Assembly: GCA_947488435.1 (NCBI GenBank)
Contig: CANKZG010000001.1
Location: 248,001 to 312,000, forward strand
DNA from: an uncultured Flavobacteriaceae bacterium
GTDB taxonomy: Bacteria; Bacteroidota; Bacteroidia; Flavobacteriales; Flavobacteriaceae
Reading direction: 5' to 3'
DNA length: 64,000 nucleotides
Every line of letters starts with the position of its first letter. The first letter of the stretch is position 1. Below the pieces are notes generated by a model. The model did not search any database. It saw only the letters and a list, made by a program, of their open reading frames with translations, and was not told the DNA's origin. Position numbers and translations under genes: made by a program. Below are positions 1-64,000 of the stretch, piece after piece.

Positions 1-663
1 AAAGAAGCCGCTCAAGTAGTATCTCAGTATTGCGATATTATCGCCATACGAGCATTTGCCTCTCTTAACAATAAAACACAGGATGAAGCGGAAGTGGTAT
101 TGGAAAATTTTGCGAAGTATGCTACCGTTCCCATAGTGAATATGGAAAGTTCCACAGGACACCCACTGCAGGCATTTACCGATGCTATTACCCTTGCCGA
201 ACATCACCAAAAATCACGTCCTAAAATAGTGTTATCCTGGGCGCCACATCCTAAAGCACTCCCACATGCCGTTGCAAATTCTTTTGTGCAAATGATGCAA
301 CATCAAGAGGCCGAATTTATTATCACACATCCCGAGGGTTATGAACTAAATCCAGAAATCACTAAAGGTGTAACTATTGAATACGATCAGGCTAAAGCAC
401 TTAAAGACGCCGATTTTGTATATGTTAAAAATTGGAGCAGCTACCATTCTTATGGACAAGTTCTTCATCAAAATCCTAAATGGACCATGACTACAGAGAA
501 ATTGGGGGCAGCAAAATTCATGCATTGTCTGCCAGTTAGACGAAATGTTGTTGTTGCAGATGCCGTTTTAGATAGCTCCAACTCCTTGGTTATTGAACAG
601 GCAAATAATAGAACTTATGCAGCGCAATTGGTGTTGAAAAAAATATTAGAAAAAGCACTATGA
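1..663 (+). CDS. argF': N-acetyl- or N-succinylornithine carbamoyltransferase, 5' end cut off by the window
   Basis: The reading frame is open from base 1, so the gene starts upstream and about the last 220 residues are seen. The enzyme transfers a carbamoyl group to acylated ornithine in arginine synthesis. The motif HCLPVRRNVVVADAVLD near the C-terminus is typical of the acylornithine branch of the carbamoyltransferase superfamily; the ordinary ornithine enzymes have HCLP followed by different residues. The stop overlaps the argB start by 4 bases (ATGA), and argB, argE and argH follow, so this is the tail of an arginine operon. Bacteroides fragilis uses the succinyl form. The residue known to separate acetyl from succinyl specificity lies near position 90 of the full protein, outside this window, so the exact substrate cannot be decided. 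Confidence 0.9.
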   Translation, partial: KEAAQVVSQYCDIIAIRAFASLNNKTQDEAEVVLENFAKYATVPIVNMESSTGHPLQAFTDAITLAEHHQKSRPKIVLSWAPHPKALPHAVANSFVQMMQHQEAEFIITHPEGYELNPEITKGVTIEYDQAKALKDADFVYVKNWSSYHSYGQVLHQNPKWTMTTEKLGAAKFMHCLPVRRNVVVADAVLDSSNSLVIEQANNRTYAAQLVLKKILEKAL

Positions 664-1439
664 AACCAAAATTATCTGTTGTAAAAATAGGGGGTAATGT
701 TATCGAAGATAAAACAGCGTTAGCAAACTTCTTAAACGCATTTTCTAAAATTAAAGGAGCAAAACTCTTGGTGCACGGTGGTGGAAAAAAAGCAACTTTA
801 CTCAGTAAACAAATGGGCGTTGAACCTAAGCTCATAGATGGTAGGCGAATAACCAATGCTGCTACTCTAGAAATTATTACTATGGTTTACGCAGGTTTAG
901 CAAATAAAAATATTGTTGCACAACTGCAAGCGAATGCATGTAATGCTATTGGTCTCAGCGGTGCTGACGGGAATACCATATTAGCACATAAACGACCTAT
1001 TACCACTATTGATTATGGGTATGTGGGTGATATAGATCGAATTAACCATAAAGCAATTAGTAGGCTTTTAAATGCCGCTTTTGTCCCTGTTTTTTGCGCC
1101 ATGAGTCACGATGGAAAAGGGCAACTCTTAAATACCAACGCAGATACTATCGCCGCTTCATTAGCTATAGGAATGAGCAATGAATTTGAAACTACCTTAT
1201 ATTATTGCTTTGAAAAAAATGGAGTATTGACCGATGTTTCGGATGAAAACTCCATCCTTACCCATATCACTTCTGAAACATATCAAGACCTCATACAAAA
1301 ACGTCTTATCTCTGATGGCATGCTTCCTAAATTAAAGAATTGTTTCCATGCACTTAAAAATGGTGTTAACAGCGTTTGTGTTGGTTCAATTTCCATGCTT
1401 AATAACCCTACAGATCCATTCACTAAAATTAGCTTATGA
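660..1439 (+). CDS. argB: Acetylglutamate kinase
   Basis: This amino-acid kinase (259 residues, normal length for the family) phosphorylates N-acetylglutamate (or the succinyl analogue in some Bacteroidota), the second step of cyclic arginine synthesis, in the cytoplasm. Visible motifs are KIGGNVIED near residue 10, LVHGGGKKAT near residue 40 (the glycine-rich phosphate-binding loop), and NTNADTIAASLA near residue 160. The start codon overlaps the stop of the carbamoyltransferase gene by 4 bases and the stop overlaps the argE start by 4 bases, which suggests translational coupling in the operon. No N-terminal extension typical of arginine-feedback-sensitive kinases is visible. Confidence 0.93.
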   Translation: MKPKLSVVKIGGNVIEDKTALANFLNAFSKIKGAKLLVHGGGKKATLLSKQMGVEPKLIDGRRITNAATLEIITMVYAGLANKNIVAQLQANACNAIGLSGADGNTILAHKRPITTIDYGYVGDIDRINHKAISRLLNAAFVPVFCAMSHDGKGQLLNTNADTIAASLAIGMSNEFETTLYYCFEKNGVLTDVSDENSILTHITSETYQDLIQKRLISDGMLPKLKNCFHALKNGVNSVCVGSISMLNNPTDPFTKISL

Positions 1440-2506
1440 GCACCATAAAAGAACTACTTACTACTGAGGCTATCGAACTCTTAAAGGAGCTTATCATCTC
1501 CCCTTCTCTTTCAAAACAAGAAACAGAAACTGCATTAAAAATTGAAGCTTGGTTTAAAAAATATAATATTCCTTTTAAACGTCAACAAAACAACGTTTAT
1601 GCATTTAACAAGCACTTTGATGCAAATAAACCTACCCTATTATTAAACTCACACCATGACACGGTAAAACCAAATGCGGCATATACAAAAGACCCTTTTA
1701 ATGCTCATATTGAAAATGATAAATTATATGGGTTAGGTAGCAATGATGCCGGAGGCTGTCTAGTATCATTAATAGCTACTTTTACCTATTTTTATCCTTC
1801 TGAAGACTTAAATCATAATATTGTTTTAGTAGCTTCAGCCGAGGAGGAAACTTCAGGTCCTAATGGACTAAACAGTGTGCTCCCTAATCTACCTCCAATA
1901 GCTGTAGCGATCGTGGGAGAACCAACTTTGATGCAATTAGCTATTGCTGAAAAAGGACTTGTAGTTTTCGATGCTGAAGTATCTGGAACCCCGTCTCACG
2001 CTGCGCATCCCAATACTGATAATTCGATTTACAATACTATAGCTGCGTTAAAATGGTTTCAAGAATATCGTTTCGAAAAGGTATCTGAAGTATTGGGTGA
2101 AGTAAAACTTACCGTTACTCAGATCAAGGGTGGTAGTCAACACAATGTTGTTCCAGCCAAAGTAGATTTAGTTATTGATGTGCGCGTAAATGATTGTTAT
2201 TCTAACCGTGAAATTGCAACACTTCTTCAAAAGGAAGCGCCTTGCGCACTTACCCCACGATCACTGCGCTTAAATTCATCTTCCATAGCTAAAGAGCATT
2301 CCCTAGTACAATCTGGAATTGCTTTAGGGAGAGCTACATATGGTTCTCCTACATTATCAGATCAAGCCGCACTAAGTTGTCCATCGTTAAAACTCGGACC
2401 AGGAGACAGCACGCGATCACACTCAGCAGATGAGTATATTTATGTTTATGAAATAGAAGAAGGCATAGATTTATATATTAAAATTTTAGAAGGATTTATA
2501 CTTTAA
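1436..2506 (+). CDS. argE: M20-family acetylornithine deacetylase
   Basis: A 356-residue M20 metallopeptidase-fold enzyme that removes the acyl group from acylornithine or acylcitrulline to release the free amino acid. The two-metal site is seen in LLLNSHHDTVKPN (metal His and the Asp two residues later), GLGSNDAGG (bridging Asp) and ASAEEETSG (catalytic Glu pair followed by a metal ligand). A dimerisation-lid segment with GTPSHAAHP near residue 180 is also typical. The gene overlaps argB by 4 bases and argH follows after 21 bases. Because the carbamoyltransferase in this operon acts on acylornithine, the physiological substrate is probably acylcitrulline rather than acylornithine; that is inference from the pathway. 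Confidence 0.88.
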   Translation: MSTIKELLTTEAIELLKELIISPSLSKQETETALKIEAWFKKYNIPFKRQQNNVYAFNKHFDANKPTLLLNSHHDTVKPNAAYTKDPFNAHIENDKLYGLGSNDAGGCLVSLIATFTYFYPSEDLNHNIVLVASAEEETSGPNGLNSVLPNLPPIAVAIVGEPTLMQLAIAEKGLVVFDAEVSGTPSHAAHPNTDNSIYNTIAALKWFQEYRFEKVSEVLGEVKLTVTQIKGGSQHNVVPAKVDLVIDVRVNDCYSNREIATLLQKEAPCALTPRSLRLNSSSIAKEHSLVQSGIALGRATYGSPTLSDQAALSCPSLKLGPGDSTRSHSADEYIYVYEIEEGIDLYIKILEGFIL

Positions 2507-2527
2507 AAAACACTAATAATTGTAGTT

Positions 2528-3811
2528 ATGAAACTCTGGGATAAAGGATTTAGTACCGATAAAAAAATAGATCATTTTACCGTTGGCAATGATCGGGCAT
2601 TAGATCTGCTTTTGGCAAAATATGATGTTATTGCTTCCAAAGCACATGCCAAAATGCTAGGAAAGATTGGTTTACTAGAAAAAACAGAAGTCGAAAACTT
2701 GTGCACTACATTGGAGGATATTCAAGATAGTATAACTAAAGGGACATTTAGCATTGAAAGTGATTTTGAGGATATGCATTCTAAAATTGAGTATCTCTTA
2801 ACTGAAAAACTTGGGGACACTGGAAAAAAAATTCACACAGCTCGATCTAGGAACGATCAGGTTCTGGTAGCCATGCATTTGTACTTAAAGGATGAACTTG
2901 ATGCGATTAAAGCTCAGACAAAAACCTTATTTGATATACTTTTACAGCTGGCAGAAGAACATAAGAATGTGCTACTACCTGGGTATACACATCTGCAAAT
3001 TGCTATGCCCTCTTCTTTCGGGTTGTGGTTCTCTGCTTATGCGGAGAGTTTAATTGACGATCTTTACTTTATCCATGCAGCCTATAAAGTTGCCGATCAA
3101 AATCCGCTAGGAAGTGCCGCAGGTTATGGAAGTTCATTTCCTATTGATCGAAATTTTACCACAAAAGAAATGGGTTTTGAAGTTTTAAAATATAACGTAG
3201 TTGCTGCACAAATGGGGCGCGGGAAGGTAGAAAAAGCTACCGCCTTTGGAATGAGCAGCATCGCCGCTACGCTATCCAAAATGGCCATGGACATCTGTTT
3301 GTATATGAGTCAAAATTTTAATTTTATCTTCTTTCCTAATGAACTTACTACCGGATCTAGTATAATGCCTCATAAAAAGAACCCTGATGTTTTTGAGCTT
3401 ATTCGAGCAAAATGCAACAAAATTCAAGCGGTACCGAATCAACTTACTTTGGTTATGAATAATTTACCCAGTGGTTATCATAGAGATTTACAGTTAGTTA
3501 AGGAAGTAATTATTCCAGCGATACAAGACATGAAAGCTTGTTTAGAAATGCTAACTTTTAGCTTACAGAAAATCAAGGTGAATTCAAAAATTCTTGAGGA
3601 TCCTAAATACGATTACCTTTTTAGTGTAGATACCTTAAACGAGCTGGTACTAAGTGGTATACCTTTTAGAGATGCTTATAAAAAAATGGGAGAAGATATC
3701 GAGGCTGGGAAATTTGAACCAAAACGCAATATTTCTCATTCCCATGCCGGTAGTTTAGGCAATCTGTGCTTGGAAGAGATAAAAAAGAAAATGGAGCGGA
3801 TCATAAATTAA
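2528..3811 (+). CDS. argH: Argininosuccinate lyase
   Basis: A 427-residue member of the fumarase/aspartase superfamily that splits argininosuccinate into arginine and fumarate, the last step of the pathway. The superfamily signature GSSIMPHKKNPD is near residue 280 and holds the catalytic serine loop. HTARSRNDQV near residue 105 and the TSSFGLW-like helix region around residue 160 are standard ArgH segments. It is the last gene of the visible arginine operon. The 80 bases before the next gene hold no clear hairpin terminator. Confidence 0.95.
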   Translation: MKLWDKGFSTDKKIDHFTVGNDRALDLLLAKYDVIASKAHAKMLGKIGLLEKTEVENLCTTLEDIQDSITKGTFSIESDFEDMHSKIEYLLTEKLGDTGKKIHTARSRNDQVLVAMHLYLKDELDAIKAQTKTLFDILLQLAEEHKNVLLPGYTHLQIAMPSSFGLWFSAYAESLIDDLYFIHAAYKVADQNPLGSAAGYGSSFPIDRNFTTKEMGFEVLKYNVVAAQMGRGKVEKATAFGMSSIAATLSKMAMDICLYMSQNFNFIFFPNELTTGSSIMPHKKNPDVFELIRAKCNKIQAVPNQLTLVMNNLPSGYHRDLQLVKEVIIPAIQDMKACLEMLTFSLQKIKVNSKILEDPKYDYLFSVDTLNELVLSGIPFRDAYKKMGEDIEAGKFEPKRNISHSHAGSLGNLCLEEIKKKMERIIN

Positions 3812-3891
3812 TGTTTTTTATTTATCTTATTAGCTACTAATATTCTAATTTCCTGCTATAATCCATTATTCTTAACCATTTATCTACCACT

Positions 3892-5445
3892 ATGCAACGA
3901 TTTTCTCTTATTGTCTTACTATTTTCCTATATGTTTTGTGCTGCTCAAAAAATAGATTTTACAACAGAGCAAAGTAAGGTGCTTAGAGAACAATTTAACA
4001 ACACTGAACTTAAAAAAACAATTCAGGATGAAGCAGGTGGTATCTATACTTTAAGGTATTATGCCCAACGAATCCCTTCTTCTGGACCTTTTGTAAAAGG
4101 TTATATCATTCAGTATTGGGATAAAGATCTTAAACCCATTCTATATTATAATTATACTGTACAGAACAAAGATGCCGCCGTTGCTGGTTTCTTTTTAAAC
4201 AACAACAAATTGCACCTTTTGGAATATGTGAAAAATAAAAAAGACAAAACAATTGATTGTTTTACCCATATTTCGGAAACTCAGAAATTGTCTTTTGAAA
4301 AAAAGAAATTGTTCTCCGTAAACATTAATAAATTTCCTAGCTTTTTGGGTTCTTTGAGCAATAGGTACGATTTTGATTTTGGTGGAAATCTCGCGTTTTC
4401 ACCAGATAAAAAAAATATGATTTTTCATATCGATTCTTATTCTAAAAAGGAAGAATCTCATGCTTTATTTGTATATAATAGTGATTTAGAGTTGCTATGG
4501 GCTCGCGAATTTACTCATGAAAAGCAAGATAATCTATTCGATTTAGTGGATGTGGTAATTGGTAATGATGCATCCGTTTATAGTTTGGGGAAAGTATACA
4601 ATGAAGGACGAAAAGCTAAGAAAAAGGGAAAAGCTAATTATCATTTTGAGCTTTTCAAAATTACTGAAGAAAAAACCGAAATAACTAATCTGAGTGTTGC
4701 GGATAACTTTGTAAATTCACTGCGATTGCTACTATCTAAAGATCAGATAGCTTGTGTTGGGTTTTATTCAGAAAAGAATGATTACAAGTCCATTGGTACC
4801 GTGAACTTCAATGTTGATCGTTCTTCTATGACTTTGTTAAATTCGAAATTTCAAAAATTTTCAAATGAATTTATGACCGACAAATACGGTAACCGATCGG
4901 AAAAAGAACTAAGTGCGGTTTTAATCAAAAAAATAGAATCTTTAGAAAATGGAGATTACGTTATCGCTGCAGAAGAGTTTTTTATACAATATAATACTCA
5001 TCCAAATGGAACTACCACGATTACCTATAATTTTGATGACATTATGATTATCCGATTATCGAGACTTGGAGACTTGATATGGGCAAGAAACATCAACAAA
5101 ACTCAAAATGGTAGAGACTTCAGTCCTATCCTTTCATATTCTATGTTGTCTGCCAATGAAAACATATATTTATTTCTAAATGCGTACAAAAAATTAGGAA
5201 CACTAGATGATGGAAGGAAACGTTTTAAATCAGGGACTTTAGGTAATTTAAGAAAAGGTAATTCCAATTTTTATGTTATCCGATTAGACAGCCAAGGGAC
5301 ATGGGATTTTGAGACAGTTCTAGTCAATAAAGAAGCGGAAGTAATTTTTGATGCTGCAATAGGCATACCACTAAATGATTCAAAAATCCTTTTTTATGGG
5401 GACCATGATAACAAGGGGCAGTTTTTAACTTTTAATTTAAACTGA
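3892..5445 (+). CDS. Secreted protein of unknown function
   Basis: I do not recognise this 517-residue protein. It begins with a signal peptide (residues 1-19, hydrophobic core LIVLLFSYMFCAA, likely cleaved before QKIDF, the Gln start often seen in flavobacterial exported proteins). The rest has no membrane segment. Repeated short strands with patterns such as FSPDKKNMIFHID, LSRLGDLIWARNI and FYVIRLDSQGTWDFE resemble blades of a beta-propeller (WD40/PD40-like), but no catalytic motif is visible. There is no C-terminal T9SS sorting domain that I can see. It sits alone between the arginine operon and a 249-base intergenic region, so context says little. Confidence 0.7.
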   Translation: MQRFSLIVLLFSYMFCAAQKIDFTTEQSKVLREQFNNTELKKTIQDEAGGIYTLRYYAQRIPSSGPFVKGYIIQYWDKDLKPILYYNYTVQNKDAAVAGFFLNNNKLHLLEYVKNKKDKTIDCFTHISETQKLSFEKKKLFSVNINKFPSFLGSLSNRYDFDFGGNLAFSPDKKNMIFHIDSYSKKEESHALFVYNSDLELLWAREFTHEKQDNLFDLVDVVIGNDASVYSLGKVYNEGRKAKKKGKANYHFELFKITEEKTEITNLSVADNFVNSLRLLLSKDQIACVGFYSEKNDYKSIGTVNFNVDRSSMTLLNSKFQKFSNEFMTDKYGNRSEKELSAVLIKKIESLENGDYVIAAEEFFIQYNTHPNGTTTITYNFDDIMIIRLSRLGDLIWARNINKTQNGRDFSPILSYSMLSANENIYLFLNAYKKLGTLDDGRKRFKSGTLGNLRKGNSNFYVIRLDSQGTWDFETVLVNKEAEVIFDAAIGIPLNDSKILFYGDHDNKGQFLTFNLN

Positions 5446-5545
5446 TTCCGAGTCTCCGTTGTTTAAAACTTCAGTTTTTACTTTATACGACACTATAAAA
5501 AGAAAGCTTTACAGCATCAAACTTTATTTGATTATTTTCGTAAAC

Positions 5546-5564
5546 AGTTCTTTTACAAAGAACT
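5546..5564. repeat. Short inverted repeat with 8-bp arms
   Basis: AGTTCTTT and AAAGAACT are perfect 8-bp arms separated by TAC. It lies in the 249-base gap between the secreted protein and the 6-TM protein. The short spacer fits a protein-binding palindrome better than an RNA hairpin, but no regulator gene is adjacent. Confidence 0.4.
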
Positions 5565-5640
5565 AACCCATAAGGTCAATTAAACTTCGTTTCTTAAAAG
5601 ACAGGTTTAATTTACTTTAAGAGGTTATTTTAAACACGTC

Positions 5641-5681
5641 ATACGCTAAAACCTTCCTTTATATTTAGGTTTTAAGCGTAT
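5641..5681. repeat. Long inverted repeat just before the 6-TM gene
   Basis: The left arm ATACGCTAAAACCT (5641-5654) pairs with the right arm AGGTTTTAAGCGTAT (5667-5681), with one bulged base and a 12-base loop that includes TATATTTA. The right arm ends 13 bases before the ATG at 5695, and there is no following U-run, so it is not a standard terminator. It could be a 5'-UTR hairpin that masks the start, or a large operator over the promoter: the loop and the first base of the right arm form a 7/8 match to the -7 element TAnnTTTG. Confidence 0.5.
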
Positions 5682-5694
5682 TGAAACCACAATA

Positions 5695-6348
5695 ATGAAT
5701 ACTACTATTTCAACAAAAATCTTATTGTTTATAGGGCTTTTTGCAGCTATAATTGTAGGTGCAGGAGAGTTTCTTTTGCACTATGTTCCAGGTGGTCCAG
5801 AAGGAGAGATATCAATGCTGGAAAAAGTTCCACTTGCCAGAGCAAGTAAAGGTCATTTTTTGGCGGTGCTAGGCACCCCATTGTACTTAGCTGGCTATTA
5901 CGGACTGATGTTATTTTTTAAAAAAACAAATCAACTACTCGCTTGGTTACTCTTGATCACAGGAGTCCTCTCTTTCACTTTTGGTGGAGTTTATGTTTCT
6001 TCAAGATATTTTGCTGCCGAAGTATTACAACGAAGTGCAGGCACTGCGGATCATGCTTTTTATTTACAATCCTATGAAGATCATTATCAGGTTTTAGTCT
6101 GGGGATTACGCGTGCTAATTACTGCAGTATCTGTGATTTATGTGCTATTAGTTTTAAAAAACAAGCAAGGAATTCCCAAATGGCTGGCTATTTTTAATCC
6201 CATAATATTGCTAATACTGATTATTTCTTCCTTACTATGGTATAGGCCTCTTGGCGCTTACATTGCTCCCATTGCAATGAACACAACACACTTTGTGTTT
6301 TTTGGTCTATTACTATTACAGACAAAAAAGCTAAACCATAACCACTAA
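5695..6348 (+). CDS. Six-helix integral membrane protein, function unknown
   Basis: A 217-residue membrane protein with about six hydrophobic helices: residues ~9-28, ~53-73, ~80-102, ~141-160, ~163-184 and ~187-206. I see no catalytic or transport signature. It resembles small membrane proteins of unknown function (DUF6796-like), though I cannot confirm the family. The next gene starts 12 bases downstream, so the two are probably co-transcribed with the molybdoenzyme set that follows. A long inverted repeat lies directly upstream and may control it. Confidence 0.75.
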   Translation: MNTTISTKILLFIGLFAAIIVGAGEFLLHYVPGGPEGEISMLEKVPLARASKGHFLAVLGTPLYLAGYYGLMLFFKKTNQLLAWLLLITGVLSFTFGGVYVSSRYFAAEVLQRSAGTADHAFYLQSYEDHYQVLVWGLRVLITAVSVIYVLLVLKNKQGIPKWLAIFNPIILLILIISSLLWYRPLGAYIAPIAMNTTHFVFFGLLLLQTKKLNHNH

Positions 6349-6360
6349 ACGAAATTTCAA

Positions 6361-8043
6361 ATGAAAAAAATTTTATTAGGTCTGTTAGCAATAATTATTA
6401 TTGCAGTTGTTGTTATCCTTTGGTTTTTTAAAGCAGATGCCAAAAACCCCTATACTAGGACCACTTGGGGCAAATTTAGCGCCACCTCTACGACAGATAT
6501 GGTTCCAAAAAAAGATCATGGGAGCAAGTTTCAATCTTGCGATTACGATGTTCCTGAAAGTGAAATTCCAACATTCAAGACTGCTAGTTTTGATTTTAAT
6601 AATCAATTTGACAATACGCGTTCTCTCCCTCTTATGGGTTCAGCGATGATTGATATAGATAATGATGGTGTTGACGAAATATTTATGGCAGGAGGTGTTG
6701 ACCAAGAAGATGCTTTGTTTAAATACAGCAATGGAGATTTTATTGATATTACAGCAGCTCTATCCTTACCTAATAAACCTGCCAAAACCACTACTTTTGG
6801 TGCAGTTTCTTTTGACTTAGATAATGATAATCTCACGGATTTATTACTTACTGGTGATTATGGTTTGCTATGGTATCGTAATACCGGAACTAGCTTTGAA
6901 GTTCAAAAAATTGAAGTTCCTTTGAATGAAAAATCGGTTGCAGCCTCGATAACCCTAGGAGATATTAACAGAGACGGACATGCTGACATCTTTGTAAGCG
7001 CCTATATTAAATTGGATAAAATGGAGGGACAAACCATTTTTAAAGATTTTAATTATGGAGGTTCTAGTCTTATGATGGTTAATAATGGAGACAATACCTT
7101 TACCGATGCTACGGCTTCCTTAGGATTGACTTATATCCACAACACCTTTATGGGTATTCTGGTAGATATAGATAATGACGGATATTTAGATTTAGTGGTT
7201 GCACATGATACGGGAGAGGTACGAACGTATAAAAATAATGAAGGAAGTTCTTTTACTAAAATGTCCAATCCACTTACTGGTAAATACGCCTACCCTATGG
7301 GTATTGCGGTAGGAGATTATAACAATGATGGAAATATCGATTTCTTTTTTTCCAATACTGGTTCTTCCGTCCCAACTTTTCTTGCCCGAGGAGATTTAGC
7401 TGAAGAAGACGTTTTTATTTCAGACTGGATACTTTTTAGAAATGAAGGGGATTTTAAATTCTCAAATGTAGCGGATCAAACTAAGGTTGCAGATTTTGAA
7501 TTCGCTTGGGGTGCTGTATTCGAGGATTTTAATTTAGATGGCAAACAAGACTTAGTTGTTGCAGAAAATTATGTGGACTTCCCTCCACACAAACTATTTA
7601 AATTGCCTTGCAGATTCTTACTTCAACGTCCTGATGGAACTTTTGCAGCAGTTGAAGATCAAGCTAATGCAGTTAATAAAAATTATGCGATAACACCTCT
7701 TTCTAGTGATTTTGATCAAAATGGTTATCCTGATATGGTCTATGCCAATCTTAATGGTCCGGTAAAAGCTTTAATAAATAAGGGTGGAGATGCTAATTTT
7801 ATTGCTGTAAGATTACCTGAAAATGCAGCTCATGCTGGGGCTCACATCACTGTAACCAAAACAGATGGTTCCCAACTATCAGATGTATATGTTATTGGAG
7901 AAGGTTTGGCTAGCGACCAAACGGCTACGGTAACTTTCGGATTAGGAGAAACTACTGGGGTGAGTTCTTTAACGATACGATTACCTAATGGCACCAAGAA
8001 AACTATTGAAAAACCTGAGATCAACAAAGTACACCGACTTTAG
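6361..8043 (+). CDS. Membrane-anchored VCBS/FG-GAP protein with a C-terminal ASPIC/UnbV domain
   Basis: A 560-residue protein with one N-terminal hydrophobic segment (residues ~3-23) acting as anchor or uncleaved signal, then several repeats with calcium-loop patterns such as DIDNDGVDEIFMA, DLDNDNLTDLLL, DINRDGHADIFVS and DFNLDGKQDLVVA. These are integrin-like FG-GAP/VCBS repeats that fold as a beta-propeller outside the cytoplasm. The C-terminal ~80 residues, ending SLTIRLPNGTKKTIEKP, fit the ASPIC/UnbV domain. It is half the length of the three ~1100-residue relatives elsewhere in the window and has no lipobox. Function is unknown for the family; it follows the 6-TM gene by 12 bases. Confidence 0.82.
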   Translation: MKKILLGLLAIIIIAVVVILWFFKADAKNPYTRTTWGKFSATSTTDMVPKKDHGSKFQSCDYDVPESEIPTFKTASFDFNNQFDNTRSLPLMGSAMIDIDNDGVDEIFMAGGVDQEDALFKYSNGDFIDITAALSLPNKPAKTTTFGAVSFDLDNDNLTDLLLTGDYGLLWYRNTGTSFEVQKIEVPLNEKSVAASITLGDINRDGHADIFVSAYIKLDKMEGQTIFKDFNYGGSSLMMVNNGDNTFTDATASLGLTYIHNTFMGILVDIDNDGYLDLVVAHDTGEVRTYKNNEGSSFTKMSNPLTGKYAYPMGIAVGDYNNDGNIDFFFSNTGSSVPTFLARGDLAEEDVFISDWILFRNEGDFKFSNVADQTKVADFEFAWGAVFEDFNLDGKQDLVVAENYVDFPPHKLFKLPCRFLLQRPDGTFAAVEDQANAVNKNYAITPLSSDFDQNGYPDMVYANLNGPVKALINKGGDANFIAVRLPENAAHAGAHITVTKTDGSQLSDVYVIGEGLASDQTATVTFGLGETTGVSSLTIRLPNGTKKTIEKPEINKVHRL

Positions 8044-8131
8044 GCAATAATTTTATAACGCCAATTATGTGAACTATATTTATATGCCGCGTAATCATCT
8101 TAACTCGGATCATTAAATCGCGTCAAACTAT

Positions 8132-10291
8132 ATGGAAACTGTACATCAAAAACATTATCGGGTATGCAACTTATGTGAAGCAATGTGCGGGCTCGAAATT
8201 ACCCACGATGGTAAAAAGGTAATTTCAGTAAAAGGTGATCAAAATGATCCATTGAGCAAAGGTAGTATATGTCCCAAAGGTGCCTTAATTCATAAATTAC
8301 ATGAGGATCTCAATAGACTTAAAAAGCCTTTGCAAAAAAAAGAAGATGGCTCCTGGGAGGAAATATCATGGAAATTAGCTTTAGATACTGTTGGGGAAAA
8401 GATTAATGCAATACGTAAAAAATACGGAGATGATTCGGTAGGTTTTTATTTGGGAAATCCTACTGTTCATAATTTTGGAATGATGATGATGACTGGGGAA
8501 TTGAAACGAATTTTACGAACTAAAAATTCCTTTTCACCCACTTCTATGGATCAGTTACCTCATCATTTTATGGGGTACTATATGTATGGACATTCTCTAA
8601 ATATTCCTATTCCTGATATTGATCGTACCGAATATATGGTAATTTTTGGTGCCAATCCCGTAGCCTCAAATGGAAGTTTAATGTCTGCGCCAGGCGTGCA
8701 CATGCGATTACTGGATATTCAAAAAAGAGGAGGCAAAGTTATCTTGTTAGATCCAAGAAAGAATGAAACAGGAAATGTAGCGGATGAGCATTATTTTATT
8801 AAACCTAATACAGATCTTTATTTCCTGTTGGGAATGCTTCATATCATTCAAAAAAATAATTGGATATCTCTAGGTCATTTAGAAGATCATATACATGGTT
8901 TAGAGCAATTAAAAAATATTGCCGCCCCATATTCGCCTAAAATAGTAGCCAAAATTACTGGGGTCGAGGAGAAAGTTTTACAACAAATCACTAAGGATTA
9001 TGTTTCCAATAAAAGAGCCGTTCTCTACGGCAGAATGGGAATGTCTACACAAGAACACGGAGGTTTGTGCCATTGGATTTCAGGAGTAATTAATATACTT
9101 ACAGAACATATGGATAAACCTGGGTGCGCCATGTTTACTACTCCTGCTTTTGATGTAAAAAGAACCTCAAAATTTAAAAAAGCACATGGAAGGTGGCACA
9201 GTAGGGTTCACGGTCTTCCAGAGTTTGAAGGAGAGTTACCAGTATCGATAATGGCAGCCGAAATGCTAACCCCTGGAAAGGGTCAAATTAGAGCTTTGAT
9301 AAGCTATGCGGGAAATCCCGCACTATCAACCCCGAATGCCAAACGCCTGGAAGAAGCACTTCCAAAACTTGATTTTATGGTTGCTATAGATATCTTTTTG
9401 AATGAAACTACACGGCATGCCGATATTATTTTACCTCCCCCATCGCATTTAGAAATTGATCATTATGATCTTATTTTTAACTTGCTTTCAGTTCACAATA
9501 ATGTAAAATTTTCCCAAGCCTTATTTACTCCTCAAAAAGATCAGCTATACGATTGGCAAATCGCAAAAGAACTTGTAAAACGTTTTGCAAAGGTTTCTGC
9601 GAAAAAACCTTCCAAAATTTTTCAATGGTTAAATCCACGACAGTTATTAAACCTAGGACTTTTATTAGGTCCTTATGGCAAATGGAGCAGTCCTCGTCGA
9701 TGGTTTTCGGGTATAAGTCTTAAAAAAGTAATTCGTTCTAAACATGGTATTGGATTAGGAAATTTACAACCCCAAATTCCAGAGATACTAACGACTAGGA
9801 ACGGGAAAATTAATATTGCAGATCCCATATTCCTGAACGGTTTAGAAAACGTCACTAAGGGCTTGGATAAATATCCTTATACCCAACTAGCAAAAAACAA
9901 ATTCCTCTTGATAGGACGTCGACATTTACGCACTAATAACTCTTGGATGCATAATATTGAACGATTGAGCAAAGGCAGAAACAAGTGTACTGCCATCATG
10001 CATCCAGATGATGCTTCTCAATTAAATTTACAAAACGCACAAGATATTACGGTGAAATCTACAACAGGAGCTATTACTATTCCGGTTGAAATTACAAATA
10101 CGATCATGCGCGGAGTTTTAAGTATTCCACATGGTTTTGGGCATACTAAAAAAGGAGTACGTTTAGATATCGCCACTAAACCGGATAGAGCTGGAGTCTC
10201 AGTAAACGATATTACTGATCAAAATCGTTTGGATCCCTTAACTGGAAATGCTGCTTTTTCAGGACAGGTAGTTGAAATTATAGTAAATTAA
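8132..10291 (+). CDS. Bis-MGD molybdopterin oxidoreductase with N-terminal 4Fe-4S site
   Basis: A 719-residue member of the DMSO reductase / formate dehydrogenase superfamily. Cys12, Cys15, Cys19 and Cys47 form the C-x2-C-x3-C-x27-C ligand set for one 4Fe-4S cluster. Later segments FGANPVASNGSL, ILLDPRKNET and the C-terminal molydopterin dinucleotide-binding region (from ~residue 595) are typical. No Tat signal is visible, so the enzyme is probably cytoplasmic. At the position that usually supplies the Mo ligand (SPTSMDQLPHH, ~135-145) there is no Cys or Sec; Asp140 or Ser138 are candidates. No electron-transfer subunit gene is adjacent, so the substrate remains unknown. The next two genes follow with 22 and 2 bases between them. 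Confidence 0.88.
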   Translation: METVHQKHYRVCNLCEAMCGLEITHDGKKVISVKGDQNDPLSKGSICPKGALIHKLHEDLNRLKKPLQKKEDGSWEEISWKLALDTVGEKINAIRKKYGDDSVGFYLGNPTVHNFGMMMMTGELKRILRTKNSFSPTSMDQLPHHFMGYYMYGHSLNIPIPDIDRTEYMVIFGANPVASNGSLMSAPGVHMRLLDIQKRGGKVILLDPRKNETGNVADEHYFIKPNTDLYFLLGMLHIIQKNNWISLGHLEDHIHGLEQLKNIAAPYSPKIVAKITGVEEKVLQQITKDYVSNKRAVLYGRMGMSTQEHGGLCHWISGVINILTEHMDKPGCAMFTTPAFDVKRTSKFKKAHGRWHSRVHGLPEFEGELPVSIMAAEMLTPGKGQIRALISYAGNPALSTPNAKRLEEALPKLDFMVAIDIFLNETTRHADIILPPPSHLEIDHYDLIFNLLSVHNNVKFSQALFTPQKDQLYDWQIAKELVKRFAKVSAKKPSKIFQWLNPRQLLNLGLLLGPYGKWSSPRRWFSGISLKKVIRSKHGIGLGNLQPQIPEILTTRNGKINIADPIFLNGLENVTKGLDKYPYTQLAKNKFLLIGRRHLRTNNSWMHNIERLSKGRNKCTAIMHPDDASQLNLQNAQDITVKSTTGAITIPVEITNTIMRGVLSIPHGFGHTKKGVRLDIATKPDRAGVSVNDITDQNRLDPLTGNAAFSGQVVEIIVN

Positions 10292-10313
10292 AGCATTTAA
10301 ACCCTAAAAGACT

Positions 10314-11018
10314 ATGAACCAAATACAATGTCAGGTTACTAAATCGACGCAAGTACTGATTAGAGGAAGAAATTCAGAAGTAGATTTAAACAGCCCGATA
10401 TATGCCATCAATTGGTTCTCTACCAAAGTTGAATGGTTGTATCACCTTTATAATGTACTCGCATCTAAAAGCGTTATAAAAATTGGAGGTCGTGCTTTCT
10501 TTAAGGGGAAAATTACCCAGACCATTCTTGATGAAAAAAATACCACTCGTGAACTCCTATTGATTGTTCGCTATCCTGGAGCGCAACACTTTAAAACCTT
10601 AATTGAAAGCACTTATTTTAAGATCGTGAGTATACTGCGTATCGCATCAGTAAAGGACTTTTCCTTTGGATTTACATATAAAACAATCTCTAATCCAGCT
10701 AGTACATCAAAAGATAAGTTTTTCTATGCAGTACATCATTTTCAAGCCAGTAAAGTGGATACATCAATTTTTAATACAATTAATGACCTATCGGGGACTA
10801 CAGTCACTATTAAATACTCGGGGCTTATGGTCGCAGATCTTCTGAGTAAAAAGGAAGCCCATGCTCCACGTCAAGTTCCAAACATTATGGATGGTCTGGT
10901 CTTATATGAAGCTGAAAATGGAGATGATATCAACGCAATGTTTGCTTCCCAAGCGTATAAAACACTTATCGAAAACTTAGATTCGTCCTATATCGGATTT
11001 ATTAAAAGGACGCTTTAA
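10314..11018 (+). CDS. Protein of unknown function (possible DUF1330-like ferredoxin fold)
   Basis: A 234-residue soluble protein that I do not firmly recognise. The stretch LLLIVRYPGAQHFKTLIEST followed by a helix and FSFGFTYK resembles the strand-helix-strand pattern of DUF1330-type dimeric alpha-beta barrel proteins, and a similar pattern seems to recur in the C-terminal half (LVLYEAENGDDINAMFASQ...), so it may be two such units in tandem. It has no signal peptide or membrane segment. It lies between the molybdoenzyme and an SDR, 22 bases after the first and 2 bases before the second, which suggests one operon. Confidence 0.7.
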   Translation: MNQIQCQVTKSTQVLIRGRNSEVDLNSPIYAINWFSTKVEWLYHLYNVLASKSVIKIGGRAFFKGKITQTILDEKNTTRELLLIVRYPGAQHFKTLIESTYFKIVSILRIASVKDFSFGFTYKTISNPASTSKDKFFYAVHHFQASKVDTSIFNTINDLSGTTVTIKYSGLMVADLLSKKEAHAPRQVPNIMDGLVLYEAENGDDINAMFASQAYKTLIENLDSSYIGFIKRTL

Positions 11019-11020
11019 AC

Positions 11021-11866
11021 ATGTCCGTCTCAAAATATGTTCTCATAACCGGGGTGTCATCAGGAATCGGTAATGACATCACTGGTTATCTAATTGATAA
11101 CGGTTTTTATGTTTTTGGAAGTGTTCGCAAGGATAGTGATATGCATCGTTTGACGCAACAGTATCAGGAAAACTTTACTTGTTTAAAATTTGATGTTACC
11201 AATACGGAAGAAATTAAAACCGCTTTTAAAAGTGTTCATCAGCAACTAAAAGGCTCGCTACTATGCGGATTAATCAATAATGCTGGTTTGGCCATTGGCG
11301 GTCCCATGGAATTAATGGATGATACTAAGTTTCGTCGGCAAATGGAGGTAAATCTATTTGCCGTTCGTAATGTTACCAATATATTTTTACCACTTTTAAG
11401 AGGAAGTAAGTTGCAAAAAATAAGAGGTGGCAAAATAATTATGATGAGTAGTCTTTCTGGTATTTTCAATACACCATTTAATGGGGCTTATTGCATTTCT
11501 AAGCACGCTATGGAAAGTTTAGGAGAGACTTACAGACGTGAATTAATGCAGTACAACATAGACGTAGTATCCGTCCGACCTGGACCTATACAATCAAAAA
11601 TTTGGGAGAAAAACATTAACCAGTATGATGAGTTTTCAGGTACCGAATATGGTCAGCTTATGGGCAAGGCAAATAAGATCATGGAAAAAGCAGAAAAAGA
11701 TGCTTTACCCGCTCGAGAAATTTCAAAGTTGATTTACAAAATATTGACAAGACGCACCAAATTAAGTTTTGTGGTTCATAAAAATAGGATGCTTACAATC
11801 TTATTTATAAAATATATGCCCGCGCGATGGGTAGATCGTATTTTTTACAAACAACTATTTAAATAA
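11021..11866 (+). CDS. Short-chain dehydrogenase/reductase (SDR)
   Basis: A 281-residue classical SDR. The cofactor loop TGVSSGIG is at residues 10-17, NNAG at 86-89, and the catalytic Ser143/144, Tyr157 and Lys161 are in MMSSLSGIF and YCISK. The SVRKD pattern after the second strand suggests NADP(H). The C-terminal part with a basic segment (RTKLSFVVHKNRML) and hydrophobic residues resembles membrane-associated lipid- or retinol-type SDRs, but the substrate cannot be read from sequence. It is the last gene of the run that begins with the 6-TM protein. Confidence 0.88.
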   Translation: MSVSKYVLITGVSSGIGNDITGYLIDNGFYVFGSVRKDSDMHRLTQQYQENFTCLKFDVTNTEEIKTAFKSVHQQLKGSLLCGLINNAGLAIGGPMELMDDTKFRRQMEVNLFAVRNVTNIFLPLLRGSKLQKIRGGKIIMMSSLSGIFNTPFNGAYCISKHAMESLGETYRRELMQYNIDVVSVRPGPIQSKIWEKNINQYDEFSGTEYGQLMGKANKIMEKAEKDALPAREISKLIYKILTRRTKLSFVVHKNRMLTILFIKYMPARWVDRIFYKQLFK

Positions 11867-12015
11867 AGGAATCGATTTGCAAAGATTTTGTTTTTCATCT
11901 ATAAGCTTCTTTTCAAATGCTGAAACACAATCCGATAATGACGAACCTTTATAGGGTTTCCTGAGTCAACTTGTTTCTTTTTAAAACGTTATTAACCTTA
12001 GTATCTTTCGAGAAA

Positions 12016-13590
12016 TTAAGAACTACAAGAAAGCATAGAACAACCAACCTTGTGTCTTGCCCATTCCGGTCTTTTGGCAAACCATTTCTCATTTTCTATC
12101 TGCTCGTCATAAGGTTTTTTTAAAACTTCATGTATGTCTTGTAACAGTTGATAGTCCCCTTCATCAGCTGCATCAATTACAAGTTGCGCCATATAATTAC
12201 GAAGTACATACTTCGGGTTCACCTTATGCATTTGCAATACACGTTCTTTGGAGCTTTGATCTTCAATCGCTAATCTTTCAGTATAGGTAGTAAACCAGTT
12301 TTTCCATGCGGTTAAGACATCCTCTTTCACTGTTTCAAATGCATAAAATGCCTCTTCCAGAGGCTTTAGAAAACTAGCATCATCAGTTATTGTTGTGGTA
12401 GCAGTTATTTTTCCTAAATTCCTAAAGAAAATCGTCATATCCGTTTCCGTAAGGCGTAAGTTTTCTTCCAAGTTATCAATAAGTCTCGCATCGGTATCTA
12501 GAGTTTTTTGCAATCCTAATTTGCTCCGCATCATGGCAAGGTACTTTTCTTCATATATACCATTATACGTAGCTAAAATAGCTTCTAAAGGTTTCGCTTC
12601 AGCTATCAAAGGAAAAAGTGCATTTGCCAATTGCAGTAGATTCCATAAACCGATTTGAGCCTGATTCCCATAGCGATAGCGTTTAAATTGCCGATCTGTA
12701 GTATTTGGCGTCCATCCCGGATCATACCCCTCTAACCAACCATAAGGACCATAATCTATGGTAAGTCCATGTATCGACATATTATCCGTATTCATTACAC
12801 CGTGCACAAAACCTACACGTTGCCAATGTACAAGCATTGTAATTGTATTTTGAAGCACGGTGGTAAAAAAATCTAAGTACCCTGTTTTACTACCGGCCTT
12901 AATATGAGGGTAGTATTCGTTTATGGTATAATCGGTAAGTTTTCTAAGCGTTTCATGATCTTGCCGGCTAGCTAGGATTTCGAAATTTCCAAAACGAATA
13001 AAACTAGGTGCCACTCTACAAACGATTGCCCCTTTTTCATGGGCGGCATTTCCATCATATAAAACATCTCTAAGCACTTCGTCTCCAGATAAGCTTAGTG
13101 ATAGCGAACGTGTTGTTGGGACCCCCAGATGGAACATAGCTTCACTACAGAGATGTTCTCGAATAGACGAACGCAATACCGCCAAACCATCTGCAGATCG
13201 GGAATAAGGTGTTTCTCCAGCTCCTTTTAATTGCAACGCCCAACGCCGATTATTATGTACAACTTCCATCAGATTAATAGCTCTCCCATCGCCCAACTGT
13301 CCAGCCCAATGGCCAAACTGATGTCCTCCATAACACATGGCATACGGTTGAGTATTAGCTTGTATTTGATTTCCAGAAACAAAATCCAAAAAACTTTTGG
13401 TTTGAGTATCTGTTTCTGTAAGTCCTAAATTCATAGCCATTTCATTAACAGCATGTATAAGTTTGGGAGCTTTCGGTTTCTTAGGTGTCACATAAGAAAA
13501 ACAGGATTTAAATACCTGTCTTCTGCTATTTTCCATAATCGGATCAGCAGGTAATTTTACACGAAAGGTATCGGCAATATTTAATTTCAT
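12016..13590 (-). CDS. selO: SelO-type protein adenylyltransferase (YdiU family)
   Basis: A 524-residue SelO/YdiU pseudokinase-fold enzyme, which in studied members transfers AMP from ATP to protein Ser, Thr or Tyr residues. Family motifs include CYGGHQFGHWAGQLGDGRAI near residue 85, LQLKGAGETPYSRSADG near 120, IREHLCSEAMFHLGVPTTRS near 145 and FVHGVMNTDNMSIHGLTIDY near 265 (catalytic loop and metal-binding Asp). The protein ends CSS, with Cys522 (codon TGT, not TGA) where animal SelO has selenocysteine. Cys517 is a further nearby thiol. It is monocistronic, with a 10-bp inverted repeat and a -7-like box upstream. Confidence 0.95.
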   Translation of the reverse strand: MKLNIADTFRVKLPADPIMENSRRQVFKSCFSYVTPKKPKAPKLIHAVNEMAMNLGLTETDTQTKSFLDFVSGNQIQANTQPYAMCYGGHQFGHWAGQLGDGRAINLMEVVHNNRRWALQLKGAGETPYSRSADGLAVLRSSIREHLCSEAMFHLGVPTTRSLSLSLSGDEVLRDVLYDGNAAHEKGAIVCRVAPSFIRFGNFEILASRQDHETLRKLTDYTINEYYPHIKAGSKTGYLDFFTTVLQNTITMLVHWQRVGFVHGVMNTDNMSIHGLTIDYGPYGWLEGYDPGWTPNTTDRQFKRYRYGNQAQIGLWNLLQLANALFPLIAEAKPLEAILATYNGIYEEKYLAMMRSKLGLQKTLDTDARLIDNLEENLRLTETDMTIFFRNLGKITATTTITDDASFLKPLEEAFYAFETVKEDVLTAWKNWFTTYTERLAIEDQSSKERVLQMHKVNPKYVLRNYMAQLVIDAADEGDYQLLQDIHEVLKKPYDEQIENEKWFAKRPEWARHKVGCSMLSCSS

Positions 13591-13602
13591 AGCAATTTAC
13601 TT

Positions 13603-13664
13603 ATACCAATATACTATTTGGTTTTCTTTACTTCAAAGATAAGCAGATAGTGCCATATTGGTAT
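13603..13664. repeat. 10-bp perfect inverted repeat flanking the selO promoter region
   Basis: ATACCAATAT (13603-13612) and ATATTGGTAT (13655-13664) are perfect inverted arms 42 bases apart. Between them is CAAAGATA (13634-13641), which on the minus strand is TATCTTTG, a full match to the -7 element TAnnTTTG, about 45 bases before the selO start. A regulator binding both arms would bracket the promoter. No -33 TTG is found at the usual spacing. Confidence 0.4.
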
Positions 13665-13708
13665 TCTTAGCCACGGCAAGGTCACGTTTTTATTTTACGC
13701 TCTGAAGA

Positions 13709-16700
13709 TTAAAAGGTAAAACCAAGAACAAAGACAATTCTTCCTCCATCTCCATCTCCAAAATCTCCAGAACCGCCACCCGTAAAATAACCTACATTTG
13801 CAGTTAAAAAGCCTAGGCCGTTCACCCAAAACGACCCTCCGGGGCTATTATGCCATTTGCTAGAAGTATCATCTGCAATCCAAACTCTACCATAATCAAA
13901 GCTGCCTGTAAACCCATAACGTAGCGGAATTATACTGGTTTTAATTTTTCCAAGAGCAAAACGAAGGTCAATATTTTGATAAGCCGCATATTTGCCAACA
14001 AAACGTTCGTTCCTAAAGCCTCTTAAACTTTTGTTTCCTCCTAAATCGGCTCCATGATAAAATTCAAAATCATCCCCAAGAATGGCTTCACCTCCTATTT
14101 TCGAGGCCAAAACTATTGACCCGCGACTATTTAATTTATGATCGATACTTAAAACGGATTCAACATATCCAAAACTATTGTCAGCGTTGCTATTATCAAT
14201 ATTCGCTTTGTAACCAGCGGTCACGGAAAAATCAAATCCAAGCGTAGGAAATGATGGGTTATCCTTATTTACAAACTCGTATGTGATCTCTGCACCACCA
14301 TAAGTTTGCCTTTCAAAAATTGTACTATTCGTGGGAAGCGAACCTACAAAACGATCCGACGTATTTTCAACATCAAAGGATTCTAACAGGGGACTAAAGT
14401 GAAAAGATCCTCCTGCTCTGCCTCTATAAATTAATGAAATCGCAGCATTCCATTGTCGAATTCGAGTTCTATTGAAGTTCAATTCCAAATCATTATCAAA
14501 ATTTAAAGTCTCATTTCCAAATCCAAAAAAGTTTCGTGCAAAACTTGGACTTGTATATCTCGTTTCTAAGGCAAAATTCCAATTGTGAAAAATATTAGAG
14601 AATTCTCCTCGGTAGGAAAGATCAAAACCTTCCGTAGCTGTATAGTAGGAAGCTCCAAAAGTGTGTTTCTGTGTAAATGGATTGGCTTGAATACCATAGA
14701 AGGTAAAAATATCAACAGCTCCCACCCGTAACCCGTCATCTGGGTTACCAGCTATGATAGGTAATAACTGGTTCGCCGAATGCTTTACTTTTTTGTGATC
14801 ATAATTGTTTACCTCATAGTCGTCGACCAACCACTTTTTAGATTTTTTATTTATAATAGTATTTTGTTTACTGGCATAATCATACAATTTCACCTTTTTT
14901 GTGTTCTTAAAATTGTAGGTGTCATTTTTCTTCCCCCCTAAAACTCTAATTTTAATAAGGTGATCTCCTTCTCCAGATACATTAAACACGTCTTTCCCAT
15001 CTAAACCGTAAATCCAAATTTCTTTGGTAATATCTTGATTAAACGTTCTATTAAAAATTCCAAAATCTTTTCGATGAATATCTATAGTGGTTTTTCCATT
15101 TTTATGACGTGTTATTTCAAACTTATCATTTTTCTGTGTTCCTACAATTACTTCAAATCTATTGAGATACTCAAAGTACTGTCGGGCAATGGAAACGATG
15201 TTTGATCTTCTTCCTTTAAGTTTTGTTTTAATATCCTCAATAATGGTTCCCTTAATTTCCTGAGGAATATCATAAAAGGCTGCTTCGATATCTTCATCAG
15301 TTAAATTCTCTTGCAAATGTTTTGCCTGCTTTTCCCATTCACTCCAATCTGAACTCGTTATAAAATTTATATCTATATGGTAGGGGGATAAAGCAAACCA
15401 TTTGGGACTTCTCAACTCTTCGTCAAAACTTTGCATTTTTCGCAAAGCTGGAATTGCTCTGGTAAGGAAAGAGATCAAAAAGCCATCATATTTAGAAAAA
15501 GCCTGATCTCTATCTCTAGGGATAGGCCGATTAATTTCTGTGCCATCTTCCTGCTCAAAAACTGCCCAACGCCATTGATCTTCATGACGATCCCAATCCC
15601 CTACTAGCATATCAAAAAGTCTCGCGCGAATATAGGCAGGTTCGTCAATGGAGGATTTTCCCGTTTTATGAATTTTCTGTAAAACTTCGGCAGTACTCAA
15701 TATTTTTTTCGGACTTCCAAAACTTACGAGATCTGTTTGGGTACTTCCCACATGTTCCTCTATCATATAAAGTTCATCTCCAAACTCATCATTAAAAGCT
15801 CCTAACCTTTCTTGTTTGGGAATATAATACAAGGTAGGATTGGTATGAAAAACACCAACCGCTTCAGAAAGTGTTCCCATCACAAAAGGAGTATACGGAT
15901 TTGACGTAGTGTAAAAATCCAAAAGAAATTTATCAACTGCGGTACCATCCAATGCACTACCAATGTAAGTGTCCTGAAAAGCGTTGGCCTGAAGAAATTT
16001 GGTAGTACTCTTTTTAAGAGCTCGCATTACGTATTGTTTGCCATCTTTATCTTCAACTCTTAAGGATTTTGACTGTTGCCCACCTCCTTTTTTCAATGGA
16101 GTAAGACCTCCAAGCAAGGTATCTAAAAATACAACTGGGGCCTTTATCTCTTTCCCGTAAAACTGCCGGTAATGTTTTCCCCATAAACTATTATAAGTGC
16201 CGCTTTTTGCAGTTTCCTCCTTTGTATAAATAGAGGCATTTTTTATTTTTCCATATGCTGATTTTGGTTTAAAATCATATGATATTTCAGCTGCTTGCGG
16301 CGCTTCGATAACCGTAGTAGAAAACAAACTTTCGGTTGCACCTATAAAATTAGCCCGAACCTCGCCATTTGTATATATGTCTAACCGTGCATAACCCAAT
16401 TCCGCGGCTGTAAAATCCCCATCTTTAGCATCATTTACACTTTGAGTTTTGCCCGTTGCTCCACTTATAATTTGCGCAACCCCGCTTGGGTTCAGGTATT
16501 GCAGGTTTTTATCATGACTAGAAACAAAAATTACATTATTCATTAGCCTTGCGGAGGTCGTTAACCTCTTGTGTAAACTACGATATTGCTTACTTCTGAA
16601 ATCTTGACTTGAAAACCCAGCTGTATTTCCAAACAACCCTTGCTTAGTCTTGGTATATACTGGGTGATGAATAGCTACAATTTTAATTTTGTCTTGCGCT

Positions 16701-17260
16701 TTTTTTAAAATATCCTCAAATTCTAAAAAGAAAAGTGTTCTATTTTTAATATCACAATCTTCATTGATATACGGATAGTCATCCCAATTCTCTAAAAACC
16801 ACTGCGAATCTACGGTTATTAATACCACATTATCATTTAAATTTCTCTTTTTAATGGGACAAGAGTCATCTGGATAAAATTTCGCATCACTATTTTTTTT
16901 AATATATTTTTCGAGTTTCCGAACACCTTTGTGGTCTTTTTCTTCCCATTCGTTAGGTCCAGGCACAAAAATACTCTTCCCTTTAAAACCTTGTATTATA
17001 TTTAGTTGTTCTTTTAAGGAAGGTTCCGTTGCAGGATTAGCAAAACCACCTTTGGCCATTGCATTACCTAAAAGTAATAAAGTGGATTCATTTCCTACTT
17101 GCGCGTCTTTGGTGATTTGTTTTAAAACATTTTGGTTAACTGCACTTCCCGTATTTCCAGTTACGAAGATTGACATTTCAATTTCTTGTCCGAATCCAAG
17201 AAACGTAAAAAGTCCAAAGATTAATAAAAATCCAAATTTAAAATTGGTAGTTATTTTCAT
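13709..17260 (-). CDS. Exported phosphoesterase-like / kinase-like / Omp85 barrel fusion; phosphoesterase site degenerate
   Basis: A 1183-residue outer-membrane protein. Residues 1-24 form a signal peptide (FLGFG before QEIE). Residues ~30-310 align with calcineurin-like phosphoesterases, but most metal ligands are gone when compared with the paralogue at 57788: GDAG is GNTG (35-38), GDN is GNA (65-67), GNHDW is GPNEW (101-105) and GHEH is SHDK (248-251); only HHP (198-200) stays. Residues ~370-650 form a second conserved block with a Gly-rich segment (384-393), YVMRALKK (410-417), GDWDRHEDQW (554-563) and DRDQAF (583-588). From ~850 to the end there is a beta-barrel with the Omp85 loop motif SLRGF (1078-1082) and a terminal Phe. 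No POTRA domains are seen. Function is unknown; the active-site loss suggests a structural or binding role for the N-domain. Confidence 0.85.
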   Translation of the reverse strand: MKITTNFKFGFLLIFGLFTFLGFGQEIEMSIFVTGNTGSAVNQNVLKQITKDAQVGNESTLLLLGNAMAKGGFANPATEPSLKEQLNIIQGFKGKSIFVPGPNEWEEKDHKGVRKLEKYIKKNSDAKFYPDDSCPIKKRNLNDNVVLITVDSQWFLENWDDYPYINEDCDIKNRTLFFLEFEDILKKAQDKIKIVAIHHPVYTKTKQGLFGNTAGFSSQDFRSKQYRSLHKRLTTSARLMNNVIFVSSHDKNLQYLNPSGVAQIISGATGKTQSVNDAKDGDFTAAELGYARLDIYTNGEVRANFIGATESLFSTTVIEAPQAAEISYDFKPKSAYGKIKNASIYTKEETAKSGTYNSLWGKHYRQFYGKEIKAPVVFLDTLLGGLTPLKKGGGQQSKSLRVEDKDGKQYVMRALKKSTTKFLQANAFQDTYIGSALDGTAVDKFLLDFYTTSNPYTPFVMGTLSEAVGVFHTNPTLYYIPKQERLGAFNDEFGDELYMIEEHVGSTQTDLVSFGSPKKILSTAEVLQKIHKTGKSSIDEPAYIRARLFDMLVGDWDRHEDQWRWAVFEQEDGTEINRPIPRDRDQAFSKYDGFLISFLTRAIPALRKMQSFDEELRSPKWFALSPYHIDINFITSSDWSEWEKQAKHLQENLTDEDIEAAFYDIPQEIKGTIIEDIKTKLKGRRSNIVSIARQYFEYLNRFEVIVGTQKNDKFEITRHKNGKTTIDIHRKDFGIFNRTFNQDITKEIWIYGLDGKDVFNVSGEGDHLIKIRVLGGKKNDTYNFKNTKKVKLYDYASKQNTIINKKSKKWLVDDYEVNNYDHKKVKHSANQLLPIIAGNPDDGLRVGAVDIFTFYGIQANPFTQKHTFGASYYTATEGFDLSYRGEFSNIFHNWNFALETRYTSPSFARNFFGFGNETLNFDNDLELNFNRTRIRQWNAAISLIYRGRAGGSFHFSPLLESFDVENTSDRFVGSLPTNSTIFERQTYGGAEITYEFVNKDNPSFPTLGFDFSVTAGYKANIDNSNADNSFGYVESVLSIDHKLNSRGSIVLASKIGGEAILGDDFEFYHGADLGGNKSLRGFRNERFVGKYAAYQNIDLRFALGKIKTSIIPLRYGFTGSFDYGRVWIADDTSSKWHNSPGGSFWVNGLGFLTANVGYFTGGGSGDFGDGDGGRIVFVLGFTF

Positions 17261-17403
17261 GGTGTTAGGTGTTTACAAAAAAGTTCTATGCTATTTTTCT
17301 AATTCGAATAGACATTATTTTATACCGAAATGCGCCCTTACTTATAGGGGTGCATGAAATAGAAATTTGCAGTCTTATTAAAAACTCCAACCTAGCTAAT
17401 AAT

Positions 17404-17431
17404 CAAAGGTAAAAGTATTAACGCTAACCAA
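17404..17431 (-). promoter_or_regulatory. Candidate promoter for the phosphoesterase-like/Omp85 fusion
   Basis: On the minus strand TTG (17431-17429) is followed after 17 bases by TACCTTTG (17411-17404), a full match to the Bacteroidota -33/-7 pattern TTG-N17-23-TAnnTTTG. Transcription would start near 17397, giving a leader of about 135 bases. Confidence 0.45.
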
Positions 17432-17490
17432 AAGATGTAAAATCTGCTAAAGTTACTTTATGCGACAGAATAATTAAAAATTTAATTATT

Positions 17491-18330
17491 TCAATTAATC
17501 ATGCTCAAATTAATCACTTCTTGTGCAGTTAGTAAGCGCCAATGCCCTCTTGGAAGGTCTTTTTTTGTAAGTCCACCGAAAATTACACGATCTAACTTTA
17601 CAATATCGTATTCTAAATGTTCAAAAATACGTTTTACAATATTGTTCTTGGTATTGTAAATTTCAATTCCGATTTGGCGTTTAGAAGTGTTAGAAACATA
17701 TTCAATTTCCTCAACTTTCACCACACCATCTTCTAAGGTAATCCCTTCTCTGATTTTCCTAAGATCGCTCAAACTCAAATTTCGCTGTAATTCAACATGA
17801 AATAACATTTTAACTCCATGTTTTGCATACATTAGACGTTTTGACATATCGCCATCGTTGGTAAAAAGTAACAATCCTGTTGTATTTCGGTCTAATTTTC
17901 CTATAGGTTTTAATTTCGCTTTGGATGCTTTGGAAATCAGTTCCATTACAGTACGTCTGCCTCTTTCATCGCTAACTGTAGTACTAAAATTCTTAGGTTT
18001 ATTTAACAAAATATACTCTTTTTTTTCAGGATTTAGAAGACGCCCATCAAAACGAACTTCGTCGGTGGGTTTTACTTTATAGCCCATCTCTGAAACAATT
18101 TTGCCATTAACCGTTACACTTCCAGTAGCGATATACGTATCGGCTTCCCTTCTGGAGCATATTCCTGAGTTACCAATATATTTGTTCAAACGAATTAAAT
18201 CAGGGTTCTTAGAAGCACTTTTCTTTGATTTGTTTGAAGTGTTGATCTTGTTCGCTGAATTCCCCTTACTGCGATCTATACGCTTTTTTTCCGTAGACCT
18301 TCTTCCTCTATTAGCATCTTCTTTACCCAT
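17491..18330 (-). CDS. RluB/RsuA-family ribosomal pseudouridine synthase
   Basis: A 279-residue pseudouridine synthase. Residues 1-45 form a very basic, low-complexity tail rich in Lys, Ser, Asn and Arg, as seen in Bacteroidota members. An S4 RNA-binding domain follows (RLNKYIGNSGICSRREAD, ~47-64), then the catalytic domain with GKLDRNTTGLLLFTNDG (Asp147 is the catalytic residue). The family converts uridine to pseudouridine in large- or small-subunit rRNA; RluB and RluF subfamilies cannot be separated confidently here. It lies 63 bases after the nitrilase gene and has its own candidate promoter. Confidence 0.9.
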   Translation of the reverse strand: MGKEDANRGRRSTEKKRIDRSKGNSANKINTSNKSKKSASKNPDLIRLNKYIGNSGICSRREADTYIATGSVTVNGKIVSEMGYKVKPTDEVRFDGRLLNPEKKEYILLNKPKNFSTTVSDERGRRTVMELISKASKAKLKPIGKLDRNTTGLLLFTNDGDMSKRLMYAKHGVKMLFHVELQRNLSLSDLRKIREGITLEDGVVKVEEIEYVSNTSKRQIGIEIYNTKNNIVKRIFEHLEYDIVKLDRVIFGGLTKKDLPRGHWRLLTAQEVINLSMIN

Positions 18331-18344
18331 GGTATAAATTTTGG

Positions 18345-18377
18345 CAAAGGTAGGAAAGGAATATGGAATCTGACCAA
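18345..18377 (-). promoter_or_regulatory. Candidate promoter for the pseudouridine synthase
   Basis: On the minus strand TTG (18377-18375), 22 bases of spacing, then TACCTTTG (18352-18345), matching TAnnTTTG. The start of transcription would be near 18338, only about 8 bases before the ATG, so the leader would be very short. Confidence 0.4.
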
Positions 18378-18393
18378 AGGTTTGTAAACAATA

Positions 18394-19344
18394 CTAATCT
18401 CTAAATTCTACAGTAGATTGTCGTTCTCTATTTACCGAAAGCTTAGTGACATCTGGGCGTGCATAGTGACCAACGGGATCAAAATTTTGATGTTCCTCAT
18501 ATACTCTATTAAAATCCAGAGTTTCATATATAAGTCCTTCCTTATGCAACACTGGAGGAATAATCCATTCTCCATCTGGACCGGCAATGCAAGAACCTCC
18601 ATTACCTAAAACATCTGGAGATTTCTCTAAAATGGTATCAATATGTGGAGTATTTTCGGGAAAATCTGTTTTCTTCATAAGGGAAGAGACCGATATTACA
18701 TAACTTCGAGATTCACGAGCTATAAACCTGGTAATATCTTTGGTGTTATTTTCGTTTCCAGGCCAAACCGCAATATGTAAATTTTCTCCTTGTCCATATA
18801 GTGCCGCTCTTGGCAAAGGCATCCAATTTTCCCAGCAATTGAGTCCCCCTACGGTAAACTGTTTTAAGGGATGAACTTGTAGTCCATTTCCATCTCCAGG
18901 AGCCCAAGTAAGGCGTTCATCATAGGTTGGTTGTAGTTTACGGTGTACCGATTTAATTTCACCTGAAGCATCAATATATACTAGAGAACAGTAAATACTA
19001 TGGCCTCCCCTATTCTTTGCTCGTTCCATAATACCCAAATAAATGGCTATTTTGTGGGTTTTGGCTAAGGTACATATCCCATCTAACTCTCCTGCTTCTA
19101 TTTGAATAGAGTTACGTGTATAATGTGCATGGATTTCTTTATTTACTTTCAAATCCCAGGCGGCACCATCGGTTAATGCTAGCCAAAAAGGGTATCCCGG
19201 TAATAGTGCTTCTCCAAATACAATTAGCTCTGCATTCTCACTTGCAGCTTCATTAATAGTTGTTTCAATTTTTTGCAGTGTTGCCGCTTTATCTAACCAA
19301 ACGGGCGCTATTTGAGCTAAGGCTACTTTTAATAAGTTATCCAT
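18394..19344 (-). CDS. Nitrilase-type carbon-nitrogen hydrolase
   Basis: A 316-residue nitrilase-superfamily enzyme with the full triad: Glu45 (FGEALLPGYP), Lys136 (HRKLQPTYDERLTW) and Cys170 (GGLNCWENWMPL). The Cys-Trp-Glu context after the nucleophile and the conserved RKLQPTYDER block are those of branch-1 true nitrilases, which hydrolyse nitriles to carboxylic acid and ammonia, rather than of amidases or N-carbamoylases. Its ATG shares one base with the stop of the UbiA gene (TAATG), so it is translated in the same operon as isoprenoid genes, an unusual setting. The natural substrate is unknown. Confidence 0.9.
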   Translation of the reverse strand: MDNLLKVALAQIAPVWLDKAATLQKIETTINEAASENAELIVFGEALLPGYPFWLALTDGAAWDLKVNKEIHAHYTRNSIQIEAGELDGICTLAKTHKIAIYLGIMERAKNRGGHSIYCSLVYIDASGEIKSVHRKLQPTYDERLTWAPGDGNGLQVHPLKQFTVGGLNCWENWMPLPRAALYGQGENLHIAVWPGNENNTKDITRFIARESRSYVISVSSLMKKTDFPENTPHIDTILEKSPDVLGNGGSCIAGPDGEWIIPPVLHKEGLIYETLDFNRVYEEHQNFDPVGHYARPDVTKLSVNRERQSTVEFRD

Positions 19345-20249
19345 TAGAAAATCCTGTTTAATACCAAATCTATATCAATCAATAGTATACTAAAAACTCC
19401 ACTAATAATGATGAGTTTGAGAATATTGTGAAGCCAAACATAATGTTTTTTTGCCTTGGATTTCCACAATAAAATCATAAATAAGACCAACAAAACAATT
19501 GCTGCTCCAAAATAAAGGTACATATCCCCCACATCAAAATTATAGATCAACAAAAAAGAAGGAATTAAGGTGAGGACTATTAAAAGTGTAATTCCAATTT
19601 TTGAAAATCGAGCGCCAAATAATATCGGTATTGTTCTATAGTTTTGCGCCACATCTCCTGCTATATTTTCAAGATCTTTAATCATTTCTCTTGCCAACAT
19701 CAATAGAAATAGAAAAATTGCATGCACAAAAATCACAGTCTCAAAGTTCTTATAGTAGACAAACACCGCAAAAAAAGGAGTTATTGAAAGAATTGCAGAA
19801 CTGAAATTTCCAATAAAAGGTACTTTTTTTAATTTATGAGAATAGAACCAAATTGCAAAAGTATAAATTGAAAAAAATACGACCGTTTTAAAAGAAACAT
19901 AACTTCCCAAAAAAACTGCTAGAAAATTAAGAACAAAATATGCGGTTAGTTTAGTGCGTTGCCCAACCAATCGATCTAGCATCGTTTTTCTTGGTTTATT
20001 GATTAGATCTTTTTCCGCATCGTAAAAATTATTTATAATATAACCTGCTGCTATAGAAAGTGTTGATGCTGCAACAAGCACAAATAAATTAAGGTCAAAA
20101 ATAACTTTTCCTAGAGGAAGATCAGGTGCCAAAATAAATATAGCAGCTAAGTATTGCGCAAATGCAATCATAAGGATATTGTACCCTCGAACAATGGAAA
20201 AAAGACTCAATAGCTTTAAAAGCAAGAGTTTGTTTTTTCTACGAAGCAT
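19344..20249 (-). CDS. UbiA-family prenyltransferase (geranylgeranylglycerol-phosphate geranylgeranyltransferase-like)
   Basis: A 301-residue membrane prenyltransferase with about eight or nine hydrophobic helices. The first aspartate-rich motif is NNFYDAEKDLINKP (73-86), and a second acidic region is at EMIKDLENIAGD near residue 190. UbiA enzymes join a polyprenyl diphosphate to an acceptor at the membrane. The gene follows mevalonate kinase by 11 bases. Flavobacterial proteins in this position are usually annotated as the archaeal-type digeranylgeranylglyceryl phosphate synthase, but quinone or heme-type acceptors cannot be excluded from the sequence alone. Confidence 0.82.
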   Translation of the reverse strand: MLRRKNKLLLLKLLSLFSIVRGYNILMIAFAQYLAAIFILAPDLPLGKVIFDLNLFVLVAASTLSIAAGYIINNFYDAEKDLINKPRKTMLDRLVGQRTKLTAYFVLNFLAVFLGSYVSFKTVVFFSIYTFAIWFYSHKLKKVPFIGNFSSAILSITPFFAVFVYYKNFETVIFVHAIFLFLLMLAREMIKDLENIAGDVAQNYRTIPILFGARFSKIGITLLIVLTLIPSFLLIYNFDVGDMYLYFGAAIVLLVLFMILLWKSKAKKHYVWLHNILKLIIISGVFSILLIDIDLVLNRIF

Positions 20250-20260
20250 TTTTTTGATGA

Positions 20261-21199
20261 TTAGAAGTTGTATACCACCTCTAAATTGTAATCTTTCAAG
20301 GCCTTTTTTGCCTTATCTATGTCTTGGGTAAACCCAAGAATATAACCTCCTCCTCCAGAACCACAGAGTTTAAGGTAATAATCATTACTTTCAATTCCCT
20401 GTTTCCATAAATTATGGAATTTGTTCGGAATCATAGGTTTGAAGTTATCAAGTACAATATTAGAAAGCTGCTTAATATTTCCAAAAAGCGACTTTACATT
20501 GCCGTTTATAAAGTCCTCAACACAAGCATCGGTTCTTTTAATAAACTGATCTTTAAGCATATTTCGGAATCCTTCCTGTTTCATTTTTTCCATGAAAATC
20601 TGTACCATTGGAGCAGTTTCACCAGTGATACCACTATCTAATAAAAAAACCGCTCCTCTACCTTCAAAATTTTGAGAAGGCAAGCTTGTTGATTCAATAT
20701 TATCTTTGGAATTAATGAGAATAGGTAAACTTAAATAACTATTAAGAGGATCTAATCCGGATGACTTTCCATGGAAAAAAGATTCCATCTTACCAAATAT
20801 TGCTTTTAGTTTTAAAAGCTTCTCTCGGGTTAAATTTTCTAAAACTGTGATTTTACGCGTAGCATATTTATCGTAAATAGCAGCTACTAAAGCACCACTA
20901 CTTCCAACACCGTAACCCTGAGGAATGGAACTATCAAAATACATTCCTTGATCAACATCTTTGTGCAATGCTTCCAAATCAAAGCTAACATCACAATCCT
21001 TATCATCTTGCAAAGTTTCAAGGTAGCTAACAAAAGTTTTTAATTTTTCGTTGGACTTTTTTGCACTTTCTTCCGGATTTACATCTGTCTTAAGAGCTCC
21101 TTTAAAAAAATTATAAGGTATAGAAAGACCTTTAGAATCTTTAATAATACCATACTCTCCAAAGAGTAAAATTTTAGAATAAAACAGCGGTCCTTTCAT
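20261..21199 (-). CDS. mvk: Mevalonate kinase-like GHMP kinase
   Basis: A 312-residue GHMP-superfamily kinase. The N-terminal strand has KILLFGEYGI, the ATP loop is IPQGYGVGSSGALVAA (92-107) and the C-terminal motif is LKLCGSGGGGYILGF near residue 285. GHMP kinases phosphorylate small alcohols or acids. The neighbouring diphosphomevalonate decarboxylase and prenyltransferase point to mevalonate (or phosphomevalonate) as substrate. It lies 70 bases downstream of the decarboxylase gene and 11 bases upstream of the UbiA gene, in the same direction. Confidence 0.85.
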   Translation of the reverse strand: MKGPLFYSKILLFGEYGIIKDSKGLSIPYNFFKGALKTDVNPEESAKKSNEKLKTFVSYLETLQDDKDCDVSFDLEALHKDVDQGMYFDSSIPQGYGVGSSGALVAAIYDKYATRKITVLENLTREKLLKLKAIFGKMESFFHGKSSGLDPLNSYLSLPILINSKDNIESTSLPSQNFEGRGAVFLLDSGITGETAPMVQIFMEKMKQEGFRNMLKDQFIKRTDACVEDFINGNVKSLFGNIKQLSNIVLDNFKPMIPNKFHNLWKQGIESNDYYLKLCGSGGGGYILGFTQDIDKAKKALKDYNLEVVYNF

Positions 21200-21269
21200 A
21201 TATTAAACAGCAGTTGAGATTTTATAGTTCCAAGTATAAACGTTCTTTTTAACCAAATATGATTCTAAA

Positions 21270-22352
21270 TTACATCTTTCTTGCTCCAAATCCAATTCGA
21301 TCACAAATATACTGCCCCTTTTCACAAAATGCAATCAACTCATCCTTAATAAATTGATATACATCCTCTTTTTCTTTTTCTGGATATAGAACGTGCACAT
21401 TTGCTCCTGCATCAAGCGTAAAACAAACTTTACTGCCACTTGCTTTACGAAATTGCCATATTTTTTGAATAATCCCGAGGGTAGACGGTTTCATAAGCAT
21501 AAAATAAGGCGTACTCGTCATCATCATGGCATGTAAGCTAAGTGCCTCGTTCTCTACAATTTCAACAAAACGATCCAAGTCTCCATTTAAAAAAACGGTT
21601 TGTAAATCTCTTAAATGATTATGAGCTTGAACAAAACGTTGTTCCGCAAAAGGATGACCATGCATTAAATTGTGTCCTACCGTACTGCTAACTTCTTTTT
21701 GTCCTTTATGCACTAAAAGAATAGTATCATGGTAGTTTTTAAAATTTTTATGTACGCTATGCGGGTATTTTATTGCATAAATGTTAGAGCTTCCTTCTAT
21801 AGTTTCATCTATTCCCCATTGTATTAAATCTCCTTCAATACTTCTACAAGCACTTCCCGAACCTAAACGTGCTAAAAACGAAGCCTTTTGATTAAAATAA
21901 TTTGCTGTAATATTAGGATTCATTTGTTCTTCCATACCCATTAAGCATAGGGCTAAGGCAGCCATTCCACTGGCAGAAGAAGCAATTCCGCTACTATGCG
22001 GAAAAGAATTCGAAGTTTCTATTGTAAAATGATAGGATTTTAAAAAAGGAAGGTATTTTTCTATTCGAGCAAAGAAGGTTTCTATTTTGGGTTTAAATTC
22101 TTTTTTGGACTGCCCTTCAAACAATAGGTCAAAAGAAAAACTTTTTGCACTTTCCTTTAATGGTAAAAAGGAAAGCGTAGTTGTAGTGGCACATGCATCC
22201 AATGTAAAACTAACAGAAGGATTTGCCGGTATCTGATTTGGCTTTTTCCCCCAGTATTTAACCAATGCGATATTACTGGGAGCTTTCCATGTTATTTTTC
22301 CAGCATCTATCTTTGTTGGAAAAGATTGAAATATAAAATCCTTTTCAGTCAT
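21270..22352 (-). CDS. mvaD: Diphosphomevalonate decarboxylase
   Basis: A 360-residue GHMP-family decarboxylase that makes isopentenyl diphosphate from mevalonate diphosphate in the cytoplasm. Characteristic segments are APSNIALVKYWGKKP (24-38), the ATP loop FPHSSGIASSASGMAAL (117-133) and FTLDAGANVHVLYP near residue 310, which holds the conserved Asp. It is the first gene of the minus-strand isoprenoid cluster. CAAAGATA at 22370-22377 is a possible minus-strand -7 box (TATCTTTG), 18 bases before the start, but no -33 match is seen at normal spacing. Confidence 0.94.
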   Translation of the reverse strand: MTEKDFIFQSFPTKIDAGKITWKAPSNIALVKYWGKKPNQIPANPSVSFTLDACATTTTLSFLPLKESAKSFSFDLLFEGQSKKEFKPKIETFFARIEKYLPFLKSYHFTIETSNSFPHSSGIASSASGMAALALCLMGMEEQMNPNITANYFNQKASFLARLGSGSACRSIEGDLIQWGIDETIEGSSNIYAIKYPHSVHKNFKNYHDTILLVHKGQKEVSSTVGHNLMHGHPFAEQRFVQAHNHLRDLQTVFLNGDLDRFVEIVENEALSLHAMMMTSTPYFMLMKPSTLGIIQKIWQFRKASGSKVCFTLDAGANVHVLYPEKEKEDVYQFIKDELIAFCEKGQYICDRIGFGARKM

Positions 22353-22489
22353 AAAAATTGAAATTTCCGCAAAGATACTCTTAATAACAAACTCTAAACC
22401 ATAGCATCATCAAACTATTAAAAATCAAAAAAAAATATTGTATTTTACCTTAAGACTAATGCGTATTTTCACGCTATTAAATTCCTGAT

Positions 22490-22963
22490 TTGAAAAGAAA
22501 AATAACATACCTATTTATCGCAGTATTTATCTGTGTTTTAGTTGGTTTTTTGTCTAGTTTTGCTACCCAGAGCTCGGTAAACGATTGGTATGTTACCTTA
22601 AACAAACCAAGTTTTAATCCCCCTAATTGGATTTTTGCACCTGTTTGGAGTGTCCTTTATATTCTTATGGGTATTGCGGCAGGGTTGGTGTGGATTAAAG
22701 GGTTTTACCACGTTTGGGTAAAAACTGCCTTATACCACTTTGGTTTTCAACTATTATTAAACGCCTTGTGGAGTATTGTCTTTTTTGGTTTTAAAAATCC
22801 CTTTTGGGCGCTTATTGTTATTGGTGCACTTCTGATATCTATTGTGCTTACATTCCGATGGTTTAAAGTGGTAAATAAACTAGCAGCATACCTTTTAATC
22901 CCCTATTTTTTATGGGTTTGCTTTGCGACTTTATTAAATTTCAAAATTTGGCAATTAAACTAA
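22490..22963 (+). CDS. tspO: TspO/MBR-family membrane protein
   Basis: A 157-residue protein with five hydrophobic helices and the tryptophan-rich family pattern: WYVTLNKPSFNPPNWIFAPV near residue 32, VWSVLYILMG near 55 and NALWSIVFFGFKNPFWA near 92. TspO proteins bind porphyrins and other hydrophobic ligands and act as stress regulators; the exact role varies. The start codon is TTG at 22490; no ATG gives the complete first helix. The end overlaps the convergent flavoprotein gene by 4 bases. Confidence 0.93.
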   Translation: MKRKITYLFIAVFICVLVGFLSSFATQSSVNDWYVTLNKPSFNPPNWIFAPVWSVLYILMGIAAGLVWIKGFYHVWVKTALYHFGFQLLLNALWSIVFFGFKNPFWALIVIGALLISIVLTFRWFKVVNKLAAYLLIPYFLWVCFATLLNFKIWQLN

Positions 22964-24249
22964 CTTTTAGCAATGGATTGTGCGGCTATATAGGCACCTG
23001 TCCAAGCATTTTGAAAATTAAAACCACCGGTTATTGCGTCAATATCTAAAACTTCCCCGGCAAAAAACAAATCCTTATGAAGTTTGCTTTCATACGTTTT
23101 AAAGTTAATTTCCTTTAAATCAATCCCTCCAGCTGTAACAAATTCTTCTTTAAAGGCACTCCTTCCCTCTACTTTAAACTTTGAATGTGTAAGTTGATTC
23201 GCCAAAACTTCCAGTTGGTTTTTACTTATATCTCCCCATTTTACTTTTTCGGTAATATTCGACGCTTTTACCAAATTAATCCACAAACGTCTAGGAAGAT
23301 CAACTGCATTGGTACGTAATATTGTTTTTTTTGCCTCAATGTTTTTGATTTCAAGCAGTAATCGTAACACTGCACCTTCATGATATTCAGGCAACCAATT
23401 TACGCGAATATTAAAATTGTAATTGTAATCACTTAGAGTTCGTGCTCCCCAAGCAGATAATCTTAAAATTACAGGACCACTTAATCCCCAATGCGTAATA
23501 AGCAAAGGACCTTCTGCCTCTAATTTAGTTGGTTGCGATATTTCACTACTTAATTTTAATGATACTTTACTACCAGACCATTGTTTTGGAAGCACCTCCA
23601 CCCTTGCTTCCGCACTTATACCCTGAATTCCAGCAATACGTTCATCCTTTATATTAAAGGTAAACAACGAGGGAACTGGAGGTGTAATTTTATGCCCTAA
23701 ACCCTTCATCATATCCCAAATCTTTGGATTACTTCCTGTAGCTATTAATAACTTATCTGCTTCAAAAGTTTTATGTAGGGATTGTAGTTGCCATTTTGTA
23801 TTGTTTTTCAAAGTATTGGCATTTAACAACTTAATTCCAACGATCGGAGTGTTTCTAAGAATTTTAATATTATATTTTTCGGCTTCTCTTAAAAAACAAT
23901 CAATAACAGTTTGGGAGGAATTACTTTTAGGAAATATTCTTCCGTCTGATTCCACCTTTAAGGGAACACCTCTATTTTCGAAAAAAGCAATGGTTTCATT
24001 ACTTCCATGATTATAAAAAGGACCCAAAAGTTCTTTTTCGCCTCTTGGATAATTTTTTGTAAGCTCTTTCGGGATAAATTGGGCATGTGTAATATTGCAG
24101 CGTCCTCCTCCGGAAATCTTAACCTTAGATAACACCGTTTTTCCTCGTTCAAGGATTACTATTTTAAGCGCTGGATTTGCTTCTGCGATATGAATCGCCG
24201 CATAAAAACCAGCTGCTCCTCCACCTATTATAATTACATCAAACATCAC
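22960..24249 (-). CDS. HI0933/BaiN-family FAD-dependent oxidoreductase
   Basis: A 429-residue flavoprotein. The dinucleotide-binding motif is DVIIIGGGAAGFYAA (residues 4-18), followed by VKISGGGRCNITHA near 45, which is characteristic of the HI0933/YhiN family, and a C-terminal AGEVLDIDAITGGFNFQNAW segment that closes the FAD site. The family is mostly uncharacterised; BaiN of gut Clostridium is one studied member, in bile-acid reduction, which does not predict the role here. The second Met is an equally good start. Its ATG overlaps the stop of the upstream GDPD gene by 4 bases, so the two are coupled. Confidence 0.88.
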   Translation of the reverse strand: MMFDVIIIGGGAAGFYAAIHIAEANPALKIVILERGKTVLSKVKISGGGRCNITHAQFIPKELTKNYPRGEKELLGPFYNHGSNETIAFFENRGVPLKVESDGRIFPKSNSSQTVIDCFLREAEKYNIKILRNTPIVGIKLLNANTLKNNTKWQLQSLHKTFEADKLLIATGSNPKIWDMMKGLGHKITPPVPSLFTFNIKDERIAGIQGISAEARVEVLPKQWSGSKVSLKLSSEISQPTKLEAEGPLLITHWGLSGPVILRLSAWGARTLSDYNYNFNIRVNWLPEYHEGAVLRLLLEIKNIEAKKTILRTNAVDLPRRLWINLVKASNITEKVKWGDISKNQLEVLANQLTHSKFKVEGRSAFKEEFVTAGGIDLKEINFKTYESKLHKDLFFAGEVLDIDAITGGFNFQNAWTGAYIAAQSIAKS

Positions 24250-24998
24250 TTGATGCGTTCGGGGTAGTTGGTAAAAATACCATCTACTTCTAATTTTTGA
24301 ATGCGTTCTATTTCTGTTATCTCATTAACCGTCCATGTATATACCTTAAATCCAGCATCATGAATTTTTTGAACATTAGCATAAGTAACCAATTCGTAAT
24401 TGGGATTAATAGCGATGGCATCAAGTTCTTTCGCCATCGGGATAGCAGTAATTGGATCTTCCTCGGTAAGAACAGCAATTGCAATCTCTTTATTAAATTC
24501 CCGCATCTTTTGCAATTCATTCCAATTAAAACTTGAGATTAAAAAATCATCTAAGGTCCAACCCTGAGTTTTAATATAATGTTGGATAATAAAATTCACT
24601 CGTTCCGCAGTATTTGCTCCCTTGAGTTCAATATTAATTGGAACCTGATGATCGATAAGTTTTAAAACATTTTGCAGCATGGGGATTTTATGACCTCCTT
24701 CCAAAACAAGTTGACGAAGTTGAATAAGGTTAAAATCCTCAATATAACCGCCAGCACTGGTAAGTCTATCTACCCGATCATCATGAAAGACAGCTATTTC
24801 ACCACTCTCAATTTTAAAAACATCAATTTCTATCATGTCCACCCCCAAATCCAGCGCCTTTTGAACAGAAGCCAGTGTGTTTTCAGTTTCATGACCCATT
24901 GCACCTCTATGTCCAATTACAATAAAATCTGTTTTCTTATTCATACATGAGGATATCCCTACGATTCCCAAAAGGAAAATCAATAATCTTGGAATCAT
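24246..24998 (-). CDS. Glycerophosphodiester phosphodiesterase lipoprotein
   Basis: A 250-residue GDPD with a lipoprotein signal (LLGIVGISSC, Cys ~18) placing it in the periplasm or on a membrane. It hydrolyses glycerophosphodiesters to an alcohol and glycerol 3-phosphate. Catalytic segments are GHRGAMGHETENT (first His and Arg), MIEIDVFKIESGEIAVFHDD (metal-binding Glu and Asp, second His) and INIELKG. I chose the ATG at 24998; an in-frame ATG at 25028 would add ten residues in front of the signal peptide. The gene is coupled to the flavoprotein gene by a 4-base overlap. Confidence 0.9.
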   Translation of the reverse strand: MIPRLLIFLLGIVGISSCMNKKTDFIVIGHRGAMGHETENTLASVQKALDLGVDMIEIDVFKIESGEIAVFHDDRVDRLTSAGGYIEDFNLIQLRQLVLEGGHKIPMLQNVLKLIDHQVPINIELKGANTAERVNFIIQHYIKTQGWTLDDFLISSFNWNELQKMREFNKEIAIAVLTEEDPITAIPMAKELDAIAINPNYELVTYANVQKIHDAGFKVYTWTVNEITEIERIQKLEVDGIFTNYPERIK

Positions 24999-25276
24999 TT
25001 TTTTAACATTTGGATTGTAAAAATACAAATATGATTGTGATATTGCACAATATATAGCACAACCATTTTTAACTAAAACAATCGATTTGTGATATTTTTT
25101 ATTGATTTATTGGTAAAACACTAATATTTATTCACATTTAATAATACTATCTTATCATTTTTGAATTAATAACAATGCACTTTAAATCTCATAGTGCCAG
25201 CAATGTCCAAGAGAAGTCTCTAATTTTTTTGGAAAGTTATGTACCAAATTCGATACCAATTATCGGAATAACTGCC

Positions 25277-27115
25277 TTAAATTAAGACATCAAGTTTAAA
25301 AATGAAAGACTCTAGAGGAGCAATATCCACTCGAAAACGTCCAATTCCCTTAGATATGTGAAGTAGTCCTTTTTCCTTAAAATACAATTGATCTACCAAT
25401 TCATATGTTTCATCTTTCAAATTCCATTCATTGATAATCTCAGCAGGAATTGCGAGGTCAAATCCAAATTTTTCGTGCGCATTAAAATTGGCAATTACAA
25501 CCAATTTCTCCTCTTCGGACCAACGTACATAGGATAATACATGATAATTGTAATATGTTGTGTTTTCCCTATTATAATAGTGAATATCCCGATATGCACC
25601 CATTAGCGCACTACTTTTGATGGTAAAATTTAAAAGGCGTTTATAAAAATCTCGCAAGGACACTTCCGCTTCCGTAAGTTGCCCTCCGTCGAACTTTCTA
25701 TTGTTCATCCATCGCTGATGATGTGGAACACCTATATAATCAAAAATCGAGGTTCTAGATGGTTTTCCAAAACCAGCATTCTCCGCTGCCGGCTCTCCTA
25801 CTTCTTGACCAAAATAAATCATAGTTGGTGCAGTGCTTATGGTTGTCGAAACTACCATTGCAGGCTTGCCCACCAACGCATTTCCTACGAATTCAGGACT
25901 GGCAATACGCTGTTCATCATGATTCTCTAAAAAATGAAGCATATGATGCTCTATATCTTGCAAGCCATTTTGTACTACCGGAATATGATCTGTCCAACCA
26001 TACCCTTTCATGATATGTTTTAGGGAATCGTAGAGTTCTACTTTATCATAGAGATAATCCATTTTCCCTTTAAAAATATATGCTCTGTAAAGGCTGGGAT
26101 TGTATACCTCGGCCAACAACAATGATTTAGGGCTTTTTGTTTTTATGGCAGAGTTTAAATAACTCCAGAATTCTACAGGAACCATTTCGGCCATATCAAA
26201 TCGAAAACCATCTACCCCCATAGCCAACCAATAGTGCGCAATTTCTTTAAACTTAATCCATGAATTCGGCACATTTTTCCATTCCCAAAAATTATAATGT
26301 GCTTTATAATCTAAATCTTCGTAACCTGCGGGTAAAGTATCATAATCTGCAGTTCCATCTGGTTTTTCTCCATAATTAACACGCACAGTTTCGTACCAAT
26401 CGTTAAAATTTGGTTTGGATAATCGAGATCCATTTCCCGTCCATTTTGCCGGGGTTTCCTGAAACTTGCTGTTCGCTAAACGCGTTGTATCTCCACCAAG
26501 TGGGAGGTAGTCACCCTCCCATTCAGGTACCTCAAAAATTTCATTTGGATTGTAATAGAAGTTGTTATTTCTATGATACGATAGTGATGTATCGTCATCA
26601 GCTCCCAAATCAGTTATTCCTTTTGGATTGGACTTTCCTTGATATCCGCGTGCCACATGATTGGGTACGATGTCAATTATTACTTTTAGTCCTATGCTAT
26701 GTGTTCGTTGTATTAATTGCTTGAACTCTTCTAACCTATTCTCAGGATGTTCAGCTAAATCAGGGTTTACATTAAAATAGTCTTTAATTGCATAGGGAGA
26801 TCCCGCTCTACCCTTAACAATATCGGGATCATCATTGGAAATGCCGTAGGCAGTATAATCTTGAATTACAGCATGATGAAGTACTCCGGTATACCAAATA
26901 TGTGTTACTCCTAGAGACTTAATTTCTTGTAAGGCCTTATTCGAAAAATCTTTAAACTTACCAACACCATTTTCTGCCAAAGTCCCCCAGGGTTTATTGG
27001 TCGACTTTGTGTTCCCAAACAAACGAGTAAACACTTGATAAACTACTTTTTTTCCTTCTTTTTCCATCATATTTTCAATACCCTCTCTAACTTGCGAAGC
27101 CATTAAACTTGCCAT
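25277..27115 (-). CDS. Cytoplasmic GH13 alpha-amylase-family enzyme
   Basis: A 612-residue glycoside hydrolase family 13 enzyme without a signal peptide. Conserved regions are DIVPNH (148-153), DGFRFDMAE (302-310, nucleophile Asp307), LLAEVYN (acid/base Glu336) and FLENHDEQRI (Asp400 stabilising the transition state). It probably cuts imported maltodextrins, or acts as a neopullulanase or transglycosidase, releasing maltose for the GH65 phosphorylase encoded 53 bases upstream. Start choice is open: Met17 (27067), just before KKVVYQVFTRLFG, would give a more compact N-terminus. No terminator hairpin is seen in the 248-base gap downstream. Confidence 0.92.
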   Translation of the reverse strand: MASLMASQVREGIENMMEKEGKKVVYQVFTRLFGNTKSTNKPWGTLAENGVGKFKDFSNKALQEIKSLGVTHIWYTGVLHHAVIQDYTAYGISNDDPDIVKGRAGSPYAIKDYFNVNPDLAEHPENRLEEFKQLIQRTHSIGLKVIIDIVPNHVARGYQGKSNPKGITDLGADDDTSLSYHRNNNFYYNPNEIFEVPEWEGDYLPLGGDTTRLANSKFQETPAKWTGNGSRLSKPNFNDWYETVRVNYGEKPDGTADYDTLPAGYEDLDYKAHYNFWEWKNVPNSWIKFKEIAHYWLAMGVDGFRFDMAEMVPVEFWSYLNSAIKTKSPKSLLLAEVYNPSLYRAYIFKGKMDYLYDKVELYDSLKHIMKGYGWTDHIPVVQNGLQDIEHHMLHFLENHDEQRIASPEFVGNALVGKPAMVVSTTISTAPTMIYFGQEVGEPAAENAGFGKPSRTSIFDYIGVPHHQRWMNNRKFDGGQLTEAEVSLRDFYKRLLNFTIKSSALMGAYRDIHYYNRENTTYYNYHVLSYVRWSEEEKLVVIANFNAHEKFGFDLAIPAEIINEWNLKDETYELVDQLYFKEKGLLHISKGIGRFRVDIAPLESFIFKLDVLI

Positions 27116-27168
27116 CTCTTATGTCGCTTTAATTTACAATTTCGGGGGTAATTTAAAGCATCCAACGG

Positions 27169-29475
27169 CTAAATTGTGTTGATCATTTTTGGTGATAGTT
27201 CCATTGACTGATCATTTACTAGGATCGCTAAAGGATCTGTTCCCTCAAGCTCAAAAGTAGTAGCCTCATGAGTGACTTTAACTTTAAGAATTTGATTTCT
27301 AAAATTAATTTTGAAAGAATATGCTTGCCACTGCTTTGGGATACGAGGTGTAAAAGATAAAGTATCATTTTTTATACGCATCCCTCCAAAACCTTCAACA
27401 ATACTCATCCATGTTCCGGCCATTGAGGTAATATGTAATCCTTCTTCAACTTCTTTATTGTAGTCATCTAAATCCAATCGCGAAGTCCTTAAATAGAATT
27501 CATAGGCTTGTTCCATGCGGTCTAGCTTGGCAGCTTGAATGCTATGAACACAAGGAGAAAGAGATGATTCGTGAACGGTAAAGGGTTCGTAAAAATCGAA
27601 ATGTTTTTGTAATGCTTCGGTACTAAAATGATCCTCAAAAAAATAAAACCCCTGCAATACATCTGCCTGCTTGATATAAGGAGAACGAAGAATACGATCC
27701 CAACTCCACTTCTGATTGATAGGACGTTGCGAAGTATCTAAATTGGCAACTGTAATTAATTCTTTGTCCAAAAATCCATCCTGTTGAAGAAAAACATCTT
27801 GCTCCTTGGCATACGGAAAGTACATGTTAGCAGCAACTTCTTCCCACTGTTTAGTTTCTTCCATATTAAGCGTTGTTTTTCCAATAATACGATCATAATC
27901 AGAAGGATATTCTTTTTTAACCTTTTCCAATTGGGTCATCGTGTATTCGATACTCCATTTTGCCAGATAGTTGGTATACCAATTATTGTTGACATTATTT
28001 TCATATTCATTAGGCCCTGTGACCCCAAGAATAACATATTTGTTTTTTGAACTGGAAAAAGTTGCTCTTTGATGCCAAAATCTTGCTATTCCGATTAACA
28101 CCTCCAATCCCATTTCAGGAACATAACTATAATCCCCAGTATATCTATGGTAATTAAATATCGCAAATGCTATAGCTCCATTTCGGTGTATTTCTTCAAA
28201 CGTAATTTCCCACTCATTATGACACTCCTCGCCATTCATCGTAACCATGGGGTATAAAGCAGCTCCATTTGTAAAACCTAATTTGGTCGCATTCTCAATA
28301 GCTCTTTCCAAATGATTAAAACGATATTTCAATAAGTTTCGTGCTACCTGCTGATCCTTAGTAGCCATATAAAAAGGAATACAATATGCCTCAGTATCCC
28401 AATATGTGCTGCCGCCATATTTTTCTCCTGTAAAACCCTTTGGGCCTATATTCAAATTAGAGTCACGACCCGAATAGGTTTGATTTAGTTGAAAAATTGT
28501 AAATCGAATTCCTTGTTGCGCTTTTACATCACCATCAATTGTAATATCACTCATCTCCCAAACCTGAGCCCAATCTTCTTTTTGTTGTTCCAATAGCGAA
28601 TCAAATCCTTGATTAACAACAATTTTAAGTACCTCTTTGGTAGCATGTATCAAATGTTCAGGCTTGTGATTTCTGGATACCGTATATCCCCCAAATTTTA
28701 GTAGTGATATTGTTTCGTTACTCTTGGCGTCAATTTGGTATTCCTGCGTAATTTTAGAGTCTGATTGTATAAGTCGAGGTACTTGCGCTATTATATTTCC
28801 CCCATGATACAGCTGAGTTTCCATAAAAGTGCAAGTAGCAAAATTAGTCTTCATGGTGTGTGCCTCAATAAACGCCTGTCTTTCCTCTCCCTTGACAGCG
28901 GTTGTGTTCCAAAACTTATCGTCCCAATTACTATCTTCATTGGTGATTCCACTATCTAAATAGGGGAGGACGGTAATTTTCGCATCGGAATTTAATAAGG
29001 TAAGGTTATATTGTATCGCTCCAACTTCATCCTGTCTAAGGCTTAAAAATCGCGTTGCATCCACCATAACCTCAATATTATTGGGAAGTACCGCGATGAA
29101 ATTTCTACGATACCATCCTTCCTTCATATTTAGTTCTCTTCGAAACGTCTTTATTTCTTTACAGGTATTAAGATCCAGGATTTCGGAATTAATTTTGACT
29201 TGAATCCCAATCCAGTTTGGTGCATTTAAAACTTTAGCAAAATACTCGGGGTATCCATTTTTCCACCATCCCACTCGAGTTTTATCCGGGTAATATACGC
29301 CTGCTATATAGCTTCCTTGAAAAGTAGCACCGGAATAATCTTCTTCAAAATTTGCACGTTGCCCCATAGCACCGTTTCCTATACTAAATAGGCTCTCGGA
29401 AGATTTTACGTTTTCTTGGTTAAATCCCTCTTCTATAATAGACCAAGGATCTGCTTTAATATAATTTTGATTCAT
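27169..29475 (-). CDS. GH65 disaccharide phosphorylase, probably maltose phosphorylase
   Basis: A 768-residue GH65 enzyme, normal for maltose, trehalose or kojibiose phosphorylases. It uses inorganic phosphate to split an alpha-linked glucose disaccharide into beta-glucose 1-phosphate and glucose, in the cytoplasm. The active-site region GEECHNEWEITFEEIHRNG (415-433) contains the general-acid Glu, and YWDTEAY (358-364) lies in the substrate pocket. Maltose is the likely substrate because GH13, SusC/SusD and beta-phosphoglucomutase genes surround it. The beta-phosphoglucomutase gene ends at 29476, directly before this ATG. Confidence 0.9.
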   Translation of the reverse strand: MNQNYIKADPWSIIEEGFNQENVKSSESLFSIGNGAMGQRANFEEDYSGATFQGSYIAGVYYPDKTRVGWWKNGYPEYFAKVLNAPNWIGIQVKINSEILDLNTCKEIKTFRRELNMKEGWYRRNFIAVLPNNIEVMVDATRFLSLRQDEVGAIQYNLTLLNSDAKITVLPYLDSGITNEDSNWDDKFWNTTAVKGEERQAFIEAHTMKTNFATCTFMETQLYHGGNIIAQVPRLIQSDSKITQEYQIDAKSNETISLLKFGGYTVSRNHKPEHLIHATKEVLKIVVNQGFDSLLEQQKEDWAQVWEMSDITIDGDVKAQQGIRFTIFQLNQTYSGRDSNLNIGPKGFTGEKYGGSTYWDTEAYCIPFYMATKDQQVARNLLKYRFNHLERAIENATKLGFTNGAALYPMVTMNGEECHNEWEITFEEIHRNGAIAFAIFNYHRYTGDYSYVPEMGLEVLIGIARFWHQRATFSSSKNKYVILGVTGPNEYENNVNNNWYTNYLAKWSIEYTMTQLEKVKKEYPSDYDRIIGKTTLNMEETKQWEEVAANMYFPYAKEQDVFLQQDGFLDKELITVANLDTSQRPINQKWSWDRILRSPYIKQADVLQGFYFFEDHFSTEALQKHFDFYEPFTVHESSLSPCVHSIQAAKLDRMEQAYEFYLRTSRLDLDDYNKEVEEGLHITSMAGTWMSIVEGFGGMRIKNDTLSFTPRIPKQWQAYSFKINFRNQILKVKVTHEATTFELEGTDPLAILVNDQSMELSPKMINTI

Positions 29476-30132
29476 CTATATGCTTGCTATTTCTTTGATA
29501 ACTTCTAAATCGATCTCTGTGAAATTCTTAAAATTGCGATGGGCACTAGACAATATGTTGGCATCTCCAATACCAACACTCATCATGCCTGCATTATTTG
29601 CAGCTTCAATACCTGCAATGGCATCCTCAAAAACAACACAGTTTTCAGGAGCCACATCTAAACCTTTAGCCGCCATTAAGAAAACTTCTGGATCTGGTTT
29701 GGCTTTACTAACATTGTTTCCATCTACAATTAAATCAAAGTAAGAAAGTAACTTTACTTTCTCTAAAATGGTTTGAGCATTTTTACTTGCGGAGCCTAAA
29801 GCAATTGGAAAGTTATGCTCCTTAAGAAATACGAGGATTACGGTTACCCCTGGAAGAATTTCATTTTCATTCATTGTTCCAATATAATTCAGGTAATCCT
29901 CATTCTTTTCTATCATCCAGCAATCGAATTCTTCTTGGGTCGCTTTTATATTCCCCATTTCTAATAATATTTCGAGACATCGCTTTCGGCTTACGCCTTT
30001 AAAACGCTCATTATCTGTTTCAGAGAATGCAATTCCCAATTGATTTGCTAATTTTTTCCATGCCATAAAATGATACTTGGCGGTATCAACGATCACGCCA
30101 TCCAAATCGAATATAAATCCGGTTTTATTCAT
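29476..30132 (-). CDS. pgmB: Beta-phosphoglucomutase (HAD superfamily)
   Basis: A 218-residue HAD hydrolase-fold enzyme. Motif I is FDLDGVIVD (8-16) with nucleophile Asp9 and acid/base Asp11; GSASKNAQ supplies the motif II Ser, SKAKPDPEVF the motif III Lys and FEDAIAGIEAA motif IV. It converts beta-glucose 1-phosphate, the product of the GH65 phosphorylase, into glucose 6-phosphate. It directly abuts the GH65 gene and follows the LacI gene by 21 bases, so all are likely one transcript. Confidence 0.93.
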   Translation of the reverse strand: MNKTGFIFDLDGVIVDTAKYHFMAWKKLANQLGIAFSETDNERFKGVSRKRCLEILLEMGNIKATQEEFDCWMIEKNEDYLNYIGTMNENEILPGVTVILVFLKEHNFPIALGSASKNAQTILEKVKLLSYFDLIVDGNNVSKAKPDPEVFLMAAKGLDVAPENCVVFEDAIAGIEAANNAGMMSVGIGDANILSSAHRNFKNFTEIDLEVIKEIASI

Positions 30133-30153
30133 TTTCTCAATTATTTAGGGTAA

Positions 30154-31182
30154 TTAATTTATTGTAGAGCCTCTTGAGATAAGAGTTGCTTTAATAATTT
30201 CTGTTTTATACGTTTCCTCTTCGGATTCACTTTCCACTTTTTCGATCAACATTTTTGCCGCTAATTCTCCCATTTGTTGCCCGTGCTGGGCAATGGCCGA
30301 AAGTTTTGGGTTCGAATACTTTGACAGTATGCCATCTGTAAATCCTATAAAGGAAACATCTTCTGGGATTCTCAAACCCGATTTCTTTGCAACACCCATA
30401 CAGTGAATCGCAAATAGTTCATTCACACAAAGTGCAGCATCGATGCGATTAGCGTTAAAAAAGTGCTCCACCCTTTGTTCCGTAATATTTTCAATAGCGC
30501 CATAAGGTAATTTTAAAACAAGACTTTCATCAAACGCAATGTTTGCATCTTTTAACGCATCTAAATACCCTTCTGCCCGCTTTAAACTTACATTAAGATA
30601 ATCATCAGTAGTGATCAATGCAATTTTCTTTCTACCGCTATCTATTAAATTTTTAGCGGCCAAATATGCTGCCTCTTTATCGTTTATAACCACCTTATCG
30701 CACGCTATTTCATCTGTAATGCGATCAAATAGAACTAACGGGATTCCTTGCTCCGTTACTTCTTGAAGGTGTTTATAATCATTTTTGGCCTGTGTTTCTG
30801 CAGACAAGGCCATAATAAAACCATCAATACTTCCATTTGCTAACATCTCCATATTAATAACTTCTTTATCAAAGGACTCATCGGATACACATACAATAAC
30901 ATTATATCCTTTTGCATTTGCATATTTTTCAATTCCTCTAAAAACAGTGGTAAAAAAATGGTGAACGATATCTGGGATAATAACACCTATATTCTTAGTA
31001 CGCTTATTTTTAAGACTAATTGCAATGTTATTGGGCTTATAGTTGTAAAGTTTTGCAAAAGCCTGCACTTTCTCCTTTGTATCCTTGCTGATCTCCTCAC
31101 TATTTTTTAGCGCCTTGGATACCGTGGAAATAGAAACCTCTAATTCTCGGGCGATATGTTTAAGGGTGATTTTTCTTTTCAA
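30154..31182 (-). CDS. LacI-family regulator of the maltodextrin locus
   Basis: A 342-residue LacI/GalR protein. The N-terminal HTH is LKHIARELEVSISTVSKALK (recognition helix SISTVSKALKN), the hinge is near NNIAISLKNKRTKNIG, and a periplasmic-binding-protein-like sensor domain follows (NIGVIIPDIVHHFFTTVFRG...). It is the first gene of the minus-strand GH operon and divergent from susC. A near-perfect 16-bp palindrome with the central CG expected for LacI sites lies in the shared upstream region at 31457-31472. The effector is probably a maltodextrin or glucose-phosphate, by context only. Confidence 0.92.
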   Translation of the reverse strand: MKRKITLKHIARELEVSISTVSKALKNSEEISKDTKEKVQAFAKLYNYKPNNIAISLKNKRTKNIGVIIPDIVHHFFTTVFRGIEKYANAKGYNVIVCVSDESFDKEVINMEMLANGSIDGFIMALSAETQAKNDYKHLQEVTEQGIPLVLFDRITDEIACDKVVINDKEAAYLAAKNLIDSGRKKIALITTDDYLNVSLKRAEGYLDALKDANIAFDESLVLKLPYGAIENITEQRVEHFFNANRIDAALCVNELFAIHCMGVAKKSGLRIPEDVSFIGFTDGILSKYSNPKLSAIAQHGQQMGELAAKMLIEKVESESEEETYKTEIIKATLISRGSTIN

Positions 31183-31456
31183 ATCTTTCGTAACTTAAAT
31201 AACAATGGATTCTTTAATAACAAATATGCAGATTCAAAATGTCATCGCGACAAGTTTACTCATTTTTTCAAACAAAAGTATTATAAATCTAGAAATGATA
31301 AATTAGTATCAATAATCTTAAAAAAACTATAAACAAAAAAAATCATATATTTGCTTGATAATTGCTAATTTCCACGCTTTTGGGGCATATTATTTAAAAG
31401 TACATAATTTAACCGTATTGTTATTATCAGTTTACTATTATTACAAAGTTATTAAC

Positions 31457-31472
31457 ACGAAAACGGTTTCGT
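31457..31472. promoter_or_regulatory. LacI-type operator before susC
   Basis: ACGAAAACGGTTTCGT is a 16-bp palindrome with a single mismatched pair and a CpG centre, the form bound by LacI/GalR dimers. It is 93 bases before the susC ATG and about 285 bases before the lacI gene. It lies upstream of the best -33/-7 pair (31493-31524), which would fit activation; if the TATATTTG box at 31346 is used instead, it would act downstream as a roadblock. Confidence 0.6.
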
Positions 31473-31492
31473 AACCTTTTAAATAAGTCAGA

Positions 31493-31524
31493 TTGCGTTT
31501 TAACAATTATTTTACATATGTTTA
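31493..31524 (+). promoter_or_regulatory. Candidate susC promoter
   Basis: TTG (31493-31495), 21 bases, then TATGTTTA (31517-31524), a 7/8 match to TAnnTTTG. Transcription would begin near 31531, about 35 bases before the susC ATG. Confidence 0.4.
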
Positions 31525-31565
31525 ACCTTGGAAATAAAATTAACTAAACTTAAAATTGATTTTTT

Positions 31566-34541
31566 ATGAAGATTACGCTACTAAAAAGTTTCTTGCTAGT
31601 GGGGGCCATTTTGTGCTTCGGGCTAGTTAAGGCACAGACAGTAACAGGTACGGTTTCTGACTCCAATGGTCCTCTTCCAGGAGCCAGTGTTGTCGTTAAA
31701 GGAACTACCAATGGCACTCAAACAGATTTTGATGGTAATTATACCTTAAATAATGTAGGAAGTGATGCGACCTTAGTTTTTAGCTATATCGGCTTTAAAC
31801 CACAAGAAATTCTTGTTAATGGACAAACAACAATTAATGTCACGCTTTCAGAAGATGCCAGTGAACTTGACGAAGTTATCGTTATTGGATATGGTACTGC
31901 TACAAAAGGTTCAACTGTAGGTGCTGCTCAAAGCGTTAAGGCTGAAGAATTTAATAAAGGGGTAATTGTTAACCCACAACAATTAATTCAAGGTAAAACT
32001 GCTGGGGTTCAAATTTCTGCAACCACTGGTGAGCCTGGTGCAGCGGTAAATGTTAGAATTAGAGGTACATCTTCTGTACGTGCAAATAACAACCCGCTTT
32101 ATGTAGTGGATGGTGTTCCACTAAGTGGTGGAGATACTTCAGGACAATCTGGAGGTGGTAATACCGATTTAGGTGCTGCTCAACCGCTTGATCCTCTTAG
32201 TTTCTTAAATCCAAATGATATTGCAAGCATCGACATCTTACAAGATGCTTCTGCAACTGCTATCTACGGTTCTCGTGGTGCAAATGGTGTTGTTATTATT
32301 ACCACGAAGAAAGGTAGAACGGGACAAGGGGTTTTGGAATTCTCAACTACATTGTCTACTGGTTTTATTCCAAATCAAATAGATCTATTAACTCCAGAGC
32401 AATTTTTATCTGCTCAAACAACTTTAGGGGCTACAGGACAAGATTTCGGAGCTCGTAACGATTTCCAAGACGAAGTGTATAGATCTTCATTTACCCAAAA
32501 CTACAACCTCTCTTATGGTGGTGGTGGAGAAAACGGTAATTTCAGATTATCTTTTGGATACCAAGATCAACAAGGTGAAGTGGAAGATAGTGAGTTTGAA
32601 AGATTAACTGCTCGTATTAATGCAAATCAACGCTTTTTTGATAATAAATTGCGTTTTGATACACAAGCAACAATCTCAAACATAGAAACACAGCGTCCTC
32701 CAATTTTTGATAACCCGAATGCTCGTGGAGATTTATTAGCTACCGTGTATGCTTTTAACCCAACGCGTCCTATATTCCTTCCTGACGGAACGTTTAATCA
32801 ACCTACGTTTGAAACTCGTAATCCGTTAGCTGTTTTAGGCTTAACAAGACAAGTTGCAAGTACGCTTAGAGCTTTAATTAATGTAGGTGCAGAATATCAG
32901 TTTACCGATAATCTAAAATTAAGAACTGCTATAGGTTTAGATAAATCTACATCTTCAGGAGCGTCAGCAACGTCGACTTTATTTAACTCTGCGCAAACCT
33001 TAGGTGTTGGTAGAGCTGTTTTAAATGAGGTAGATTTGACCAATGTAACTTGGGAATCTTATTTAAATTATAATAAAGCTGTAGGCGGTGAAAACAATAT
33101 CTTAGATCTTACTCTAGGACATTCTTATCAAGAGTTTGTTACCGAAACAATCTTTACTGAAGCAGCAGGTTTTAGAACTGATGATTTATTCCAACAATTA
33201 AACAATATTGCTTCTGCTCAAGCTTTTGCAGTAAATACATCACTTACAAGAGATGAATTACAGTCCTTTTTCTTTAGAGGTAGTTATTCAATTGATGGAA
33301 AATATAATTTCTCTGGAACGATAAGAATTGATGGATCGTCTCGTTTCGGTTCTAACAATCAGTATGGTACTTTTGGTGCTTTTGGTGCTTCATGGTTGCT
33401 ATCTGAAGAAGATTGGTTCCCTGAATTTTTTGACAACTTTAGATTAAGAGCTTCTTATGGAGTTGTAGGTAACCAAGAAGGTTTAGGTTCTAACCAGTTT
33501 AGTCAACGTGAACGTTTTAATACTGGTGGTATTGATAACGGTGGAACATTCACTCCAGGAGGTACTGGAATTGTTGCCTTTGATAACCCAGACCTACAAT
33601 GGGAAGAGACAACATCTTATAACATTGGTGTTGACTTTGGATTCTTAGACAATAGAATTAGCGGATCTTTCGAAGTTTATGAGAGAACTACTAGCGATTT
33701 CATCCTACAAATTCAGAGTGCTCAGCCAGCGGTTCAGCCTTTCTTCTTCCAAAATATCGACGGAGATATTGTAAACAGAGGGGTAGAATTAAACTTAAAC
33801 GTTGTTCCTGTTGAAAATGATAATTTCAAATGGGACTTTAGTTTGAATGTTGGTTACAACGATAACGAAGTAGAAGATTATGATGGTCCTCCAATAAATA
33901 CTGGTGCAATTAATGGTCCTGGTTTAACAGGAGCATTTGCACAGCAAATTGTAGAAGGACAACCTTTGTTCAGTTTCTTTGTTAGAGAATTTGAAGGCTT
34001 AGATGCTAATGGTAATAACATTTTTGGGAACAACGGTTCTCAGGTATTTGTTGGAGAAAGTGCACTTCCTGATGTAACTCTAGGAATCACACAAAACCTT
34101 AAATACAAAAATTGGGATTTAAGTTTGTTCTTTAACGGTTTACTTGGACAATCTGTTTACAGTAACAACCGTAACGCATTCTTTACCATTGGTAACTTAT
34201 CACAGGGAAGAAACGTAACGGCAGATGTACTTCCATTTGTAGGTGTTGAAAATCCATTTAACCCTGCGGAAGTTTCTACACGTTTCTTAGAAGATGGATC
34301 TTTCTTGAGATTACAGAATATTACCTTAGGTCATAATTTCGAGTTATCGGAAAACAGTATCTTTAGTAACTTACGTGTATTTGCAAATGCGCAGAACGTA
34401 TTTGTAATTACTGGCTATAGTGGTCAAGATCCTGAGGTATCGGTAAATAGATCTATTGGAAATGTACCTTCTTTAGGTATTGATTTAACAGCTTTCCCAA
34501 GACCAACAACACTGTCTATTGGCTTTAACGCAAGTTTTTAA
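31566..34541 (+). CDS. SusC-type TonB-dependent outer-membrane transporter
   Basis: A 991-residue SusC/RagA transporter that imports oligosaccharides across the outer membrane with energy from TonB. It has a signal peptide (1-23, ending VKAQ), a carboxypeptidase-regulatory-like domain (TVTGTVSDSNGPLPGASVVV, ~24-95), a TonB-box-like segment near ELDEVIVIGYGT (~100-112), a plug domain (VRIRGTSSVRANNNPLYVVDG ~165-190) and a barrel ending in a Phe (IGFNASF). SusD follows. The facing operon with GH65, GH13 and beta-phosphoglucomutase suggests starch or maltodextrins as cargo. Confidence 0.95.
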   Translation: MKITLLKSFLLVGAILCFGLVKAQTVTGTVSDSNGPLPGASVVVKGTTNGTQTDFDGNYTLNNVGSDATLVFSYIGFKPQEILVNGQTTINVTLSEDASELDEVIVIGYGTATKGSTVGAAQSVKAEEFNKGVIVNPQQLIQGKTAGVQISATTGEPGAAVNVRIRGTSSVRANNNPLYVVDGVPLSGGDTSGQSGGGNTDLGAAQPLDPLSFLNPNDIASIDILQDASATAIYGSRGANGVVIITTKKGRTGQGVLEFSTTLSTGFIPNQIDLLTPEQFLSAQTTLGATGQDFGARNDFQDEVYRSSFTQNYNLSYGGGGENGNFRLSFGYQDQQGEVEDSEFERLTARINANQRFFDNKLRFDTQATISNIETQRPPIFDNPNARGDLLATVYAFNPTRPIFLPDGTFNQPTFETRNPLAVLGLTRQVASTLRALINVGAEYQFTDNLKLRTAIGLDKSTSSGASATSTLFNSAQTLGVGRAVLNEVDLTNVTWESYLNYNKAVGGENNILDLTLGHSYQEFVTETIFTEAAGFRTDDLFQQLNNIASAQAFAVNTSLTRDELQSFFFRGSYSIDGKYNFSGTIRIDGSSRFGSNNQYGTFGAFGASWLLSEEDWFPEFFDNFRLRASYGVVGNQEGLGSNQFSQRERFNTGGIDNGGTFTPGGTGIVAFDNPDLQWEETTSYNIGVDFGFLDNRISGSFEVYERTTSDFILQIQSAQPAVQPFFFQNIDGDIVNRGVELNLNVVPVENDNFKWDFSLNVGYNDNEVEDYDGPPINTGAINGPGLTGAFAQQIVEGQPLFSFFVREFEGLDANGNNIFGNNGSQVFVGESALPDVTLGITQNLKYKNWDLSLFFNGLLGQSVYSNNRNAFFTIGNLSQGRNVTADVLPFVGVENPFNPAEVSTRFLEDGSFLRLQNITLGHNFELSENSIFSNLRVFANAQNVFVITGYSGQDPEVSVNRSIGNVPSLGIDLTAFPRPTTLSIGFNASF

Positions 34542-34557
34542 TATAAAAAAAATAGTA

Positions 34558-36105
34558 ATGATGAGAAAAGAATTTTTTAAAAATCGATTTGCCCAGGCAT
34601 TAAGTTTAGCAGTAGTGCTACTTGTTGGGCAAGCATGTACAGATCTGGAGCCCACCTTCTCGGATTCGGTTTCTATCGAGTCTTCTGATGGTGCTTTTGG
34701 CGGGGTTTCTGATCCTGCAAACTCCTTAGAATCTCTTTACAATGGGATAGAAGGACTTAACAATCAAGCGGATGAGTATGCTTGTATGGAAGTAACTGCA
34801 GAAAACATTGCCGTATTAACACGTGGTGTGGATTGGAGTGATAACGGGGTATGGAGAGAATTACATAACCACACTTGGAATCCAGAGCAATTATACATCT
34901 TGAATTCATGGAATAGCAGGAATTCACAGATATTGGCTGCTACGCAATTACTAGATCCGGCATCTTCTGCTCCTGCAGATATTATTGCTCAAGCTCAAGT
35001 GTTGAGAGCGATTAATATGTCTATCATCTTAAACTTCTTTGGAGTTGTTCCTTTTAGAGGGGTAAATGACGGAGTAGATGTTGATCCTCAAGTATTAAGT
35101 TCACAAGAAGCTTTCGATTTTATTTTAAGTGATTTAAATGCTGCTATCAGCAGTGGTCAATTGAATACTTCTGGTGCTGATGGAAATCTTTTTGAAATTG
35201 GAGAAGCTGCTGCTCGTTTTATCAGAGCTAAGGTTAATCTAAATTCGGGTCAGTTCCTAGGAACAGGTACTGCTCCTGCTGGAGCTATGGATCAAGTGAT
35301 TGCTGATGTAAACGCTATTGAAGCTTTAGGTTTTGGCTTAGATGCAAGTGCTAATTATTTTGACATTTGGGATCTAGATGCAGGTAATACCGAGGTAATT
35401 ATGCTGTTAGATACCTTTACGGGTCAACGTATGTTTAATATGATTCACCCTAATCAAACAGGATGGAACGGTTTTGTTACATTAACTGAAACTTTCCGTT
35501 TGTTTGGTTCTAACGATCCTGCAGATGATGCGCGTTTAGGGCTTTCTGGTGAAAACTTTAATGGTCTTTCAACAGGATATATTCGAGGACAACAACTTGC
35601 TGCTGATGGTTCTAATTTAATGGATCGTCAAGGTAACCTTCTTATTTATGAAGATGAATTACTACAGAGCTTAGAAGTTAATAATGAGCGAAACGGTATT
35701 CGTATTGTAAAATACCCACAGCGTGGTGACAATGGTTTCCCTGCTCCTTCAAATAATTTTGTGTTCATGCGTTTTGCGGAAGCTATACTAATGCGTGCAG
35801 AAGCAACTTTAAGAGGTGGTGCTGGTTCGCCAAACACAGCTTTAGTAGATGTAAATAGCCTTAGAACAAGAGCTGGTGCAGCTGTTTTAGGTTCTGTAAC
35901 TTTAGATGATATGAGTGATATTATCCGAAGAGAGTTGAACTCGGAGAGTAATATTGCTGGTCAAAGAGCAGTACAAATTCGTTTTGGAACTTTTGCTGAT
36001 ACTTGGGAATTAAAATCAGTTCAAGATGATTTCCGAACAAGATTCCCAATTCCTTCTACGGCATTGGCAACGAATCCTAATTTAGTACAGAATCCTGGTT
36101 ACTAA
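34558..36105 (+). CDS. SusD-type glycan-binding lipoprotein
   Basis: A 515-residue RagB/SusD lipoprotein that caps the SusC barrel at the cell surface and binds glycan. The ATG at 34558 (or the adjacent one at 34561) is preferred over one at 34519, because it places a signal peptide ending LLVGQAC directly at the N-terminus (lipid Cys ~27) and avoids overlap with susC. Tetratricopeptide-like helices and the C-terminal SusD region (FMRFAEAILMRAEATLRGG near 410, RIRFGTF-like and FPIPSTALATNPNLVQNPGY at the end) are typical. A strong terminator follows 21 bases after the stop. Confidence 0.95.
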   Translation: MMRKEFFKNRFAQALSLAVVLLVGQACTDLEPTFSDSVSIESSDGAFGGVSDPANSLESLYNGIEGLNNQADEYACMEVTAENIAVLTRGVDWSDNGVWRELHNHTWNPEQLYILNSWNSRNSQILAATQLLDPASSAPADIIAQAQVLRAINMSIILNFFGVVPFRGVNDGVDVDPQVLSSQEAFDFILSDLNAAISSGQLNTSGADGNLFEIGEAAARFIRAKVNLNSGQFLGTGTAPAGAMDQVIADVNAIEALGFGLDASANYFDIWDLDAGNTEVIMLLDTFTGQRMFNMIHPNQTGWNGFVTLTETFRLFGSNDPADDARLGLSGENFNGLSTGYIRGQQLAADGSNLMDRQGNLLIYEDELLQSLEVNNERNGIRIVKYPQRGDNGFPAPSNNFVFMRFAEAILMRAEATLRGGAGSPNTALVDVNSLRTRAGAAVLGSVTLDDMSDIIRRELNSESNIAGQRAVQIRFGTFADTWELKSVQDDFRTRFPIPSTALATNPNLVQNPGY

Positions 36106-36125
36106 AATAATTTGTTAAGTTTAAG

Positions 36126-36154
36126 AAAAAAGAGGGCTATTTGCCCTCTTTTTT
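36126..36154 (+). terminator. Rho-independent terminator after susD
   Basis: AAAAAAGAGGGC, loop TATTT, GCCCTCTTTTTT: a 12-bp perfect stem whose lower half is the A/T tract, followed by more T. It closes the susC-susD transcript and separates it from the VCBS gene at 36295. Confidence 0.92.
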
Positions 36155-36244
36155 ATACCCTAATATCAAGACAACACTTCATTCAATTCTTTTAAAATAC
36201 CCTATTAAATAGTTAAACCAATACAACTTTTACCAAAAAACAAA

Positions 36245-36263
36245 TATTTTTGTAAACGTACAT
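36245..36263 (+). promoter_or_regulatory. Candidate promoter with a degenerate copy of the sulfonate-locus operator
   Basis: TATTTTTG (36245-36252) fully matches TAnnTTTG and is overlapped by TGTAAACGTACAT (36251-36263). The latter has the whole left half TGTAAACG of the palindrome found at 39676 and 42279, while the right half is shortened by two bases. No -33 TTG is at normal spacing. The site may bring the VCBS gene at 36295 under the second LacI regulator. Confidence 0.3.
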
Positions 36264-36294
36264 AAAATGTATTGGCATCATTTAAATTCTACCT

Positions 36295-39200
36295 ATGAAT
36301 ACCTTTCGTAAATTTAGTTTTGTTTTTCTTTCATTCCTCTTTTTCGTTTCATGTAATGATCAAAAGGAAACTAAAATTACTACAAATACATCCGCGTTAT
36401 TTACAGCCTTACCACCCGAAACCACAGGCATAGACTTTGTAAACGAAATTACCAACGAAGAGGATTTTAATATCTTCCTCTATCGTAATTTTTATAACGG
36501 AGGTGGAGTAGGTATTGGTGATATTAACAATGATGGACTTCCTGATATCTATCTCACGGCAAATCGAAAAAAGAATCACTTATACCTGAACAAAGGAGAT
36601 TTTACTTTTGAAGATATTTCGGAGAAAGCAGGTGTTGATGGTACGAAAGCGTGGTCAACCGGGGTTGTTTTTGTAGATATTAACTCGGATGGTTTATTGG
36701 ATATCTATGTATGTAATGCAGGTAATATCGAAGGTGATGATCAAAAAAATGAACTGTTTATTAATAATGGGGACCTCACATTCACAGAAAAAGCAGAAGC
36801 GTTTAATTTAGCCGATAGCGGCTTTACAACCCATGCTGCCTTCTTTGATTATGATAAAGATGGGGATTTAGATGTTTATATGCTTAATAACAGTTTCATT
36901 TCGGTAGGGAGTCTTGGCTATGATAACAAAAGGCATTTGCGCGCCGAAGATTGGAATGTTCCAGAAAAAACCAAAGGTGGTGGAGATAAGTTGCTTAGAA
37001 ATGATAATGGTATTTTCACCAATGTAAGTGAAGAAGCGAATATTTTTGGAAGTCTTATTGGTTTTGGGTTGGGCGTAACTATTGGCGATATTAATAATGA
37101 TTTGTACCCTGATATTTATGTATCGAATGACTTTTTTGAACATGATTATCTATATATAAACAATCAGGACGGTACATTTACAGAAGACATTAAAAGTTGG
37201 GCAACACATTTAAGTCTATTTTCCATGGGAGCTGATATGGCAGACATCAATAATGATGGGAAAGCCGATATTTTTGTAACAGATATGCTTCCCGAAGGTG
37301 ATGAGCGTTTAAAAAATACCACCAATTTTGAAACCTATGATATTTACCAGCGAAAACTCCAAAACGGGTTTTATCATCAATACATGCAAAACACCTTGCA
37401 GCTTAATGTTGGTAATGGGTTTTCCGAAATTGCACATTATGGAGGCGTATCCGGCACCGACTGGAGTTGGGGTGCCCTACTCTTTGATATGGATAATGAC
37501 GGATATCGTGATATTTATGTTTGCAATGGTATTTACCACGATCTTACCAACCAAGATTTTATTGATTTCTTTGAAGATGTAGGTCGCCAGCAAACTGCCA
37601 TTTATGGTGAAAAAGAAAAAAAAGATGAAGTCATTAATGCAATGCCGTCTGTAGCTATTCCGAACTATGCCTTTAAGAACAATCAAAACCTTACCTTTTC
37701 AGATGCTACTGTTGATTGGGGACTAAGTACACCAAGTTTCTCTAATGGAGCTGCATATGGAGATCTAGATAATGATGGCGATTTGGATTTGATTATTAAC
37801 AATGTAAATCAACAATTGCTTGTTTATAAAAACAACGCCGATAAACAAGGTAATAACTATCTCAAAATAAAATTAGAAGGAAATAACGCAAACTCCTTTG
37901 CTATTGGTAGCGTAGTAGAAATTTATATCAAGGATCAGATTTTAAGACAAGAACTTATTCCTTCGAGAGGTTTTCAGTCTTCGGTAGCGTATACAATGAC
38001 TATTGGTTTAGGAGATTATAAAGCAGTAGATTCGCTTCGTGTAATATGGCCAGATGATAAAACTCAGCTATTACGCGAAGTTGCTATTAATACTACATTA
38101 AACCTAAAACAAGGGGAAGCAGATGCCGTTTACACTATTGAACAAATAAAACAACCCACACTTTTTGAAGAGCTCGATCATAACTTATCGGCGCATAACG
38201 AAAATAACCACATCGATTTTGATTATGAAGGCCTTATTTCTAAAATGTTATCCCAAGAGGGACCTACCATAGCAATTGCTGATGTGAATAATGATCAAAA
38301 TGAAGATGTTTTTATTGGAGGTGCAAAAGGACAAATTGCACGCCTTTATTTACATACGGGAAATGGTCAATTAAAGTCCGCTATTACTTTTGATGTTTTT
38401 CGCGAAGATCGCGGTTTGGAAGATACGGCATCGGCTTTTTTTGATGCTGATGGGGATGGAGATCAAGATCTCATTGTCGGTTCCGGCGGCAACGAACCTA
38501 AAGACGTTGATAACTACAATAACCGCTTATACCTTAACGATGGACAAGGGAATTTTAGTAGAGCTTTGCAAAAAATACCAAGTACGCAAAATAATGTATC
38601 CGCAATAGCACCGTATGACTTTGATCAAGATGGAGATATCGATTTATTCATAGCTAGTAGAAGTGTTCCCGGTATTTACGGAATTAATCCTGAGCATCTT
38701 TTACTAGAAAATGATGGGAATGGTAATTTTACAAACATCACGGAAAATCGTGCATTTAAACTCAAAGATGTTGGAATGGTAACATCTGCATCTTGGGCAG
38801 ATATCGATGGAGATACTAAGAAAGATTTGGTTCTTGTAGGAGATTGGACAGCTCCTACCGTATTTAAAAACTCCGGACGCAGGTTAAGTCCTTTACGAAC
38901 TTCCTTAGATAGTATTACTGGTTGGTGGAATACGGTAAATGCGCAAGATATTGATGGGGATGGGGATATCGATTTAATTCTAGGTAATCAAGGTACCAAT
39001 ACGGCATATAAAGCGGGAAAAGACACCCCAGTAAAAATGTATGTAAACGATTTTGACAACAATGGAACCATTGAGCAAATCGTTACCAGAACTGTCAATC
39101 AGCGCGATGTCCCGGTTTCCTTAAAACGAGAATTAACAGGTCAGTTGGTTTCCTTAAAAAAAGAGAATCTAAAGTTCTCCGATTATGCTACCAAAAGTAT

Positions 39201-39630
39201 CGATCAACTTTTCACTCCTGAAGTTCTTGCAAATGCCATCGTAAAACAAGTTAATACCTCAGCAAGTAGTATAGCAATTAATCAGGGAAATGGAGAATTT
39301 GAGATCAAAGATCTTCCCAAAGAAACACAGTTTTCTTGTATCTGTACCATTGCTTGTACCGATGTTAATGAGGATGGCATTTTAGATCTAATATTAGCGG
39401 GAAATGATTTCGAATTTAAACCACAATACAGTCGTTTGGATGCGAATTACGGAAACGTATTACTTGGAACTTCAAATAACGAGTTCAAATGGCAGCCTTA
39501 TGAAACCTCAGGTTTTTATTTGAAAGGGGAGGTGAAACAGCTGAAACCCTTTAAAGATCGTAATGGAACCAAATTCCTTATTGCTGGTAGAAACAACAAT
39601 AGTCCTAAAATTTTTAAATTGAATAAATAG
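36295..39630 (+). CDS. Large VCBS/FG-GAP lipoprotein with internal ASPIC/UnbV domain
   Basis: A 1111-residue lipoprotein (signal ending FLFFVSC, Cys20). It contains two series of FG-GAP/VCBS calcium-loop repeats, for example DINNDGLPDIYLT, DINSDGLLDIYVC, DYDKDGDLDVYML and DMDNDGYRDIYVC in the first half and DVNNDQNEDVFIG, DADGDGDQDLIVG, DFDQDGDIDLFIA and DIDGDGDIDLILG in the second. An ASPIC/UnbV-like segment (SLRVIWPDDKTQLLREVAI, ~580) lies between them. It should be an exported double beta-propeller, anchored to a membrane or the cell surface. It lies between the SusC/SusD locus and the sulfonate locus. Two close relatives lie at 48042 and 51391. Substrate and activity are unknown. Confidence 0.85.
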   Translation: MNTFRKFSFVFLSFLFFVSCNDQKETKITTNTSALFTALPPETTGIDFVNEITNEEDFNIFLYRNFYNGGGVGIGDINNDGLPDIYLTANRKKNHLYLNKGDFTFEDISEKAGVDGTKAWSTGVVFVDINSDGLLDIYVCNAGNIEGDDQKNELFINNGDLTFTEKAEAFNLADSGFTTHAAFFDYDKDGDLDVYMLNNSFISVGSLGYDNKRHLRAEDWNVPEKTKGGGDKLLRNDNGIFTNVSEEANIFGSLIGFGLGVTIGDINNDLYPDIYVSNDFFEHDYLYINNQDGTFTEDIKSWATHLSLFSMGADMADINNDGKADIFVTDMLPEGDERLKNTTNFETYDIYQRKLQNGFYHQYMQNTLQLNVGNGFSEIAHYGGVSGTDWSWGALLFDMDNDGYRDIYVCNGIYHDLTNQDFIDFFEDVGRQQTAIYGEKEKKDEVINAMPSVAIPNYAFKNNQNLTFSDATVDWGLSTPSFSNGAAYGDLDNDGDLDLIINNVNQQLLVYKNNADKQGNNYLKIKLEGNNANSFAIGSVVEIYIKDQILRQELIPSRGFQSSVAYTMTIGLGDYKAVDSLRVIWPDDKTQLLREVAINTTLNLKQGEADAVYTIEQIKQPTLFEELDHNLSAHNENNHIDFDYEGLISKMLSQEGPTIAIADVNNDQNEDVFIGGAKGQIARLYLHTGNGQLKSAITFDVFREDRGLEDTASAFFDADGDGDQDLIVGSGGNEPKDVDNYNNRLYLNDGQGNFSRALQKIPSTQNNVSAIAPYDFDQDGDIDLFIASRSVPGIYGINPEHLLLENDGNGNFTNITENRAFKLKDVGMVTSASWADIDGDTKKDLVLVGDWTAPTVFKNSGRRLSPLRTSLDSITGWWNTVNAQDIDGDGDIDLILGNQGTNTAYKAGKDTPVKMYVNDFDNNGTIEQIVTRTVNQRDVPVSLKRELTGQLVSLKKENLKFSDYATKSIDQLFTPEVLANAIVKQVNTSASSIAINQGNGEFEIKDLPKETQFSCICTIACTDVNEDGILDLILAGNDFEFKPQYSRLDANYGNVLLGTSNNEFKWQPYETSGFYLKGEVKQLKPFKDRNGTKFLIAGRNNNSPKIFKLNK

Positions 39631-39675
39631 ATCGTTGTAGGTATACTTGATCTAGCCCCTGTATTTTTAACACAA

Positions 39676-39693
39676 AATGTAAACGTTTACATT
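39676..39693. promoter_or_regulatory. Perfect 18-bp LacI-type operator, copy 1
   Basis: AATGTAAACGTTTACATT is a perfect 18-bp palindrome with a central CpG. An identical copy is at 42279-42296, and the LacI gene at 40663 lies between them. Here it ends 9 bases before a -7 box (39703-39710), covering the place where the -33 region would be, so a bound repressor would block the exporter gene. Confidence 0.85.
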
Positions 39694-39702
39694 AATTATT
39701 AG

Positions 39703-39710
39703 TATGTTTG
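39703..39710 (+). promoter_or_regulatory. -7 promoter element of the exporter gene
   Basis: TATGTTTG is a full TAnnTTTG match. Transcription would start near 39717, just before the ATG at 39723. This argues against the TTG at 39708, which is part of the promoter, as translation start. Confidence 0.55.
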
Positions 39711-39722
39711 CATCACTTTACA

Positions 39723-40655
39723 ATGCTCTCAAGACCAATCACATATAGTATAGCGATACTTATCCTAATCGGCACACTTTTAGGGTATATTTCTCCGGCT
39801 ATTGCACTATCCATAGGTATGGTGAGTGGGGTATTCAATCTGGCAAATAGAAAGCTAGTGCTATCCAATATTAAATTTCAGAAATTACTCCTTCAATTAT
39901 CCGTAGTAGGTTTAGGTTTCGGAATTAACATTAAAGAAGCTATTGTTGTCGGTTCGGATAGTTTTTTTATTACCCTCATTACTATTGTATGCACTTTTAT
40001 CATTGCATTTGGTATTGGAAAACTAGTTAAATCGGAAAAAATAACTACAATTTTGGTTGCATCCGGAACGGCAATATGTGGAGGAAGCGCTATAGCTGCT
40101 GTAAGTCCTTGTTTAAGGGCTAATTCTAACCAGACTTCTATTGCCTTAGCCATTGTTTTCTTGCTTAATGCTATTGCTTTATTTATTTTTCCCACCGTTG
40201 GACATTATTTTGAATTAAGTCAATCGCAGTTTGGTCTTTGGAGTGCTATTGCCATACACGATACGAGTTCTGTTGTTGGAGCAGCCGAATTGTTTGGCGA
40301 AGAATCGTTAAACATAGCAACCACTACCAAATTGGTACGTACATTATGGATAATTCCTTTGGTGTTGATCATTTCATTTGGCTCTAACGCACAAGACAAA
40401 TTTAGTTTTCCATGGTTTATTCTTGGTTTTCTGGCGGCAATGGCAATTTCCTATTACATTCCCCAAATGGAGACTGTTAGTAATAGTATTGTATGGTTAT
40501 CCCGAAAACTATTAATCTTTACTTTATTTCTAATCGGATTACAAATTAGTATTGGAAAAATTAAGAAACTGGGTTTTAACATTCTTATCGTTGGTGTAAC
40601 TACTTGGGTTACTTTGGCAGTTATTTCGTTACTTTATATTCTGAACTACACTTAG
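39723..40655 (+). CDS. YeiH/UPF0324-family exporter, probable sulfite/sulfate exporter
   Basis: A 310-residue membrane protein with about ten helices of the UPF0324 (YeiH, 'putative sulfate exporter') family. Conserved segments are the glycine-rich GTAICGGSAIAAVSP (~120) and AIAIHDTSSVVGAAELFG (~175). Family members are proposed to export sulfur oxyanions, but proof is limited. Its link to an operator shared with an SsuD-like monooxygenase operon fits removal of sulfite made by desulfonation. I chose the ATG at 39723; upstream TTG 39708 overlaps the -7 element. The LacI gene follows after 7 bases, so both may be co-transcribed, which would make the regulator autoregulated. Confidence 0.85.
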   Translation: MLSRPITYSIAILILIGTLLGYISPAIALSIGMVSGVFNLANRKLVLSNIKFQKLLLQLSVVGLGFGINIKEAIVVGSDSFFITLITIVCTFIIAFGIGKLVKSEKITTILVASGTAICGGSAIAAVSPCLRANSNQTSIALAIVFLLNAIALFIFPTVGHYFELSQSQFGLWSAIAIHDTSSVVGAAELFGEESLNIATTTKLVRTLWIIPLVLIISFGSNAQDKFSFPWFILGFLAAMAISYYIPQMETVSNSIVWLSRKLLIFTLFLIGLQISIGKIKKLGFNILIVGVTTWVTLAVISLLYILNYT

Positions 40656-40662
40656 TTTTCTA

Positions 40663-41664
40663 ATGGCAAGTATAAAGGATATTGCAAAAATTACAGGATT
40701 GTCCTTGGCAACTGTATCCCGTGTTTTTAATAATAGTCCTTCCGTATCTCCTAAAACAAGATCTAAAGTTTTAGACGCTGCCAAACAGTTAGATTATCAT
40801 CCTAATCAAATGGCGGCGGCTCTGCGCAGTGGAAAAAGTAAAATTATTGGAGTTATCGTTCCAGAAGTGAATAATTATTTTTTCAGCAGTATCATTAATG
40901 GTATAGAAAAGAAATTGACGGATCTGGGGTATCGTATTATTATTGCACAATCCCATGAGTCGGCGGAAAATGAACAAAAGGCATTGCAATCTTTTTTAAA
41001 TCTCAATGTGGATGGCATTCTGATGTCAATATCAAAAAAAACTACAGATTACGCACTATTCGAAAAAATAATTTCAGATCAACTACCCATTGTCTTCTTT
41101 GATCGTATCCCAAAACTAGCTGAAATTAATTCGGTTACCTTGGATGATTATAAAGGAGCTTATATTGCAACAGAACATCTAATTGAAGGTGGCTGTAAAC
41201 ATTTGATTCATGTCGCTGGGGATTCCAAGGTTTCTATTTTTAAAAAAAGAAAAAAAGGTTTTTTAGATGCTTTAGCAAAACACAAACATCCTGTTAATAC
41301 CTATACGGTTTCCGAACTTAGCTCAAATCCAAAAAAAGATCTTGAATTAATCAACACCCTATTTCAGCTGCATCCTACTATTGACGGAATTTTTGTTCAC
41401 GGAGATGAAAGCAGTCTCTATCTAATGAACTTATTACAATCACTTAAAATATCGATTCCAAAGCAACTAAAATTAATTGGTTTTGGAAATGCCAATTATA
41501 GTGAACTTGTTCAACCCCCACTTAGTTCAATTGATCAACGCTGTGATGAAATGGGTGCAATTGCTGCTACTATTTTATTAAAACACCTAACAAAAAAACA
41601 AACGATGCCTCAAAAAGAAATTCTTTCACCTAAATTAATTATTCGACAGTCTTCCGCCAACTAG
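40663..41664 (+). CDS. LacI-family regulator of the sulfonate locus
   Basis: A 333-residue LacI/GalR repressor: HTH ASIKDIAKITGLSLATVSRV (2-21), hinge NQMAAALRSGKSKIIGVIVP, then a sugar-binding-like sensor domain ending SPKLIIRQSS. It is flanked by two identical 18-bp operators at 39676 and 42279, which are its probable targets. It follows the exporter gene by 7 bases and converges with the FMN reductase gene (6 bases between). LacI sensors usually bind sugars or sugar phosphates, which supports a sugar-like sulfonate as inducer. Confidence 0.93.
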   Translation: MASIKDIAKITGLSLATVSRVFNNSPSVSPKTRSKVLDAAKQLDYHPNQMAAALRSGKSKIIGVIVPEVNNYFFSSIINGIEKKLTDLGYRIIIAQSHESAENEQKALQSFLNLNVDGILMSISKKTTDYALFEKIISDQLPIVFFDRIPKLAEINSVTLDDYKGAYIATEHLIEGGCKHLIHVAGDSKVSIFKKRKKGFLDALAKHKHPVNTYTVSELSSNPKKDLELINTLFQLHPTIDGIFVHGDESSLYLMNLLQSLKISIPKQLKLIGFGNANYSELVQPPLSSIDQRCDEMGAIAATILLKHLTKKQTMPQKEILSPKLIIRQSSAN

Positions 41665-41670
41665 TTCATA

Positions 41671-42213
41671 TCAAAAGCTCTTAAGTTCATCTATCTGCTT
41701 CTGAAGGCTTTCCGTAGCATCGGGAGTAATGGTGTTATCTTCTTTATTGATTAACTTAAATATGGAAGAGATTGGATTTTTATTTGGATGGACAAACATT
41801 CCCAAATGATTCAATACATCTGCCAAGTGATCCATGCCTCTAAGATTTCCCGCTCTACCTGAAGCTATCCCTGTAATACACGCCCTTTTTCCATTAAAAC
41901 TTTTCGCATATTCCCGCACCGACATCGAATCCAGAATTACTTTTAAAATCCCTGGATAGCTCCCGTTATATTCAGGAACAAAAAACCAGAATCGACTAGC
42001 AGGAATAAAAAATGTATCTTGTATATGCTGAATAAGTGCAGGTTGTTCAGAATCTTTATACATCGTTTCGCTCACCATATCACCTTCAAGATTTGATAAA
42101 TCTAAAAATAATACTTCTTCGTCGGCCTGTCTTTTTAGCAAATCGAAGGCGTGTTTTGCAAAATATTGTGTCTTGTTAGACTTTCTATTCGAACCAGATA
42201 TAACGGTAATCAT
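41671..42213 (-). CDS. NAD(P)H-dependent FMN reductase (SsuE-like flavodoxin fold)
   Basis: A 180-residue NADPH_dep_FMN_red-type flavoprotein. The phosphate loop for FMN is near ISGSNRKSNKTQYFA (4-18), and FFVPEYNGSYPGILKVILDS (~77-96) is the conserved PEYNGS active-site loop. It would supply FMNH2 to the two-component monooxygenase encoded on the opposite strand at 43270. It is divergent from the aldo/keto reductase gene with an operator in the shared region. The usual SsuE partner belongs to this same fold. Confidence 0.88.
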   Translation of the reverse strand: MITVISGSNRKSNKTQYFAKHAFDLLKRQADEEVLFLDLSNLEGDMVSETMYKDSEQPALIQHIQDTFFIPASRFWFFVPEYNGSYPGILKVILDSMSVREYAKSFNGKRACITGIASGRAGNLRGMDHLADVLNHLGMFVHPNKNPISSIFKLINKEDNTITPDATESLQKQIDELKSF

Positions 42214-42259
42214 ACTCGTGAATTTGGGTGCTACTTAAAAATTATTAATCCAATTAAGT

Positions 42260-42267
42260 CAAAATTA
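42260..42267 (-). promoter_or_regulatory. -7 element of the FMN reductase gene
   Basis: CAAAATTA on the plus strand is TAATTTTG on the minus strand, a full TAnnTTTG match, about 47 bases before the ATG. The operator at 42279-42296 lies where the -33 element would be, so repression by occlusion is likely. Confidence 0.45.
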
Positions 42268-42278
42268 CTAATTTTAAG

Positions 42279-42296
42279 AATGTAAACGTTTACATT
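42279..42296. promoter_or_regulatory. Perfect 18-bp LacI-type operator, copy 2
   Basis: AATGTAAACGTTTACATT, identical to the copy at 39676-39693. It lies in the divergent region between the FMN reductase gene (66 bases away) and the aldo/keto reductase gene (53 bases away), so one site can control both directions. Confidence 0.88.
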
Positions 42297-42330
42297 TTTG
42301 AATTATTTATTTACATTTACAAACGCAACT

Positions 42331-42338
42331 TATATTTC
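42331..42338 (+). promoter_or_regulatory. Candidate -7 element of the aldo/keto reductase operon
   Basis: TATATTTC is a 7/8 match to TAnnTTTG, 11 bases before the ATG at 42349. No TTG is at normal spacing; the operator ends 34 bases upstream. Confidence 0.3.
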
Positions 42339-42348
42339 GTTTAACATT

Positions 42349-43239
42349 ATGACTTTATCAAAAGAAAATATCTCTCCCTTTATTGTAGGCACTATGCGAT
42401 TGGGAAGTTGGGGAAGTAATTTGTCTCCAAAAGCCTATGAAGCTTTTATTGAAGGATGTCTTGAATTAGGTTTAAAGGATTTCGATCATGCTGATATTTA
42501 CGGGGACTATACCACAGAAGCAGACTTTGGAAATGTATTTAAAAATCGCTCCAATTTGCGCCAGCAATTGCGTATTACCACGAAATGCGGTATTAAATTG
42601 ATTTCTACCAATCGACCTGATCATAAAGTTAAATCCTATGATTTATCTAAAGAACATATCTTAAGCTCTGTAGATATATCCCTTCAAAATTTGCATACAG
42701 ATTATATTGATGTTTTACTCTTACATAGACCTGATTATTTATTAGACCCTTCTGAAATCGCAGAGGCTTTTGTGCAACTTAAAAAAGAAGGTAAGGTCAA
42801 CGCGTTTGGAGTCTCCAATTTTACTCCTTCGCAATTTGATTTACTGCAAAATGTTACTCCCTTAATAACCAATCAGATCGAAGTATCGCTATTACAACGC
42901 AATGCTTTTGAGGATGGCACGCTAGATCAGTGTCAAAAACTAAATGTTATTCCCACGGCATGGTCTCCACTTGGAGGAGGACAACTTTTCCAAGATTCGA
43001 AAGATGCTAAGATAATTGCGATTCGCAAAGTTCTGAACATGTTATCTGAAAAATACAATCTAGCAGCAGATCAACTATTATACACTTGGTTGCGCAAACA
43101 TCCTGCCGGCATTGTTCCGGTGTTAGGAACGTCAAAATTGGAACGAATACAAAAAGCATGCAAAGCCCTAGAAGCTGATATTACCAAAGAAGAATGGTAT
43201 ATGCTATGGGAAGCCGCAATTGGTGGTGAAGTTGCCTAA
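42349..43239 (+). CDS. Aldo/keto reductase (YdhF-like), possible 6-oxo-sugar reductase
   Basis: A 296-residue NADPH-dependent AKR barrel. The catalytic tetrad is visible: Asp and Tyr in FDHADIYGDYTTE, Lys in RITTKCGI and His in VLLLHRPDYL. Cofactor-binding strands GVSNFTPSQF and GTSKLERIQ follow. I chose the ATG at 42349; an in-frame TTG at 42298 sits next to the operator and upstream of the probable promoter. Placed first in an operon with an SsuD-like monooxygenase, it may reduce the aldehyde left after desulfonation, as SmoB does with 6-oxo-glucose in the sulfo-SMO pathway. That role is inferred from context only. Confidence 0.88.
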   Translation: MTLSKENISPFIVGTMRLGSWGSNLSPKAYEAFIEGCLELGLKDFDHADIYGDYTTEADFGNVFKNRSNLRQQLRITTKCGIKLISTNRPDHKVKSYDLSKEHILSSVDISLQNLHTDYIDVLLLHRPDYLLDPSEIAEAFVQLKKEGKVNAFGVSNFTPSQFDLLQNVTPLITNQIEVSLLQRNAFEDGTLDQCQKLNVIPTAWSPLGGGQLFQDSKDAKIIAIRKVLNMLSEKYNLAADQLLYTWLRKHPAGIVPVLGTSKLERIQKACKALEADITKEEWYMLWEAAIGGEVA

Positions 43240-43269
43240 ATATTAATCATAACATACAATTCAAACGAT

Positions 43270-44427
43270 ATGGATACCGACAAAATACCAATTAGATCCC
43301 CACATTTAGAAGGAGCAGAAGTTTCCTGGTTTGCACCAATCTGTAATGGTGATGATCGTTATATTGGAGAAAAAGATATGTCATTTAAAAGTACTTTTGA
43401 AAATACCTCAGAAATACTTTTAACCGCAGACAAACACGGTTATAGAAATATACTATGCCCGTCTTCCTATCAAGTAGGACAAGATACGCTACCGTTTGTA
43501 GCTGCTGTGGCTCCAATGACAGAGCAAATTAACCTTCTGGCAGCTGTACGTTGTGGAGAAATACATCCTCCCATGCTAGCCAGAACCTTAGCAACTATTG
43601 ATCATATATTAAAAGGACGATTTACAATTAATATAATTTCTTCCAACTTACCAGGACAAGATCTTTCTTCTGAAGATCGTTACCAGAAATCCCGTGAAGT
43701 AATTGAAATTCTCAAGCAAGCTTGGACGCAAGATGAAATAAATTATCAAGGCAAATTCTATAATTTAAAACTGCCATCGCTCCCTGCCAAACCTTATCAA
43801 AAAAATGGACCTCTACTCTATTTCGGAGGGTATTCTCCTCCAGCGGTGGAATTATGTGCTGAACACTGCGATGTGTATTTAATGTGGCCTGAAACAGAAG
43901 GGAACCTGAGAAAATTAATGAAAAACATGAGCGCCAAGGCAGCCGGTTATGGGCGCAAAGTAGATTTTGGCTTACGTGTACATGTAGTTGTAAGAGAAAC
44001 CGAAGAGGAAGCTAGAGCTTATGCAGATAGTATTATATCAAAGTTAGGAGTAGAACAAGGCATTGAACTGCGTGAAAGATCCTTAGATGCTAAATCCTAT
44101 GGTGTAAGTAGACAAGCTCAGATGCGAGAAATCTCTAAAGATGACGGTTATGTAGAAGATCATATGTGGACAGGAATTGGCAAAGGTCGATCAGGTTGTG
44201 GCGCAGCACTTGTTGGAAATCCAGACCAAATTGTAGAAAAATTAAATCGCTATATGGATATGGGAATAAGATCCTTTATCTTTTCCGGTTATCCACATAA
44301 AGAAGAAGCTGAACGATTTGCAAAACTCGTACTTCCACGATTAAAGACATTTTCAATGCCAATTGAGCAAGGAAAAGTGAGTACAGAAGAACCATTGAGT
44401 CCGTTGGGGGCAGGAATACGGGTTTAA
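43270..44427 (+). CDS. SsuD/SmoC-like FMNH2-dependent sulfonate monooxygenase (LLM class)
   Basis: A 385-residue luciferase-like monooxygenase. Alkanesulfonate-monooxygenase features are Trp206 (YLMWPE), Arg236 and His238 in GLRVHVVVRETEEEA, Arg307 in KGRSGCGAALVG and Tyr341 in SGYPHKEEAERF. In E. coli SsuD the equivalent Arg, His, Arg and Tyr positions bind sulfonate and flavin peroxide. The enzyme would use O2 and FMNH2 to split a C-S bond, giving sulfite and an aldehyde. The adjacent AKR, FMN reductase, symporter and sulfite-oxidase genes support a sulfonate substrate. Dimethylsulfone-type enzymes (SfnG) are the main alternative within the family. Confidence 0.87.
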   Translation: MDTDKIPIRSPHLEGAEVSWFAPICNGDDRYIGEKDMSFKSTFENTSEILLTADKHGYRNILCPSSYQVGQDTLPFVAAVAPMTEQINLLAAVRCGEIHPPMLARTLATIDHILKGRFTINIISSNLPGQDLSSEDRYQKSREVIEILKQAWTQDEINYQGKFYNLKLPSLPAKPYQKNGPLLYFGGYSPPAVELCAEHCDVYLMWPETEGNLRKLMKNMSAKAAGYGRKVDFGLRVHVVVRETEEEARAYADSIISKLGVEQGIELRERSLDAKSYGVSRQAQMREISKDDGYVEDHMWTGIGKGRSGCGAALVGNPDQIVEKLNRYMDMGIRSFIFSGYPHKEEAERFAKLVLPRLKTFSMPIEQGKVSTEEPLSPLGAGIRV

Positions 44428-44477
44428 AACCATTTTTGGCTTATTATTTAGCGAACAAAGTCTTATATTACAATGTT

Positions 44478-44524
44478 TAAGTGGTTATTGTTTCTTCTCT
44501 AATTGAAGGAATTATAACCACTTA
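44478..44524. repeat. 11-bp perfect inverted repeat before the symporter gene
   Basis: TAAGTGGTTAT (44478-44488) and ATAACCACTTA (44514-44524) are perfect arms around a 25-base loop, in the 133-base gap between the monooxygenase and the symporter. There is no T-run after it, so it is not a classical terminator. It could attenuate or process the operon transcript, or bind a second regulator. Confidence 0.5.
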
Positions 44525-44560
44525 GGAAGAATTGACATACTAATTTAACCAATAGATTTC

Positions 44561-46105
44561 ATGATTGATTTACTTATTGTTTGCGCCTATTTTATAATTG
44601 TTTTTGTAACTGCCATAACAGGAAGAACATCAAAGGACGCCTCGGTAGAAGACTACTTTCTAAGTGGTCGCAACTTACGCTGGCCTTCCATAGCATTCTC
44701 AACCATTGCTACCAATGTTCAAGGCTATCAATTCTTGGGTTTCATGGGATCAGCTTATCTCTATGGTCTGGCCCAAGCAAATTTTGAAATTAATGCTATT
44801 CAAGGGTTGTTATTGGCTGCCTTTATTTTTGTTCCCATGTACTTCAGGGAAAAAATCATTACCATTACGCAATTTATAAAAACACGGTTAGGTAGCACTG
44901 TAGCACTAATTTATTCTGCATCTAACATTCTTCTTTTTTCTACTATTACACTTGGCGCTGCCCTATTTTGGGGAGCTTACTCTGTAGATTTAGTATTTGG
45001 TGATTATTTGGCGTTCATTCATGAAGAACGTTTAATTCGTATTGCTATTCTCATTGTATTTCTAGGTTTATTTTCTGCTACCTATACATATTTTGGAGGA
45101 TTAGCTGCTGTAGTAAGAACGGATGTTATACAGTTTGCCATTCTATTATCGGGTGGTATTGTCGTATTGTTCATCGCAATTTATCATTTAGGTGGATGGT
45201 CTCAATTATATGAAAAAACTGGTGATCTCATGCATTTGCATTTGCCCGCGGATCACCCTACACTTCCATGGATACATATTTTTGGTGCTTTTCTTCTGAA
45301 CATCAATTATTGGTGTGCCAATCAATCCGTTGTTCAACGGTCACTTGCTGCTAAGAGCTTGAAAGATGTTCAAATAGGACTTATGGTTGGTGGAGTTATG
45401 AAATATTTTATGGCTGCAATTATTATTCTTCCAGGTATTGCGCTAGTAGGTATTTTAGGAGATAGCGGTCTTACCGATCCCGATGGTGCGTTCCCGTATT
45501 TGGTAGACACCTATTTACCGGTTGGACTTAAAGGCCTTATTCTTTGTGCACTTTTTGCCTCCTTGATGAGTACCGTTGACTCTACATTTAATTCGCTAGC
45601 CACATTATGGTCTATTGATATTTATAAGGTTTATATAAACAAAAAAGCAACAGACCAGCAAGTTGTAAGTTCTGGTAAAAAGGCTATTTTGTTATCTTTT
45701 ATATCGGGGGTTGTTATTGGCATTGTGCTATTATATCTTAAGTTCAACAATCCGGAAGCTGCTTTTACACATACTTTAAATGAGCTTCGTTATTATATTA
45801 ATTGTGGTATTGTAGTGCTAATATGTGCTGCAGCCTTTTTAGCATTCCCCAAACAAAAAGTGGCGCTTTTGGGCTTTATATCCACAGTTCCATTACAATT
45901 TTTGTTTATCTGGCTGTTCCCCGAAATGAATTATTTGGTACGTGCGATGTGGGTAATCATCGTAGGGTTTATGGTAATTTGGTTAGGTTCAACAACCGGG
46001 TTTGTAAAGAATAAATTAAAACCTGAACCCGCCTCTCCTATGCTAGCAAAAGCAGGTATTGGAATGGCTATCTCACTAATAGTTTTACATATTGTATTTC
46101 ATTAA
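44561..46105 (+). CDS. Sodium:solute symporter (SSS family, SGLT-like)
   Basis: A 514-residue transporter with about 13-14 helices. Family segments are DYFLSGRNLRWPSIAFSTIA near residue 33, TYTYFGGLAAVVRTDVIQF near 168 and LKGLILCALFASLMSTVDST near 327, which contains the conserved Na+-site serines. Bacteroidota SGLT-like members import sugars, sialic acids and related solutes with Na+. Within this operon it is the obvious importer for the organosulfonate or a sulfonated sugar. The sulfite-oxidase gene starts 5 bases after its stop. Confidence 0.92.
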   Translation: MIDLLIVCAYFIIVFVTAITGRTSKDASVEDYFLSGRNLRWPSIAFSTIATNVQGYQFLGFMGSAYLYGLAQANFEINAIQGLLLAAFIFVPMYFREKIITITQFIKTRLGSTVALIYSASNILLFSTITLGAALFWGAYSVDLVFGDYLAFIHEERLIRIAILIVFLGLFSATYTYFGGLAAVVRTDVIQFAILLSGGIVVLFIAIYHLGGWSQLYEKTGDLMHLHLPADHPTLPWIHIFGAFLLNINYWCANQSVVQRSLAAKSLKDVQIGLMVGGVMKYFMAAIIILPGIALVGILGDSGLTDPDGAFPYLVDTYLPVGLKGLILCALFASLMSTVDSTFNSLATLWSIDIYKVYINKKATDQQVVSSGKKAILLSFISGVVIGIVLLYLKFNNPEAAFTHTLNELRYYINCGIVVLICAAAFLAFPKQKVALLGFISTVPLQFLFIWLFPEMNYLVRAMWVIIVGFMVIWLGSTTGFVKNKLKPEPASPMLAKAGIGMAISLIVLHIVFH

Positions 46106-46110
46106 TTACA

Positions 46111-47334
46111 ATGAAAAGAAGAAATTTTATTACTAAAAGCGCCCTAGGAACGCTTACAACATTGTTAGGAACAGAGATCGTTTTCGGCAGCACAATGCCT
46201 AGAGATTATAACCCCTTAGCATTACAGGATCCGGATCCTTTTAAACTCTTCAATAAGGACTCTGGTATGTCGGTATTGAATACGAAGCCATGGAATATTG
46301 AAGCTACCGCTCATCTATTGGACGACAGAGTAACGCCAAATTCAGTCATGTTTATTCGTAATAATGGTCTTATCCCGGAAAATGTTGACATCAATACTTG
46401 GTCATTGACTTTTGACGGTGAATCGGTGGAAAACAACAAAGTTTATACCTTAGCCGAGCTAAAATCAAAATTTAAGCAATATACCTATCAACTTACCTTA
46501 GAATGTGGCGGTAATGGGCGTAGTGAATTTAATCCTCCCGCTAAGGGAAATCAATGGACTATTGGAGCTGTTGCCAGCGCAGAATGGACAGGAGTACGTT
46601 TACGTGATCTTTTGGATGACGTTGGTATTAAAAATGATGCCGTTTACATTGGGTATCATGCCGCAGACACACACCTAAGTCGCAACCCAGATAAAGAACC
46701 TATATCCAGAGGAGTCCCTATAGCAAAAGCTTTGCAGGAAGAAACCTTGATCGCTTTTAAAATGAATGGAAAAGATATTCCGCTTGCCCATGGGTTTCCG
46801 CTGCGTTTAATTGCTGGAGGTTGGCCCGCTTCCGCCTCTGGAAAATGGCTCAATCGCATTAGTGTACGAAACAAAATTCATGATGGAGCAAAAATGACAG
46901 GCACTTCTTATCGTGTTCCTTGTAAGCCAGTAGCTCCTGGGGGAAAGGTCGCCGAAGAAGATATGTGTATTATAGAATCGATGCCTGTAAAATCCTTGAT
47001 TACTTACCCAAAATCCGGTGCAATTCTAAAAGACGGACAATCCCTGAATATAAGGGGACATGCTTGGGCAGGGGAATTAGAAGTTTCCAAAATGGAGTAT
47101 TCTATAGATTTTGGAGCCAGTTGGAAAAGCTGTACTTTGGAAAAACCTGTTAATCGTCTAGCCTGGCAACATTTTTCTGCCACAATTTCGAATTTCCCGA
47201 AAAAGGGATATTATGAGGTATGGGCAAGAGCTACCGATAGTCAGGGTTTAGCACAACCCATGATACTTCCAGGTTGGAACCCTAAAGGATATTTAAATAA
47301 TGCATGTCATCGTATTGCTATTAAAATAACTTAG
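46111..47334 (+). CDS. Periplasmic sulfite oxidase/dehydrogenase-like molybdoenzyme
   Basis: A 407-residue sulfite oxidase-family protein. The N-terminus KRRNFITKSALGTLTTLLG is a twin-arginine signal. Residues ~60-265 form the molybdopterin domain with the Mo-ligand Cys132 in LECGGNGRSEF and the cofactor segment HGFPLRLIAGGWPASASGKW (227-246). Residues ~290-407 form the Mo-co dimerisation domain (WAGELEVSKMEYSIDFGASW). It likely oxidises sulfite to sulfate in the periplasm and gives electrons to the membrane cytochrome c encoded 1 base downstream, as in SorT/SorU-type systems. No heme domain is fused to it. SoxC-like or other substrates remain possible. Confidence 0.88.
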   Translation: MKRRNFITKSALGTLTTLLGTEIVFGSTMPRDYNPLALQDPDPFKLFNKDSGMSVLNTKPWNIEATAHLLDDRVTPNSVMFIRNNGLIPENVDINTWSLTFDGESVENNKVYTLAELKSKFKQYTYQLTLECGGNGRSEFNPPAKGNQWTIGAVASAEWTGVRLRDLLDDVGIKNDAVYIGYHAADTHLSRNPDKEPISRGVPIAKALQEETLIAFKMNGKDIPLAHGFPLRLIAGGWPASASGKWLNRISVRNKIHDGAKMTGTSYRVPCKPVAPGGKVAEEDMCIIESMPVKSLITYPKSGAILKDGQSLNIRGHAWAGELEVSKMEYSIDFGASWKSCTLEKPVNRLAWQHFSATISNFPKKGYYEVWARATDSQGLAQPMILPGWNPKGYLNNACHRIAIKIT

Positions 47335-47335
47335 A

Positions 47336-47800
47336 ATGCCTAAAGAACAAGATTTTAGAAAGCAGGTACGTCTAGTCTATCATTATTTACTTTTAACCTT
47401 TGTAAGTGTTGTATTGATCATTTTTGGAGTTATTTATATAACCACCGAACCTGATGTTAGCTATACTTTACCAGAAACAATAGCACCAGAAACAACAGCA
47501 TTAGACGCTGAAATTATAGCCGGTATTCATGTTCCAACTGGATTTGTTGAAGGAGACGGTCTTCCCCTTGTAATTCAAAATTGCACAAATTGTCATGCAG
47601 CCGCTTTAGTCACTCAAAACAGAATGAGCCGTGAAGGTTGGGTCGCCACTATTCGTTGGATGCAGGAAACTCAGAATCTATGGGATCTTGGTGAAAATGA
47701 AACAGCTATTGTTGACTATTTAGCAACCCATTATGCTCCAGATCAAAAGGGTCGTCGTGAAAATCTAGCAACTACAGAATGGTATCAATTGAAACCATAA
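47336..47800 (+). CDS. Membrane-anchored monoheme cytochrome c
   Basis: A 154-residue protein with one N-terminal helix (residues ~14-35) and a periplasmic domain with one heme c site, CTNCH (83-87). Met97 or Met109 may be the axial ligand. It follows the sulfite-oxidase gene by 1 base, so it is the likely electron acceptor, carrying electrons to the respiratory chain. It is the last gene of the operon; no GC-rich terminator hairpin is seen after it. Confidence 0.9.
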   Translation: MPKEQDFRKQVRLVYHYLLLTFVSVVLIIFGVIYITTEPDVSYTLPETIAPETTALDAEIIAGIHVPTGFVEGDGLPLVIQNCTNCHAAALVTQNRMSREGWVATIRWMQETQNLWDLGENETAIVDYLATHYAPDQKGRRENLATTEWYQLKP

Positions 47801-47817
47801 ATCTGATATCTTTCTGG

Positions 47818-47850
47818 TTGTTTTTAAATTTTCTTTATCACATATTTTCG
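47818..47850 (+). promoter_or_regulatory. Candidate promoter for the tandem VCBS lipoprotein genes
   Basis: TTG (47818-47820), 22 bases, then TATTTTCG (47843-47850), 7/8 to TAnnTTTG. It would give a leader of about 185 bases before the ATG at 48042. Confidence 0.3.
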
Positions 47851-48041
47851 AATTCCGTTAGCATCCAAAAATAGAATTGTGTTTTAAATCTAAGCTTTCA
47901 ACTCACAATTTCCTTACAATTTTAAACAGCTATAACGTAATAGTATTCTTAAAAGATAATCCTTATGTATTTAAAGAAAATATTAACCCTTACCACCTTC
48001 CATGTTCAATAGAGAATACTTATCTTTCCTTCCTATTTGCA

Positions 48042-51000
48042 ATGAATATGAGAAGGATTTCTGGGCTTTTTTTCATTCTGTGTTTTGTCTTTTGTGCCTG
48101 TACTAAAAAGAACGATCCTCTTTTTCTTAAAATACCTTCTTCCGTAACTAATATCGATTTTTCCAATACACTTGTTGATACTCCTGAATTGAATATATTA
48201 ACCTATTTATATTATTATAATGGAGCAGGTGTGGCCGCAGCAGATTTTAACAATGATGGATTAATAGATCTTTATTTTACAGCAAATCAGGGACCAGATA
48301 AAATTTATCTCAATAAGGGAGACTTTACTTTTGAAGACATTACGCAACAATCTGGAATCCATAACACAACGGCGTGGACCACTGGAGTTACACATATTGA
48401 TATTAATAACGACGGACTGCTCGATATATATATATGTAAAATTGGCGATTACCGAGGTATTACAGGGCAAAATTTACTTTATATAAATCAGGGGGTAAAT
48501 GCTCAAGGTATTCCTACTTTTAAGGAAGATGCCAAAGCATTTGGCTTAGATTTTTCTGGCTTTTCTACGCAAGCATCATTCTTTGATTATGATCTAGATG
48601 GAGATTTAGATCTCTTTTTACTTAATCATTCTGTGCATCCCAGTAGTAATTATGGCAAAGGAAAAAAAAGAACCGAGATCAACTCCGTTTCGGGCGACAA
48701 ATTGTTTCGAAATGACAATGGGTTTTTTACGGACGCTTCCGAAATTGCAGGAATTTTTCAGGGAAGCATTGGTTATGGATTAGGACTTAGCGTAAGCGAC
48801 GTTAATAACGACGGTTATCCGGATATTTATGTTGGTAACGATTTTTTTGAAAATGATTACTTATACATAAATCAAAAGAATGGTACTTTTTATGAGGTAA
48901 TTTCTAAAGACTCTAGGAAACTGGGACATACCACTCACTTTTCTATGGGGAATGACATTGCGGATATTAATAATGATGGCCTTACAGATATTCTATCTTT
49001 AGATATGCTTCCAGAAGATTTGGAAACCTATAAAACCTCTGGTTTGGAATATGACTTTCCTACCTATCAGTATTATCTTAAAAATGGGTACGCTCCTCAA
49101 TACATGCAAAACACATTGCATTTAAATTTAGGGAATTCCGTATTTAGTGAAGTAGCCTCAGTAAGCGGTATTGCTGCAACAGAATGGTCATGGGGGGCTT
49201 TATTCGCAGATTATGATAATGACGGTTTTAAAGATCTCTTCATTTCTAATGGGATAAAGGGAGCAACAAACGATATGGATTTCATCAATTTTATTGCTAA
49301 TGATCACATTCAAAATAAAATCAATAAAGGAATGTCGACAGAAGATTTAGACTTTATTGACAAAATGCCAGAGAAAAAAGTACCGAATTATTTTTTTAAA
49401 AATAATACAGATCTCACCTTTCAAAATACAACTTCAACTTGGTATCTCCAAGAAGACACGTTTAGTAATGGCGCCATTTATGCAGATCTAGACAACGATG
49501 GAGATTTAGATATTGTGGTTAATAACGTTAACGAAAATGCCCATGTTTTAAAAAATGTTCAAGATCAGAAGCTTAAAAATAACGCCCTCTCAATTCGCTT
49601 AAAAGGGAACAAAACCAACCCCTTCGGTATTGGAGCTAAATTAATCGGGTATCAACAAGCAAACAAAATTGTTCAAGAGCATTTTCCTTCCAGGGGTTAT
49701 TTATCTGCTGTTTCCAATAGCATACACCTAGGCTTAGGAAAAGATGCTACTTTAGATTCCCTACAAATTGTTTGGCCAGGAGGTTTATTTCAAACGTTAA
49801 AGACTATCACTACACCAACTATGGTATTGGATATTGCCAATGCTTCAGGTAATTTTTACACCAATAATACTACAACTGCAAATACCGCATTTGCCCTAAA
49901 AGATAGCTTGGTACGTTTTAAACATCAAGAAGCAACGACCATAGAGTTCGATCGAGATCCTCTTGTTCCCTTTGCGAATACCAATCAAGGTCCTATGATT
50001 TCGGTAGCAGACACCAATGGAGATGGACTTGAAGATGTTTTTATTAGCGGAGCTAAGGCACAAGCTTCCGCTTTATTCATGCAGGACAGCTTAGGCGTTT
50101 TTACTGCAAGTCAACAAGATTTATTTTTGGAAGATGCTTTAAATGAAGATACTTCACAGGTTTTTTTTGATGCTAACGGAGACTCCTTTCCCGATTTATT
50201 GGTAGTAAGCGGAGGCAACGAGTTTAAATCTTCTAAAACCTTACAACCTAGACTTTACATAAATGAAAAAGGGGTATTCAAAAAAAGTTCGACACAATTT
50301 AGTGGGATAGAGTTAAATGCCTCTGCGGTAGATGTTGTAGATTTTGACAATGATGGAGATTTAGATGTCACCATTGTATCAGATCAGGTGCCGCAACAAT
50401 TTGGTAAAACCCCGAAACAATATTTGTTTCGAAATGACGGTCACGGCAACTTCATAGAGGTAACGCAAGCTATGGCTTATGCCATAGAAGATCTAGGTAA
50501 TGTTAAAGATTTTTTATGGGTAGATATCGATCAAAATGGATACAAAGACCTTATTGCAGTAGGGTATTGGATGCCTATATCTATTTTTACCAATAATGGC
50601 ACCACCCTGAATCCTGTAAACGTTTCTGGATTAGAAACATCCCATGGATGGTGGAATACAATTATTGCCGAGGATTTTGACCAGGACGGTGATATTGATT
50701 TGGTAGCCGGAAACTGGGGTAAAAACAGTAAGTTTTCTGCTTCCATAGAAAAACCAATTACCCTCTATAGTTCTGATTTTGATGAAAACGGATCTATAGA
50801 GCCTTTAGTTACCTATTTCCATAAGAACAAAGAAACTCCGTTTGCTTCTAAGGATGAGTTGGTAAAACAGATGCCCTTTTTGAACAAAAAATTCCTTTCC
50901 TATAAAAATTTTGCCGCAGCAAGCATAACTGAGTTGTTCGGTGCAAAAAAATTGAAGGCAGCCTATAAAAAGAAAACTTATGAACTCGCTAGTTGTTATT

Positions 51001-51386
51001 TTGAAAATGATGGAAGTGGGAATTTTATAAAAAAGGAACTGCCATTTATTGCACAAACCTCTTCAGTAACCGATATGATGGTTGAAGATTTTAATAATGA
51101 TGGTTTAAAAGATCTCATACTAATAGGAAATATTGATGAAATTAGCACACAATTAGGCAGGTTGGATGCTATGCATGGAATAGTTTTAAATTTTACTCCA
51201 AACGGAAATTTTCAATGGGATAGTAACATTCGTTTCCCTATTGATGGCCCTGCTCGTAGTATTCAAAAACTTAAGGTGCAAAATGAGGAACATTATATAG
51301 TTGGCATCAATAACGACAAACCTATTATTTTTAAAAAAGCGGTTTCTGATAAAATTCAGGAACATGACAAACAATCGGATTTATAA
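48042..51386 (+). CDS. Large VCBS/FG-GAP lipoprotein with internal ASPIC/UnbV domain (second copy)
   Basis: A 1114-residue paralogue of the protein at 36295. The frame is open from a TTG at 47877, but the ATG at 48042 (or 48048) puts a lipoprotein signal, ILCFVFCAC, at the N-terminus, so I use it. The repeats have loops such as DFNNDGLIDLYFT, DINNDGLLDIYIC, DYDLDGDLDLFLL, DLDNDGDLDIVVN and DFDQDGDIDLVAG. An ASPIC/UnbV-like strand set (SLQIVWPGGLFQTLKTITT) lies near the middle. The third copy starts 4 bases after its stop, so the two are one operon. The role is unknown; an extracellular binding or scaffold function is plausible. Confidence 0.85.
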   Translation: MNMRRISGLFFILCFVFCACTKKNDPLFLKIPSSVTNIDFSNTLVDTPELNILTYLYYYNGAGVAAADFNNDGLIDLYFTANQGPDKIYLNKGDFTFEDITQQSGIHNTTAWTTGVTHIDINNDGLLDIYICKIGDYRGITGQNLLYINQGVNAQGIPTFKEDAKAFGLDFSGFSTQASFFDYDLDGDLDLFLLNHSVHPSSNYGKGKKRTEINSVSGDKLFRNDNGFFTDASEIAGIFQGSIGYGLGLSVSDVNNDGYPDIYVGNDFFENDYLYINQKNGTFYEVISKDSRKLGHTTHFSMGNDIADINNDGLTDILSLDMLPEDLETYKTSGLEYDFPTYQYYLKNGYAPQYMQNTLHLNLGNSVFSEVASVSGIAATEWSWGALFADYDNDGFKDLFISNGIKGATNDMDFINFIANDHIQNKINKGMSTEDLDFIDKMPEKKVPNYFFKNNTDLTFQNTTSTWYLQEDTFSNGAIYADLDNDGDLDIVVNNVNENAHVLKNVQDQKLKNNALSIRLKGNKTNPFGIGAKLIGYQQANKIVQEHFPSRGYLSAVSNSIHLGLGKDATLDSLQIVWPGGLFQTLKTITTPTMVLDIANASGNFYTNNTTTANTAFALKDSLVRFKHQEATTIEFDRDPLVPFANTNQGPMISVADTNGDGLEDVFISGAKAQASALFMQDSLGVFTASQQDLFLEDALNEDTSQVFFDANGDSFPDLLVVSGGNEFKSSKTLQPRLYINEKGVFKKSSTQFSGIELNASAVDVVDFDNDGDLDVTIVSDQVPQQFGKTPKQYLFRNDGHGNFIEVTQAMAYAIEDLGNVKDFLWVDIDQNGYKDLIAVGYWMPISIFTNNGTTLNPVNVSGLETSHGWWNTIIAEDFDQDGDIDLVAGNWGKNSKFSASIEKPITLYSSDFDENGSIEPLVTYFHKNKETPFASKDELVKQMPFLNKKFLSYKNFAAASITELFGAKKLKAAYKKKTYELASCYFENDGSGNFIKKELPFIAQTSSVTDMMVEDFNNDGLKDLILIGNIDEISTQLGRLDAMHGIVLNFTPNGNFQWDSNIRFPIDGPARSIQKLKVQNEEHYIVGINNDKPIIFKKAVSDKIQEHDKQSDL

Positions 51387-51390
51387 GTTC

Positions 51391-54300
51391 ATGAAAAAAA
51401 ATATTCTTTATATAGTTCTTCTCATTGTTTCGTTTAGTTGTTCTCGAAATGGAGGGGAATTATTCTCTAACCCTAAGCCTGAAGATACGGGTTTGACATT
51501 CGCTAATACTTTGGATGAAGGTGATGATCTAAATATACTAGACTACCTCTATTTTTATAACGGAGGAGGAATTGCTATTGGTGATATCAACAATGATGGA
51601 TGGGCCGATATTTACCTATCCGGAAATCAAGTCAAAAACAAATTATATCTAAATAAAGGTGACCTCACATTTGAAGACATTACTGCTTCAGCAGGTGTTG
51701 AGGGCTCCAGCTCTTGGAACACTGGAGCGGTAATGGGTGATGTGAATGGTGACGGTTTATTGGATATTTACGTGTGCGCTGTAGTAGGACTCAATGGCTT
51801 TGAAGGCCATAATGAACTTTTTATCAATAATGGCGATACAACTTTCACGGAGCAAAGTGCGCAGTATGGTTTGGATCTTGACACCTATAGTAGTTCTGCT
51901 GCTTTTCTGGATTTTGATTTGGATGGAGATCTAGATATTTATTTATTAAATCATGCTATCCATACCCAAGAATCTTTTGGAAGGGTAGACTTAAGGAAGA
52001 AGCGAAATTATGAAACCGGAGATCGACTGCTACGAAATGATGGCAACAAATTTACGGACGTTAGCGAGGCTGCAGGGATCTATGGAGGTATAAACGGATA
52101 TGGGCTTGGTGTCGCTGTTGCGGATTTTAATCAAGATGGGTATCCTGATATTTACGTAGGGAATGATTTTCATGAGGATGATTACTACTATTTGAATAAT
52201 GGAGACGGAACATTTAATGAGAGTTTACGGGACTATTTCGGACATACAACTCGTTTTTCTATGGGGAATGATGTTACCGATATCAATCATGATGGGCTTC
52301 CTGATATTTTATCATTAGATATGCTTCCCGAAGATGAAGTCGCCCTAAAGTCCTCTGAGGGTGATGAAAATATTCAAACTTTAAATTTACGCACCCAACG
52401 CTTTGGCTATCATTATCAATTTACACGCAATATGCTCCATGTAAATCAACCCAACGGTCAATTCATAGAAACAGGACTCTATAGTGGCATTGCCGCAACC
52501 GATTGGAGTTGGAGCGCATTATTTGCAGACTACGATCAAGATGGAGAACAAGATGTTTTTATTTCTAACGGTATTCCAAGGCGTCCTAACGATCTTGATT
52601 TTATAAAATTTACTTCTAATGAACAAATTAAAAAGAAAATTAACAATACCAAGTTGGTTGATCAACAGGCATTAGATCTCATGCCTTCGGGAGCTATTCA
52701 AAATTATGTGTTTCAAGGTTCAGATAGTTTGCAGTTTAAAGATCGGTCTGCCGAATGGATCGCTAATGAACGATTGATCTCCGGCGCTACAGCAATGGGG
52801 GATTTGGATAATGATGGAGATCTTGATATCATAACAAATAATATCAACGCACCAGCTACACTTTATCTTAATCGAACAAATGAAAAAAGCAACTTCTTAA
52901 AGTTGAAATTCAGCTATACTAATGGAAACCCTTTTGGTATTGGAACTAAAGTGTATTCGTATCACCAAGGGAAACTTCAATTTAAAGAATTATATACGGT
53001 TAGAGGTTTTCAAGCATCTTCGGAGCCTTTATTACATTTTGGATATGGCACTGCATCACTTGTAGATTCTTTAAAAATAGTATGGCCCGATAATACTGTG
53101 CAAGTATTAAAAGATATTTCGGTAAATCAATCCTTACAGCTAAAACCCGAAAACACAAAAATGCATACTTACCCCTCAAAAAGACCTTTAAAAAAGCTAT
53201 TTTTTGAGAAAGTTAGCGCCAATTTAGGAATTTCCTTCACTCATGAGGAGGATCGGTTTGTTGATTTCAATCGTCAAAAACTCATCCCCTATCAAATTTC
53301 AGATAGAGGCCCAGCAACTGCAATAGGAGATTTAAACAATGATGGGAAAGATGATATTTTCTTTGGAGGATCTAATCGCAATCCTTCCAAAATATTTGTA
53401 CAACAAGATTCACTTTTTGCAGAATTAAAAATACCATCAATTGCCAACGATTCCATTAAAGAAGATGTAAGTGCTAACATTGCAGATTTTAATAGTGATG
53501 GTATTGCGGATTTATTTGTTGGTGTGGGTGGCGGAAATTATGGTGGTACTTCCAAGCAAATTTCGGACAATCTTTATGTAAACACTTCCAGTTCTTTTCA
53601 ACCGAAAGCCTTGCCTCCCTATTTCCAAAATACTGCGGTTAGTCTTCCTTACGACATCGATGCAGATGGAGACATAGATCTTTTTATAGGCAGCAACGGT
53701 GTATCGTCCGATTTTGGAAAAATCCCTAATTCCTACGTGCTAAAAAACGAGAATGGAGAATTCAAAATTGAGGAGAATCCCGAACTGATTAATGCAGGAA
53801 TGATAACTGATGGTTTATGGACAGATTTTGATCAAGATGGCACTAAAGATTTAATCGTTGTTGGAGAATGGATGTCTCCCAAATTTTTTAAAAATGCCAA
53901 TGGGGTTCTTGAAGAACAAACATTGCTAACTCAAAATATTAATGGACTTTGGCAAAGTATCGCTCCCTTTGACATTGATCATGACGGGGATTTGGATTAT
54001 ATTTTAGGGAATTGGGGAAGTAATTCCAAATTCAAAGCTACTTCAAAAACTCCTCTTAAAATGTACTATGGGGATTTTGATGCCAACGGTGTTACAGAAA
54101 CGGTATTAGCTCAAGAAAAAAATGGAACGTATTATCCAATCAATAATTTAGATGAACTTTCGGAACAATTGATAAGTCTTCGCAAAAAATTTACCAACTA
54201 CAAAGATTTTGCGGGAAAATCCATAACCGAAATCTGGGATAAAGCTACCTTATCTAAAACTACTGTGCTCGAGGTAACTACATTAGAATCTGGATATTTA

Positions 54301-54642
54301 CAAAATAACAACGGTAAATTTAAATTTGTTCCATTTTCAAGAGCTTTACAAATGGCACCAATTACAAGCTTGCTGACCTACGATTTTGATGGTAACGGCA
54401 CTACCGAAGTTTTAGCCGCCGGTAACTATTTTGGCGTGCAACCCTACCATGGGCGCTTCGATACTTTTTCGGGAGCTATAATAAAAGCTGAAAATGATGT
54501 AATTTTAGGGCCTGAAACAGGCTTAGAAATTTATCAAAAGTCAGTCCGACATTTAAATGTTTTTCATTTAAATAAGCAACCTTACCTTTTAGTCACCATC
54601 AATAATGATGCAGCACAGGTATACAAATTAATACGACAATAG
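51391..54642 (+). CDS. Large VCBS/FG-GAP lipoprotein with internal ASPIC/UnbV domain (third copy)
   Basis: A 1083-residue protein of the same architecture. The ATG at 51391 is chosen because it gives the lipoprotein signal LLIVSFSC (Cys ~17) and a 4-base gap to the previous stop; an in-frame start at 51301 would add 30 residues inside the previous gene. Repeats include DINNDGWADIYLS, DVNGDGLLDIYVC, DFDLDGDLDIYLL and DIDADGDIDLFIG, with SLKIVWPDNTVQVLKDISV as the ASPIC/UnbV-like part. The haloperoxidase-like gene follows after 12 bases, in the same direction. Confidence 0.86.
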   Translation: MKKNILYIVLLIVSFSCSRNGGELFSNPKPEDTGLTFANTLDEGDDLNILDYLYFYNGGGIAIGDINNDGWADIYLSGNQVKNKLYLNKGDLTFEDITASAGVEGSSSWNTGAVMGDVNGDGLLDIYVCAVVGLNGFEGHNELFINNGDTTFTEQSAQYGLDLDTYSSSAAFLDFDLDGDLDIYLLNHAIHTQESFGRVDLRKKRNYETGDRLLRNDGNKFTDVSEAAGIYGGINGYGLGVAVADFNQDGYPDIYVGNDFHEDDYYYLNNGDGTFNESLRDYFGHTTRFSMGNDVTDINHDGLPDILSLDMLPEDEVALKSSEGDENIQTLNLRTQRFGYHYQFTRNMLHVNQPNGQFIETGLYSGIAATDWSWSALFADYDQDGEQDVFISNGIPRRPNDLDFIKFTSNEQIKKKINNTKLVDQQALDLMPSGAIQNYVFQGSDSLQFKDRSAEWIANERLISGATAMGDLDNDGDLDIITNNINAPATLYLNRTNEKSNFLKLKFSYTNGNPFGIGTKVYSYHQGKLQFKELYTVRGFQASSEPLLHFGYGTASLVDSLKIVWPDNTVQVLKDISVNQSLQLKPENTKMHTYPSKRPLKKLFFEKVSANLGISFTHEEDRFVDFNRQKLIPYQISDRGPATAIGDLNNDGKDDIFFGGSNRNPSKIFVQQDSLFAELKIPSIANDSIKEDVSANIADFNSDGIADLFVGVGGGNYGGTSKQISDNLYVNTSSSFQPKALPPYFQNTAVSLPYDIDADGDIDLFIGSNGVSSDFGKIPNSYVLKNENGEFKIEENPELINAGMITDGLWTDFDQDGTKDLIVVGEWMSPKFFKNANGVLEEQTLLTQNINGLWQSIAPFDIDHDGDLDYILGNWGSNSKFKATSKTPLKMYYGDFDANGVTETVLAQEKNGTYYPINNLDELSEQLISLRKKFTNYKDFAGKSITEIWDKATLSKTTVLEVTTLESGYLQNNNGKFKFVPFSRALQMAPITSLLTYDFDGNGTTEVLAAGNYFGVQPYHGRFDTFSGAIIKAENDVILGPETGLEIYQKSVRHLNVFHLNKQPYLLVTINNDAAQVYKLIRQ

Positions 54643-54654
54643 AATTTAAGTATA

Positions 54655-56007
54655 ATGATAAAGAAAGAAATAGGTGTACTCTTGATAGTACTTACGCTTT
54701 TCTCCTGTAATCAAAGAGAAGCACAGCCCATAGTAATCAGCCCTGAAGATTATCACAACTCCGTAGATAAAATAACGGAAATTATGATTCACGATATTTT
54801 TTCTCCTCCTGTTGCGAGTAGAATTTTTGCCTATCCCAACATTGCTGCTTATGAAATAATAGCTCAAAACAACCCCTCTTATGTTTCTTTAGCGACCCAA
54901 TTGACGGATTTTACTGAAATTCCTCAACCGGATGCTTCTTTACCTATCAATTACACCTTGGCAGCACTGATTGCTCATATGGATTTAGGGAAAAAACTGA
55001 TTTTTTCGGAACAAGACATCGAAGTATATCAAGACAGTTTATATACGCGTTGGAACGCCCAAAACGCTCCTGAATTTAGAGCATCCAAGGATTATGGACT
55101 TCAAGTCGCAAATCACGTCGCTGAATGGATGAATGCAGATAATTACAATCAAACCCGTACGATGCCAAAATTTACGGTTGATACTAAAGATCCTTCCAGG
55201 TGGCAGCCCACCCCTCCAGCGTATATGCCCGGGATAGAACCTCATTGGAACAAAATACGTCCATTTGTAATTGACTCAGCGGCACAGTTTAAACCGGCTC
55301 CTCCTCCAGCGTTTTCTATGGAAAAAGGATCTGATTTTCACAAAGAACTGCTGGAAGTATATGACATAAGCATAGAAATCACTAAAAAAGGAGATAGCTC
55401 TGAAGAAGTTGCAATTGCTCAATTTTGGGACTGTAATCCGTATGTTTCCGTAACACGCGGTCATCTGATGTTCGCAACAAAAAAAATAACTCCTGGTGCC
55501 CATTGGATTGGTATTACAAAAATTGCCTGTAGGAAAACAAATAGTGATTTTGACAAGACCGTTTTTGCCTATACTAAAACTTCTATAGCCATAGCAGATG
55601 CTTTTATAAGTTGTTGGGATGAAAAATATAGAAGTAATCTCATTCGTCCTGAGACACTAATTAATCAATATATAGATGAGGATTGGAAGCCCGTATTGCA
55701 AACGCCTCCTTTTCCTGAATATACTAGTGGACACAGTGTAGTATCCGGAGCGGCATCGGTTGCTTTAACCGATATTTTTGGAGATAATTTTTCTTTTGAT
55801 GATGATACTGAAGTGGCTTATGACTTACCTATTCGAAGTTTCTCTTCCTTTACACAAGCTGCAGATGAAGCTGCAATAAGTAGAATGTATGGTGGTATTC
55901 ATTATCGTGCTGCAGTAGATATTGGCGTAAAGCAAGGTAGAGATTTAGGCAAATTTGTTGTTGCAAATCTTAAAATGAAAACAGAAGAGACATTAGCCTC
56001 AAACTAA
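54655..56007 (+). CDS. Vanadium-haloperoxidase / PAP2-like lipoprotein
   Basis: A 450-residue lipoprotein (LTLFSC, Cys18) of the PAP2/vanadium-dependent haloperoxidase superfamily. The phosphate- or vanadate-binding signature is present: Lys324 and Arg331 in KYRSNLIRP (K-x6-RP), TSGH (357-360) with His360, and SRMYGGIHYR (409-418) with His416 and Arg418. Members act as phosphatases or oxidise halides with H2O2. The conserved Phe, Trp or second His that helps predict halogenation cannot be judged from sequence alone. It follows the tandem VCBS lipoproteins by 12 bases, a recurrent partnership in marine Bacteroidota in my experience, of unknown meaning. Confidence 0.87.
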   Translation: MIKKEIGVLLIVLTLFSCNQREAQPIVISPEDYHNSVDKITEIMIHDIFSPPVASRIFAYPNIAAYEIIAQNNPSYVSLATQLTDFTEIPQPDASLPINYTLAALIAHMDLGKKLIFSEQDIEVYQDSLYTRWNAQNAPEFRASKDYGLQVANHVAEWMNADNYNQTRTMPKFTVDTKDPSRWQPTPPAYMPGIEPHWNKIRPFVIDSAAQFKPAPPPAFSMEKGSDFHKELLEVYDISIEITKKGDSSEEVAIAQFWDCNPYVSVTRGHLMFATKKITPGAHWIGITKIACRKTNSDFDKTVFAYTKTSIAIADAFISCWDEKYRSNLIRPETLINQYIDEDWKPVLQTPPFPEYTSGHSVVSGAASVALTDIFGDNFSFDDDTEVAYDLPIRSFSSFTQAADEAAISRMYGGIHYRAAVDIGVKQGRDLGKFVVANLKMKTEETLASN

Positions 56008-56013
56008 CAAGCC

Positions 56014-56916
56014 ATGAAAAAAAAAGTTAGCCTTCTAATAGGAGTAGTACTTCTTATTGGATTGATCTGGTATTTATTTATTAAAGATTATGATTATCAG
56101 GTAAACTTTAAGGTTGCGACCGATATAGGCACTACAAATCAAACTATTAAAGCTTGGGATATAAGTCTAAAAAATTCGGAGATACTCGAAAAAAATGGAC
56201 TAGAAAAAGTCGTGCAAAAAATTCAGTCGGGAGATTCCATCATTATCTACACTTGGAAAATCACTAAAATTAATGATTCAACATCTCAAGTGAAAGTTTT
56301 TGTAAAAGATCAAAATCACAGTCTAAAAAATAAAATTCTCATTCCTTTTTCCGATACTTCTTTCGAAAAAGAAACTCGAAAAAAATTGTTGACTTTTAAC
56401 GAAGTACTGCATAAACATTTAAACAGTATTCGTGTTAAAATTATTGGAATGGATGAATTAAGGTCTAGTTTTTGTGCTTATATCTCCCTAAAAGGCGTGC
56501 AAACCGAAAAAGCAAAAGGTATGATGGCTAACTATCCTGCGCTTACTAGTATTATTGGAAAAAATAACATCAAATTAAGTGGTATTCCTTTCCTAGAAAT
56601 AACACGTTGGAACAAGGAAAACGACAGCATTTATTATAACTTTTGCATGCCCATTAAGAAAACAGATAGTTTGGTTGATGATCCAGCAATTAAGTATAAG
56701 AATTTCGTTGGAAGAAAGGCAATTAAGGCAATATATAATGGAAATTATATAACTTCGGATAGAGCTTGGTATGCGCTTTTGAATTACGCACAACAAAAGG
56801 AAATAGCGGTTGAAGAAAAGCCTGTAGAAATCTTTTTAGACAATCCAGAAATGGGAGGTAACGAATTGGATTGGAGGGCTGAAATTTACCTCCCTTTAAA
56901 AGATAAAGATGAATAA
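56014..56916 (+). CDS. Membrane-anchored protein with C-terminal GyrI-like effector-binding domain
   Basis: A 300-residue protein with one N-terminal helix (residues ~5-22). The C-terminal ~150 residues, with AWYALLNYAQQKEIAVEEKP and ELDWRAEIYLPL at the end, fit the GyrI-like / AraC effector-binding fold. The N-terminal part after the anchor may be an SRPBCC-like barrel, as in related flavobacterial proteins, but this is less sure. It starts 6 bases after the haloperoxidase-like gene and its end overlaps the next gene by 8 bases. The ligand is unknown. Confidence 0.7.
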   Translation: MKKKVSLLIGVVLLIGLIWYLFIKDYDYQVNFKVATDIGTTNQTIKAWDISLKNSEILEKNGLEKVVQKIQSGDSIIIYTWKITKINDSTSQVKVFVKDQNHSLKNKILIPFSDTSFEKETRKKLLTFNEVLHKHLNSIRVKIIGMDELRSSFCAYISLKGVQTEKAKGMMANYPALTSIIGKNNIKLSGIPFLEITRWNKENDSIYYNFCMPIKKTDSLVDDPAIKYKNFVGRKAIKAIYNGNYITSDRAWYALLNYAQQKEIAVEEKPVEIFLDNPEMGGNELDWRAEIYLPLKDKDE

Positions 56917-57760
56917 AAGTGTTTTAGTAATCCTGCTAAGTTTGGTTTGTAGTTGTTCTAATTACGGACAACTAACTTTTGTAACAAAGCTTCCAAAGAA
57001 GCTGAATGAAAATTCGGGAATGGTATACACTGCCGCTTCTAATTTATGGTTTATAGAAGATAGCGGTAATGCTGACAATATATATCAAGTTGACTTAAAG
57101 GGGAACTTATTAAAAAAACTAGAGATTAAAGGAGGTAAAAATAAAGATTGGGAAGATCTTACACAGGATGAAAATGGCAATGTCTATATTGGTGACTTTG
57201 GTAACAACAGGAACGATAGACAAGATTTAGTGATTTACAAAATTCCCAACCCTGATTTGGAAAAAGGGCAGGAAATAAAGGCAGAAAAAATCAAGTTTTC
57301 CTATCCCGAACAACAAAAATTTCCTCCTAAAAAGAATGGACTGCTTTATGATGCAGAAGCTTTCTTTCATGCCAATGATTCGTTATACATAATTACACGC
57401 AATCGCAGTCATCCTTTTAGTGGAAAGGCATTGGTATATAAATTACCTGCTAAAAAAGGCACTTACAAAGCTACGTTGGTAGATACCCTAACCCTTTGTG
57501 ACGATAGAAAAAAGTGCCAAGTTACCTCAGCTACTATTGCCCCAGATAAAAAAACGGTAATCCTTTTAGGGTATGGCAATTTATGGATATTTAGAGATTT
57601 TAAAGGATCCGATTTCACCAAAGGAAAAATGCAAACCATTGATTTAGAAACATCTTCACAATTAGAGTCAATTATTTTCAAAACCAAAGACACCCTATTG
57701 CTATCTGACGAACAAACAAAAATCTATGGTAGGAATTTGTATTCCTATACCTTAGATTAA
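56909..57760 (+). CDS. Exported beta-propeller-like protein (SdiA-regulated/NHL type)
   Basis: A 283-residue exported protein. The signal peptide is VILLSLVCSCSNYG, which may also be a lipobox (Cys15 or Cys17). Repeats such as NLWFIEDSGNADNIYQVD, WEDLTQDENGNVYIGDFGNN and LYIITRNRSHPFSG fit NHL- or SdiA-regulated-type propeller blades with Asp-rich loops. No catalytic residues are recognised. It overlaps the GyrI-like gene by 8 bases and is convergent with the phosphoesterase/Omp85 gene 27 bases on. Confidence 0.72.
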   Translation: MNKSVLVILLSLVCSCSNYGQLTFVTKLPKKLNENSGMVYTAASNLWFIEDSGNADNIYQVDLKGNLLKKLEIKGGKNKDWEDLTQDENGNVYIGDFGNNRNDRQDLVIYKIPNPDLEKGQEIKAEKIKFSYPEQQKFPPKKNGLLYDAEAFFHANDSLYIITRNRSHPFSGKALVYKLPAKKGTYKATLVDTLTLCDDRKKCQVTSATIAPDKKTVILLGYGNLWIFRDFKGSDFTKGKMQTIDLETSSQLESIIFKTKDTLLLSDEQTKIYGRNLYSYTLD

Positions 57761-57787
57761 AAATTATAAAATGTAGATTTTTAGTCT

Positions 57788-60700
57788 CTAAAATCCAAAA
57801 CCTAATCCAAACGCGAATCTAATTCCATCATCACTATTAAATAACCCAAACTGTGCACTAACAATATCGGATGCATTTAAGAAAAAGCCCCCACCTCCAG
57901 AAGTGTTCCAAACATTAGAATCATCTCCAGGAAACCAGATTCGTCCATAATCAAAACCTCCATAAAGTCCTAAGGTAAGCGGCAACAATCCGGTATTTCG
58001 TTTTAAAAGACTATAACGCAGGTCTGTATTCTGATAAAAAGCAGATCTTCCGGTAAACCGCTGGAAACGATACCCTCTAAGACCATTATTTCCTCCAATA
58101 CTTGCAGCTTGATAAAATTCAAAATTATTCCCCAAATTCACATGCCCTTTTAATTTTGTAGCCAACACTAATCTTCCATCGGAGCTTAAACGATAATCAA
58201 AAGAAAGGCTCGGGATAACAAACCCAAAACCTTTATTAACATCATCGGTATTGGCTTTATATCCAAAATGCAAAGAAACCGCCATTCCCAAGGTTGGATA
58301 GGCTTCATTGTCTGCGTTACTATAGGAATATTCGGCATCCACAGCTACAAAATCATCCTCATCATCTTGACCGTTTAGGATAGTATTGATAAATCTATCT
58401 TCTGTGGCTTCTACCTCAATACTTTCGTAAGAGACTCCAGTTCTAAATTTAGAGCCAAAAGCTCCATGCCATACTAAAGAAGGTGCAAAACGTATTGTTC
58501 TAATTTTAACTCGGTTAAAATCCAGTTCCAAATCATCATCAAAATTTGGTGTTTCATTTCCAAATCCAAAGAAGTTAATACTAAAATTAGGACTTGTAAA
58601 TTTAGCTGCTAACTCCAAGTTTCCTTTTCCAATTACTTCGGCAAACTCTCCTTTATAAGAAAAATCAAATCCACTTGTAGCAAAATAATAAGCCGCATTA
58701 AATGTATGCTGCTGAGTAAATGGATTTTGCTTGAATCCATTGAATGTATAAATATTGGAAAAGCCCAAAAGCACACCATCATCTGGATTAAATCCGATTT
58801 GCGGTAAAATCTGATTATTACTACTCTTGATTTTAGTGAACTGATATGTATTGGTATCGTAATCATCTTTTTTATGAATACGTCCCTTCGCGACTTCGTC
58901 GTAGGTATTCTTTTTGGACTTAAAATCATAAATATGGACATTCCTGTTATCTTTTACTTTATAGATATCATTATTTTGTCCTCCAATGAGTCGAATGGTA
59001 ATTCCATTATTTTTTCCTATTACGTCAAAAACATCATCATCATCTAAACCATAAATCCATATTTCCTTGGTATCTGTTTTATCAAAAATCCGATCAAAAA
59101 AGACCTCGGCCATTTCTCCAGACTTAATACGATTTCCAGTAACCTGTACCTTCCCATCGGCCAAAGTTTTAATTGTAAAATAATCGTCTTTATCCGTTCC
59201 AGAAACTACGGCAAACTTATTCAAAACTTTATGGTAAGCATTTGCTGTTCCAATCAAGTTTTTCTTTCGCGCCAACAAAACCGACTTAATCTTGGCAACA
59301 GTCTCATCCTGAACTTCCTCAGGAAAAGTGCTCAACGCTTGATCAATAATCTCCTCGGTAATCTGTTTCTGTAAAAAGGCTGCCTGTTTTTCCCATCCTT
59401 TACCATCCACTTCTCCCAGCAATGCTAAATCTAGGGCATAGGTTAAAGGAGATGATGTAAACCCCTTAACACTCCGTATTTCTTCGTTAAACCCCTCAAA
59501 AATAGCTAAACTAGGAACCGCTCTAGTAGCAAAGCCCATGAACGCTCCATCTCCTAAAATAGAGAATGCCTGATCTCGATCTCGTGGAACCGGTCTATAC
59601 ACAACTTTTCCAGAATCTTCTTTAAACTCTGCCCAACGCCACTGATCTACATGTCGATCCCAATCTCCAATAAGAATATCAAAAAGACGTGCTTTGGTAT
59701 AGGCTTCGGTATCAACACTATATTTTTCATCTTTTCGTAATTTCTCTATAAGATCATCGGTACTAATTAATTCATTAGAATATCCAAAACTTGCTAAATT
59801 CCCATGTCCGGAATCGGTTCTTTCTTCTATAAAATAAAGTTCATTTCCAAAGGCACTGTTGAAATCGGCCAAAGCATTTTGTTTAGGAATATAGAATAGT
59901 TTGGGGTTCGTATGATAAATTCCAGCAGCATCTGAAAGCGCTCCGATGGCTAAAGGAGCATAAGGATATGCCCCCGTATAAAAATCCTGTAAAATTTCCT
60001 CGGTAAATGTATTTTCAAAATCCCCAATAATATACTGTTCTTTAAAGGCTATGGCCTGTAAATACAGTTCTGCGCTCTTCTTGAGTGCACGCATTACAAA
60101 TTCACGTCCATCCTTATCTTTTAATCGTAGGGATTTGGATTGATGTCCCCCTCCTTTTCGTATTGGGGTTAATCCTCCATATAGCGTATCTAAGTTTACG
60201 GTTGGCGCAGTCACCTCAATTCCATAATACTTGCGATACCTATCTCCCCAAACACCTTTGAAGAAATTGCTTTTCGCAACCTCATCTTGGGTATAAATTG
60301 CCGCTTTGACAGTTTTAGGGAAATTAGGATCATAGTTATAGGTTTGCGCCTTTTTATCTGCATCCAATACATTTTCTGTAAATAAAAAGTTTTCCTTAGC
60401 CGCATCATCAACCTCAAAAAATCGCACTCTGGAAGAACCATCGGTGTATACTTCTAAGGTAGCATATCCCCTTTTACCAGTCGAAAATTTGCTTCCATTC
60501 AGAAGTCTGGAAACCCCTTTTTTTGCCCCAGATCCACTTACAATTTGCGGAGTATTCTCTTCAACAATGTACTGTAAGGTGTGTTCATGTCCCGAAGCAA
60601 CAATTACCTTTTCGGAGTATTGCGCCAACGTAATAATACGCTTTCTTAATTGTGCATATCGCTTGTTATTTACGTCTGTAGTTGAAGCTCCAGTAGTTTT

Positions 60701-61492
60701 TCTTAGGAGATTAATTAAAGATCCAATACCAGGTAGTGGAATATCACTATGAGACGATGGGAAAAACTGCTGTTTAAATGAAAACTGACCGCCATGTGGT
60801 CCATAGGTAAATAATGGATGATGCATCGCTATAATCGTAGTTTTTGAGGCATTTTTCTTAATGAGTCCCTCAAGTTCTTCAAAGAATTTTTCGCGATCCT
60901 TTATTTCGCAATCGTCATTAATAGTCGGATTCTTATCCCAATTTGCCAAGTACCATTGTGAGTCGATCGCAATAACTACAACATCATCGCTAATATCTAC
61001 CTTTTTTATAGGGCATCCATCTTCTGGAAAGAATACTTTTTTACTATCTAGTGCTTCCTCAATATATTTTTGCTCTCGTTTTACCCCTTTAACTCCATCA
61101 TTATACCAATCGTGATTTCCAGGAATAAACATCACATTTCCACTAAAACTTTCCACTGTTTTAAGTTGTGCATCCAGATGACTTTTTGCCTTGGCGTAAG
61201 CTCCATCTGGCGTATTTTTTTTGGGTAATCCTTTAGGGTAAATATTATCCCCTAAAAAAATTGCCGTACTGCTCTTCGGTGCTTCCGTTAATCTTTTTTG
61301 TAAAGCTTTTAATACGGGGTTCATTTCACCTATGGGAGAAAGACCTGCATCTCCTATCAAATAGAAAGTATGTGCTACTTCTTTTTTGTTGGGAATATCA
61401 AACGCTTTAGCATCAACAGCATACTTGGTTTTATAGGTGGCACACCCAGAAAGTAGTAAGATTAAAATAAGCGGAATGTAATATTTCTTCAT
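57788..61492 (-). CDS. Metallophosphoesterase / kinase-like / Omp85 barrel fusion lipoprotein
   Basis: A 1234-residue paralogue of the protein at 13709, with an intact phosphoesterase site. It starts with a lipoprotein signal (LLLSGC, Cys17). The phosphoesterase domain (~40-365) has GDAG (47-50), GDN (81-83), GNHDW (125-129), HHP (224-226) and GHEH (301-304). The middle block has a Gly-rich segment (LYGGLTPIRKGGG, ~437-449), FVMRALKK (465-472), GDWDRHVDQW (609-618) and DRDQAF (638-643). The C-terminal beta-barrel has the Omp85 loop motif GLRGY (1137-1141) and ends in Phe. A lipid anchor plus an Omp85 barrel is unusual. Function is unknown; surface phosphate-ester hydrolysis is one possibility. 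Confidence 0.87.
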   Translation of the reverse strand: MKKYYIPLILILLLSGCATYKTKYAVDAKAFDIPNKKEVAHTFYLIGDAGLSPIGEMNPVLKALQKRLTEAPKSSTAIFLGDNIYPKGLPKKNTPDGAYAKAKSHLDAQLKTVESFSGNVMFIPGNHDWYNDGVKGVKREQKYIEEALDSKKVFFPEDGCPIKKVDISDDVVVIAIDSQWYLANWDKNPTINDDCEIKDREKFFEELEGLIKKNASKTTIIAMHHPLFTYGPHGGQFSFKQQFFPSSHSDIPLPGIGSLINLLRKTTGASTTDVNNKRYAQLRKRIITLAQYSEKVIVASGHEHTLQYIVEENTPQIVSGSGAKKGVSRLLNGSKFSTGKRGYATLEVYTDGSSRVRFFEVDDAAKENFLFTENVLDADKKAQTYNYDPNFPKTVKAAIYTQDEVAKSNFFKGVWGDRYRKYYGIEVTAPTVNLDTLYGGLTPIRKGGGHQSKSLRLKDKDGREFVMRALKKSAELYLQAIAFKEQYIIGDFENTFTEEILQDFYTGAYPYAPLAIGALSDAAGIYHTNPKLFYIPKQNALADFNSAFGNELYFIEERTDSGHGNLASFGYSNELISTDDLIEKLRKDEKYSVDTEAYTKARLFDILIGDWDRHVDQWRWAEFKEDSGKVVYRPVPRDRDQAFSILGDGAFMGFATRAVPSLAIFEGFNEEIRSVKGFTSSPLTYALDLALLGEVDGKGWEKQAAFLQKQITEEIIDQALSTFPEEVQDETVAKIKSVLLARKKNLIGTANAYHKVLNKFAVVSGTDKDDYFTIKTLADGKVQVTGNRIKSGEMAEVFFDRIFDKTDTKEIWIYGLDDDDVFDVIGKNNGITIRLIGGQNNDIYKVKDNRNVHIYDFKSKKNTYDEVAKGRIHKKDDYDTNTYQFTKIKSSNNQILPQIGFNPDDGVLLGFSNIYTFNGFKQNPFTQQHTFNAAYYFATSGFDFSYKGEFAEVIGKGNLELAAKFTSPNFSINFFGFGNETPNFDDDLELDFNRVKIRTIRFAPSLVWHGAFGSKFRTGVSYESIEVEATEDRFINTILNGQDDEDDFVAVDAEYSYSNADNEAYPTLGMAVSLHFGYKANTDDVNKGFGFVIPSLSFDYRLSSDGRLVLATKLKGHVNLGNNFEFYQAASIGGNNGLRGYRFQRFTGRSAFYQNTDLRYSLLKRNTGLLPLTLGLYGGFDYGRIWFPGDDSNVWNTSGGGGFFLNASDIVSAQFGLFNSDDGIRFAFGLGFGF

Positions 61493-61550
61493 GGTGATAG
61501 TGTTAAAATGATAATTTTTGTAATTTGGATCACTTTTAAAATGCTAAAGT

Positions 61551-62741
61551 ATGTCTGACATAATTCAAAAAACAGAGGTCTTTGTTGTAGATCTTTTGAC
61601 CAATAAACTAAATCCCAAATATCTGTATCATAATTTGCGACATACTCAGCGTGTGGTTAAAAGTACTAAAGAAATTCTAAATTCTTATGGACTTAAAGGC
61701 AAAGAAGAGGAACATTTGATTTTAGCTGCTTGGTTACACGATACAGGCTATACTAGGGGTATAGAAGGGCATGAAGAAAATAGTTGTAATATAGCGCGTG
61801 AATTTCTTGGTAAGGAAGGTTACAACTCTGAAGAAATTGACATGGTATCTAATCTTGTGATGGCTACCAAGCGTTTTTATGAGCCTCAAAATCTAAGTGA
61901 GGAAATTATACGTGATGCTGATGCCTCACATTTTGGCAAAAAAAGTTATTGGGAAACTTCCGACTTTCTGCGAGAGGAATTTGCATTACTGGATATCGCC
62001 AATTACAGCAGTAAGGAGTGGCGAAATGCAAACATTAAAATGTTCGAAACTGAACATAAATTCTATACAAACTACGCAAAAGAACAATGGCAGGAGGGAA
62101 AGGATAAAAATTTAAAATCCCTTAAAAAAGATAAGAGAACAGAAAAAGAGATCGCAAAAAAAGAAGCGATTAAGGCAAAATATAAGAGTGAAAGTCCAGA
62201 TAGAGGCATACAAACTCTTTTTAGAGTGACGCTAAAAAATCATCTTACTCTTAGTGACATTGCAGATACGAAAGCTAATATTTTACTTTCCGTAAATGCT
62301 ATTATTATCTCTTTGGCACTTTCAAATCTAATTCCTAAGTTAGATAATCCGTCCAACGAATATTTGATTTACCCTACAGTTATTTTTGTCTTTTTTAGTG
62401 TAGTATCTATGAGTTTAGCTGTGTTGGCAACTCGTCCGAACGTAACACGCGGCAAGTTTACCAAAGAAGACGTTACCAACAGAAAAGTAAACCTGCTCTT
62501 TTTTGGTAATTTTCATAAGATGAGCCTTATGGACTATGAATGGGCGATACAAGAGTTGGCAAAAGATAAAGATTACATCTACAGTTCCTTAACTAAGGAT
62601 CTATATTTTCTTGGATTAGTTCTGAATAGAAAATACAATATTCTAAGATGGACCTATACCATTTTCATGATAGGTATTGTAATATCCGTAATTGCCTTTG
62701 GTGTATCTTTTCGTTTCTTTGGACCGGATCGAATCGCTTAA
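61551..62741 (+). CDS. HD-domain protein fused to a Pycsar-type transmembrane effector domain (DUF5706)
   Basis: A 396-residue two-part protein. Residues ~1-185 form an HD phosphohydrolase-like domain: His27/His31 in YHNLRHTQ, His63-Asp64 in WLHDTGY, and Asp122 in RDADASHFG. A basic, charged linker (~185-215) leads to the C-terminal domain, with NHLTLSDIADTKANILLSVN (231-250), helices ~243-262, ~272-294 and ~368-390, and a conserved soluble loop. This matches the PycTM (DUF5706) domain of Pycsar anti-phage effectors, which breach the membrane after cyclic-nucleotide signalling. No pyrimidine cyclase gene is adjacent in the window. The HD part may bind or degrade a nucleotide signal. Confidence 0.83.
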   Translation: MSDIIQKTEVFVVDLLTNKLNPKYLYHNLRHTQRVVKSTKEILNSYGLKGKEEEHLILAAWLHDTGYTRGIEGHEENSCNIAREFLGKEGYNSEEIDMVSNLVMATKRFYEPQNLSEEIIRDADASHFGKKSYWETSDFLREEFALLDIANYSSKEWRNANIKMFETEHKFYTNYAKEQWQEGKDKNLKSLKKDKRTEKEIAKKEAIKAKYKSESPDRGIQTLFRVTLKNHLTLSDIADTKANILLSVNAIIISLALSNLIPKLDNPSNEYLIYPTVIFVFFSVVSMSLAVLATRPNVTRGKFTKEDVTNRKVNLLFFGNFHKMSLMDYEWAIQELAKDKDYIYSSLTKDLYFLGLVLNRKYNILRWTYTIFMIGIVISVIAFGVSFRFFGPDRIA

Positions 62742-62742
62742 A

Positions 62743-64000
62743 TTACGCCTTCAATTCCTCCATTAGATCATCATAAGTATAGGTTCTTTCAGATTCTTTT
62801 CCTTTCTTATATAGAATCTCCGCTCGTATAGCTTTAAGTCCTGAAACACCTTGTAGACCCTCTAACTCTAATATTTCTATCTTATTAGTAAAGTATCCTT
62901 TTGCTTTTAAAAATCGAATATATCTCAAGTATTCAATTTCATCTTTCTTCTGAGAATAAACAATCGCGAGTTTTCCCTTTTGAGTAAGTCGTTCAGTTGT
63001 TCCTTTAACAAAGGATTTATCTATTCGTTTTTTGATAATTTCATACCTGGCATTATAGGTACCATCTACATCAAACTGCTTTTCGTCCATCCTAAAACGT
63101 ATGGACAATGAAGCATTATAAACCAAAATTAATGAAGCGACATCTAATTTAATAGGAAGTTTTGGTTTTAAATTGTAATAACCATTTTCCATTTCGCACA
63201 TAACTTGCAATTGCCACAAGCGTAAGTTGTTTAAGTACAAAGAGTTAAATTCCTGATCCCCAGCTATAGTATTACCAATATACATATTATGCTCTACACC
63301 ATCCGTTTTATAACGTTCAAAATAGTGCGGAAACATCTCCTGAGCTTCTTGCTGTTTTTTGTCAATAATACCGGCAAGTTTCTCATTAATTTGCATTACA
63401 CTTTCATCGTAATTTCTACGATGATCATAATACGATTCTGTGGTGGAGTCTATTGCACTAGTGTACGCTTTAACCAAAGGTTTTAACGTATCAAAAGTAT
63501 TAAAATGTTCAAATACTGGGTTTATTTCCTCTTTTATAAAGTCAAAAATGGCTTGCTCACTGCTCGTATGGAGCACTTCCTTAACATCATCTATATACCC
63601 ATTTACTCGAAACATCAACTCCTCATAAATCGGAAGTTTTTTAATTTTTACCGCAGTTTCCAAAACCGTATTTACCTCAGAAAGCTGTATCATTAAATCG
63701 CGTTGAATAGCTGTATTTCTTGCTTTTGAAGAATCCTTGATGTCCACCTGACCGTATAATGGATACACATCTTTAAATACAATTTCTTTAAAGGTGGGTT
63801 GTCTTCCTTCTAGGTCGTCAATAATAAAGCGTTTTGCTTCTTCTTGAAATTTCCAATACACCGACGGGTGAACAGAAGTACATTCATGTTGAATAATAGC
63901 ATCTATTAAGTTCTCCTCTTCTGCTTTAGAGCGCATTACGGCCGATACAATATACGGCATAACATCCTCCAGTTTATTGGCATTTATACTATTTAATTGA
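62743..64000 (-). CDS. C-terminal part of a large protein of unknown function, 5' end beyond the window
   Basis: The frame stays open to the last base of the window (residues before the Met at 63960 read QLNSINANKLEDV), so this is the 3' portion, about 419 residues, of a longer gene. The visible part is soluble and largely helical, with charged heptad-like stretches and the segments KRFIIDDLEGRQPTF, FPHYFERYKTDGVEHNMYIG and YKPLR-like strands toward the end. I recognise no motif. The full-length flavobacterial protein may carry a GAF-type sensor domain upstream, but nothing in the window shows it. Its stop is 1 base from the convergent HD/PycTM gene. Confidence 0.65.
   Translation of the reverse strand, partial: QLNSINANKLEDVMPYIVSAVMRSKAEEENLIDAIIQHECTSVHPSVYWKFQEEAKRFIIDDLEGRQPTFKEIVFKDVYPLYGQVDIKDSSKARNTAIQRDLMIQLSEVNTVLETAVKIKKLPIYEELMFRVNGYIDDVKEVLHTSSEQAIFDFIKEEINPVFEHFNTFDTLKPLVKAYTSAIDSTTESYYDHRRNYDESVMQINEKLAGIIDKKQQEAQEMFPHYFERYKTDGVEHNMYIGNTIAGDQEFNSLYLNNLRLWQLQVMCEMENGYYNLKPKLPIKLDVASLILVYNASLSIRFRMDEKQFDVDGTYNARYEIIKKRIDKSFVKGTTERLTQKGKLAIVYSQKKDEIEYLRYIRFLKAKGYFTNKIEILELEGLQGVSGLKAIRAEILYKKGKESERTYTYDDLMEELKA

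Follow-up and report, generated by a model that had tools for sequence, protein, structure and literature searches.

In the sulfo-SMO (or sulfo-ASMO) systems of Agrobacterium and Novosphingobium, a SmoC/SquD-type monooxygenase is accompanied by a reductase of the aldo/keto reductase (AKR) family, and many such clusters are described as using a flavin reductase of the SsuE kind (PMC9594981). Few organosulfur compounds are described as more abundant than their substrate, sulfoquinovose (PMC12890257). According to two reviews, the pathway occurs largely in alpha- and beta-Proteobacteria (PMC9594981; PMC12890257), and a 2026 survey reports that clusters are also frequent in Actinomycetota and Spirochaetota (PMC13372026). 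Two other systems bear on the locus described here: SorAB and related sulfite dehydrogenases, which pair a molybdenum enzyme with a c-type cytochrome and, in Paracoccus and Cupriavidus, are described as oxidizing the sulfite that comes from sulfonates (PMC9594981), and the alkanesulfonate monooxygenases SsuDE and MsuDE.

The locus consists of eight genes at positions 39676-47800 of the window, i.e., the 64,000-nucleotide stretch of DNA that was analysed, and we consider it probable that it is a LacI-controlled, sulfolytic flavobacterial system of the sulfo-SMO type, with predicted uptake by a sodium symporter and predicted respiration of sulfite to sulfate. The reading given in the initial annotation largely holds. 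As in sulfo-SMO, the predicted products are glucose and sulfite. In contrast to the described clusters, the locus lies in Bacteroidota, has a LacI regulator with its own operator, and carries a sulfite dehydrogenase and a cytochrome in the same block, while its source genome is without a recognisable sulfoquinovosidase; and whereas the clusters that we compared (Marinovum, Rhizobium SL42, Ruegeria, Roseivivax and Paracoccus) have ABC or TRAP importers, the window has an SSS symporter. With SsuDE and MsuDE it has in common the fold family, five site residues and the two-component logic. If our reading is correct, complete aerobic breakdown of sulfoquinovose to sulfate within one cell would extend to Flavobacteriaceae and desulfonation to Saprospiraceae, two families that degrade much algal matter, and a pathway known mainly from Proteobacteria would reach another large phylum by way of a marine flavobacterium. 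Those portions of the literature that our search returned hold no account of sulfosugar breakdown to sulfate in Flavobacteriaceae or of desulfonation in Saprospiraceae. The locus also offers a regulon that lends itself to testing, a symporter that is a candidate for sodium-driven import of sulfosugars, and a slot for a new sulfoquinovosidase.

All eight genes of the initial annotation are open frames with the family matches expected of them. Operator 1 (39676-39693, AATGTAAACGTTTACATT) is shortly followed by TATGTTTG at 39703-39710, which we take to be a -7 box of the Bacteroidota type. Downstream on the forward strand are a PF03601 (YeiH-type) exporter (39723-40655; 189 bits), read as a sulfite exporter, and a LacI family regulator (40663-41664), read as the repressor of the cluster. 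Operator 2 (42279-42296), of the same sequence, separates an SsuE/MsuE-like PF03358 FMN reductase, divergent on the reverse strand (41671-42213), from a forward series that begins with an AKR (42349-43239), read as a 6-oxo-glucose reductase in the SmoB/SquF role. The series continues with a SmoC-type flavin-dependent monooxygenase of the LLM family (43270-44427), which is predicted to act on sulfoquinovose; an SSS-family sodium:solute symporter (44561-46105), the predicted sulfosugar importer; a molybdopterin sulfite dehydrogenase (46111-47334), which belongs to the sulfite oxidase superfamily and starts with a twin-arginine (RR) sequence; and a cytochrome c (47336-47800), which has a single CTNCH motif and a hydrophobic stretch near its N terminus and is read as a membrane-anchored electron acceptor. 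The mechanical reading frames of the exporter and the AKR open at TTG 39708 and TTG 42298; their likely starts, ATG 39723 and ATG 42349, lie downstream of operators 1 and 2.

In the proposed flow, a sulfosugar, most likely sulfoquinovose and perhaps freed from sulfoquinovosyl glycerol, would enter through the symporter. The FMN reductase would supply reduced FMN to the monooxygenase, which would cut the C-S bond to give sulfite and 6-oxo-glucose, and the AKR would reduce the latter to glucose. Sulfite would be carried out of the cytoplasm by the exporter and, in the periplasm, oxidized to sulfate by the molybdenum enzyme, with electrons passing through the cytochrome to the respiratory chain. 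Until an inducer arrives, LacI bound to the two operators would repress both the exporter-lacI unit and the divergent units of the FMN reductase and of the reductase, monooxygenase, symporter and sulfite dehydrogenase.

The two operators, which the initial annotation had seen as joining both halves of the cluster, are identical perfect palindromes of 18 bp with no assigned strand. At two or fewer mismatches, the 26 contigs of the genome hold three sites, two in the cluster and one on contig 5 before a small cupin gene; the latter was rejected as a conserved member of the regulon, there being no site of under three mismatches before the 29 other cupin orthologues scanned (out of 37 other matches). 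Over 97 related loci (1.54 Mb; 96 are distinct, L050 and L134 being one contig), the 14-bp core of the operator has 17 exact matches, which is far beyond chance: of 150 composition-matched control palindromes, not one had an exact match. Allowing one mismatch raises the count to 22, whereas the controls averaged 0.41 and reached 3 at most, and every one of these 22 sites is 14-108 bp upstream of a cluster gene (exporter, AKR, FMN reductase, SmoC, SusC or sulfite dehydrogenase). These loci also hold 7 sites with two mismatches, of which only 2, both before SusC, are near cluster genes. The helix-turn-helix of LacI is closely common to those relatives that keep the operator, and SusCD pairs appear to be part of the regulon in relatives, a connection that is new here. 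One relative (G228) carries a further exact copy of the operator in front of glpD; for its one-mismatch site on contig 1, no gene starts closer than about 390 bp. In another relative (G340), an operator site falls within a mechanical reading frame.

Phylogenetic comparison with SsuD, SmoC and SfnG, which the initial annotation had called for, places the monooxygenase with SmoC. Against structures 7oh2 and 7olf, which we take to be SmoC, it scored 500 and 485 bits, as opposed to 239, 203 and 101 bits against MsuD, SsuD and SfnG, and it is 56-58% identical to 7oh2/7olf vs. 35% to an SsuD. In a tree of 118 sequences, 7oh2 and 7olf group with enzymes whose clusters include genes for Gfo/Idh/MocA proteins, AKR and flavin reductase (those of Marinovum, Rhizobium SL42, Ruegeria, Roseivivax and Paracoccus); the window enzyme falls with SmoC, with a support of only 0.60 at the node uniting SmoC and the window clade, and SsuD forms a separate branch. 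Of the curated models, SsuD (TIGR03565) scored best, at 270 bits against a cut-off of 518, and SfnG (TIGR04021) gave 161 bits against 383. An SsuD, MsuD or SfnG identity is rejected by these cut-offs, the structure scores and the tree, and sequence comparison assigns the enzyme to the SmoC/SquD clade.

The initial annotation had also pointed to a sulfonate site of Arg236, His238 and Tyr341. These residues are indeed found, as are W206 and H343, but all five are equally kept in the four SsuD sequences compared and are therefore no marker for sulfoquinovose. An alternative is that the cluster desulfonates some other compound (another sulfosugar, or an alkane- or amino-sulfonate), its SmoC-like enzyme having shifted in substrate in Bacteroidota, which we regard as unlikely. 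Of 99 positions that are fixed in 8 SmoC and absent from the SsuD set, the window enzyme has 64 and differs at 35, as such a shift might entail, and the lack of a recognised sulfoquinovosidase in the genome points the same way. Moreover, one Spirosoma plasmid enzyme (54% identical to that of the window) and that of Emticicia (52%) are almost as close to it as is SmoC; H343 is lost in Emticicia and both Spirosoma enzymes, and the neighbors of these plasmid genes are amino-acid permeases or GH95, so that substrates may vary near the SmoC/window clade. The window enzyme, however, keeps all five site residues, and a glycosidic sulfosugar agrees with the sugar-type LacI, with the AKR and with the glycerol genes that relatives have. 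Within the window's own clade, a Chloroflexota branch has a GH188-type gene beside SmoC (L107) and a protein that is 35% GH188-like (L114), which likewise argues for sulfoquinovose.

Sulfoquinovosidases of sulfo-SMO systems belong to GH31 or GH188 and do not occur in every cluster. In an Anaerolineales (Chloroflexota) operon of the order AKR-GH188-SmoC, the middle protein scores 226 bits to the GH188 structure 8qc2 (SmoC 72% identical), and the Novosphingobium PP1Y cluster has a YihQ-type GH31 (809 bits to 5ohy) beside a homologous monooxygenase. Such gene context in relatives supports sulfoquinovose as the probable substrate. The genome-wide search proposed in the initial annotation recovered no recognisable sulfoquinovosidase of GH31 or GH188 from the 26 contigs, which are rated 99.98% complete. 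The only GH31 was rejected as being alpha-glucosidase-like (up to 517 bits to solved alpha-glucosidases vs. 105 bits to YihQ), and 13 Gfo/Idh/MocA matches were rejected as GH188, the Marinovum GH188 query having given three weak matches; the best match to GH188 is 21% identical (E 2.8e-6). The GH31 beside SmoC in L114 was also rejected, being nearest to other GH31 with YihQ far below. GH13 genes lie near SmoC in four loci (L053, L058, L067 and L087), and the source genome has its own GH13 homologue (52% identical) at another place; that of L067 resembles oligo-1,6-glucosidase, and we do not take these genes as a proven new sulfoquinovosidase. Of 80 loci, 10 have a gene of the glpD type no more than 6 kb from SmoC, and 3 of these 10 also have a glycerol-kinase-like gene; these genes suggest a link to glycerol (glpD/glpK) that is new here.

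A wider reading, which we advance only tentatively, is that sulfosugar sulfolysis is widespread in Bacteroidota in a form peculiar to them, in which one LacI regulon would unite SusCD and sodium-driven uptake, SmoC and, in certain lineages, periplasmic sulfite respiration. A single cell would then convert sulfoquinovosyl glycerol to glucose, glycerol and sulfate, with a gain of electrons from the sulfur, by means of a glycosidase not yet known for sulfosugars, for which the four GH13 genes are candidates. Among the loci seen, the gene most often found with SmoC is that of the SSS symporter, the two being at most 6 kb apart in 56 of 80.

The FMN reductase matches PF03358 and misses the curated cut-offs for SsuE (24 bits; cut-off 164) and MsuE (27 bits; cut-off 212), and BLAST gave no match between it and the SmoA-type reductase of Marinovum. 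The AKR scores 227 bits to 7bby/7bbz, presumably SmoB, with higher scores to 4r9o (246) and YdhF 1og6 (234), and is 40% identical to the reductase of the Marinovum cluster; only 30 of 80 loci (some on short contigs) have a comparable AKR close to SmoC, and one syntenic locus (L063) lacks it. The exporter scores 114 bits to the curated YeiH model (TIGR00698; cut-off 232.6). A gene of the 'putative sulfate exporter family' in the smo cluster of Rhizobium sp. SL42 is distant, at 22% identity to that of the window.

Both Pfam domains of the sulfite dehydrogenase exceed their cut-offs (Oxidored_molyb 168.6 bits, Mo-co_dimer 67.1 bits), and its C132 aligns with C185 of chicken sulfite oxidase, as do two Arg and one Tyr partner at the molybdenum site. 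Its sequence thereby identifies it as a member of the sulfite oxidase superfamily. Unlike SorAB, the pair falls below the curated cut-offs for SorA (NF052245; 218 bits vs. 600), SorT and SoxC and, for the cytochrome, SorB (NF052246; 26 bits vs. 93), and in this lineage the dehydrogenase is placed under the operator that serves a monooxygenase cluster of the sulfosugar type. Of 8 syntenic loci, 6 include the sulfite-oxidation half in the block, whereas L063 and L064 have no sulfite dehydrogenase; the block is intact in a cultured relative, Flagellimonas meridianipacifica DSM 25027 (L069). In strain ASW18X, where the dehydrogenase is 8.4 kb from SmoC, a one-mismatch operator lies 108 bp upstream of it; synteny and operator together tie sulfite oxidation to the cluster by regulation in this lineage. 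Few other SmoC loci have the association: of 80 loci, 4 have the dehydrogenase gene at 6 kb or less from SmoC. The view that sulfite oxidation is built into the locus is thus upheld for the lineage and not as a general rule.

An alternative to which we give little credence is that the dehydrogenase and cytochrome serve sulfur oxidation in general and are only neighbors of the desulfonation genes. The enzyme occurs in 111 of 397 genomes of the family, 104 of them without a SmoC match, and is hardly commoner with SmoC (7 of 21 genomes, 4 of which keep it elsewhere) than without (104 of 376); by reading of gene names without a family call, several of six neighborhoods distant from SmoC (L229-L234) hold sulfide-oxidation or sulfur-transport genes. 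Yet the source genome has a single match, contiguous with the block; sites of under three mismatches, although one precedes the separate copy of ASW18X, precede none of the 25 copies scanned in SmoC-less genomes; and on a distant Spirosoma plasmid, too, an LLM enzyme is accompanied by cytochrome c and soxC.

That the cluster scavenges sulfur under sulfate limitation, in the manner of SsuD or MsuD, rather than supplying carbon, is highly improbable: although SsuD leads the curated models and the FMN reductase is SsuE/MsuE-like, the SsuD score is far below cut-off, the block by its gene content would export and oxidize sulfite rather than assimilate it, sugar-type LacI control and the AKR point to carbon use, and sea water is rich in sulfate.

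The cluster is flanked by genes like those of the SusCD/FG-GAP cassettes of Flavobacteriaceae, the desulfonation block here sitting inside. Upstream on the forward strand are a SusC-SusD pair (31566-36105), a possible outer-membrane importer, and, between SusD and the desulfonation genes, an FG-GAP/ASPIC-UnbV protein (36295-39630); on the other side are two more such proteins (47877-54642; mechanical reading frames 47877-51386 and 51301-54642), also forward. The window SusCD pair was rejected as a proven member of the regulon: no operator with two or fewer mismatches precedes it, and a terminator-like hairpin follows SusD. It is only 29-35% identical to SusCD pairs that carry a site. In four other genomes of the family (L222, L224, L225 and L227), the cassette occurs without SmoC in the stretch fetched, and in syntenic relatives SusC-SusD adjoins the cluster.

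The eight genes named in the initial annotation are all open frames, spanning 39708-47800 of the window (C1:248001-312000 in a genome of 4.34 Mb whose completeness is rated at 99.98%), and belong to the families given there. We read this block as a probable sulfo-SMO-type route for desulfonation of a sulfosugar, most likely sulfoquinovose. Its monooxygenase, the single PF00296 match in the genome, falls below the curated-profile cut-offs for SsuD and SfnG, and against solved structures it scores 500 bits for 7oh2, 485 for 7olf, 239 for 7jv3, 203 for 1nqk/1m41, 117 for 3rao and 101 for 8t0u. We take 7oh2 and 7olf to be SmoC, 7jv3 to be MsuD and 1nqk/1m41 to be SsuD (molecule names in the structure table are general); the SmoC identity of the first two is independently supported because they group (support 0.999) with the enzyme of Rhizobium sp. 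SL42, which belongs to a cluster of Gfo/Idh/MocA, aldo/keto reductase (AKR) and flavin reductase genes.

The phylogeny that had been proposed as a check, built from 118 sequences (117 distinct), places the window enzyme's clade as sister to eight proteobacterial SmoC, with SsuD set apart; support is 0.60 for the node joining the two, 0.91 on the window's side, 1.0 on the SmoC side and 0.998 for the separation of SsuD. This clade holds 98 proteins, including the window's, from Bacteroidota, five Chloroflexota-type MAGs, one Abditibacteriaceae MAG and one unclassified MAG, and the nearest SmoC on named contigs come from Flavobacteriaceae (e.g., Croceitalea, Allomuricauda, Flagellimonas, Maribacter). 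The sulfonate-site residues to which the initial annotation had pointed (R236, H238 and Y341) are indeed kept, along with W206 and H343, but four SsuD keep the same five. There are 99 positions at which all eight SmoC agree on a residue that no member of the SsuD set has; the window enzyme carries that residue at 64 of them and SsuD, by construction, at none.

A Spirosoma plasmid warns that substrates near the window's clade may differ, since its LLM enzyme shares 54% identity with the window's, has an amino-acid permease as neighbor and carries altered site residues. On this Spirosoma oryzicola plasmid (L214, 1435-12408), SusCD, an amidohydrolase, the SmoC-like enzyme (with changes Y341F and H343L), the permease, cytochrome c and soxC maybe form an amino-sulfonate route; this is a separate instance in which cytochrome c and soxC accompany an LLM enzyme. 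An Emticicia oligotrophica plasmid (L213, 6489-12417) encodes a SmoC-like enzyme, a sodium symporter and a GH95 glycosidase consecutively, hinting at another sulfosugar as substrate.

Clues to the substrate come from relatives. Novosphingobium PP1Y has a SmoC homologue (47-48% identical) together with a GH31 that reaches 809 bits against 5ohy, presumably the Agrobacterium sulfoquinovosidase (yihQ in the structure table), in a cluster that also has LacI, a TonB receptor, AKR and a glpD-type gene. Roseobacter-group and rhizobial clusters combine a Gfo/Idh/MocA protein, SmoC, AKR and flavin reductase with TRAP or ABC importers; the Gfo/Idh/MocA protein of Marinovum is closest to structures 8zn9 and 8qc3, and the Rhizobium sp. 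SL42 cluster includes a putative sulfate exporter. At the Qingshengfaniella locus, Gfo/Idh/MocA, AKR and flavin reductase are all absent within 5 kb. Five Chloroflexota-type contigs carry SmoC homologues, 66-72% identical, and one operon (L107) has the order AKR, GH188-like protein, SmoC. The closest match of this GH188-like protein is the GH188 8qc2 (226 bits), identified as FlSqgA in PMC10755693, where a GH188 is characterized from a strain labeled Flavobacterium sp. K172.

Searching the window's whole genome, we recognized no sulfoquinovosidase and found no GH188. Its one GH31, which adjoins a CBM48 alpha-amylase-family gene (glgB by reading), was ruled out as alpha-glucosidase-like. Either the organism may use sulfoquinovose that is already free, or the step may fall to an unrecognized enzyme. 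Candidate sulfoquinovosidases are the GH13 genes located close to SmoC at four related loci (L053, L058, L067, L087), but that of L067 resembles oligo-1,6-glucosidase. At L058:7725-10507 the GH13 gene overlaps the SmoC start in the same direction, with a sulfatase gene upstream.

Of 80 loci, 10 (Saprospiraceae or Saprospirales, Flavobacteriaceae) have a glpD-type gene no more than 6 kb from SmoC, and in 3 of these an FGGY gene, glycerol kinase by reading, comes next (Pfam was run on one). Together with an additional exact operator ahead of glpD in the genome G228, these neighbors point to sulfoquinovosyl glycerol as the likely outer substrate in relatives. The window genome's glpD has no operator site within two mismatches.

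Operators 1 (39676-39693) and 2 (42279-42296) are identical, as originally claimed. Within two mismatches, the genome has exactly one other site, an exact copy at C5:92954-92971 (L019:9955-9972) preceding the gene for a 133-aa cupin-like protein; among 29 other cupin orthologues scanned, none has a site under 3 mismatches. After operator 1, TATGTTTG at 39703-39710 is a -7 box of the Bacteroidota type, and therefore the exporter probably starts at ATG 39723, our working start. Operator 2 separates the FMN reductase gene (minus strand) from that for AKR (plus strand) and can serve both. Across 97 loci (1.54 Mb), the core TGTAAACGTTTACA yielded 17 exact sites and 22 at one mismatch or fewer, versus at most 0 and 3 for 150 shuffled palindromes. 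Each of the 22 stands 14-108 bp ahead of the mechanical start of a cluster-type gene (exporter, AKR, FMN reductase, SmoC, SusC or sulfite dehydrogenase), and in the genome G119 the only sites within one mismatch are the two of the block. Seven further sites have two mismatches, 2 before SusC (L067, L098) and 5 without link to the cluster; at L111 the exact core lies ahead of SusC. The SusCD pairs of these three loci are mutually related (SusC 51-67%, SusD 58-73%) and different from the window's (29-35%).

Sulfite dehydrogenase and cytochrome occur in 6 of 8 syntenic loci (the window, L043, L062, L065, L066 and L069); L063 and L064 are syntenic without them. Because, among 397 family genomes, the dehydrogenase occurs in 111 versus 21 for SmoC, with both in 7 of the 21 and in the block in 3 of these, we read sulfite oxidation as a lineage trait, an old flavobacterial enzyme drawn into the cluster's regulon. 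In strain ASW18X (L067) the start of the dehydrogenase is 8.4 kb downstream of SmoC and 6.8 kb downstream of the symporter, preceded by six minus-strand frames, with a one-mismatch operator 108 bp upstream; as a control, none of 25 dehydrogenase genes from genomes without SmoC has a site closer than 3 mismatches. In four flavobacterial genomes lacking a SmoC match (L231-L234), sulfite dehydrogenase and cytochrome sit in other neighborhoods, near a similar gene of ~290 aa, desaturase-like by reading. Across the titles, opening lines of abstracts and text passages covered by our literature searches, we found neither sulfo-SMO in Bacteroidota nor its union with sulfite dehydrogenase; the passages were from PMC10755693, PMC9594981, PMC12890257, PMC13372026, PMC12345210, PMC10504371 and PMC11465081.

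The block is flanked by one FG-GAP protein on one side and two on the other, with SusCD adjoining. Its embedding in this cassette is conserved in syntenic relatives, and four family genomes (L222, L224, L225, L227) have a similar cassette without SmoC in the fetched stretch. Because the window's SusC has no operator in front and a terminator-like hairpin lies 3' of SusD, uptake through this pair is a guess. Beside the cluster, GH13, GH65, LacI and SusCD genes (22960-36105) resemble an alpha-glucan locus, and at 61551-62741 an HD-domain and PycTM protein is a candidate Pycsar-type anti-phage effector.
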